Shown here one piece after another: positions 1-64,000 of a DNA stretch of 64,000 nucleotides (positions are counted from its first letter, which is position 1; the number at the start of each line of letters is the position of its first letter). Source of the stretch: Antennarius striatus (Eukaryota; Chordata; Actinopteri; Lophiiformes; Antennariidae); NCBI RefSeq assembly GCF_040054535.1, contig NC_090784.1, forward strand, positions 15,327,501 to 15,391,500, written 5' to 3'. Below the pieces are notes generated by a model, which searched no databases, was not told where the DNA came from, and saw only the letters and a program-made list of their open reading frames with translations. The position numbers and the translations under genes were made by a program.

Positions 1-288
1 GTGTTTTGACAGACACACACATCATTTGCTATAATTGAACATAAACATCCTTTCAATCACTTGTATCTCCTGATACAAATATAGTTTATCACTGTGTCCG
101 TATGTCTTTAAATTGAAATGTGTTTTCCATACATTTCTACAGTTGTATTCATAAAAAAGAAGAATACCGGTCTACATCAAACTTCTTCAGTCACCCAGTG
201 AATTCACTCAACAACATGTTGTATAATTCTGAAAGAGGAATTTTGTTTAGTGTTGTTATTTTTTATTACTTTTCACTGTCTAAATATA

Positions 289-290
289 AC

Positions 291-340
<50 letters not shown>
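289..340. repeat. (AAT)n microsatellite
   Basis: Uninterrupted trinucleotide run of about 17 units. The poly-Asn and poly-Ile reading frames across it are artefacts. The rest of bases 1-731 shows no gene that I can support. Confidence 0.95.
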
Positions 341-731
341 GTGCTTATGCCATTCTACACGTGATTAATAACTACACTACCTTGGTGTGGACCTGTATCA
401 CTTACATGTCACTTTCATTCAGAGCAACAAACCTACTCAAAGACATGAAAAACTTTAATAAAACTCATTTTCCTGCTAAAATTCAACTGTGCTCCACAAA
501 AACATTAGGAGAAATGCAATGATGTCTTGAGCGCACAATTTGTTTCACTTTCGATGGACTTTGAAATGACGTTATGAATGACGCCAGAGATCATACAGTC
601 TGATGCAGTAATAGAAGGTGAATACTTCACCGTGAGACTATAGAGTCATACATTAATACTTTCAGCTGACAAAGTAAGAGTAACACCAAGTAATAAACAT
701 CTCTACGGTTGCTCATGCAACTCAAACCTAC

Positions 732-1015
732 CTTAGAAGTGAGCGCGATAAATCCTAGACTTCTGATGGACGCATGCTCGGCGCGCCTCCGGCTGGTGAT
801 GGTGTGTTGGGCTTGGAGAGCACGAAATGACCCGTGATCAGGTTGGAAGGCTAAGGAGAACGCATTTGAGATAAGAGAAGAGTGGATAGAGTGATGATGA
901 TGGTGAAGGAGGAGCCGCACCTCCTTCTTCAGTCTCTCCACCGCCCCCTGACACGCCTGCGCTCAGCAAAACGAAGCGCATGGAAATCAGTCTCTGCACC
1001 ACCGGAGCAGCTTAA
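732..1015 (-). other. possible 5' first exon of a gene off the left edge
   Basis: On the minus strand the segment ends at base 732 with a consensus donor (CTAAG then GTAGGT). It is richer in CpG (around 775-790 and 950-980) than its surroundings. An open frame crosses it but has no ATG, so it is more likely 5' untranslated sequence than coding. The upstream limit near 1015 is a guess. In human, AQP10 is next to ATP8B2, so a neighbour of that kind is conceivable, but nothing in the sequence identifies the gene. Confidence 0.3.
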
Positions 1016-1207
1016 TGCTCTGGAAATGCATCCTTTTCATTATTTTTTGACTTGAAGATTTATGTTTTAAGGCTTTTGTCTAGATTCAATTTCATTATTT
1101 TATGTTTGACTTTATTTGTGTCAGACCGCCCTCTTCTGCTCTGTCAGCACTATCTGACACAACATCTGTGCTGCTCAAGGTCGGAACATCTGCATCAGAA
1201 CAGTAGC

Positions 1208-1289
<82 letters not shown>

Positions 1290-1316
1290 CGCACGCACAC
1301 GCACACGCACACACAC
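1208..1316. repeat. (AC)n microsatellite
   Basis: Pure AC dinucleotides to about 1282, followed by an AC/GC mixed tail. His-Thr and Cys-Val frames through it are artefacts. No gene is seen between here and the 3' end of aqp10. Confidence 0.95.
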
Positions 1317-1940
1317 TGCGCTGCACCTTTTCTTCAACACAGGAATATTCCTATCGTTAATTTAAGTTATCGTATTCATCATAGCAGCAAATGAAAGATT
1401 TGATCAATTAAATCCACAAAATATATTTTACTGATGGTGTTGAGAAATAATTTTGAAACATTAAAAAAAAACCAAGCTTGATCATTTTGGACAAAATGCT
1501 GTAGCATGTGGAGCCTGGCTTGTATAGATCTTTGTCTTTTGTCCTTTATTTGTGGTTTAAATGTGAACATCTCAGTGGAGCCACACAAAGTTCAGAGCAG
1601 CAGGAGTTAATCACGGGTCGGGTTGATGAAGCCTGTTAGGTATCAGATGCTGACTGACAAACCGAATGAATGGAGGATGAGAAAAAACAAGTTGTTTTAC
1701 ATCTACTACCCACAGTCCGATCTGACACAAATCTAATGTGAGAAAGAGTTCTGGCCTGAAGACATACACAGGTCAATATGTGTGTTGTGTATTATAGTGA
1801 TAGAATTGTTTCTGCCTGATGAACATAATGTGATTTATGTTCTTGTTTTGTTCTTCATACCATTCACTGCAAAGGAAGGTGTCATTTGTGGGTGTTCTAT
1901 TGCGCCACATAGTGGACACATGAAAGAATGGGTTCTGTCC

Positions 1941-1981
<41 letters not shown>

Positions 1982-1991
1982 CCTCTCCTCT
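1941..1991. repeat. (TC)n microsatellite
   Basis: Pure CT run followed by a degenerate pyrimidine tail. It lies downstream of the aqp10 stop codon, beyond the likely polyadenylation signal. Confidence 0.9.
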
Positions 1992-2048
1992 CTTTGAACG
2001 GATTTTCACCACAAAAAAATCGGTCTTAGACAAATTCTCGTGTTCAGC

Positions 2049-2054
2049 TTTATT
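2049..2054 (-). other. candidate polyadenylation signal of aqp10
   Basis: AATAAA on the minus strand, about 600 bases past the aqp10 stop codon. It is a plausible 3' end, but no transcript evidence is available here. Confidence 0.4.
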
Positions 2055-2655
2055 AAAGTTTCCACTGTATTAGACTGAGTTTGAAATTTACCGTCAATAA
2101 ACAGTTTTTACTTGTGTTGCACTCAACACATAATACTGTTAATGTGTACAAGTAGATCTACCACAGTCTAGAACACAGGTACCTACTTAGTTACCAAACA
2201 CTGGAGCTTTCTTTTACTATGAGCCCCTTCGTTGTTGAACTAACTTTTTATAGTTCAAAAATGAATGACATCATTTCCCTTCATTCATAAATAAATAAAC
2301 AAACATGTGGTGAGGAATACTGATGACCACGTTTTCTTTTTACATCAGCTCAACATGTCCTTAGTATTATTTAGGATGTTTCATAAAAAGTGAATGAAAC
2401 CCAGTGATATAATTTACTAAGGATCATAAACATCGATGTAAACATCATTAACACACAATCAATATCCCTTTCAGCTGCCTCCACCTCTACTGTCTGTGAG
2501 GAGATCAACACAGATCGTATCGCTTGCGTCTTCACAGGGACTAAATCAATCCAGGTGCACACTTAACTTTCTGAAACATAATTTAAAACCAGATTACTAC
2601 CTCAATGGCTGCAAGCAACTTTGTCATGCAAGACATGTTTTCCTAGCAGTAACAC

Positions 2656-5600
2656 TTAGAAATGTGCAGCCTTCAATTCTCCTCCATTGTCCCACGTGAT
2701 ACTGGGCTGTATGATTTTCTCACAAATGTTGAAGACAGAGGACGGACTCTCGGGTTGCTCCTGGTCAGGAAGCTGCCAGTCGATGAAAGTCAAATACAAA
2801 ACAGTCCCTATGACACCTCCAATAGGTGGGGCCACCAAGGGTACCCAGAACCAGTAGTTGTAACACCTGGAGAACAGACACCCACATTAAGAGAAATCAT
2901 TTTACACATCATAAATTTGAAGCGCAGATGCATATTTTCCATCCAAATAATCAATTTAATTTAAAAAAAAATATTTAATCACATTGACTCAACATGATAG
3001 AAAAATATTGCATTTAATTTGACCCCTTAATTTGAACTTGCATTAAAAGATGAACTCAAAATGTCTCTAGAAATTAAAATATTTAAATTAAATGCTTTGG
3101 ACACTCTAATTTTTTGTTCGCACATACAGACAGAGAGAAGGTGAAAAAAAAAAATCTGCGGCCAATATGATGTTGAGTCAGATATCATTAAGGTGTTGTT
3201 GACCTATCAGAGGAACAGTGATCTTTTGAGTAAGGATTCATTAATGTAGAAGAATTACACTAAATACAAAGTGTATTTAACAAGTGTACTGTATTTAACA
3301 GTGTATTTAAGCCAATGGACACACAGAAAAACCAGAACAGGATTCTACAGTCTTTAAAGAACAACATGTTACATCACATTCCTCTGATCCTGCAAACAGC
3401 CCGAATGTCTGATAATCCCTGGGGTAGGTGATAAGTGAGATACACAAGGTCAAAGACCTGCAGTAGTGGCCAACATTTTGACTAATGTTGACTTGACTAT
3501 GCAGCATCAGAAATTTCTTGATAAATTCATTCATTCATTCATTCTTTAATTCATTGGTTTTTTGTAACCACTTATTCTGTTTTGTGTCAATTTCGATTCA
3601 TCAGTTCCAATACACTGCACATTTTTGGTGGTGAAAGGAGGCAGGAATGAAGTACAGTATATAAAAGGAGAAATGCATTCTTATTTGTTAATGTGGAAAT
3701 TAATGTATTTGCAGTTCTGTTCATGTGTACTGTCTATTCCAGATGAGACACTTACGTGAAGACCTCCGTGCCCCAGCCTGCAGTCAACGTAAAGAGGCGT
3801 GGCCCAAGGTCTCGAGCAGGATTTATTGCTGCACCGCAATTACCAGACATTGACATAGAGATCCCCAGGACAATTGCAGCTACAATCGCAGGAATCAGCT
3901 TTTGGGGAGCAGGGGTGTTTCTCTTTTCATCCAAACCCATGATGCACAACAACAACATGGCAGTTCCCACAACCTAAAGAAAATAGAAATGCAGAAATTC
4001 CTCGAATGATGCGGCAGCTATTGAAGTACTGCTTAAAGTTCACACATTTATCCCCACTGACCTGGTCCAGGAAACTTCTGCCAACAGTCAGGTACTCTGA
4101 GGGATACGTGGCAAATATTGATGCTGTCTCATTTGGGCCATATACAGTCAGTACTCCTCCACTATAGTCCATTATAGCATCTGAGACAGAAACAAGCATA
4201 TTAGATGTAATTAGTTAGTAAAAACTTCAAGTGATAGTACAGGAGTCTCTAAAATGGCTTGGGTAACTTGTATATCTGTGAGGAGCTCTTTAATGCTGAC
4301 ATGCACAGATTTTGGAGCAACACGTGTTGCCTCGCAGGCAATTTCTTTCTGGAACATTCCACCAACACGATGCTGAGCCGCACCCGGCAATATTACAACA
4401 TGTTCTCATCATAAATGAGTGCTGGTACAAAATATTGGCATGGCTATTGAATGTTGAAGCCAAAGCTGACCATATCTGGGCACCAAAATTCAGCTAGGCT
4501 AATATCTAAATTGCACTTGCCCAAGGATGTCCATGTAATGATGCATTAAGGACAAAAACTTCCATGTAGATTTTTTTCATAACTTTCAACATGCCTTGTC
4601 GGTCTTGATTCTTTGTCATTATTATAACAAAACTGTTGACTGAGGCAATATATTGTGTGAGAAGAATGATCCTTTTCTCATAAGTCTCCATAGGATCAGT
4701 TGTTTTTGTAATCAGTGAAGAAAAGTTTAGGTTTAAGTCATTTCTACATTGACTTCCCTCTCCAAACCCATTCTCCATACAGTCTATGTTGGTTCATCAT
4801 GAGGCAGAGAACAGGACAGTGGAGATCTGGACATTTTGATGACATTTGGTTTATTAATTCTTGCCTATCAAGCAAGAATTAATAAATAGTGTACAATAAA
4901 TGTGTCATTTCGCAGGGATTTTTAGTAAATGTTGAAATAATATTTATCTTATTGTATTCAGCTGAATATAGGTCTTAAAGGATATATTCACATTTGAAAA
5001 AGTGGACTACTACATTCTTCTGGAATTGAGGATGTGTTCACCAAATCATCGATTTAATGACTTATATTATTAGACCTATATTTTTGTGCTCCTGTGTCAA
5101 AAATCAAGTGAATAAGATGTGAGAAAGACAAACCATAATAGACCAGGAAAACCAGTCCTGATGCCAGGTAAGCCCCCAGCAACTGCGAGAGACAGTAGGG
5201 TACCAGTCTTCCCCAGGATGCATGACCCGACACACAGAAACTCAGTGTTAAGGCTGGGTTCAGATGGGCCCCTGTAGAAAAGGTTAGACAAGTAGGGTGA
5301 GAAAGATGAATTCACATGTTATTTGTTGTCAAGTAGTTAGTCAGATTTTGTGCTTAATAAAGTATAAATAACGGCCCTGAAAAGTTGGCAAAGGACACCT
5401 TATGTTCTAAATCTGGAGTGCTCACATCAGTGAATGATGGCATTAACGAAAAAAATATAACTCAAAGTGTGAACAAAACATGATAATACAGCTGTTTTAT
5501 TTCATTGTATGTTGATCTCTCAAGGATGCAGGCTGATAGTGTTCTCCATGTGTCTAAAGATCATGTTGTGTCCATTTCAATTGATTCTTTACCTGAAATG

Positions 5601-7266
5601 CCCTTGGTGAGATACATAGCTGACATCACGCCCACAGAGAAGGCCATGTTGACTGACAGGAACTGGCCTTTAGTCTCTCTGCTTGTCTTCACCTGTGCTG
5701 CAGCAGAGCAGCCAAAGACCTTAAAGGCAAAGGTGGTGGAGAGAATGAAAGAAAACCCCAAAAGTCAGCAGAGATATTTACAGACTTCAGAGAAACAAGA
5801 AATAATCCATTCAAGAAAAAATTATTTATTCAAATTATTCATTATTAATGCAGACATTGAAGTTCACTTCAAATAAATTACAGGCAAAAGACTTTGAAAT
5901 TTCTTGCTTTCTTGAGATTGATTAAGTATTTAATGGTCATGCAATCTAATCATAAAAAATCTGAGGCTGTTAAAAGCTAATTAATTTCATTCACCTTTGA
6001 ACTTTGATTTTTTAACTGTCCACCCTTTATGTATATGATCGTAGAAACAACCTCTGTTAAGATTTGGCTGAACTTCACTTGACTAAATATTACCACACAG
6101 GCATTAAGGATTTCTCTGAAGATATCTATAACCCATCTATTAATATTGTTAATGATGGGTTCAGTGTGACATTACTGTGAGTTCTGCATCCTGATGAGGT
6201 AATTACCTGTTTTATAACAGTACATGTTCCAATAAAATGATGATGCATGTGAAGCTGCATGAATAATTTCTTCAATTCAGCATGCATCATGTAATGTATT
6301 TAAAAAAAATTTTAAATCTAGTTACATAATGATCAATAGACATTAATCTTCTCTTCAGGATGATGTCTTTCATAGGAAGTTGTAATTCTGCCAATGGTCT
6401 GTCCATAGCCTAGTTAACTTCAAGTAAAGTAGAAGAAGAGTAGAGACTTTTCAAGGATATTCATTCATTTTCTTAACTAGTTATGCCATTTGGGTCATGG
6501 AGTGGCTGAATCCTATCCCAGCAGATGTTGGGTGGGAGACAGGGTATGCTCTGATATGGCACCAGCTTATCACAAGACCACATGAAAGTCAAACACATTC
6601 CTGCCTATGGGAATTTATGATCATCCATTCAGCTTTACATTGCATGTTTTGTGGGGTGGGAGGAACTGGAGAACCCAGACGGAAAATACAAACCCCACAT
6701 AGAAAACTCCCTGCTCCCTACCCCTGTGGGGTACTTCCCAGATTAGATGCCAGCTCATCATGGGGTCACATGAAAGACAACCACTCACATCTACGGACAA
6801 TTTGGTGTCACTTATTCATCCAAACTGCATGTTTTTGGCGAAGGTAGGAAGCCGGAAAGCCCTGAGAGAACCTGCACAGATGTGTGGAGAACATGCCAAC
6901 TCGGACCTAGACCCTTTTTGCTGTGAGACAACAGCGCGGCTCACTGCACCACCATGCTGCCCCACATATGATATATGGAATTAAATCCAACACATATGAA
7001 CAAAATATTTCTCTGTTCTGCCTGTTTAACATATTTTAATCCTCAGCAATAATAATGATAATGATAATAATAATTGTATTTTCCGAATTCTTGTCAGGGA
7101 ATTGGAAAAAAATATTTTTGATTAAGTCAGTTAGCAGTGAACTTTGTCATAAAAAATCTCAAAGTCAAACAGTGTCACTTACCAGCAAAACGAACGTCCC
7201 TAAGCACTCAGCCATGCACTCTCGCACCAGAGCGTTCCTCACTCTCAGAGCACGGTGTGTCAACAT
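2656..7266 (-). CDS. aqp10: aquaglyceroporin, aquaporin-10 type
   Basis: This is a plasma-membrane channel for water, glycerol and other small neutral solutes. Coding exons on the minus strand are 7183-7266, 5593-5719, 5134-5271, 4062-4180, 3756-3973 and 2656-2866. Their phases agree and give 298 residues, close to human AQP10 (301). The start is the only in-frame ATG after an upstream stop. Both pore motifs are intact: GAHLNPA in exon 3, and NPARDLGPRLF in exon 5, whose Asp after NPAR marks the glycerol-transporting branch. The ETASIFATYP segment in exon 4 is typical of AQP9/AQP10, and the Asn just before it (NET) is a possible glycosylation site. AQP10 rather than AQP9 is inferred from the neighbours (C1orf43, SHE, CGN), which match human 1q21. 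Intron 1 holds a degraded interspersed repeat and intron 3 a perfect hairpin. Confidence 0.92.
4850..4886. repeat. perfect inverted repeat (15-bp arms, 7-bp loop)
   Basis: Arms 4850-4864 and 4872-4886 are exact reverse complements around the loop CTATCAA. The element lies in aqp10 intron 3. It is AT-rich and may simply be the relic of a small transposon. Confidence 0.8.
6457..6965. mobile_element. degraded teleost interspersed repeat, two partial copies in tandem
   Basis: The stretch matches the widespread fish repeat with wording like 'cctatcccagc...gagacagggta', then 'ggagaacatgcc' and an ending like 'cactgcaccaccatgctgcc'. I recall it as an L2-like LINE 3' region, but the family is not certain. 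The second half (about 6731-6962) repeats the order of landmarks in the first half (TATCACAAG-like core, CATGTTTT, GGAAGCCGGA), which suggests two copies or an internal duplication. It lies in aqp10 intron 1. Confidence 0.6.
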
Positions 7267-8476
7267 TTCAGGAGATGAGTGGAGTCCCACAATTAAAATA
7301 TTTTTTTTCTAATGGACGGGTTAGTGGGCTGTTGGTCCAGGAGGTGATGTTGGGTTGGAGGTGAAGGTGTTGTCAGTGCCAGTGTCAATAAACTGTTCAG
7401 TCACAGCTTCCAACCGAGGACCTCTTCACTGTATCCCAGCACTTATATTTGTTGCCCCCTCCAGTTGTTCAAACACGTGGACTTCTTTATTGTTTTGTCC
7501 CACCTCCGGATTGGCTGATGCAGACAACGTAATGTGCCTCAGCTGTTGGAGGGGGCTCATGTATGCAGCGGCCATAAAAAAAGTCATATTATACTTTGAC
7601 AGCACTGACGGGGAACAATAAACCACAGATTACATGTGCAGCAGAAGTGCATCTATTGTTTTCATTAAACCTGTTCCAGCTATTTGTAATGAGTTGGAAT
7701 AAAATGTTTTCCATGTTCTACTTGATAAATCATCTATCTGTGTGAGGTTAATGTGACAATCTGACACAGGAAATAATAAAGTATGTTGAAAATATAGATA
7801 CTTCTATTAACATATAGCCTTTCAGAGATTCAGACTTTGGCTCATCCCTTCACAATTCGTACAGTTACTGTTATGACTAAAGCATTGTTTTAATAGGACA
7901 ACACTATCAAACTGGTTAACTATTTCCACACTAAAGCTATAGACATAAATGTACAAATAGTATTGATGGGTTAGCTAAAAATCTTTTTGTGGTATGACGG
8001 TTGTTTTGGAAGACTTTCTAATCATTCAAGAGCAAGATGTTCTGATAACCCCCTCAATGAACTCTGGACTCCAAATGGATTACGTAACCCAAATAATTGG
8101 TAAGACCAAGTAAGGAAGTGTATTAATGCTGATGTATGATTTGGCTATGGTCTGAAAAATGTGTTCACATTAGATAAGATATAACACATGTGTCTGACTT
8201 TCATTTTTTAGGGATTAGTATAGACGTTATACTTTCCACAACATCAACCTTGACATGATGTGTGAAGATTGTAAAACTATACCTGCTGTACAATTATAGA
8301 TTTTATCTTATCACAGCTCTCTTTGAGGAGTATATGTTATTGCTAATGTATAAACGGGCACATATCTTTATCCTCCAGAGGGTGTTTTCTGAGTACTGCT
8401 CCAAAGATAATACTAATAAATTGCTCTTTCTCCCTCTTCTGGATATAGAACTGAGAGACAGCACTTTAACTTAAGA
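7267..8476. other. intergenic: aqp10 upstream region
   Basis: This is the promoter side of aqp10 and the region beyond the likely 3' end of the IL16-like gene. No gene, RNA or clear repeat is seen. The open frames here lack splice or homology support. Confidence 0.5.
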
Positions 8477-8482
8477 TTTATT
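8477..8482 (-). other. candidate polyadenylation signal of the IL16-like gene
   Basis: AATAAA on the minus strand, about 290 bases after the stop codon at 8772. Position and spacing suit the 3' end of this gene. Confidence 0.5.
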
Positions 8483-8771
8483 AAAAAGCGGTATAAATCA
8501 AAATGTTCACTTCTATTCACAATATATTACAAAACAATCACAGACCAATTTCCCTAAGAAGAGTTGGTTCACTTGACAAAGCATGATCAATCAGTGTACT
8601 CTAGTTACAGCTGGTGCAAAAATATCTCTATCCTTGAGATGAATAATAACCTGTAGATGACGTGAATACAAATACTGTACACACTTTTGACCTGGTCTCT
8701 GGCTCGAGGTGTTTGTCATAGAGATGACTAAATCTGACTGGAATTAAATCTGCCTCAATAATACTCATGTT

Positions 8772-11700
8772 TTAAAAAGAACGATGTAACACCACGTTCA
8801 CAGGGCCATCAGGAAGTTTTCTGATCAAAGTCCAGGCCTCCAGGCGTCTCATCCCCACAACGCTCACACCATCAATCTCTAACAGCTCATCACCTGGAAA
8901 CACCTTGTCAACAGGGCCTCCTGAAAGAGATCAATCAACAGATGACTTTAAGGCATGTTTGTTTACCAAAAGACACCTACCTTTTGTGGTTATTATGTAG
9001 AATGTGTATACTGTCATGTTATTTAAATTAAGATGTTTTTGAAAAATCTGAATGAACACAGTTACAGATCAAGTTTCTTAAAAGCTAAAATTGAAATTAA
9101 TTATTTATATTCACTTATTTTTAGAAGATTGGGAGAAAAAATGTTTTAGGTAGTTAGTTATTACGTTTTTTCAACATGACTCTGATCGTTTATACGCATT
9201 GATCTACAAAGATTGTTTTCTGAGTTGAATTTTCGGCTTTTCCCTTCAGGGGTCGCCACAGCGAATTAGTTGCCTCCATCTAACCCTGTCTTCTGCATCC
9301 TCTTCTCCCACTCCAACTACCTTCATGTCCTCTTTCATTACATCCATAAACCTCCTCTTTGGTCTTCCTCTAGGCCTCCTGCCTGGCAGTTCAAAACTCA
9401 GCATCCTTCTACCAATATAATCACTATCTCTCCTCTAGACATGTCCAAACCATCTCAGTCTGGCCTCTCTGACTTTATCTCCAAAACCTCTAACATGTGC
9501 TGTCCCTCTGATGTTCTCATTCCTGAACCTATCCATCCTGGTCACTCCCAGAGAGAACCTCAGCATCTTAATCTCTGCTACCTCCAGCTCTGTCTCCTGT
9601 TTTTTCCTCAGTGACACTGTCTCTAGATCAAACAACCTCGCTGGTCTCACCACAGTTTTGTACACCTTTCCATTCATTTTAGCTGAAAGTCTTCTATCAC
9701 ACGTTCCATCCTGCCTGAACATGTTTCTTGAATACCATTAGAAAAACGTTCAAGTTATCAGCGAAGCTATGGGCCGTCCTTACTGAAGGTCTTGTAACTG
9801 AGTGGGAGGAAACAGCTTCCAGATATGTTGAAGAAACATTGATGAAGGCTTCAATACAGTTAAAGTATACAGGTAAACATTGTCTTACTTCGTTTTGATG
9901 TTATCATTCTCTATTTAATGTCAGTTTCCAAAAAAAGTACAAAGAAAAATAAAAATCAAGTTTTTGTCATTTTACTCAACTTTACATTTTGCCACAAGAA
10001 TTGGAATTGTAAAATAACTAACTGTTAAAAGCACCTAATAACATGTTACTGTACAAAATGTTTACAGTTCTTTAAGCTTGTAGCAACCCTGGTTACCCGC
10101 AACACGGAAGAGGATGCTGAAGATGAGACAATTCTTTCTGTACTATATTAAAAAATAAAATTTATTCATTTGTGAGTTTAAAATAGATTTGTATTAACCA
10201 AAAATTATTGAAAATGGATTGACATATAAAGTACATACAGAACTGGAAACGGCCATTTTCAGTTTAGCCTGCAGGCAAGTTAATTTCTTGCTGTTCGACT
10301 TACATCACGTCTCCTGGAACTAAATACTGACCCTGGAAGATCCGCTGTACAGTGAGAGGTCTGTCCTCCAGACTGGAGCCTGCACCTCCCTCCAGGCTGA
10401 AGCCCAAATCCCTGTTGATCTTCTCCAGGCGCACACAGACACGCTGGCCTGAGATATCAGAAAAAGCAGCAAAATAAAGATATAATTTATTATTTTTGCT
10501 GCTGTAGATACAGCGATGCCTATCAGAACTTTGGCAAAGTGTGAGCTCAAACCTGTATCAGCGAGCGGAGTTTGTGAATGTTGAGAATTTGTATCTGTTG
10601 CCCCTTTACATGCACTACTGGTCTTTCCCCTCTGTAGCACCACTACCCCCATATCCCGAGCCTTTGCTCTTCTCAGGACCCTTAGGGCCTCCCAATGGGC
10701 ATAGTCACACAGCGATGTGCCGTTGATTGACAAGACATTGTCCCCTGCCTTTATTGAGCCTTCCTGACTTGCAGCGCCTGAAGGAAACACCTTGTGAACC
10801 TGAGAACAGACATTTAGATGAAAATGAATCAATAAACTGAACAATGCATTGAAATGTTTTTAGGAGAAAACAGATATTTCCTCACAGTAACTGGCTTGTT
10901 CTGGTCCCGACCTCCTGCCAGGCTGAAGCCTAATCCTACTCCAATCTCTTTATGGAGAACCACCACCTGTACATCATTATAGTCCTACAAAAATAGAAAA
11001 AAATTGGAACAATGCTTTTCGTGCTATATCAGCCTTGGCAATCTGTTAAGGAGGATACATCATTTAACAGTAGAAGGTCTGTAGTGTAACTCTCTTTGCA
11101 TCAGAGTCATTTTCAATGTGTGTAGTAATATCAATAGCAGTTGTAATTCATTCAACTGCTATTGAAATTCCTAGGTCATACAGTAATTACATCAAGGTTG
11201 AACTAATACCAATAAAAGAAAGGGCAACTGGAATGCAAATGGACAGTACGACCAGATATTGTTGCATCAATGGCAATTAATTGCATGTAAGAAGTTACAG
11301 CTGTTTGCACCTGCAGATTGTTGTCCCCCAGGTTCCTGACCTCCTCCAGCAGCTTATCGAGCTCCTCAGTGGGCAGAACAGACACACATGAAAAGGCTGA
11401 CATGTCAGAGCTTATCGAGGCCGATCGCCGGCTTATAGACTGCCACTCATCACTGTCATTCTCTGACTCATAGTCCACTCCAGCAAAGTTACACAAGTCT
11501 GAAAGACTACAAAGATGAAAGAGTTGTGTTGGTGAAATAAAAATACAAACTTTTGGTAGAAATACCCCTATCAACCAGAAAGATAAATATGATTACCCAC
11601 CTGACGCTGAAGCTCTTTCGTTCTGACTGGCTCATGTTGCTGGTGATGGTCACTGAGGACTCTCCAGAGTCTGAATCATAGTTTGAATCTTCATCTTTCT

Positions 11701-14110
11701 CTGTACTGTCATCATCATCATCATCATCATCGTCCTCATAGTCATATTTACCATCAACATTCATCATTGTGTTCAAGCCAGCTACCCAAGCATGCAGGTC
11801 CAACACCGGCTTCTTCCTACTAGAATTGCCTGGATTGATATCTGGGGAGATGTGATTTGGAAAGTTGTCGTGGGACAAAGCTGCGAGGGGATCTGGGAGA
11901 GGTGGAGATTCTTGTTCTGGAGTCTTGACTGCTTGTGCAAGTACAAAAACACTTTCATTTTCATTGTCTGCACTAGAAGTGAAGCTACTTTCTTGATTAG
12001 TTAAAGTAAGGGGAGAGTTGACTGGAGTGTTTGTTGGAGTCTTGTCTTCATCACTGACAGGTGAAGGTGTTGTAGCCAAGACACCAGCTGAAGTATCATC
12101 ATAACTGGTTAATAGCAACAATGGTGGTCTGTTGGTAATCTTCTCAGGGCTTGACACTTTGGAGAAATCTGTTTCGTCTACGTGAAAATTTCTTTGTAAT
12201 CTTTGGGCTCCTCTGGGTAGTGCAACTTCTAGTGTACTCTTTACTAGACTGGGATATTTAAAAAAATCCACTGAATAATTACCACTGTCAATATTTTTTC
12301 CATCATTCTCAATCCATTCGTTCTTCTCTTGCTCTTTCTCCGTCAATCTTAGCCCAACCTCATCCACCGATAAGGATCTTTTTGATTCAATATTCTTATC
12401 AGGTAATGTCACTTTCCTTCCAGTTTTCTCACCTCCCTCCTCTCCTTCTTTTGATCTCTCCCATCTGCCTTTCAATTCACTTATTGATTTTGCAGAACCA
12501 CTCTTTTTGATACCATCGTGACTGCTGCTGAGTGGTGTTGGCACTGAAAAAGCACGCCTTGGCAACAGAAACTGTCCTGTAGTCAAACCCTGTGATCGCT
12601 GTGTTAGAGCCTCAAATTGGCTGATCTTATTTTTAACACTGGCTGTGGGTGTAATCGACCGCATATCTGGGAATTTCTTTCTCTCCATTTCCATTTTCTG
12701 TGGGCTTGAGTCGAACACATCTTCATCAGGAATGCTACTCCTCATTTCAGATTCTACTTTTGCTGCATCGTCTGTCCCTTTCTTTCTTTCCTGCTCTTTA
12801 AACCACCCCGTTCTTTCTTTTATCGTCTTGCTTACATCAAATCTTTCCTCTCCATGGTTTACTCTTCCCTGAACGTTACTGCCACTTGTTCCAGACAAAT
12901 GCGTCCAAGAAACTGTCCTTCCTCCTGTGTAAGTGTTTGGCTCAGAAGCTGCAGCAATTTGTCCTGCAGCCCTCTCAGATCGTATCCGTGCTGCTAAAGT
13001 ACACCTGCTCCTTGCTCTATCCAAAGACCTTGTGCCAATGTCCTCAAAGCCTCTACTCAATGGGGATCCTTGCCAGAACCCCATTGAGTATTTTTCCCTG
13101 GAGACGCTCATCCCTGGTGAATGAAAACTCTCAGAAGTGTCTTTTTTTGTAACTGTAAATGATTCTCTGTTTTTTTCTGGAATAAGGCTGCCTTTCCATC
13201 CTGATGCGAAATTCCGTGGGAAAGTTCCCCCAGCATATGACATCTCTGCTGTTACTTTTTTGGGAGAGTAACCAGGGGTGGAGAAGTCTCTAGTGTTGCT
13301 GTAATCCTTACCAAAGTCAACTGACCCATACAGCTTCTCAATTCGCTCCATTATACTCTGACCTCCCTTGGACCCTAATGAAGAATATCCCGTTGAATCT
13401 GAGACAGGTCCAGACCTAGACCTCAGCCTTGAGGGGAAGGACTGTCCCCTATTAGCTCTGTTCAAAGTCTGTCTTAACGGGTCGCTGTCTTGATCAGTAT
13501 TACTTGAATATACAGAGTTAATGACCGGAACTGAAGAAATCATAGTGCCCTTAGAGCCTTCAATGCCTGTTGTTCTTTCCTCAAAACCACCACCCTCTTT
13601 GCTGTCCCATCCTCTGCTGCTTGACAACATGACAGTGTCAGTTTTTCTGCGACAATCAGGGCTTCTTTCCCCAGATCTCAAATCTAAACTCTTACTTCTA
13701 CTTGGTAAGTTGTATCTTCTCCATTCTGTTCTACCACGGCTCTCTGATGGAGGGTTAAAGCTTCCACTTCTATTAGTGACAAACTCTGTGCCATTCTTGG
13801 TAGACATTCTATTAGCTGACATTTCGATATCCTCATATTGACCACCGCGACTCCAACTCCCCAATCCAGAGAATGTGTGATCCTCCAGATTGATAGTGCC
13901 ATTTGTTCCAGTGTGTGTCCCATTTCTTTCTCTTTCTTCAACTTTGGCAGTGCTCTGCTTCTTGTCTTCTAAATAATTGTTGGGTTTCCGAAAACCTTGC
14001 CTTCGAGTAAGACTGTTTGAGGGAGAGTTAGCAGATTGGACAGTGAAGTACACTTCTGTTCTCTGCTTGTTGTTGTCACTTGATGGAGTATGGAGTAAAG
14101 AAAAGTCCAT
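8772..14110 (-). CDS. pro-interleukin-16-like protein with two C-terminal PDZ domains
   Basis: Coding exons on the minus strand are 11601-14110, 11311-11506, 10886-10984, 10553-10799, 10332-10448 and 8772-8920, in consistent phase, giving 1105 residues. Residues 1 to about 836 come from one 2.5-kb exon and are mostly low-complexity Ser/Thr/Lys/Glu sequence, with an Asp run near the end (around 11700-11735). PDZ1 starts near residue 905 (carboxylate loop GLGFSLAGG) and PDZ2 near 1018 (LGFSLEGG). The order around PDZ1 follows human pro-IL-16: SFS..LS.L, a [12 protein letters not shown] helix like [26 protein letters not shown], then V...VFP.G.ASQEG and LSING.SL. Human pro-IL-16 has two further N-terminal PDZ domains, which are not found here. 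The ATG at 14110 is the only in-frame Met after an upstream stop; 5' untranslated exons probably lie upstream. PDZD2 is the other family with this ending, but the linker match favours IL16. Role: probably a scaffold; a cytokine role is untested. Confidence 0.85.
9225..9725 (-). mobile_element. 5'-truncated non-LTR retrotransposon (LINE), 3' end
   Basis: The minus strand encodes the C-terminal end of a LINE polyprotein: a [16 protein letters not shown] segment, then [12 protein letters not shown] and RLRWFGHV. In another frame this is followed by [17 protein letters not shown] and an ending in CGDP. At least one frame break separates the two parts, so the copy is dead. The 3' tail with 'aggggtcgccacagcg' is common in fish LINEs. 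I would place it near RTE, without certainty. It lies in the last intron of the IL16-like gene, in the same orientation. Confidence 0.75.
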
Positions 14111-15773
14111 TGTCTTAGAGTAAACAAAGACAATGACCCGTAAAGTGCCAAATCCCAAAGGATTGTAAGATTCCAATCAGCTGTTTGTTTAGATTGCAAT
14201 CTGTAAGCAGGTTCTCTGAATACTGCCGTTTTAAGAGCGTAGAAATCAGCAGAGTTCTCTCATTATCTTCTTGCACAAAAACAAAATTCTTGGAAAAAGC
14301 ATTAAAAGGCTTAACATTTCATCAATAGTCCCAGTTTTATCTTCTAAGAGAATTGACTCCTTCAGGGCCCCCTCTTAGAATTTTTGGCTCTCAATCCTTT
14401 GTAGCCCTCAATTCTCAAGCAAAACATCAGCAAACAGCAGCCATAGTCTGCAAAGTATAGAAAGCAGAAATTTCCCCCCTCAGAATGGACTTACAGGAAC
14501 ATTGAGATGTACATATTGTGGTTACTATAAGGCGCCAATAACCTTGTAGGGGTTTAAGATACTGAACATAACACGTTAGAGATAAGTGTAACACATAGTG
14601 GATGGTGACATGGATTTTATAAGAGACAGAATAGAAGGAGAGAGAAAAGAAAACCAAAAGCACTTAAAATTCCTTTAGGTTACGTCATTTAACAAAACCA
14701 TGACATAGTGAACCCATTCACAGAACAGTGAGAAAGGTTGGGGACACAGTTTATAATATCTGTTTACATGAGCAACATAGTTCTGAAGACTTGTCATCGT
14801 CAGCTAAAACTAAACTAAAAACTGGAAAAACTCACCTAACAGCAATCCACTCAGCAAAGCAATGTATCAAAGTGGCACAATCAGTTTCTGCGCAGCGTGA
14901 ATTGATCTCTTTGAGCCAAAGACAACTAGTTGTAACATTACTGTTACTATTGACTTAGGTGAAATGATCAATCAAGAAGGACAAATGAGGAGAATGCCAG
15001 TGTATTGTAACATAGCTGACATTACTGATGGGCATCTGCGGTGATATCTGAGAGCACAGCCACGTACAGCAACACACTGTCATTAAGACAGTGAAACAAT
15101 CTTTCATATCTATCTGTGTCCAATCTTCTATTGATATGTAAAGCAAATACAAGGGAGCTGTTTCTTATAAAAGGACATACGACTTAGATCAGTGAAATTA
15201 CATGAAGCAATTTATGAAGTCTATGCTAGTCTTGAGAGTCGCTCGGTGCTTTCCACTGCAAGTCAGTCTGAGTGTCAGTTTACAGAAACACCTGTTCTCC
15301 AAGCCAGAAACCTGCCATCTGGGTAACCTGGTCAACACTGAACAATTCAATACCAAACTCCCAAAACAGCCAGAAAAAGAGTGAAATCACCAATTCGTTA
15401 ATACTATAACTACAGATAAGTTTACTAATCTAAATGCAAATTCACCTTACCTTCTCTCAGCACGGCCTCTGTCCTCAGACCATTGTGTTGACATGGGTTC
15501 ATAATGAAAGCAGTGCTCAGAAATGATATCAGCTGCTTACTCGTCGCTTTAAGTGTTCCTGTCTTACCACCGGCTTTGCATGATGGATTGTGTACAGTGA
15601 CGTTAACCTGCCACACTGGTTTGTCCTCTTTCTCTGTTCTCTCTCTTTCTCCTTCTGTCTCTTCTTCTCTCTCCTCCCCCTCCCATTGTTGTTGTCTCCC
15701 TCTTTTTTTTGCCACACGGATACCATTCCTGAGTGCAGTTCAATGTGTCACCCGCTATATGTTTCATCAAGGA

Positions 15774-15867
<94 letters not shown>

Positions 15868-16422
15868 TCTCTCTCTCTCTTTCTCTCTCTCTCTTTCTCT
15901 GTCTGTCTCTGTCTACCATTTCCTGTCTGAAGGGAGAGGAAATAAGGAAATACTGTATTGTACACATGGTATATATATCTTTAAACAGAAAACACAAATG
16001 ACTTTTCTTCACAGGCAAACCTCAAGCAAACTTTGGTCTAATCGTCAAGGCTGAGCAAATATCAGAATTCGTAGCAGTGTGCCTTTGAGCAATTTAAATA
16101 AGGACAAGAGACATCAGAGATAATAGAGGCTGAGGAACAACCAAAGAGATAAACATTCACACATACAGTACATACATATTAATCGAGCTCAACTTCAGAA
16201 AAATGTGTTGACAATCTGGGCTCAACAATAATGTAGTGAAGGAAAAACGTATCTGACATTGCTGTTTGATTTTATCTGTTCAGAAGAAATTACATTTGTG
16301 AGGACATTCAGGTTACAGGGTGGGAATGTGGGCAAAAGGCCTTTGACTCACAGAAGTACAAGGAGAAAGTAATATATTAAATGAAAGAAAAACAAAAGTA
16401 CTTACAGTTTAGGTTGGCTCAT
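14111..16422 (-). other. probable 5' untranslated exons of the IL16-like gene
   Basis: Three minus-strand splice signals fit untranslated leader exons: an acceptor (CTTACAG) before 14200, which would make the big coding exon extend to 14200; a donor before 15451 (GAGAAG then GTAAGG), with a possible acceptor after 15515; and a donor before 16406 (AACCTAAACT then GTAAGT). The last exon contains a short ATG frame (16422, MSQPK). Joined in frame, this small frame does not read into the main coding frame, so it would be an upstream ORF. Exon limits are tentative. Confidence 0.4.
15775..15911. repeat. (AC)n followed by (TC)n microsatellite
   Basis: About 90 bases of pure AC followed by about 45 bases of CT-rich sequence. 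All frames through it are artefacts. Confidence 0.95.
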
Positions 16423-17230
16423 ATTCCTACTGCTGCTTTTTTGAACTCAAACTGTCTTCTGTTGAAGGAGAGAAATGGTATTTGAAGAGTCAATATACTG
16501 CAAGTTTTGAATGCAATGAGTCAGACATATTGATGAAGGCAAAGTCGTAGGATTTGAATGATCTGATCAATGTTCAGCTATGCAAACAGAGGGCTTGTAG
16601 TTTGCATAGTGTCCTCAGGACTAAGATAACTGTCTGAGAAGGCTTCGGTGTGACCTGCAGACACCCACCCTTGTTCCTGACAGAAGAATGGGACTGAGTG
16701 TCTCTGCAGGATGGGGACAAATGCCTCTGTTACTCACACAGACACACTGGTTCTACCATTCTCTGGGCGTAGGATTCAACAACAGTGTCATGAGAAATGG
16801 TAACTTGTGGTTTTTAAAAGTTCAGTAACTAAAATATTCAAAATCAAAAAATGACAGAATAAACTACAGAATCATTGCATAATTTAAGGTCGTAAATGAC
16901 AATTACTTTATCTTTCACATTTGTTGATTTGTTTGATGGGCCACCTTCAACAGCAGGTGGCAGAAGAGGCTATGGACGAGTCACCTGACACGGAGACTCT
17001 ATTCACTGATCACGTGACAAACCAGGAAGCCCTCAGTCCGTCCGGCGGCACAGCGAGAACACATTGACTTCAGGGGAAGTCCTGTGGTTGATGTTATGTG
17101 TTTACTGTCGCGTTCGCGTTTTTTAAGCACAACCAATTAAAACCTACTGTAAACAATTGAAATATCTACTGTTTGGACGTCATTTCGCAGGCGTTGAAAG
17201 TTGTTAAACCCGGGCAGATTTTTTTAAAAA
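16423..17230. promoter_or_regulatory. shared promoter region, IL16-like gene and C1orf43 homologue
   Basis: The two genes diverge from this roughly 0.8-kb interval. The part nearest C1orf43 (16960-17230) is CpG-richer and has TCACGTGAC at 17010-17018, an E-box of the USF/TFE3-TFEB kind, plus a CG-rich stretch around 17105-17122. No TATA box is obvious. Which gene each element serves is inference. Confidence 0.45.
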
Positions 17231-19470
17231 ATGCGGAATGACTCTCTTCTGTCAAGCATCAACGTGGTGTTGGTTATGGCCTACGGAAGCCTGGTAAGTC
17301 CATTCCGTTACAGAACAAACCCTGGCTGTTGGTGGACCATCGTTTCTTGTAAGAGACGGAAAACTACATTTGGATAGAGCAACAGAAGCACAGAACAAAA
17401 AAGTAATTAAAAACTAACTAATTATAATTATTAATAATTATAAAGACAAAAGTAACTATATAAATAAAACCCTTTTCTAGACCTCCACCAAGGGAATTTT
17501 CAGCTTCCCCCTTTTGTCACTCCATTGAAAAGCAGAAGTCTTGTGTTTGACTCTTATCACTTTGGTTTTTTATTACAACTACAGTACATTTCAGTATTAA
17601 CATTTCTGTGGAGTTATTGTATTTTATCATCTCACTGTAGGAAACATGTGCCTGATATATTTAAACATTGTGGATCACTTTTGACGTTTATATATGATAG
17701 GTCTTGGGGTTGGATATGTCACTCACTACTTTTTCCATAAACACTGAAATTATTTTTAATGAAGTTAACTGTTATAACATTTGTAATATTGATGTCTTTA
17801 TATGTTTGGGTTTAAAATCTGATTGGGCGTCTGCTTCATTTTATGTCTTTAGTACTTTCACTGTTGTCCATTATGTTAGTATTTCATTGATGGTTTTGAA
17901 AGAATACAGTATGTGTGTGATTGATGTTTTTTGATTTCTTTGTTTTGGAGTAGGCCATTTTGGTTCAGACAGTAAACCAGAGCTGGAACTGATGCCGGTG
18001 CCAGAATTGATTCTTTACTGTCTTCTAGGTGTTTGTTTTGCTCTTCATCTTTGTAAAAAGACAAATAATGCGATTTGCCATGAAGTCCCGGAGAGGACCA
18101 CATGTTCCGCTTGGACACAATGCGCCTAAGGTAGAAAGTACACATTTGCATTGAACCAGAAGTGTGATGATGCTCACTGTATTGCTGATGAACGATTATA
18201 TTAATGCTAATGGTTTTTGTGCTGAAGGAGTTGAGACAAGAAATTGAAGTTAAACTGAGCCAGGTCCAGAAAATCCACTTTGAACCTCGTCTGCTATCCC
18301 TGGATGATGATCGTTTAAAGCACGGACTGCAGTCTGGTTAGAGGAAAACATACACACCAGTTCTGAAATATGTGCATTTGAGTTTTTCAGTATTCTGTAT
18401 CTTCAAGTATCATAACAAGTATTTTTTTAGGTTCCTATAACTACCTGTACAGGATGAAAGCATTAGATGCCATCAGAGAAACTGGTAAACCTTTTTTTCC
18501 ACCAATCTTTATTTGTCATTGAATCCTTTCACACTCCTAAATGGTACCTCTCCTCTTGATCAATAGATCTCCCTTTTCGTGATCTGGGAGGGACATCCTC
18601 TGCTGTGACGGGTAAAAGACTTCGGACCTGGCTTCTACATCTACGAAATTCCCACTGCATATTCCAGGATGGTTTAAGCTCCCTCATTGACACAGTAATG
18701 GATGGATACAATAAAGCACGGCATGGTGCAGAGGTCCTGAGATGTATTATCTCTCAGACATACCAGGATATTTTGACGATGTACTACACACCTCCACATT
18801 CAATATCAGGAAAAAATTGTTTACTACAAATTAATTAAATTTTTTTACATTTGTTCTTTACAGAACCAAACAATGCCTTGTAGAGTATAGTGAACGCTCA
18901 TTTAAATATGCAATCCATTTTTTCAGGTGTTTGGGCTGTGTTCTTGACTGCTTTAAGTCTTTGCTCATATATGATCAATGATTGTATGATTAACATGATT
19001 ATCATTTTAATTAAGTAGACCCTCCATCCAAATGCACTCATATCTCCTCTGTTTCCTGTTTTTATCCACAGACTTTTGGTGAAGCAGAATTTTTGAACTA
19101 CCACAGAGCTTTAACTGAGCTGGCCTCCGTGTAAGTAAGCTCAACTTTTCCTCCCAGCATTCACAAAGCAGCTTTTTGCTAATGCTAATCCTATCCTGGA
19201 ATGTTAATTATGCACTGAGAACAAATCCATTTCTGCTTTCTTTGTTTAAGCGTCAAGTCCAATAGTAGCAGCGGCAGCTCTCCGAGTCAGCACCACCTGT
19301 CTGCAGCCAAAGACCTGACCAGCACCACAGAGGCTGCGAGCTCCTCCTCTTCGCCCACCCAGACTACCTATCTCACGTCTCCAATGCAGCAGTGCAGCAA
19401 ACGCTCCAGACACTTCCTGGAACTGAAGAATTTCAAAGACAACTACAACACATTGGAGAGTTCATTCTGA
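17231..19470 (+). CDS. c1orf43: C1orf43 (NICE-3) homologue, single-pass membrane protein
   Basis: Coding exons are 17231-17293, 18029-18130, 18228-18336, 18431-18484, 18567-18733, 19072-19130 and 19251-19470, all in phase, giving 257 residues against 253 in human. Near-identical blocks include the N-terminal membrane segment (SINVVLVMAYGSLVFVLL, about residues 8-27), the basic KRQIMRFAMKSRRGPHVP region after it, YNYLYRMKALDAIR, and the C-terminal RHFLELKNFKDNYNTLE. The human protein is reported at the Golgi and mitochondria and as a factor in phagocytosis; its biochemical activity is unknown. The donor after exon 5 (GTCCTG) is weak, but it is the one that keeps the frame. The gene is head-to-head with the IL16-like gene and tail-to-tail with tuft1. 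Confidence 0.95.
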
Positions 19471-20104
19471 CCAATCCACAATGCTTTCCCCAAAGACGGG
19501 TCAGGAACAGGTGGTGCTTTCAGTTGTGGAAGCGTCTACATACAGCAACCAGTCACTGCCTTCATAGTAAAACATACAGTATATTGGCTGGTTTACAGAA
19601 ACATGCACATCAGACTACTATGTATCCAAGTGTAGCTTATGAACATTAATGCATGTTGAAGTCTAAAGTGTTAGAAAAATGGCTAATCTGAGTAGGTTAT
19701 TTGACCAAAGCGCTATGCAAATGCTCAAGACAATCAGTATTTATTGCACAATGTAAAGGCTTTCAGCTGTTATATTTAACCAACTGTATTTAAACGTGCT
19801 AATATTTAGCAGTGTTTGTTAATAAAGATAGTATTAGTGGTTGCTCCACACTAAAAAGAACAGTGTTAAGTAACCTGATACTGAGCCTCAGGCGTTTGTT
19901 AGAGAAGCCAAACTTGATAATGTTTTGCTTAAATGGTCTTTAATAGACGTTTTTCCAGTGCAATATAATTCAACTGTGAGATGGAACATAAGGAGTATCT
20001 TGCTTTTTCTGTATTTCTGAATGTCTGAGCTGTGTGTAATTTTGTCATGATATTCAGTGATGTTTTTTATTATCCTTCATTATTATCGTGTCTGCTGCTA
20101 AACA

Positions 20105-20110
20105 AATAAA
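20105..20110 (+). other. candidate polyadenylation signal of C1orf43 homologue
   Basis: AATAAA about 635 bases after the stop codon, ahead of the opposing tuft1 3' end. The untranslated region from 19471 holds no other feature that I recognise. Confidence 0.6.
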
Positions 20111-20322
20111 ACTTGAATTATTGTCTGGTATTCTAACACATCGGTAGACAATACTGTCGTTTTGCTATGTGATGTACAGTAGGGGGCGCTCTCTTCACAC
20201 TCGTTCAGTCCAATAGGCCTTAATTCCAGTGAAAAGTCGAGTTTCTTTGCATTTATTTTTAATTGTTTTTAATGAATATCAGGATGTACTCAATAAAAAT
20301 ATTGCTCCATCCAGCTACAGCT

Positions 20323-20328
20323 TTTATT
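20323..20328 (-). other. candidate polyadenylation signal of tuft1
   Basis: AATAAA on the minus strand, about 740 bases past the tuft1 stop codon. Together with the signal at 20105-20110 it places the two convergent gene ends about 200 bases apart. Confidence 0.5.
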
Positions 20329-21063
20329 AATATAAATAAATATAAAGTCATTAAGCAGAAATCAAATCACAATTTATATTTTCTACAAAACAAGGCAGGG
20401 AACTGAAACAACAAGTACTATGTAAAGAATGACACTTCTGTAAAGAAGTGATGTCAAATATTTTCTTGGCATTGGCCTTACACAGATTACAGTCAGTATT
20501 TAAGTGTTTAAAGCATCATACTACTCACTCAGAGCAGAACAGAGTCATGCATGAGAACAGTGATGTAGACCATCCGGTAAATAATTTCTTATAACTGAAC
20601 TATTAGATTAGCTTTCTTTGCTACGATACTACTGTATATACAGACTTTATGATGTTATGACCCACATATGCAGAAAGGTCTGCCATTCTGCGTTTAGCTC
20701 AACACTTCTGTTTTATAACATGATCAAAGTCATCGACTCAAAGGTTAACAAGGTGATCAAAACAGAACAGGACATCAACACATCAGCTGAATCAGCACAT
20801 CGTGATTCTACCTTGAAGCTGACATACGCACTCATCTATTTTGCACAAGCACAAACACACAGCAATGCTTGTGTGTCACCAAAATACCAGTTTCCTTCAT
20901 GAGTGATTGTGGTTTAAACACATTTGTTGAAGTCTTCATTTAGTTGCAGCCTAGGAGGCCCAGATGGGACATCCTAAATATTCGTGCTAGCAGATCTGGG
21001 TTGTTTGGTTTCAGTCCACATTGAAGGGATCTTCTTTGCCTTCTTCCTTTCTCCATTGTTGCT

Positions 21064-24000
21064 TCATGATCGGATCTCAATGACTTTAATGAAAGGGAGT
21101 GGTTTGTTTGAGGAGGTGGACGGCTTGATGGGCTTACTGAGAGGACAAGAAAAGAGAAATCAGCTGTTTCTATAAGGAAACAGCATGTAACAAACAATCA
21201 GTATTCAGCATCACTGTGATGGATGTGGGCCCGCTTCACAGTTATCGCCCCAAGGGGAAATTTATTATGAGATAATTATTTTATGTTTGTTTTATTACAT
21301 TTTACAAAAGACAAAATAATCTACCTGTAGACAATTTGGGGGTTGCGTTCTGATGAAAGGTAGGAATTTGACCGTTGACCTCCAAGATAGTAGTCCATTT
21401 GGTCATGCATCTCTCGGTTCTGCACATACAGGATGTCATGGGTCAGTTCACATAAAACCAAGTAATGGAATACTAATTAAAGATGGTGGCTGAGTCAGGA
21501 CAGGCTTCCTTTCTCCTGTCACTCACTCCCACTTAACCCTGACCTTCCATTCTAAATTCCACTTAAATGTCATACAAATGTTTGTCTGGGTTTTTCTTTT
21601 TACTGAAACTAAATATCACTTACTTCCGCCTCCAGGAAGGCTACTTTCTCCTCCAGCTCTTTGATTACCCGATCCCTCTCCTGGATTACCATGCGAGAGT
21701 TCTGGAGCTACAGAGGAGGAAACAAACAGTCACACAGTGAGAAAATCCTGTTCAAATATGAACAAGTTGTTTGCTTTAGTCTCACACATGTGGGCTTCAC
21801 CTGCTCGATCATGTGTCTGACTTTTCTTTGTTGGCTTTTCAGCATGTCATCCAGATGGTGGATCTTTTCTTTGAGTACAGCCACCTCCTTCTCCAAATGC
21901 TCAGCCCTGGTCCACACAGAGTAGAGACACAACTCTTGATTCGATTGATAGAGAATCATTTATTCTGGTTGTGTGTGTTTATGTCTGTGTGTGTTAGCTG
22001 ACCTGTGGTCCCCTTTCTTGCCCTCCTCTTTGAATTTTCGCAGTTCGCAGAGTTCTTCCTCGCGACTGCGGATTGTCTCCCGCAGGGCGGCGCTCTCCCG
22101 CTCCATGCCTCCCAACAGCCTCTGGAGCTCCTCAATACGCTTGTCTTTCTTCTCACAAGCTGCTTCTGTGCTTTTAATCTTCTCCTCCTGTTCGCTCAGA
22201 TGTTCCCTCAGTTTGATCTCTTCAGCCTTGAAGAGGTGGGGAAAAAACAGGGTGACTTTTGTATGAAATGTGGCTTTGATATAGACAAAAAGAATCATGT
22301 CTAATGAGGCATTGTGAATGTAGAAACACAAGTTTTCTTTTTACCTGCAGCCTCTCTTTCTCATCTTGGTGTTTCTTTTCTGCTTCCTGGAGTTGTGCAT
22401 ATAAGCGCTTACTGACCTCCCTCAGCTTGGTTCTCTCTTCTTCCTCATCTGCTTCCTGTTAGGGAAAAGATTAAGTATTTCTTATGTGGTGTCTTATGTC
22501 TTAGAAACTTTAAGTTTGAGTCAAGATCTTCTCATCCAATCATGTATTTATTTATTTATTCAGTTTATTTTCTTCTTTCCAGACATGTTAGTACAACAGA
22601 TGTTACTTTCATCAGTGTTGAGACATCAGCAACAACATCCGAAAAGAAAAAAAAGGGTTGACGGGTAGAAGCATCAACCATCATGAATGCATGCTTGAAT
22701 TTTGGAAAAGGCGCACTCCCTGTTTACCAATTTGACTGAGCTTAAGAAGTACTTGGGGGAGAAACTTTCCAGATATGTAAAGCACTAACTTGCAACTGTC
22801 CTAGAGATAGCAGCTAGTATTTGCAGTAAACTCATGGAATCCCGTGAAGACCTGTTTTTGCCCCAGAGTCTCTTTTTCTTGTCAGAAAAGCCATGTTAAT
22901 TCTAAGTATGCAATTGAAATTTGCAGATAGACAAATAATGCTATGATGACATAATGCAAAATCTTGTTTTCCTTTCTTTTAAAGACCCTTGGGTCATGTT
23001 GTTAAGAACAGGCGTGTCAGCGTACATCCCTGAAGCAACACTTCTGTCAAAAAGCCATGACACATAAAAGATGGAATTCATGCAAAACGCAGCGACATTA
23101 AAACATGATGGACCAAGGTTGACAGCTGTAGTCCCTAATAATGCCTGGTTCAAGGCCAGTACATAACTATCAAATGAGAGATATGTGTGGAATGCTGGAA
23201 ACAATGAGGAGGGACGGGATACGAAAACATGTGGAAGGAGAGGTACAACATGTGCTGGAACAATTCAGACATATTTCAGTTAGAACACCCCAAGGTGCTA
23301 TAAGGTCTTTTTGTCCTTTTATTTTTTTCTCTCTTCACCTGCATCATATACCTGTCTAACTCTGAATTTATACCTCTTTCTATATGTGCATATGGGAAAT
23401 GATAGTTTTACAGTCATCAGATTGGTATGTATTGAAAAAAGGAAAACAACCAGTGGAGTGCGACTCTAACACCATAAATATACACAACTGGGAATAAAAG
23501 TATGTCTGAGAATCGGCTCACCTGTACCTGAGCCTTGGCTGCACCTTTGGGTGAAGAGGAACTCTTTTTAAAGGGAATACCAACTTTCCACCCATTCACA
23601 ATCGGCTGGAATGAGAAAAGGAAGAATATAAGAATGAAAGACGGAGATGAAGTTGAGGAAACGGCATTACGCGTACAGGATGTACGGCTGGCAATAGCAG
23701 CAAACAAAGCAGCTCAAAACAGACCTACCTTGTTTTTGGCTGCCATTTGCTCCCTCAGGGTTTTCAGGCAATATCTCACCTGTGTGAAAGACACGTCGTG
23801 AACTACTGAGGTATTACCACATGTATTTAAATGTTTTAATATCCAAACTCAATGGATCCTCTAACAGGAATTTATTTAGTGATCGACAGAAATGTTGGCA
23901 GGGAGCAAGAAGGAATTCAAAATGATGTTATAACTGTTACAAAAAGCAGAAACAGTAAACCCAGTGTGTGTTTGAGCACTAGTGCAACAGCCGCAGTAGA

Positions 24001-25780
24001 AGCTGTCCAGACTGACCTCCTGTATTTGTGAAACTTCGTCTGACAGCATCTTCAGGGTCTGCTGTTGTTTCTGCTGCTCTTGCTTACGTGCATCTAGATA
24101 AACCTGGAATAATGAAGGAGAGCAACGTGACCAAAAGAGTGACTCACAACCATTTATTATTTTCCCCCCGGGTAACACCCACCTTGATAATCTCCACCTG
24201 CTCCTCCGTGCCTTTGACTGGTTCGGGGGTCAGGGTCGTCCTGTCACTGGAGGGCTGCACCAGTGCAAACGCTCGGCCGATTGGCTGGAGAAGAGAGAGC
24301 AGAGGAGTTAACAGTGTGATGGAAGTAATAATGAATAATAATGAAATAAAGAAGTTACTGTGCGTTGCTGATGTTAAAGAGTCACAGCATTTCTCAGATC
24401 AGCGTCATAACACTTGAAAAGTGTAATTAAATTACTCTTTCAAATGGCAAATGTGATTTCATCGTGGACATTTTTATTACCTTTCTCCTAGAGATAAATA
24501 CTCCTGTTGGTATGTGACTAACTTTACACACATTTCACCATCAACATAACAATGCTCACCCATGAACATCTGCTGCTTCTTCAGAAGCCAAAGAATTCAG
24601 CTGTAACATTACGTAACTGATTTTCAGCTATTCCATTATTCTATGTAATTGGAGATGGCATCCATGGCATTTTTGTTAAGTTTCATTTTGTTCAGTTTAC
24701 GGACATGAATGTGGCGTGGTGCTCGTGTACAGTATATCCTCAGCTGATTCCTCATGATCACTGAGAGTATTAACATTCAGATCCAAATAGAGACGGTGAT
24801 GAGCACCTTCACCTTTAAAGGAAGTTGTACCACTGCTGACATTGTGAGCTACCCTCCCTCATATCTCAAAGCAAACTGGAACCACTCAATCCATTAACGA
24901 TGAAGATGGTATCGTGTTTGAATCTAGCACAGCATCTTCAACCCAACAATATATAATTTTGTTGCAAAATCATGTATTTAAACCATGTTTTCAGTCATGT
25001 CTTTTTTTTCCTCCTACAACAGTTCTGATTCCTACAACTTGGTCCACCCTCCTTGCTGCTGTTTGCAGCCCAGATGGGATCCTGATTTATTCTCAGGTGG
25101 AGGAAGTTCTTACCTTGTCCCTGTGCTGCTCTGAGCTCCGACCTGCCTGGTTCTGGTTGTGCAGCGTGAGGCGCAGTCGCCTGCACCCGTCCTGGAATAA
25201 AGAAACGCAATGAACAAAGGGGACGATGAAGTGCATCCACAAAGAGACTGTTATGTGATGGGGAGACAGTGGGAGACTATTTTGAGGGAGGAGAGTAGGA
25301 AAAAGAGGAGGAGAGACTGAGTCACAGTCACTGAGTGAGACGGAGAAGGAGGGAGAGACGGAGGGGTGTGAGCGTCAGAGTGAAAGCGAAGGTTTTTCAC
25401 AGCTGCACAGACACAGATTGTATTATTTAAATTGTGTGCAATGGACGTCAGAGGGGCTTTAGGCGGAAACCCTCCTGGCAATCCCAGCCAATTAGAAGAA
25501 GAGGCTGGATTTCTGGGAAAGTGGGAAGAAAATGTAATTTCAAGCAAGACGGAACATTTCCATGGTAACCAAACCTCACAGTGGCCACAAACAATCTGGA
25601 AAACCAACAATATGAGGGGGAGGTGACAAAACATTGTACAGCTGTAAAATAATAAAATAAAATACGTGTTTCAGAAATACACAAACCTCGCCAGCTTCTT
25701 TAACTCACAGGAGAGACGGCATTTTAACAGGAAATGGGTGTGTGTCCTCCAGCTCAGGGAACCCCCTTCTAAGCAATACC

Positions 25781-25844
<64 letters not shown>

Positions 25845-28800
25845 GAAGAGGTCAGAGACATTATGTAACTGAGTCCAGCCAACACATCTTGTTCTGTTTA
25901 CTTCCTGTGTCTTCACTGAGAGTTCTGAGACATGAAACAGGCAGCAACTCTGTCCTGCTGTTAAAAATCACAGACACACAAGCACACATAAAACCAGTCA
26001 GAAAGAGGATGACCAGTACGTGTTTCATATGCTGCATATTAAAATGCATGTCTTGTTTGAGCTGTAGCATATGGACGTAGAAGAGAAAACAAATAACCTC
26101 CAGGTCCACTGTGTAGTTTTAGTGCCACAAAATTTGTTGGATTAATTGGTCAGCAAAACAACTGACAAATAATTTAAGAACTTAAAGGCATGGCAAGAAA
26201 ATCTGTAATGTATTTTTTATTTGTAATCGTGCTAACAGGCAGACAAACAACAGAACCCACTGCTGAAGCCTGTTGGAGGCAATTTGCTAATATTTTGCCT
26301 CATTTTGGTCAAACATTTCTAAACATTTATTTTTAAAGATTTTTAGGCTCAAGGTGTGAGGCATTGTTTCTTTTCTATCTGCACTACGATGTCATAAAGT
26401 TAGTATGTTTATGATAATTTTGTCTTAATCCCCTGAACCATTAAACTGCTAAACTCCTCTCTGGGGGAGATGAAGACGAAGAAAGTCCACACGAGAGCTG
26501 AGGGATGACACACACAATACAGCAAAAACAATGCAAACACTATAGACATTTCACTATACCCATACTTAACTAGGCTTGTTTATTTATTTATTTATTTATT
26601 TATTTTTCTATACCTATTTTATGATTTTCTATTTGTATATTCTTGATGGGTTATTTATTAATCTTTCTATTTGGTGTTGTACTACTTTCTATGTGCTGGT
26701 GCTTTCTGTGTGCTTTTTCTGTGTTTTGTGTACTTACTGTGCTGTGGCCGACGGAGAAATTAATTTCCCTGATGGAACCTTCTTAAGGGATGAATAAAGT
26801 TATACTCTACTCTACTCTAGTCTAGAGATTTTTCATGGGTAATTTTAGGACCTGAAAAAAAAAAATCGGAAAATCAATAGTCATCTGATCAATACTCAAT
26901 GGGTGCAGCCCTATTTTTAAATCAAACTCAGTAAAAAGGATTTCTACTCCGTTTTGCTGTGTTGTGGTTATGTCAAATAGTCAGTGGACATGAATGTGTG
27001 TATTTTTCTAAATGAAATAATAAAACATAATGTAAGTCTATAGGGATGTTTAACACCATGTGTTAAACATCCTACAGAAAGCCTTTACTTCCAACTGGTA
27101 ATCAAGTAGTGGAGGATGAAGGAGAGAGGGACTGAAAAATGTAGGAGAAAACAAAAAGAGAAAAATAAGACCAATAAAAGTGAAGAAGCAGCCTGCAAAA
27201 AAAAAAAAAAAAAAAGCCAACAATTCTCTCAGATTACACCTGAAAGCTCTAATCAGGCTCAGTGATTATGGAGGAGAGGAGGTGGAGAGAACGACAGGAG
27301 AACCCCGATGGGGTTTGTAAGAAGGAGCCAATCGTTTCAAAACTCGTCTGACCCGTCACAGATACCAAACAATGACACGACTAATCCTGACTCTACCATT
27401 GACTATTTATCTTCTTTTATATCCAGACATGCACACAAAAATGTAGCCTGAACCACCATTGAGGATAACCTGTAATACTAGACTTCCAGGGAACACAGAC
27501 AAAAGGACCGGTTAGATGTGCTCATGGACGGTGACGAATGCCAGCGAGTACACACGTGGGAAAATACACACACGGATATACACAACAACACAAAACACAC
27601 ATTCCATTTAAAAAGGGCAGAAACCTGAAACTAAACTCTCTCTCTCACACACACACACACAGCATCCACACTGCTGGTGGCACCGATGCTTACAAAGGTT
27701 CATTGGATACAACCAGGCTGAAAGGCTTTACGGCTGTGAGGATGCCTTTGTTTTGGTCTTTGGCATCAGCAGGCCCGAGTTAAATTACCTGAGAAATGAC
27801 TACAAACCCTGGAATGTTGCTGATGAACAGAAGACCAAGTCCTTTAGAGCAGAAGGCCGTCCGATATAGACATGATGTCAGACGGTGTGATCAACCACAA
27901 CCTATTAAAAAAACCACACAACCTACGTTCCTCCTTCATCATCGATTAAGTCACCAGACCCTCTCAAGCGCTGCCAACCCACACCTGTCGCTCAGATGCC
28001 ATTTCTGTCCTCCGTCACACTGCATTATAAACACCAGCTATGTAAGGTGTGTGTATTGTTAGGATGTCAGTTCTAATGTGAGGGTAATAAAAGTCCCCCG
28101 TACATGCGTATGAAACTTACAGTGAGCATCTGAACAGGAACTTCACATAAACTGACTCATTAACTTAAAAAAAAAAAAAGATCAGGAAGTGTTTTAAAAA
28201 AAGATCAGATAAATATAAAAATAGTTTAAACAACAATCATTTCAAAGCCAGGTTTTAATAGTGAGATTATTTTAACAAGTAGTTTGTCTACGGAAGTCTG
28301 AGAAATTGGGATGCATTTTATAAACTAAACAATTAATGATTTATTAAAGGGAGTAGCTGGGACCAACTCTTAAGTACAAAATTCCCTAAAAGAAAAGGCT
28401 TCTCAGGAACTAGCCTTATCCACAAGACTTCAGTTAAAAATTAAGCAAATTCTGAAGGGAAGAGGCTGTTGGTGTTTTACCATCCCGCTCACACAGCCCT
28501 GGAATGTGACACTGACTGAATCATCCAGTGAAAACCACAACACCTAATAACAATAATCCAATCATCTCTCTGTGAAACTTTTTTCTGGTTTGAGCTGTAT
28601 GAAAACCAGGTGTCACTCCTCTACATAGACAAGTTCATATGTCAGCTTTGGCTCAGCCCCAGCCGGCTACGTCACACAGTCCTGAGTGAGATGATGACAA
28701 TAGATAAGCGGAATGTGACCACTAAACGTCTCGTGGTGTGATTTAATGGGTAAAAAAAAAAACAGTGCTCCCAGGATTTCGGAAATGAGGAAAGTTGGAC

Positions 28801-30252
28801 AGATGGTTTGAGAGAGGAGTAGAGAAGCATTCTCTAAAGACATCGACTTAAACATCTTCAAGGAACTTTCATAAAGTCCAGTGGACTGATTTAAACACCT
28901 CTGGATGACCTAACCTGGATGAATGAGAACCTCCACAGACAGGTTGTCCTGAGTCTCACATTATCATGAAGAAAGGCCTTATCCTGGACGTCCTCTCCTT
29001 TAGAGGTTTTTATCTCGGTTCTAGGAGTTACATTTATCACAAAACCACCACTGAGCGCCTTTCCTTATTACATCACACACATTCCTTCTCCTCATGTGTC
29101 CCCGTGGGGCTGATAAAACACCACAGAGACATTTTGGTGTTAATAATTTTCCCTGAACGGTCAATCAGGAATGCTGGAGGTGAAACGCCTCTGACGCTTG
29201 ATTTAGTCTGACCCAATATTCATATCAGATAAGTACAAGATGGATGTGAGTGACTATTTGACAACTGATAAGGATTTCTTTGCGTATTTACAAAACTGAT
29301 GGAAATGTAGTATCAGTTAATATTTGAAATGCCTGAAATTTAGAACAATATAGTTTCACATTTCCTCATGACACAATCTTCACACACACACGAGTGAGTT
29401 AATGAGGTGTGTGACTGCTCTTTAACCTGTTGTGTGTCATTAACAGTTACATAACAATATTTAAACATTTCATATGGAACACTGACATTACTGACATCAC
29501 AATATGTCACCACGCTCAGATTTTGTGTTCAATAACCCCCCGATTGAAACCGATCAAGAAGAAAGACTCTCTACAGAGATTGCTATCTGGAATGTGATCA
29601 GTAGAGCTGTCACTGAAGGAGTCTGCTGATAAGGCGAAAGTGTCGTGTTGCCTCGCAACCCCATAAACCTCAGGGCAGGTTAAACACTTTGCTTATTCAG
29701 GTGAAGTAAATGATTAAACCGACAATAAAACCCATCTACTGTTACGTGAGAGAGATGATCACTAATTTATGTGTAAGAGTAAACACAGGAATCAGGGCAT
29801 TAATCCTGTTTAAAACTTCACACATGGACAGGTGGTGCACTTGCTGCACATGCAAAGCTCTTACTGTCACAACTGTAACTGTAAGCCCTTCAGTGATGGG
29901 ACACAAGGCATCTTTGACAGGCACAGATGTTGTTGGACTAACTGGGATCTGGGGAAGGGGGTAGAAACTAATACTTTAATGACAACAAGACCAGAGAGTT
30001 CATAGTTAGAATATTTAAAACTGATGATGGCTTGAAGTATGGTGGTAGAATCATAAATTCACAGTTTCTCAGCTGATACGAGCAGAGGCATGTCAAATAA
30101 AAAATAAAATAAAACTTAAAACATATCTGAACTGATAAAGACACAAATGGATTTTTTTTTAAAAAAGCGCTCCTCATTTTGCCCGTGTAACTTACATATT
30201 CTTGTTGTTTGATGTCCTCAAATGTGCACAGACTTCTCGTCACTCCGTTCAT
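21064..30252 (-). CDS. tuft1: tuftelin 1
   Basis: Twelve coding exons on the minus strand: 30196-30252, 25114-25191, 24183-24284, 24017-24103, 23729-23779, 23522-23605, 22345-22455, 22003-22226, 21801-21906, 21624-21707, 21325-21419 and 21064-21136. Phases agree and give 383 residues against 390 in human. The start (MNGVTRSLCTFEDI) mirrors human MNGTRNWCTLVDV. The strongest match is the coiled coil LEKEVAVLKEKIHHLDDML followed by KSQQRKV.HMIEQLQNS, about residues 265-305, which is almost identical to human. The tail SKP.KPS....LPFIKVIE matches the human C-terminus. Tuftelin was described from enamel, but it is expressed widely, is linked to hypoxia and trafficking, and has coiled-coil partners. 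Intron 1 is 5 kb and every other intron is short. In human, TUFT1 is next to CGN, as here. Confidence 0.95.
25783..25842. repeat. (GT)n microsatellite
   Basis: Thirty uninterrupted GT units in tuft1 intron 1. Confidence 0.95.
26576..26820 (+). mobile_element. probable 3' end of a retrotransposon with a short tandem tail
   Basis: The sequence ends with 'aatttccctgatggaacc...gggatgaataaagtta' and then (CTCTA) repeats. This is the usual layout of fish LINE or SINE 3' ends: a 'ggatnaataaag' motif followed by a short tandem repeat. It starts with a (TTTA)n run. There is no coding part, so the family is not assignable. Confidence 0.5.
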
Positions 30253-30452
30253 CTTCAATCAACGCACAATTCTCCGTACACAAACAAACAAACAAACAAA
30301 TAAAAGAATAAATAAATAAATAAATAAAGGACGCGGACCGTTGAGGGAGATCGGAGTCTCTCTCCGGTACCAGCTGCTTTTTAATTCCTCACGCCGGTGA
30401 ACAGACCTGTGCGTTCATCTGCGGTTCCCTCCCCCGGTAGGAACTCGTCTCA

Positions 30453-30460
30453 TGACGTCA
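30453..30460. promoter_or_regulatory. perfect CRE palindrome upstream of tuft1
   Basis: TGACGTCA, about 200 bases upstream of the tuft1 ATG in a CpG-containing segment, is the consensus site for CREB/ATF factors. Its position suits the proximal promoter. Use in vivo is inference. Confidence 0.45.
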
Positions 30461-30479
30461 CGATGGGAGTGCCTCACCC

Positions 30480-33400
30480 CCCCCCCCCCCACACCCCAGT
30501 CCAGACCGAAACAGCCATACATGGAGGTGGAGCACTGATGGAAGGGCGTCCTGCCTCCAGTCAACTTTTATTTCTCATGCCTTCATTATCCTGACCTGTT
30601 GATTCTGTTCATTATAATTATAATCATGTTTGTGTCTTTTTTTCTTTTTTTTTACACTCCTACTGAAGCCTCCAGTGTTTGTTTCGCTCATCTATTATTC
30701 ATTCAGTTGGTTTGACGCCTCACTCAACCTGTTTGGGGCTCCTATCGGATTCCAAAGCAAGGGAGGGAGGGAAACTATCAAACTGGGTGATTTGAATCAC
30801 GTCATAAAGGTGTTGGACTGACCACCATAAGTACACAAATAGAATATCCAATTTCCAGCCAGACTTCCCTCAAAGTCTTCATAATGTTACACTTTTTTTT
30901 TTTAAATTATCACCCACCCCCTGATAAATGAAGAAGTTCCATGTATTCATGCATTCACTTAATCAAAAATAAATTCAGGGTCTTAAGGTGAGAATAGTCC
31001 TCAATCAACAGTATGATCTACCTGATTTTCATTTCAGTTTGTAGTTTAAATAGAAATACAAAATATACAATCCATATAAATAAAATAAATACAGATTTGT
31101 GAAATGTTTTTGAAACATGTAGGTCAACATTCTGCATTCATAAAGCTTAAAAACACACATTCATTTGGCAATAATCAGAAAACGTTTAAAAATTGTACGG
31201 AAATTGAATAAAATCACAGTAAGGAAAACACACTCAGATATGAAATATGATCAGGAATACAAAATAAACATCCATTTAACACATGTCACAAGTCGTATTT
31301 AACAAACGGTGTTTTTTTTAATTTTATTTCAGGTGTTTCTACAGCATTTATCTCTGTAAACAACATAATTCTAGCTGACTGAAAAACAGCAGAAACATGT
31401 GATGGAACACAGGAGACAGAGGGTAGGAGTCCAGCAGCAGCTGACCCAGCTTATTACAGGCCTCAAATTGGATCAGGACTTTAATGGCATTAATGGCTGC
31501 TGAGGAGCAAACAACAGCTCATCGAGGTAAATAAAGGATGACGCCAAATTAATTTATACTAGGAGCAGAAACTACAACACACAAAAAAACAACAACAAAT
31601 ACATAAATATTTCAAGGTAACTGTAATTCTGGTGTTTTAATCATTAATTTGGAATGAGGCTGTGTCATGGGATCGTTTCCATGGAAGCAGATCACCAACA
31701 AAACATCTAACACCTTCCTACGGTGTGTTTGCTGGGCACAGAGAAGAAATTATGTGTTTGCATCACACAGCTGAACACACCCAAACAGACCCACAGACCA
31801 GACAGTTACTAATGACGGGCTGTTTGTTTACATACGTTCATGTCTGTACATCTGAATCCTGCTGTTCACATGTATTTACACCAACACTACTCCTTAGCAT
31901 GGCACACAGTGAGTCATAAAAAAACTATTTTTGGTTTCACTGGGTCTAAAGTTATTCTGATTGTGTTTCCTGATTACAGCGTAGAGATGATTCACAAAAC
32001 AATACTTATTTCAACAACACCCAAATGAACAGGTCTGATCTAGTTCTATGGCCCCACATGATTTATAAGAATAGAACAATAATGTTGTACCCATTAAACA
32101 CTATAAAAAAATTTAAATAAATAAAAATAAAATGAGCAAAACCATGTCTGTGAACTTTATATCTGATAATTCTAATGACATTTGAGGACACTCAGGTCAC
32201 ATTCTCTCCATTTCTATTTTCATCTTTTCAACTTTCAATAAAAGTTTTGCAATTATATTCACCAGTATTACATTTCTGACAAAAGAGAGCATTTCACTGT
32301 AATTTCTTTAAAATAGCTAGTCTGACGGTTTCACCCTTTCCATCAGAAAATACCCAACAGATTAAAAAAGTGGTATGAACATTGGGCAACTATCAAAGAA
32401 GAATCTGATTTTTATTTGGCTTTTCCTTTCGTCTTTTTCTTGAGAACACTTTAAACCTTAAATTGAAGCGTATAAGATGTGACACATAAAAAGTTTAGGA
32501 TAACGAAAATTTATATTGATATCAAAATGATTCCAATAGGTTTTTTGTGGTCATGGTGTCATATTATGAGGGTGGAACCATCATGAGGCTAGTGCTTTAA
32601 GGTGCAGTAAGATACTGGGGGAACCGAGTTGCCTTGGCAGAGGTTTCCAGTCTTAGTGTGGTTTCCTCATCATTTCCACGATGCCCTATGTCATTTATTT
32701 CAAATTATATAGAAAAGGTTACATTGCCATGAAAGCGCAAGCTTCATTATATCTGAGCTACAGCATTTGAGCCTGAAGCAGTTGAATTTCCACATGTGGA
32801 AGACCAGGGCATTGATGGAAATACCTTCTGAACAACCACATGCAATGGCAAACACCATGATTTCAAAACGCAACACGCCCAGCTCTTGGCGAATCAGCTC
32901 TCAGTTTGAAATAACGCTTGAGAAAGATGGAATGATATGAAAACTCATTCCAGCCCACAGAAAGTATGCACGTTAGTATTTTGGAATCAATCCAAACGGT
33001 TGCTGTAGCCTACTGTGTTGACGCTGTACGGGTTTGGTTATACCGAGAGGATGTGTTATGTCATCAATACGCCTCTGGACCTTTTTCAAGGTGGGATATC
33101 TTGCAGCAAAAAAAAAAAACTTTAAAGAATTTTCAAGTTCAATTCCCAGCAATTGAGAGAGCAAGCGATCTTTGAAGATCAATCACACAATAGCACCACA
33201 GGAGGTGCAGAAAGTCCTTCACAATCGGAAAGAGGACAGTGCACTTCTGAGGAGCAGACGCTGTGGTGGTGCCTCAAAACATTCTAAAAACAGTCTCCTT
33301 ACAAAGAACTACAGGATGGAACGTAACACACGAGTAGATAAATGACCAGAGGAGCTGTCCAAGTCTCCTTACACGGTGCTGACCTTCATCTCTTGCCCAA

Positions 33401-36400
33401 AAGAAGAGAAAAAAAATGTCTGGAATTATGAAAAAGAAAAACACTTTGGCTTGAAGTATAAAGATGTGAATTTCTTCCCGCTACCATAAAGAGATTTTTC
33501 TTGGAATTAGAGATGAGTTGCAGGTATTATCAAAGGGTTTTTCTTCAGATATCAGGCTTTGGTTCACAGACATCTTACACTTCTGTTTTGAGTTTTGTGT
33601 TCCACACTGATCTCAGTCGACCCTACACATTCCATTTGTGCCTCACCCTGTGGTGATCCCGGCATTCATCATGACAGACAACTCCAAAATACAAGCTTTG
33701 TACACTTTATGCTTCAACAAACAAATCTTTGATGTATTGAGGGTGTGGAGTGTTTAGTTCCTGTCAAGGTGATCTGTATTTCTATGTTGATATGTGTAGA
33801 CAAAAACAGGATTGTAATGTTCACACACACCTGGATTAAGTGTGTGTGAAAAGAATGTCAAGGTAAATCTATGGGAAATCTGGTTTCGTTCACCAACAGA
33901 TCTGTTCAGTTGACCTCTGTCCCTGCTTGACATCACTGAATAAAAATTAAAAATAAGCTTGTGAAACGAATTATTTGTATTCAGAGGAATACAGTTGTAC
34001 AACCACAGCTTCGGTTCTAGTTTGTCTATTAGAGTTTTCTCTATTATGGTCAAACGTGTTATTTGACAGCTGTGCTACAGAGAACGCTTGAATCGGTATT
34101 ATTTATCCGCAGCTGTGAAAACAATACTCATGCATGAATGTGTCTAAGCAGGAACAGAGTAGACTTGTATCAACAGATTAGCCTCCTCTGCATGATCCTT
34201 AAAACAGATACAAACAAAAGCAACTCTGCATCAAGAGATAAGAGGACAAAACAGTAAAAACAGCAGCATTCAGCTGTGGCAGGTCAGCACATTCTTTTAT
34301 GAAAACTAACAATACAGGTCATGTAATGCGTTTGAGAGGATACTCTGGCTTGACTGTGACACATGACAAAGATGCTGTCCATGGGGGCTGTGCACAACAA
34401 AGGAAGGTATGTGTTGTTAAGAGGTAATGTTATAGAAGAATCTAAAGTCTTCTATTTGACTTCTTTTGGCTTAATTTTTTATTTTTTTTGGGTGCCACTA
34501 CTTCCTGCTCTTTATCTTGCTCTACAGCTGTTAGAAGTGCCTCTACACTAAACAACTTCCTGCTGTGTCAGAAAACAAGGGAGGTGGCACAGAACCAAAA
34601 CGATAAAACTGTGGGCCAGAAATGTGAACAATGAACTGATGCTTTTCTGAAACCTTTCACACCATTATTTTTTGATTTGTTCATTTTTGATAGTTATTTT
34701 AAACATCAATTACAGCTACTTTAAGTATTTTTTTTTTAATTCTTGTACTCTCAAGCCAAGAACTTAACCACTATAGACACATCACATATCTTCTGATGTA
34801 GAAATGATGCATACTATTACACATTAATTGTAATCTGGTTTCGTGATATGTTTTATTTCCTCCAACAGTGATCTTTTCTAAGGTATCCATGCGACCTTCA
34901 TGAGAACACACAGATGGTGCGATTACATAAATGTGCAGAACTATAACCATGAATTAAAAAGCCCTATTGATTACCATGTGGTAACTGTTACAAAGACAAA
35001 CTATGCAATGCAATAGGTTCACGGTTACCTTATAGAGAACAAAAAGGTATATAATCATAATATGAAAATTTTCCATTCAGAAACAATATTCATAAACAGG
35101 GTGTCTCATATCTAACAATAATTAAGAACCTGTGTGACTGAAAAGGCAAAAACATTACATTGGATCAGAATGTAATATAATATAGAGCCATTTGATTGTT
35201 GAACCAGTGCACAAAAATCAAATAACAATCTACAAATGTTAAACAAAACTATCAAAATTAAGATAAGAAAATTACAAGTAAAAATATTTTTAAGGGACTG
35301 TAATTAAGTTCTTGGTACAAAAATACATACCAAGAACTTGCTATAAAGGAATGCATAGACTTTGTGCAGCTTCAAAAAAAACATTTTTTTCTCGACAGGA
35401 ATATATTTTGGCTGTTTGTTTGTGTCGAATGTGCAAAGCCACTGCTAATCAGTGTGTCGCCTTCCTGACAAAGGATCTCAGGTGTAAACAACAAAACCAA
35501 AATGATGAACTTTTACAGAGAAACATTCTCAGTAGAAAAGACTCAACATTAAGTAAAACACATTAAAACTTAATGTGACATTTCTAATACATCTAGTCTC
35601 TGTGTTTCAGACAATATTAGTGCCTTACTATCATTAGGTGCACTGTGGGCCATTACTAATGATCCTTGACAAATGAAGTTACAGTTTATGAGTGAGAAAC
35701 TCTATTTTGTGTTACGTAAACAAACTCATGACTTTTGTTTGTATGAGTCATTTGCAGCACTTTAACCATCAGATTTGGTAGGGAAAAGAAAATCAGTGAA
35801 AGAATTACAGTATAGCAGGCTCTCTTCAAATCACAAGCGGCGATCATGAATGCAATCAATCTCAGCATTAGATCCTTGATTTCGGAAGTGCTATCAAGTG
35901 TTTCTACATCGTACGGCAGAGTTTGTGGGTTCAGTGAATTGGTGACTGTTAAAGAACAGTAAAGAAATGATGAGACTCTTTTGTATCATTCAGTGAAAGT
36001 CAACCTTGGTACCATACCTGTATCAGAATCAAAACCATGAAATGGCTTGACATACTCACTTTAAACCCAAATTTGAGAGGTATTTTCTGTTTTTATTTCA
36101 CTGTACAACAAACGGTTTCTCCTGGAAATGTAGCTAAATACTTTGTTTGGTAGTGAGATGTTAGATAAATGGAGTTCTTCCAGCCATACCATAGAGTACG
36201 TCTGTATACGTTGTGACAGAAGGAAATTTGGAGAAAAAAGTACAAAGGATGTTTTGTTTCCTTCAATTCACTGCAGTGTGGAAAGTATTTCCCAGCTAAC
36301 CTCTACAATATTCCATTAACTCAGGGGTCCATGTATGGTCCATAATGCACATCGCTCTGCAGCAGGCCTGCCATTTCCTTACATTTTCCCACCCTCATCC

Positions 36401-36418
36401 TGCACCCGAGACGTCTTC
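30480..36418. other. intergenic between tuft1 and cgn; includes cgn 3' UTR
   Basis: No splice-supported coding sequence, RNA gene or clear transposon was found in this AT-rich 6 kb. The part next to 36418 must hold the cingulin 3' untranslated region. An AATAAA on the minus strand at 36092-36097 is one candidate end, about 320 bases after the stop. A C-run of 14 at 30477-30490 is the only striking simple repeat. Confidence 0.5.
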
Positions 36419-39400
36419 TTAACAGGAGCTCGTCTGGAGGTTGCTCTCGGTGAGGATGGAGGTGATGGTGGTGGGGTCATAAACGCAGTCTTCATCAGAG
36501 CTAAGGGCGGATGAATCCAAAATGGGGCGCGTTGCTGCACTGGTTTTTCTCCTGTGACGTACAATAATAATATATTAACAACACCAATCCTTGTCACCTT
36601 AAAAGTTGAGACACATTTCCTTTTTCCCCCCCCCATAAAGCTTACAATTGGTTACAGTTCTCCCTCTGCAGGCACAAAAGGGAACAACATGCATTCCCTA
36701 ATGGTATGCATGAGTCACCTGCTGTTGTTTAGTTTAATACAATAACTTCTCACACTTGAGTGACAAGTGTAAAAACATCACCATGTGAAATACTGCACCT
36801 CAGGGAGTCATTAAGAATCTCCACCAGGTTAAGTACTCAGGAATCTGGGTTCAGAAGGGAAGGACTTACTTGAGTTCAGTTTCTAATACTGAAACTCTGG
36901 TCTGCAGGGCCTCCTTGAGCTCCATCTGTTCCTCCATGTCTCTATGAACCTTTCTCCTCAATGCATCTACTCTCTCCAGCTCCGTCTCACCTTCATCGAC
37001 CTGTCTCTTCAGAGCCTTCACTCTCAGAGCGAGCTGTAGCACACATTAAGCTTATTAGCGTTTAGCGCTGATTCAGTTCCATGTTGGAATATTATAAAAC
37101 ACAAATACCTGGTCTCTTTGTTCATTGTGCCCAAGTCTCTCCTCATCCAGCGTCATGGTGAGTTCTTTTAGTTTCCTCTCCAGACGCCGTTGAGCCGCCA
37201 ACACAGTGTTCTTCTCCCTTCACATATACAAAAAAGGAACACAGCACAAGCCATGACAGCATGTTAATGAGTAATATTCCAATTATATCAACTTTTGCCA
37301 AAATGCTCTTGGGCAAGACATTTGCTACCTCACTGTTTACACGAAGAAGCTCTGAAGCCATTCAGGCCCAGCTTTACTGAGTTGAAGTGAAACAAAAAGT
37401 CAAGAAGAAAAGCTAAGTAAAAGCTAGAGAAAAAGTAAAAGAAAAACTAGAAGCCAAGCATGATGGAAAAAAATTAAATGCTGGAGCCTAAAACGTGGTT
37501 ACTGGAACATGTTTTAAAATATTTGCTATGAAGAACGAGTTAACTCTCGAACAGAAACATTTCTGACACTTAATTGTCAATTAAACAGGAGAAAAGAAGA
37601 TGTAAAGGCTCCAGCAGGTTTCCCATCTATACCTTTCCTCACTTCGGAGACGTTCTTCCAGATCATGGATCTTGTTCTCCAGCTGGGAAACACCTGCTGT
37701 GGAGCGAGACTGGCCCTCCATGTCAACAACACGACTCCTCAACTCCTTCAGCTGCAGGGACAGACATGCAGGTCAAACGAGGTGTTTCGGTGTGTGCGTG
37801 TGTGTGTATGTATGTGTTTACATGTCTCTCCATGGCGTTCTTGTCAAGCTCCAGGTCCTGTTTGGAGGATCTCTCTTGCATGAGTTCAGAGCGTAGCTGA
37901 TCGATCTGGTCTCTGCTTCTGGTCACTCTATCTGTCATCATCTCCACGCTGCTCTTCTCTTCATCCAGCTCCAGCTCCACGCGCTTCAGTTTGTCCTGAC
38001 AGACAAGATGAGATCATCTTTCACTCTTTGAAAGAAGACTGGATGAGCCTCCTGTCGTTGCAACATGGAAGCTACTGAGAGAAGTAGATCTGCTGTATTA
38101 AGAATTAAACAGGTCTCTTTTCTAATCACTTAATAGAACCTTCATAAACACAAAATAAATATGAGATATGCACAAGCTGTTATGCTAGTGATGCATGTAT
38201 AGCAGAACTGCTACAGAGAGCTCTGTAGTCATGGTTTATTCTACCAAATCACCAGAGGGACATATCTTACCTCTAGAATGCGAATCTCCCGGGTTTTGTC
38301 ATTATAGCTGCTTTTGCTGGTCTCTACCTCTCCCTCAAGGTGGCGTATTCTGTTGGTCAGAAGCTCTTTATCCAGCTGGTGATTGTCTTTCTCCTCACAT
38401 ACAAGAAGCAGCTCTTTCTTCTGTCGTGATATCTAGTTAAAAGTTGTTATACTTTTAGTCAGTAATGCCAGGGTGAATGTTCTGAAATGGCTTTGTGTCA
38501 TATGAATAGTAGTAAGTTCAAAAACCACTGAAAAAGTTCAGAACATCATCTCACAAAAGAAAACAAAAACATCCACCTCTTCTTCCAGTCTCCTTAGATT
38601 TATATTATTCCTTTCCAGTTCGCTCTGAGCGTTGTTTCCATGACGTTGTGCCTCCTGCATTTCCTTACGTGCCCTGTCTTTATGCTCTTCCAGCTGAAGC
38701 TTGAAAGCCTGCGCCTCCTCTCTGGAGGTCGCTAACAAAGAATCATACTGAAAGAGGAGACCGAATAAGGAAGAGGACAAACAACGAGGGTAGTGTTTTG
38801 GTACTTTGATTCCTATATTGGTTACTGCAAGCTGTAGAGGCCTTCATTTGTTTGTGAAGATAAAAAAGGATCTCCATCTTACCTCTTTGTTAAGTTTCTC
38901 CAGAGCACTCTCCTGCTGTCGTTTGGTCTCCTCCAGCTGGTTGATGGTCTGTTTGAGCATTTCATTCTCCTTCTCCGTGTCGTCCAGACGCAGATTGAAG
39001 TCCCGTTGCTCCTGGCTCAGTCTCGAAGCTTTTCGCTTGGCTTCATCCAGCTCAGATCTCAGCCCTCTCACCTCAGTGTGTAGGGCGAGCTCTGCCTCTG
39101 AGCTCTCTGTAGTGTTGGTCTGCAGCTGAGCCTGAGGAAACCATGAAGGGCAATCATCTAGTGCATTCTGGGCAACCATAACAGATCGTGCTGTGGGACA
39201 TAATGGGACCTACCTCTAACCGCAAGAGTTTCTCTTTGAGGCGTGTGTTTGCCTCCATCTGCTCCTGTTGAGTATCTTGGAGTGATTTCAAATCCGTCTG
39301 AGCTCTACTGAGACGAGTGTTACTCGCCTCCAGTTCCTCCTCAGTGATTAAAAGCTTCTCCTTGAGCTGGCTAACTTCCCTACGTGCATCTTCAAGCTTC

Positions 39401-42400
39401 TGTTCCAGCTCTGAGACGACAGCTGGGTCTGGGAGCTAAGAGCAAGGAGACAAAAAATGGTTTTGATGAAAAATACAAGAGAAATTATGGAGATGATTTG
39501 TGAAATACATATCACTATAGCCTCCATGACACCTAAATAATTTCTTCCGCGTTTTCTTTTGCATCAACACCATATGATGTCACCAACCCGTTTGTTTTTC
39601 TCCTGAGCCTTAGCAGCATCTCCTTTGACCCTCTGTATTTGGTCCTTTAGCCTGTTGATCTCATACTTTAGTTCTGCCTCCTGGGTCTGGTGAGTTTTTT
39701 TTATGGCGATAACCTCCATGACCTTCTTGTCTAAGTCTGTCCTGTGCTTCTCCACCTCTGACTTAGCTTTCTGTAGATCAGTGCTGTATCGCTGAAGCTC
39801 CTATAAAGATCAGTTGGCATCATTAGAAGTTCAGTAGGTCAGGTCATTCACTCGTGCACTGGACAACATGTTGAGCTGAGTATTTGTTTACTCCACCTGC
39901 TTAAGAATCTCAGTGTGGCTCTGATCTGGGATCTGTTGCTTCATGTTTCTCACTTTCCCCTGAAGCTCCTTTACTTCGTCCTCCAGCTCCTCCTTTTCCA
40001 GACGAGCTTGCAAGATGCTGATAAAAAATTATCAAACACAGCTGACCCAAACAACAACATATGAAAGTACAGTGTTCCCTCTCTTATTTGCGCTTCACGG
40101 TTTCACTACATCGCAGATTTTTAAAATTATATATATATATATATTATATATATATATATTGTCCTCAATGAGATGTAAGTTTCATCTCATCGAGGACAAG
40201 GGAGAGAGCGAGAGATGAGGAGCAAGTGACTCCCATGAGCTGTAGTCACGTGACACCGTACACACATGCTACGGTCTCACGTAAAGTGAGATTTTCGTTT
40301 TTTGCGGGTGGTCCACATTAACCGCGAGTAACGAGGGATTACTGTATTGCTTCATTGTCTGATTGGCAGGTTTTGGATTGTGGAGGTAAATCGTCACATT
40401 TGAGCTACATTCACTTTGATGATCCAATGAGCAACAATTTAATGCTCAATTAACAGAAAAAAAAAATCAGCATTTTCTGTTACCTTAGAGCAATGAGATG
40501 CTTTCTACACTACATTCTACAAAATGTTTCACCTAAACAGAGAAATTCAAGACCAGCCACACCAGTCTATTTTATATCTCTGGTCTGTTTCAAATTGACC
40601 ATAGGTGTGAGTGTGTATGTGCGTGTTTGTCTGCGTCTGTGTGGCTCCGCGGCACACTGTCAGCACTTTTGTCAAAGTCAAGGCCCGCGGACCAGAACTG
40701 GCCCGTGACAAATTATTTATGGCCCCCTGGATGATTTTTAATTACTGTTAGAACTGGCACGCCAGCCACATCCGCCCACTGGTGTTTTGCACGCAGCGAC
40801 ACTATATTCCCCACAATGCAACGGTAGCGGAAGTCACTGCAGCGCAGCAAGCGGGCTTTGGTTTCATTGCTCATCAGCAGTGAAAACGGAGGTTGAATTT
40901 AGCTACTCCCCTCTTCAAAAATGGGTAAAAGGAAGGTTGACGCTGAGAGTAGGGGGTTTCAAGCCAGGTGGGAGTCAGAGGGTATGTTTTTTACATTAAA
41001 AAAATTTTTTTTGCACAATAATGCATTATGATTGTGCATGCACAATACTATTATTAGGCATGCAATAATGCAGTTTGAGTTTGTAATGCATGCAATTTCA
41101 TTTATGCATTTATCTTGATATTAAGGAACATATTTTGTTTTTGAAGAACATTTACTTTTTTGCTGTTTGCTTGTTGAAAATGTTTCTCCTTGAAGTTAGT
41201 GACAGAGCCATAACAAAAAAGTGCTTTATTCATTTAATTATTAAATAATATACACTGTATTAGCTCTTGTTTCAATAGGCTATGTTCATTTCAGTATTTT
41301 GACACCCCTGGTATAAAGTTTTCATCATTTTCTTGTCTTCTTGCTCCTCCACTTTTCCTTTTCCTTTTGTCAATTTTGTTGGTGAGAATCAGTGAGTCAG
41401 ATAGAGACAACAGGAATGTGTCAGGAACGAGTCTGCTCCCATTGAAAGCTGGAGCTGGAGGTATACCTCCAGTTTCAAGTTTCTAGTCAACCATGGGGGT
41501 TTTGGTGTGGATGACCTTGGATCTATGGTCAGACGGTTGTTAGCACAGCTAGCCAAATCTACAAGTCTAACAATCTACACAAAAACGCTGACTCTCACAG
41601 TGTTTCAGGGGGGCTGCGTGGGTCTCTGACAGAGCGGGATAGAAACATTGACCAGGTAGAATAAAAGAGAAAAGATTGACACGCATTAACATTCCAGCAA
41701 GTGCAAAGAGAAACTATGAGAAGGTGACAGAGCTATGTGCAAATGAGCCTTGGAATCCAAAACTGTGGATAGGTGACAAAAAATACATTTTGTGAACAAC
41801 ATAGGTTAGAAAAAACTAACTCTTGTTTGGTCACTCGAAGCTCATCCCTGGCGTTGTGGAACTGCTCCATCCAGTGGCTGCTCTCATCTCTACAGTCTTC
41901 CAGCTGCTGCTGTAGGGACCGCATTGATGCATTTACACGCAACCGCTCTGCCTCAATCCCGGCATGAGACTGAAACAGGAGAAGAAATGAGAAAATGTTT
42001 AATGACCCCATTTTACACAAGTCTGTATGGCTGCGTTAAGTATCTGAGGGGCAAATGTCTACATCTGACCATGGTCAAGTGTTTTTAATCATATTCACTG
42101 AAACTAAATCTGTAGGGCACAGATATAATCTAAAAAGCATTCATGTCTCCTGTCAAAATATTCTTGAAAAGCCAATGAAAGAATATTAAAGTGAATGAAC
42201 GTTGTAGTGATGAATTGAATGCAAAAGTTAATGACTTTTGTTCACAGGATGATTTTATCATATTCAAAACATATCTGTGGTGATACTACTACCGTGTTCG
42301 TGCACACACCTGAGACACCTGCTCCATGCTGCCACGTAGCTTCTCCATGTCGGTACTGTACTGCTCTCGAAGCACCTCGATCTCTTTGTCGTGGCTGGTC

Positions 42401-45400
42401 ACCTCCTCTTTCAGAGCTCCTTTGAGGGCCGTTAGCTCCCTCTCTTTGTGCCTCAGTGCCTCCTCCAGCTTCTGTTTCAGCTGGCATACCTCCATCAGCT
42501 GTGCCTGAAAAGACATTAAGTCCTGCAAAAAAGGTGAATATGTGTTATTGACTTCATACTTCTGAGTACACAGCTGCAAAAATAACTATGACTTAATACT
42601 AGGTGCAAGTTAATCAAGATTTAAAATTGTGTTCTTAAAAAATGTGGGGCGAGTTGGCTCCTCTCTCGTGTCTGTGTGCATGAGTATGTTTCTGTGATAC
42701 CGTCTTATTGACAGTCTCTCTTCTCAGTTCATCCTGAAGCTCAGCCAACTGGTCCTCCATTCCCCTTACCCGTGCCTCCGCATTCTCTCTATCCATTCGT
42801 AACTGAATCAGCCTGCCAGGAAAAGAGGACACACACATACAGTAGCTACAATTTTCGATTCAAACGACATGTGATAACGTTTAAAATTGCTGATTTTTTC
42901 ATGAAATTGTGAAATGTCTGCATCTCTTTCACTCAAGACCACCAGCTCTTGAAGACAATGAGTGTTTTCAGTCCAAACACTTCTCAAAACTCAAGGACAT
43001 CACCATAGATAATGTGCAATTACCCAATTGATGATCTACTCACATTCACAACAGAATGCATGTTCTCAAGCATGTTCTCACTGTTCTCAAGCACACCCAC
43101 TTCTTTCAGAAGTTAGCTGATAAACAACTGTTACAGGATTTTGCTTTTATAAGCGCTGGAAACTGTTCTGAGATTGTTGCAGATTGTATTGACAATGGTG
43201 ATAGCAGGGACATTTGCACTTTCTAGTTTCTGTTTGCATTCACAACGCCAACAGAAAGCTGAAGTGATGTCAGGTAGCCAGCGCTTTGAATGACTAAAAA
43301 CAACAACAACATGACAGACGTGTGCATGCTCTCGGGTCCTCACTCTGACTGTGTTTCGTTTAACTCTTTCTTCTTCCGGTCTAGCATCTCTCTGAGCTGC
43401 AGATTTTCCTCCAGACAAGACTCCAGCTCAGATTTCAGAGTGGGATCACAGTTGCTGATAGAGTCCTACACAAAAGCAGGCATGATGAATAAATGAGAGC
43501 AGTGAAACATTAGACATCAGGCACCTCTGGTCACATCAAAAGGGTTTCTTTGGAAAATGTTAATTTCTTGCATTTACCACCCAATCAATAGGCATGAGGG
43601 ATTAGGTTCTTAAGAGCCATTAGAGATTAGAGCTGCCCACCTTCCTAACCAACATATAATGAGTTATTATTCAAGTTAGATTATTCTGTGTGTGCCTAGG
43701 GGCTTTAAGGATTAATCTGAGGATTAATCTGAAGCACACTCCGAAGTACCCCTCTCCCATTAGATTATTTAAAAAGACAGAAGAACTCTTCAGGCAGTTT
43801 CCAACCAACAGTGAATTCCTTCACTTGGGAGCTGGTGCTCTTGTTTTCAAGGACACTTTGGGTGAGTGTTTATGTGTGGCACTGGAGATGCTCTATGTAA
43901 TCAGAGCTGATTAAAATGCAAGTTACTGAATCTTGACAGCAGCTAATTCCAATCGGCAAAGTGAATAGAAGGAAGTTTGGTGCATCAGCCAAACAAATTA
44001 GAATAAATCAAAATTTGTCGTTTACTTTAAAATGTATCCTTCTGGGCATTGTAAAATGACAACATTCTATGTTCTGGATATACAGTATAAATTAGTTTAA
44101 AGGGGAACCGAACTGCATACAATGTCCTTTTTTACCTTACTTTAAAATCAATAAGTGTTTTAACCATTGTACAGAGAACTAAAAACTTTTAGCACTGATA
44201 ATGAAGTCACATTTCTATTTCTGTTTTGCTTACCCTTCCTTTCACCTTCAGTGCACTTTGTAGATCGGCCAATTTTCTTTCCAGTTCCCTCTTCTCTCTC
44301 CTCCACTCTTCATGGGGTCTTTCTTTGGGCTGTCGAAGAAAATGATAGGATGGATAGTTTCCTTCTGTTTAATTCTTGATTTACAATACAGGACTTGTAG
44401 TACAGGGACAGTAATGGACAAACCTGCAGATTCTGAATCTTCTGACAGATGACCTTGACTTTGTGCTTCGTGATGACTTCACTCTCATTGGTACTGCAGG
44501 AAGGAACACAAAACATTAGTGTGAATGTAATCTTGCATGATATCTGGTTACTTGTGATCATAAAACAAAGTTACATTGTGCTGCAAAAATAATAAACATC
44601 CATACCCCTGTCTCAGGATGTTGTATATAGTCTGCATGACCTGCTCCTCCTCACTACTGGTCTCTGCACTCGGCCCCTGGTCCAGCAAAAGGTCAGGGGT
44701 CACCTTGAGACATAGATCAGAAAACTGCTCTTGCAATGTTGAATGCTTTGTAACATTTGGTGGTCACTTAGGCAGGTGTAATGTCCACCTAGAAAATTTT
44801 TTACCCTTACTTGTGCCTCACTCAGATTGGTCTGTGGTGTCTCCATAGCGACATACTTCTGTGTTGAAGTCCACTGATTAACAGAGGGTCCAGGTAATTT
44901 CGTGACAGCACCCTGGCTTCTTCCCATGGTGCTGTGCGTTGAAGATGGCGGTGAGGTGTAGGGGTTTGGAGTGGGGAGGGGAGACGTAGCTCTGGGTTCT
45001 TGATACGCAGGAGGGAATCCTCTCTGTTGGCCTTCACTGACAACGCCATCAAACCTGTTAATTATTCTGCTGACAGGAGTCTGCCTCTGACTAGTGAGAT
45101 GAGCGGTTTGGTGAGGAGAGTCAGAGTAGGACTGACTACTCCTCCCAGACCCGTTGAGCCCTGCTTTGGATGACCCATCCCATGTATTCCTTTCCATGTC
45201 GCCTCCTCTACCACCAACACCCCAGACATGCTCTCTCTCCCCTCTTATCCCAATTCCTCCATCCAGATTCCCATAACTACCAGACTTCCCGTCTCCTGGA
45301 GGCCTGGACAGACAAAAATCCTCATTGCCTGCTCCTCGCTCTCCATCTCTCTCTAGCAACGAGCCGTGGGATTGGGCTCGTCGTAATGCACCTCCCTGCC

Positions 45401-45722
45401 CCCCTCCTCCACCTACATCTGCCCCCTGTGATCCTGGTTCTGCCTTCTCTCTCCTCCGGGGAAGACTACTGTAACCAGAGTGGTACTCAGTTTTGAGCTG
45501 GACTCCATACGAGTCCCCTTTCTCTCCGTCCTTCAGAACAACATACGGCTGGCCAGCGATGCCTTGCACCCTGACTGCCACGCCATATTTGGAGGCAATT
45601 TGAGGCTTTGTCTTGGGGTAGGGTCCTGACTGGCCCCCACCACTGTCGCAGAGGTCATTGATGAAGCGGATCTGGACACCGTGGTCCACTGGGGTCTTGT
45701 GACCTGAAGATGCTGTGTTCAT
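36419..45722 (-). CDS. cgn: cingulin, tight-junction coiled-coil protein
   Basis: Nineteen coding exons on the minus strand: 44811-45722, 44606-44703, 44424-44493, 44234-44329, 43344-43465, 42701-42812, 42310-42522, 41821-41969, 39897-40017, 39588-39800, 39214-39435, 38883-39131, 38577-38747, 38271-38432, 37822-37995, 37633-37751, 37109-37217, 36870-37033 and 36419-36551. All phases fit, giving 1202 residues; human cingulin is about 1200. The globular head (about 1-340, mostly one exon) carries [10 protein letters not shown] near residue 14, in the ZO-1-interaction region, and [18 protein letters not shown], both typical of cingulin and paracingulin. A long Glu/Gln/Leu-rich coiled coil follows (about 370-1150). 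The tail ends [19 protein letters not shown], the conserved family C-terminus. It acts at the cytoplasmic face of tight junctions, binding ZO-1, actin and myosin. Introns hold a Tigger-like MITE and a hAT fragment. Confidence 0.96.
40070..40344. mobile_element. Tigger/pogo-like MITE (Tc1/mariner)
   Basis: A 275-bp element flanked by TA on both sides (40068-40069 and 40345-40346). The ends are inverted repeats of the form CAGTRNTCCCTCNTTAYT-GCG, the Tigger-type terminus. It has no coding capacity. Inside are an (AT)n run (about 40128-40160) and a hairpin at 40161-40197 with 15-bp arms, one mismatch and a 7-base loop. It sits in a cgn intron, about 50 bases upstream (in gene sense) of the exon at 39897-40017. 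Confidence 0.75.
40661..41310 (+). mobile_element. hAT-family DNA transposon remnant
   Basis: The left part has the CGGCCCGCGGACC-like wording of hAT (Charlie-type) ends. The right end reads TTTTGACACCCCTG, the inverse of CAGGGGTGTCAAA. At 40921 an ATG opens [20 protein letters not shown], the characteristic N-terminus of the fish hAT transposases annotated as GTF2I-repeat-domain-containing protein 2-like. The frame closes after about 38 residues, so only a start fragment remains. No clear 8-bp target duplication is seen. It lies in a cgn intron, antisense to the host gene. Confidence 0.7.
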
Positions 45723-49662
<3,940 letters not shown>

Positions 49663-49830
49663 CTCTTTGTCTGCGATTATTCCTGTAGACACCTCGCCTC
49701 CTTAACGTCGAACCCGTTTCTCGGGCATTCATTCAGGTCGAAACGAAGGAAAAAGGATGTAAAAACTACTCCTGCGAAATTATCACGGCGAGTTCATCAT
49801 GCGGCGGCTGCAACCTGTTACCTTCATCTG
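49663..49830 (-). other. cgn: noncoding first exon of cgn
   Basis: The minus strand has a strong donor, CAAAGAG then GTGAGTTG, with the last exon base at 49663. It pairs with the acceptor immediately 5' of the cingulin ATG. The 5' limit near 49830 is a guess from the CpG-rich segment (49780-49860). No in-frame ATG extends the protein. Confidence 0.5.
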
Positions 49831-50967
49831 GGATGTTACCGTCCCGCCCAGTCGCTCCAGTAGCTGCACTGTGATTGGACCAAGGAGACGGTGTGGGCGG
49901 GAATATGGGGTCCGTCCCGTATTCTATTGGTGGATTATCTAGGTCAGTCTTTCGTCTTTGGAAACTTTATGGGTTTCTCTTTGGATACACGAACACACAA
50001 ACGCTGATCGAGGCTCCTGGTATCAGTCGGAACGACGACGGACGAGGTAAATAGAGGAGCGCGTCGTGACGTGTTTTTCCTGCAATTCGCCGACAGATGG
50101 CGCAGCCTTCCACTGCTGGGCAGTTCAGCAGCATCTTGGCAAATTTAATTTACAAATAAGTCTTGGAATTCCAATTACGAAAAGCAAAAATTTCGCGCTG
50201 TTGGAATTTAATTCTTGCTATCATTATGATATAATTTACATCGATTGTAATTGTTAAGTGTAAATATTTCTTATAGTTACTTGTGGAAAACTGGAAACTG
50301 CCCTGGTTCATTTAAAAGTAGATGTATTACGGTTAATTTACAAAACCAAAACATACGTGCATAAACTATCCCGAGAAAAGAAACATCCGTTGTGGACATT
50401 CGATACAATCCAGATATTATCAGGACTTTATGACGGGATCCATGAGAGTTGCAGTGAAACTCCTTCCCATCACGTACATACAGCCCCTCCCATCATCCAG
50501 CGACATCCCACAAACTGCGCACACAACTTTCTTCTTCATCCCATCACTTCATCTGGTCGGCAGACTGGACGAGTCAACTCACGCTCTGGGAATGGCATCC
50601 CTACTGGGTGCAAAGAAAAACTTCGCTTTCTTTCGAGTTTACCCCCTCCAGAAGCTACTTTTCAAGTTGCAGGGATAGTTGTTACTGCAGGTGCAGGGTG
50701 GCAAAGACAAGGAGTCAGTGGTCAATGTCTTCCGAGACGCACCAGAAGCTGTCGGCTAGTTTCTGAGGGAATAAAGGTCAATTCAGCAACATGAAGTGGT
50801 GAGTTAGAGAGATTTGTGTGCAGTTACCTCAACCGAAGGAGTGCGTAAAATCTCTGTGCGTAAAGTTTGGAGTTCTGTCGGAACGGGTCAAAATTGTGGG
50901 AACATATTAAACACAAAATATCTTCTTCTTTTTTTAATTAGAAAGCAATTTTGACAAATTGACAACC
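49831..50967. promoter_or_regulatory. divergent promoter region between cgn and she
   Basis: cgn starts to the left and she to the right of this interval. It is GC- and CpG-richer around 49850-50060, with a CCCGCCCAGT motif near 49853 and GGGCGGGA near 49894 that resemble SP/KLF sites. The rest to 50967 is presumably she 5' leader; no splice-supported coding sequence is seen. Confidence 0.4.
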
Positions 50968-58034
<7,067 letters not shown>

Positions 58035-58241
58035 AGATGCCAAAAAACAAACTGACACATAAATACACATGTCCAAAGGCATCTATTTTACATTTATGCA
58101 CAAATTCACACATAGACCTTAACTTGTTTTGTATGTACACACACAGTCAAAGATATGCTGTTTTGGATTTGTCATGTGTACTACTCTAATAATTGTGTTT
58201 GTTTCTCTTCCATGCGCCCTCTAGTGGTTGAAGTTATGCAT

Positions 58242-58564
58242 AACAATAACCACTGACCACATTGCCGTTAATTATCCTGAAACTAAAATCCATACACCAA
58301 TAGAGCCCTTCTGATTGTACTTATAGATAAGAAGACAATCATTTCATTCTCAGCCACTGATCTTGATCTGGGTTGCAGGTTTACTCTGGAACCTATCACT
58401 GCTGACTATGGGTAGGGTACACCCTGGATAAGTCGCCAGTCTATCACAGGGAAACATGCAAACCATTGAATTTATTATGTATAAGGGATTAGGGATTTAT
58501 AATGGCCATTATAGGGTGGCCTCACACAAAGGTGCTGACATCTTCAATTATTACTATCTCATCT
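58242..58564. mobile_element. 322-bp interspersed repeat, copy B
   Basis: Same length and orientation as copy A in she intron 2, with nine differences. It begins about 210 bases after the she stop codon. I see no 61-bp or shorter clear direct repeat at its flanks. Confidence 0.8.
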
Positions 58565-59039
58565 AAGTGTGGTTTGTCAAATCAATGCACATGATTGGAG
58601 ATTACCCATTTATCCATTGGACATGTCAATCAGCCTATTGATCTGTTCTGAAAATCAGGCTCATTTGCCATCCTCTGTGTCTGTCAAGAGGAAGAGCATC
58701 ATTGATTAGATGATTTGGAGTAATATAGAAGGAGGGCCTATTTATTGTCAATGGATGACTTGCTTTACCCTAAAATGTACCTATTCATAAAGACATACGT
58801 ATGAAATGTTGGATATTGTCATTTTTTTCACCAACCGCACAATTATCATCCATCCGTCCTTTTTTAAACCACTTATCCAAACAAAGATCAGAAGTTTTAT
58901 TATTGTTTCAATACTATTTTATTCAGTAAATAAAATAAAACTCATATTAACATTACACAGTGTTCTTTATCAAGTATAAATCAGAAAAAAAATCAAAGCA
59001 GAATTCAAGGGGAAAAAGTGAAACAGATGAGAGACTTAC

Positions 59040-59086
59040 CGGAATTAATCCGTGTGCATTTCTCTTGTAGCTGTAAAACCAGTGAC
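59040..59086 (-). other. possible 47-bp orphan exon
   Basis: On the minus strand the segment is bracketed by an acceptor (CACTCAG) and a strong donor (TCCG then GTAAGT). One frame reads SLVLQLQEKCTRINS. No other exon of the same gene was recognised nearby, so it may be chance. Confidence 0.2.
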
Positions 59087-59376
59087 CTGAGTGTGAAATC
59101 AATTACAGTTACACACACATGCAACCTCATGCATGTAACACACTCACCTATTTGCAACCAACAAATAAAAGCATGAGCAAAACACATGTGTGAGCACACA
59201 TGCATGAATAGTATACACACCAATGGCATTTAGACACAACTATAAAAGTATTATATTTAAATCCTCACAACACACATGAAGTGGATTTAACCTCACAATG
59301 ATGCATGGAAGTGTGTGTTTGTGGTTAGATATATCTTACCAGTTAACACCAGTAAATTGGTGTGCATAAGTATATC

Positions 59377-59378
<2 letters not shown>

Positions 59379-59432
<54 letters not shown>

Positions 59433-59545
59433 TGTGTGGATGCGTGCAAGCAAGAGTGCACCCATGCATGCATTTATATGTGTGTGTGCGTGCATGTAGT
59501 CTTTCACTTTAGGTGAGTTAGTGTGTGTGTGTGTGTGTGTGTGTT
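59379..59545. repeat. (TG)n microsatellites, two blocks
   Basis: TG runs at about 59379-59438 and 59521-59545 separated by TG-rich degenerate sequence. Confidence 0.9.
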
Positions 59546-61119
59546 TGCATGTGTGTGTATGGGGGTGTGAGAGTGTGTAAGTGAGAGTCAGAATTTTCCT
59601 GTTCAGGGATTTCCAGGTTGCCATGGTGATTAGTTAGAGTGAGGTAGGACCGTCTCTGTGGGCAAGGGGGAAAGAGAGAAGGGAGGGAGACAGGCTGCAA
59701 TATTAAAGGAGTTATGAATAACTGGCCATAGAGCTATAGTACCAGTGTTAAATGGTTTGTGAATGGAGAGCAGCGACATAATTGCAGAGCACTGCCAGAT
59801 ATCTGCAAATTTAAAGTGATTCCTCCTGTCAGCTAATAACAGCCTTTGGAGAACATATAACATGTCCTCAAAGGGTCAGAGTACAGAAGTGAACAAGGCT
59901 TTTTCTAAAAGACTCTTCATCCAGACAGACACATTAACTTACTATTCCATGACCTTGAACCCAGACTTTTCTGGTTGAAGAGCCTTTCCTCTTCTTACTC
60001 ATCCTGCAACCCAGAGTGTCACAAGTGGTAATGTTACACAACAGCAGAAACCGCCAATGATCACCCCTCCCTCCATCCATGTGATCTGTTGTGGTTAGTC
60101 CTCTCTGTTCTCTTAATTAAATCACAAAATAGGTCAGAACAAACAAGAGGCCTGAGGTACTGGACACATCATTCTTGCAGTGCTTGTCAGTCTGTTTTTG
60201 GAGAATGTTTCATTTGGAACCATCTACCCTGCAATGTTTTTTCGGCTGCACATCCCAATGTAGTGCAGAATTTGTATTAACGTCTATGATAATGTGAAGG
60301 ATTGTTTGTTCATTGATGGGTGAGAAATGTAATCCTATTTGTGTTACTGGAATCATTTAAAAACCCACTGGGATATCTGAAAGTGGAATCCTCACATAGC
60401 TGTTAAGCTTGCTGGTTTTCATACCTCAACACATTTAGGGCTTTAATTGTTTTCACAGAACAGTGACGATGTGCATAATCAAAATGCAATGCATAATTTG
60501 TATTACTGGCATGCTAGATATGAACGTCCAATGTATCAGCAGTGGAGGATTTATTTAGATCCTTTACTTGAATACCAAAGCATGACTTCAGATAAAAGAA
60601 TGGATCAAAAATTATGCCTCTTTAAATGAGATAAAGATTTTCAGCAAAATAGAAGGAACATTTTTTAAAAGATGACCATTTCATTCAACAGTGGTGTTAT
60701 TGTTGTCATTTAAAGAGTTTTTGTTGTTGTTGCTGTTGTTGCAGCTAGAAGTCATTTAAGTACCTATTATAGCACCGGATTACATAGTAACTCGGACTAG
60801 TGACTAGTAACGAGGAATACATAACTATCATATGTTTGGTATGTTAAACCCCAGCCCACTTAATAACTATAACTCTCAAAACAGTATTAAAATATAGAAA
60901 TAAACTAAAACATGTGATTCTGAAATGTAGCAATAAAATATGAAGTAGCATAAATACTTTTTCATGTAAAAAGATGTGGAAATCACACAACTATTTTTTA
61001 CACCATTAACCAGTCTGTGTTTCTGAGGTATGATATGTATGTCAGAAACACAGGAAGTACTTGGAGCCAACAGAAGACAGAAAAATGACAGCCAAAGAGG
61101 AAGGGAAAGAGGAAAGAAG

Positions 61120-61120
<1 letters not shown>

Positions 61121-61158
<38 letters not shown>
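61121..61158. repeat. (GT)n microsatellite
   Basis: Short GT run followed by a G-rich tail (GGGGGTGGGGGTGGGGGG) at about 61167-61186, which has the layout of a possible quadruplex. Confidence 0.9.
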
Positions 61159-61160
<2 letters not shown>

Positions 61161-61315
61161 TGCGTGTGGGGGTGGGGGTGGGGGGATGTTTAAGGGAAGA
61201 CAAGCACTTGTGGGGGTCCCAGCTTTTAAATAATTCAGAGAGAGACTCACAGCACTCAGAGCAGAGGAGGAGCACTGTCAGGTCAACTCATTCACTGCAG
61301 AGAGATAGAGAGGAC

Positions 61316-61442
<127 letters not shown>

Positions 61443-63014
61443 TATAAAGATAGCACAAGAGAAAAAGTTGGACTGTTTGCATGCATATGCACATTTGTGT
61501 GTGTAGGCACTGTGTGCATTTATGCATGAGTGTGTGTCTGTAGCGTGAGCCATGCGCATGCGTGTTATTTTCTTGTGTGTCAGAGATGAAAATAGACAAA
61601 ATGAAGGAGAAACAGGTCGTTTCCTCCTGGAGCTTTCTGGTTTCTCTTAGTCACCATAGCAACTGCCTCCTCCCTCCATCATGCTCTCCTGGTTACTTAG
61701 TTCACTCCCAGCTATCCATCCCTGCCACCCACACTCTTTTTATTTCGTTCTTCGCCCTCCCTCTTGCATTTTGAGTCTTATACCTCTTTCCCTCTGCCGT
61801 CATCACCCAGTTCAGTTTTTATATTTCACTACTATCACCAGTCTATTCAGGATGACCTGCTGGAGCCATGTTGCAGAATACACGCTCATCCAACGACATT
61901 GACTTTACTTGATTGTTTGTTCGTGGAACATTCTATAGTGGTCATAATACTGCTGGACTCATATCTTTATGATAATGACTGGTGGGTTTTTTTAATAGGG
62001 CACTTATAAACCCTGGAATATCAAAGACCTGCAGGCCTTTGGCCTCGAGGGATGAGCTAAGAATCCTTAAGAATGCTGTCAGACTGATGTCTGGCTTCGA
62101 ATCATGTGTGCAGTGGGTCATCTCAGAAAAAAACAAAAAAACAAAACTGCACTGTAAAGAACTAGACACTTGTCATGAAGGGGAGGAATATCTTTGAGAC
62201 TGCAGTATTCAGTAAATGCAATATTTTGCGTTCTATTTGAGGCAAATGCTTCATATCTGTTATTATATGATTGGATTTATGCAGAGGGCTGAAATATATT
62301 TTCCTAAATAAACTATAACACAAAAAACAAACACTCAAAAATGTATATTTTTACTTGTCCCAATCTTTTTTGGGGGGCGTTATTGTGCTTTTTTAAACAA
62401 ATATCTCAACTAGAACGAAGAAGTCAGTGTAGATGTTGTCATATTTATAGCCTTTCCTTGCGGCTGCTTAATGAAAAATTCATTTGATATGATTTGAAAT
62501 ACCACTGCTGCTACAAATATTTGGCCTGCAGTTACTACCAAAGCTGCAACAGGAACCCATGAAGGATGTCCTGACGCCGGACCGGACCCGGGATGAAGTC
62601 ACCAGCGGCGCCGCGGACTCGCTTGTTCGTGCCTGACGGTGTTGAATATTAGATGCTCCGTGTGACGGGGAAGACACCGGCATCGCCCGCCGAGCTGCGG
62701 AGCCCCCCTTCTCTCCCCCTCTCCACCAACCTGCGCCTCCGCGCGCGCCCCTCCACGCCCCGCCCCCCGCGCGACGCATCGCGGAGGCTGTTCAGCACCA
62801 AACGACCAGCACCGCGCGAGCTCACCTGGACCGACCGACACATTTTTTTTTAAATACACCGAAGGAGAGTCACGACGTCACCATGCCGGGTAGAGGCTGA
62901 ACCGGAGGGGGGTACGGGTCGTGTGGAGCCGGGGGTGTAACGCTAACGGGTGTGCTGAGGGCTCGCCTCCCCATCGCGGTGAACACCTTTCGGGCTCAGA
63001 GGGCACCTAAGACG

Positions 63015-63078
63015 ATGGAAGGCGGGCTGACGCCGCTGCTGCTGACGACGCTGCTGCTCCTCGCCATCACTGCGGGAG
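63015..63078 (+). CDS. first coding exon of a secreted or membrane protein (partial, runs off right edge)
   Basis: ATG at 63015 in an ACGATGG context opens MEGGLTPLLLTTLLLLAITAGG, a clear signal peptide. It is cut by a consensus donor (GGGAG then GTGAGTT) in phase 1. A CpG-rich segment with CGACGTCAC (a CRE-like site near 62874) lies just upstream. By comparison with the human neighbourhood of SHE, the candidates are CHRNB2 (nicotinic receptor beta-2) and IL6R. Both have a signal-peptide first exon, and the exon here is too short to choose. The rest of the window to 64000 appears to be intron 1, with no further exon recognised. Confidence 0.65.
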
Positions 63079-64000
63079 GTGAGTTAACTTCGGCTAGCGG
63101 GTCCTTCGACGCTCTTTGCGGGCACATCGTCACATTTTTAGCGCCAAAAAAAAAGAAAAGAAAAGAAAAGAAAAATCACCCGCATTCAGTGTGTTTATCT
63201 GAGCTGGGAAATGAAGGCAGAGGGGAGATAATGAGGAGAGGCAGAGGTGGAGGAAACCACTATATCGGTGCTTTGTCACCATTGTTTTCACAACGAACGT
63301 GAGCGTGGAGGAATGATGTGGAGGAATACTCTCCACAACGCGAAAAAACAGTAAGAAATACAAGATCTGAGTCAGAATAGTTCATTTAGAGGCCCTGCTT
63401 TTACTTTTGGAACATTATGATTTAGTTGTTTCCCTGATGGGGATGGAAGTGTTTACCCACTAGAACATACAACCACCTCAAACAGCAGATCCCTGTCTAC
63501 ATCATGTTATTTACCCTCCATCCATCCACCCACGCACCCACCCCTGAGCTCATTAACCCGGAGGTCTTGCGTGGAGTGGGCAAGTTAATGAGAGGCATGA
63601 GAAAAACTACATCCTGTCATTAAAAGACAAGTGGAGTAAATAGAAGTAAATATGTTCTGTTGTCTGTTTGTTTTGGACTCTGGATCGTCTTTATGATGCT
63701 GTCGCTGAAGCATTTGGATGTATTTCATCTCTATAGGTTTAATTCGGTGTGAATGATTCCTGAGTGAGGATTTGCCCCAAACAGAGGGAGGAAAACACAT
63801 CAGCTGATTGCTTGATTTATGGCCGACTTAATATTTGCAGCCAATCCATAGTAGCGACAGGGTAGAGGCCAGCGCAGTGCCTCCGAGCAAGAAGACTGTT
63901 TGTCACAGCCTGTGTAGCAACACACACATCACCAAACAGCCCAACACACCCCCATCAGCTCACACACACACATGCCTGACCATCTGCTTCACATTGACTA
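63079..64000 (+). other. intron 1 of the right-edge gene
   Basis: No exon, RNA gene or clear transposon is seen. There are short (CA)n and CCATCCATCCACCCA-type simple repeats only. Confidence 0.5.

Follow-up and report, generated by a model that had tools for sequence, protein, structure and literature searches.

A probable third IL16/PDZD2 family member in a 1q21-type block of the Antennarius striatus genome

Introduction

IL-16 is a cytokine of odd origin, being a caspase-freed piece of a PDZ scaffold. Human IL16 lies at 15q25 beside STARD5 and TMC3, and PDZD2 at human 5p13; the 15q, 1q21, and 5p13 regions constitute a set of duplicated blocks. The human IL-16 precursor is reported to be cleaved by caspase-3 (PMC1488832; PMC12171437), and an RRKS motif at the end of the last PDZ is reported as essential to CD4 binding (PMC1488832). 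The long form of IL16 has two extra N-terminal PDZ domains (PMC12171437), and six are reported for PDZD2 (PDZD2-1 to -6; PMC7138185). Here we describe an IL16-like gene in a 64,000-nucleotide stretch of A. striatus DNA (the window, on contig C9), which the initial annotation had proposed to be a 1q21-side partner of IL16.

Results

Gene Structure and Domain Content

The window encodes an intact gene on the minus strand, extending from 14110 (ATG) to 8772 (end of the stop codon), with six coding exons, 1105 codons, and five introns that each have GT and AG termini; these are exactly the limits given in the initial annotation. The largest open frame comprises 889 codons; in 60 copies of the window generated by a first-order Markov model, none exceeded 233. 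The coding exons are as follows:

Exon 1, 11601..14110, minus strand: ATG plus 836 codons, free of Pfam domains
Exon 2, 11311..11506, minus strand: SLSDL motif and helix; placed by splice sites and phase, and aligned to the il16 gene on contig C1 and to human IL16
Exon 3, 10886..10984, minus strand: first half of the first PDZ (IL16 PDZ3 equivalent, GLGFSLAGG)
Exon 4, 10553..10799, minus strand: second half of the first PDZ, and inter-PDZ linker
Exon 5, 10332..10448, minus strand: first half of the second PDZ (equivalent to IL16 PDZ4 and mature IL-16, LGFSLEGG)
Exon 6, 8772..8920, minus strand: second half of the second PDZ; C-terminus LHRSF, lacking the RRKS tail

The exon 1 product is rich in serine (14.6%) and poor in hydrophobic residues, with an acidic run toward its end, a composition that suggests it is probably disordered. 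No signal peptide was evident in this product by eye, and exon 1 may be preceded by a non-coding 5' exon. The helix EEL.KL.EEV is situated immediately N-terminal of the first PDZ, as had been claimed, and aligns with a putative human counterpart.

Pfam identified PDZ in the window protein (E 5.6e-23) and nothing else at E up to 1. The C-terminal 270 residues comprise two PDZ domains that are closest to human IL-16, which bears out the annotated resemblance. When searched against PDB using phmmer (27 sequences, E up to 1e-9), the first PDZ had human IL-16 1x6d as its best single-domain match (E 3.7e-25), and for the second PDZ the only chains listed were IL-16 1i16 (E 7e-23) and 5fb8 (E 1.5e-22). 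Over the full query, DLG4 2xkx came second (E 3.7e-23) by summing three weaker domain hits, each to the first PDZ. PDZD2 chains are absent among the 27 sequences; thus, PDZD2 was no competitor in this comparison.

A home-made PDZ profile (E up to 1), run on the window's 2154 open frames of 20 codons or more, matched the four half-PDZ exons and no others; no exons for PDZ1 or PDZ2 were identified. The big exon of the C1 il16 gene had no match in the window by tblastn at E up to 1. In this comparison only a short look-alike of SIKQKINSFE was seen, for which homology is not claimed. No relatives were found in viral contigs (five pattern matches, none confirmed).

Other Family Loci in the Genome

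A genome search with the 270-residue tail scored 53 of 53 candidates and gave 43 matches, 12 of which were read as belonging to the IL16/PDZD2 family (five in the window, five on C1, and two on C3, a locus found by this search); the remaining 31 were judged by reading to be other PDZ genes and were dropped. An earlier PDZ family search, in which 150 of 419 candidates were scored, returned none of the exons of the window itself and so offers no basis for family counts; 14 stretches taken from its table led to il16 on C1, and 2 plus 20 further stretches led to none.

The C1 gene is an ordinary il16. Its exons include one resembling PDZ2, the big exon, which contains GPPVAPKPSWF (a stretch of human pro-IL-16), and those for PDZ3 and PDZ4; it lacks RRKS (VIRSRG). 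It is followed by stard5 (human STARD5 being the best of two PDB matches, E 4.3e-12) and by a TMC gene, identified by Pfam (E 1.2e-15); the TMC assignment rests on that Pfam match, because a TMC-like piece, like two of the six frames of the next C1 stretch, gave no Pfam family. The same contig carries an aquaglyceroporin at 21.59 Mb, a 3-PAP/MTMR10-type gene at 21.78 Mb, and a weak cingulin relative at 21.48 Mb (581-aa open frame, 41%, E 0.0084). The second il16 in a 15q-like block anticipated by the initial annotation is largely borne out, and the 15q25-type place beside stard5 and the TMC gene is occupied by the C1 gene, not by the window gene. Contig C4, with an aquaglyceroporin at 7.77 Mb and a weak cingulin relative at 7.78 Mb (43%, E 0.093), is likely the 3R sister of the C1 il16 block.

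We infer that the C3 gene is pdzd2-like, by elimination, from a golph3-type gene located 1 Mb away, and from another PDZ exon 25 kb upstream, a candidate part of the same gene that has DLG4 and InaD-like as best PDB matches. The C3 PDZ5 equivalent likewise has IL-16 as its best match. In both PDZs, introns interrupt the genes on C9, C1, and C3 at the same positions and in the same phases. Two expected block partners did not appear: the six golph3-type matches in the genome were all on C3 and C15, with none on C9, and the single 3-PAP match among four candidates lay on neither C9 nor C3.

Neighborhood of the Window Gene

The window gene has aqp10 on one side and C1orf43 on the other, an interval whose human order is AQP10-HAX1-UBAP2L-C1orf43, and the window also contains cgn and she:

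aqp10 (aquaglyceroporin), 2600..6000 (approximate), minus strand: pieces joined by hand, Pfam MIP E 4.1e-14
C1orf43 (NICE-3), 17228..19467 (approximate), plus strand: exons joined by hand, Pfam NICE-3 E 2.9e-64
Cingulin (cgn), exons within 38847..45785, minus strand: named from its sequence, with a 65% relative on C14
she, 50938..57180 (approximate), plus strand: first coding exon and SH2 exon (E 5.6e-11)

In Pfam, the first cgn exon had no family and another exon had coiled-coil matches below the cut-off. The C9 block has a sister on C14, comprising she at 2.094 Mb (47%, E 1.1e-17), cgn at 2.104 Mb (65%, E 1e-23), and aqp10 at 2.158 Mb. The genome-wide tail search gave no C14 counterpart of the window gene, and neither the tail nor the big exon had a tblastn match at E up to 1 within the 12.4 kb stretch of C14 ending with aqp10. 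Regarding the proposal that these neighbors have 15q partners, the AQP10/AQP9-type pairing is upheld by the aquaglyceroporin on C1 and the CGN/CGNL1 pairing weakly so; SHE/SHF is not, with the genome search for the she exon giving C9 and C14 only and no shf-like match.

Sequence Identity and Phylogeny

Identities for PDZ3 and PDZ4, respectively, are 61 and 60% between C1 and human, 51 and 50% between the window gene and C1, 56 and 52% between the window gene and human, and 55 and 52% between the window gene and C3; values for PDZ4 differ slightly in a three-row alignment (window–human 53%, C1–human 59%). The protein tree was an unrooted quartet of four sequences (window, C1, C3, and human), in which the last PDZ of C3 was included up to the later frame break only, with X at the first break. 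The grouping of window and C3 against C1 and human was preferred, weakly (RELL 0.71–0.76); window plus C1 was rejected in no test (AU 0.27–0.32), and window plus human was rejected by AU in one of four tests (0.046–0.117). The window gene is about equally close to the pdzd2-like gene and human IL-16, so that "partner of IL16 and PDZD2" is a safer description than "partner of IL16."

Discussion

Origin of the Window Gene

The window gene is probably a third IL16/PDZD2 member, a copy from the early vertebrate duplications that resides in a 1q21-type block and encodes an intracellular PDZ scaffold. The early vertebrate genome duplications would have placed family copies in 1q21-type (window gene), 15q-type (il16), and 5p13-type (pdzd2) blocks; after the teleost duplication, the window gene would have been kept in one sister block (C9) and not in the other (C14). 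Its age would thereby date to the ancient genome doublings. Because il16 on C1 has its own 15q25-type block and the C9 block has its own C14 sister, the window gene is by position unlike a teleost il16 copy, and the annotated 1q21-side ohnology gains support on this count; the tree leans the same way, weakly, and leaves the grouping with C1 standing.

That grouping, together with IL-16 being the best PDB match, would be compatible with a teleost-specific il16 duplicate, arising at 3R or afterwards and relocated to the 1q21-type block. We regard this as improbable, given that the il16 block is likely paired through 3R with C4 rather than C9 (the C4 cingulin match being weak), that C9 is already paired with C14, and that C1 is nearer to human IL-16 than to the window gene. 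A shortened, relocated pdzd2 duplicate, as opposed to an equally old ohnolog, would accord with the quartet preference and with the window–C3 identities, but an unrooted quartet does not place the window gene inside pdzd2, its identity to human IL-16 is equally high, and the whole window has two PDZs only; such an origin is very improbable.

Likely Function

By analogy, the third-member gene would encode an intracellular scaffold whose long N-terminal region is probably disordered and whose C-terminus carries the PDZ tandem, a role also favored by the absence of PDZ1, PDZ2, and the CD4-binding RRKS. The peptide groove of the first PDZ looks normal; the second, given that the tryptophan aligned with residue 99 of human IL-16 (1i16) is kept, probably binds peptides poorly and serves as a structural or protein-surface module. 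IL-16-like action, in which a caspase-3-cut precursor releases the last PDZ as a CD4 or leukocyte ligand, would be compatible with the shared tail architecture and with the Asp residues of the inter-PDZ linker (in GATD and PLAD), which fall in the part where human IL-16 is cut. No canonical caspase-3 site is apparent by eye, however; the chain stops two residues past the HR aligned with the end of human PDZ4, and it lacks the RRKS reported as essential for CD4 binding (PMC1488832). Caspase-released, CD4-directed cytokine activity of the window gene thus appears unlikely from its sequence, although the absence of RRKS does not single it out, because C1 il16 lacks this motif too.

Implications

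No such gene is known from mammals, nor did one appear in the passages of one human PDZ list that were covered; titles and abstract openings in one open-access library mentioned no third IL16/PDZD2 gene. We tentatively raise the possibility that a third vertebrate member persists in the 1q21-type block of ray-finned fishes and disappeared in mammals. If so, the lack of RRKS in fish il16 as well would suggest that intracellular PDZ scaffolding was the old family job and that CD4-directed cytokine activity arose later on the IL16 line. One genome holding this third member, il16, and a pdzd2-like gene would provide controls for dating IL-16 traits, sorting the old (PDZ tandem, last-PDZ tryptophan) from the recent (CD4-binding tail), and the third member would supply a piece missing from the duplicated 15q/1q21/5p13 blocks.

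Comparison With IL16 and PDZD2

The window gene resembles human IL16 and C1 il16 in its long N-terminal region, helix, and two C-terminal PDZs, with 50–56% PDZ identity; it shares the split-exon PDZ layout of C1 il16 and the aligned tryptophan of human IL-16. It differs from IL16 in lying among aqp10, C1orf43, cgn, and she rather than in a stard5/TMC block, in showing neither PDZ1 nor PDZ2 anywhere in the window, and, from the human protein, in the missing RRKS tail (as in C1 il16). Like the pdzd2-like gene on C3, it has two C-terminal PDZs, at 52–55% identity and with matching intron positions, whereas PDZD2 has six PDZ domains and the window gene two.

Gene Structure and Encoded Protein

The window gene is a real, ordinary-looking protein gene that adds a new member to the known IL16/PDZD2 family. 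It is complete on the minus strand (14110..8772), with six coding exons, one stop, 1105 residues, and five introns that each have GT and AG ends. The first exon comprises 836 codons inside an 889-codon open frame, compared with a maximum of 233 codons for the longest open frame in 60 first-order Markov copies of the window. The first 835 residues contain no Pfam domain (Ser 14.6%; hydrophobic residues 22.5% vs. 32.6% in the tail, i.e., the last 270 residues); after them come a short helix and a pair of PDZ domains (Pfam). Human IL-16 chains are the best single-domain PDB matches of both PDZs, with DLG4 ranking second for the whole query through the sum of weaker domains. The coordinates and description in the initial annotation are right. 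Exons for PDZ1/PDZ2, the extra N-terminal pair of the IL16 long form, were not found in the window using a home-made PDZ profile.

Open frames in the last intron (9249-9737, minus strand) resemble, by our reading, the end of a polyprotein from a non-LTR retrotransposon, and matched no Pfam family above the cut-off. A long TG/AG microsatellite (15755-15910) lies ~1.6 kb upstream of the ATG.

Family Members in the Genome

The tail was used to search the 548-Mb assembly (42 contigs), in which the window is C9:15327501-15391500, giving 43 matches with 53/53 candidates scored; 12 rows were judged by us to be of the IL16/PDZD2 family, in the window (5), on contig C1 at 18.745-18.762 Mb (5), and on C3 at 0.92 Mb (2). 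The C1 gene encodes a PDZ2-like exon, a big exon, PDZ3, and PDZ4 (the last two being equivalents of the final PDZs of human IL-16). Its big exon carries GPPVAPKPSWFQQSL and DPWVRLS, stretches known from human pro-IL-16, and downstream are stard5, for which human STARD5 is the top PDB match (E 4.3e-12), and a TMC gene (Pfam E 1.2e-15). Two frames of the 10 kb next to the TMC match gave no Pfam family. Because of the pro-IL-16 stretches and a gene order like that of human 15q25 (IL16-STARD5-TMC3), we call the C1 gene the il16 of this fish; a second il16 on a 15q-type contig had been foreseen by the initial annotation. One paper locates IL16 at 15q26.3 (PMC12171437).

The C3 locus carries a split PDZ pair, and intron positions and phases in this pair are common to the window, C1, and C3 genes. 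A further PDZ exon 25 kb upstream (best PDB matches DLG4 and InaD-like) may or may not be part of the C3 gene. Golph3-type genes occur on C3 (1.91 Mb) and C15 (6 matches, 7/7 candidates); PDZD2 and GOLPH3 adjoin at human 5p13. We infer that the C3 locus is pdzd2-like. At about 2736-2850 and 976-1131 of this locus (L051, C3:921800-926800), the last PDZ runs in two frames at a G run and the final exon stops early, reflecting either an assembly indel or gene decay in this fish.

A published list of human PDZ domains includes four from IL16 (IL16-1 to -4) and six from PDZD2 (PDZD2-1 to -6) (PMC7138185). Titles and abstract openings in the open-access literature searched described no third gene of this family; automatic database annotation of the window gene as 'il16-like' is likely.

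Genomic Context

The gene order in the window is aqp10, the window gene, C1orf43, cingulin, and she:

about 2.6-6 kb, minus strand: aqp10, within the window
about 17.2-19.5 kb, plus strand: C1orf43, within the window
38.8-45.8 kb, minus strand: cingulin (cgn), named by us from sequence
from 50.9 kb, plus strand: she, within the window

Human 1q21 holds C1orf43, UBAP2L, HAX1, AQP10, SHE, and CGN, and is not known to carry any gene related to IL16. Downstream of she, an open frame with a signal-peptide-like stretch (62901-63299, plus strand) matched no Pfam family; because human SHE neighbors IL6R, a cytokine receptor gene may begin here with this frame as its first exon.

The start of cingulin matches C9 (the window contig) and C14 (65%, E 1e-23), and matches for the she exon were confined to C9 and C14, so that the SHE/SHF pair proposed initially found no shf-like counterpart. 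For the proposed CGN/CGNL1 pair, the start of cingulin gave weak matches on C1 (41%, E 0.0084) and C4 (43%, E 0.093). An exon layout is shared by the aquaglyceroporins of C9, C1 (21.59 Mb), and C4 (7.77 Mb). On C14, a further MIP gene lies beside cgn and she. A 3-PAP (MTMR10-type) gene on C1 (21.78 Mb) was the sole match among four candidates. Thus, C9 and C14 appear to carry the teleost duplicates of a 1q21-type block, and C1 and C4, with weaker evidence for C4, those of a 15q-type block. From this doubling, the host would be a ray-finned fish.

The window gene was found on C9 only: none of the 43 matches of the tail search (53/53 candidates scored) lies on the sister contig C14, and tblastn with a cut-off of E 1 matched nothing in the 12.4 kb of C14 ending with aqp10. 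Exons that we name as ubap2l- and hax1-like are seemingly kept on C14 just upstream of aqp10 (L055/L056, C14:2146500-2158900); one stretch tried in Pfam gave no family. Retention of these on C14, and of the window gene and C1orf43 on C9, is possibly complementary retention after the teleost duplication.

Origin of the Window Gene

If the window gene were a teleost (3R) duplicate of il16, it should lie on C4, yet it was found on C9. The case for an older origin rests chiefly on this point, and it is carried by the stard5/TMC position on C1 and the C9/C14 pair. Counting against it, neither a golph3-type gene (6 matches, 7/7 candidates) nor a 3-PAP gene (1 match, 4 candidates) was found on C9, the expected place of the 1q21 members. 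The weak cgnl1-like matches and the missing shf and 3-PAP partners leave the odds of this reading unchanged. In quartet trees of the window, C1, and C3 genes with human IL-16 from PDB (two models, two data sets), the best topology joined window and C3 against C1 and human (RELL 0.71-0.76); window with C1 gave AU 0.27-0.32, and window with human gave AU 0.046-0.117, rejected in one of four tests. The tree leans toward an old split, without proof. PDZ3/PDZ4 identities were 61/60% (C1-human), 56/52% (window-human), 56/49% (human-C3), 55/52% (window-C3), 51/50% (window-C1), and 51/47% (C1-C3). Because the window gene is about equally far from human IL-16 and the pdzd2-like gene, these identities fit a third branch. 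Of the initial proposal of an early-vertebrate ohnolog, synteny is in favor and sequence weakly so.

Potential Function

In the last PDZ of the window gene, the EAW motif retains its tryptophan; this aligns with 1i16 residue 99, to which poor peptide binding by the last PDZ of IL-16 is attributed. In salmon, one study describes a 'pro-interleukin-16-like' transcript and protein in gill and a gill epithelial cell line, which may stem from this or another paralogue (PMC10616884). The RRKS motif (residues 106-109 of mature IL-16) is described as essential for CD4 binding (PMC1488832). The window protein ends in LHRSF, and because PDZ1/PDZ2 and RRKS are absent, its most likely role would, on balance, be that of an intracellular scaffold, and a CD4-type cytokine role seems unlikely. 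The il16 of the same fish is similar in this respect: its end (L021, the C1 locus, 5840-5935) reads VIRSRGSS, also without RRKS.
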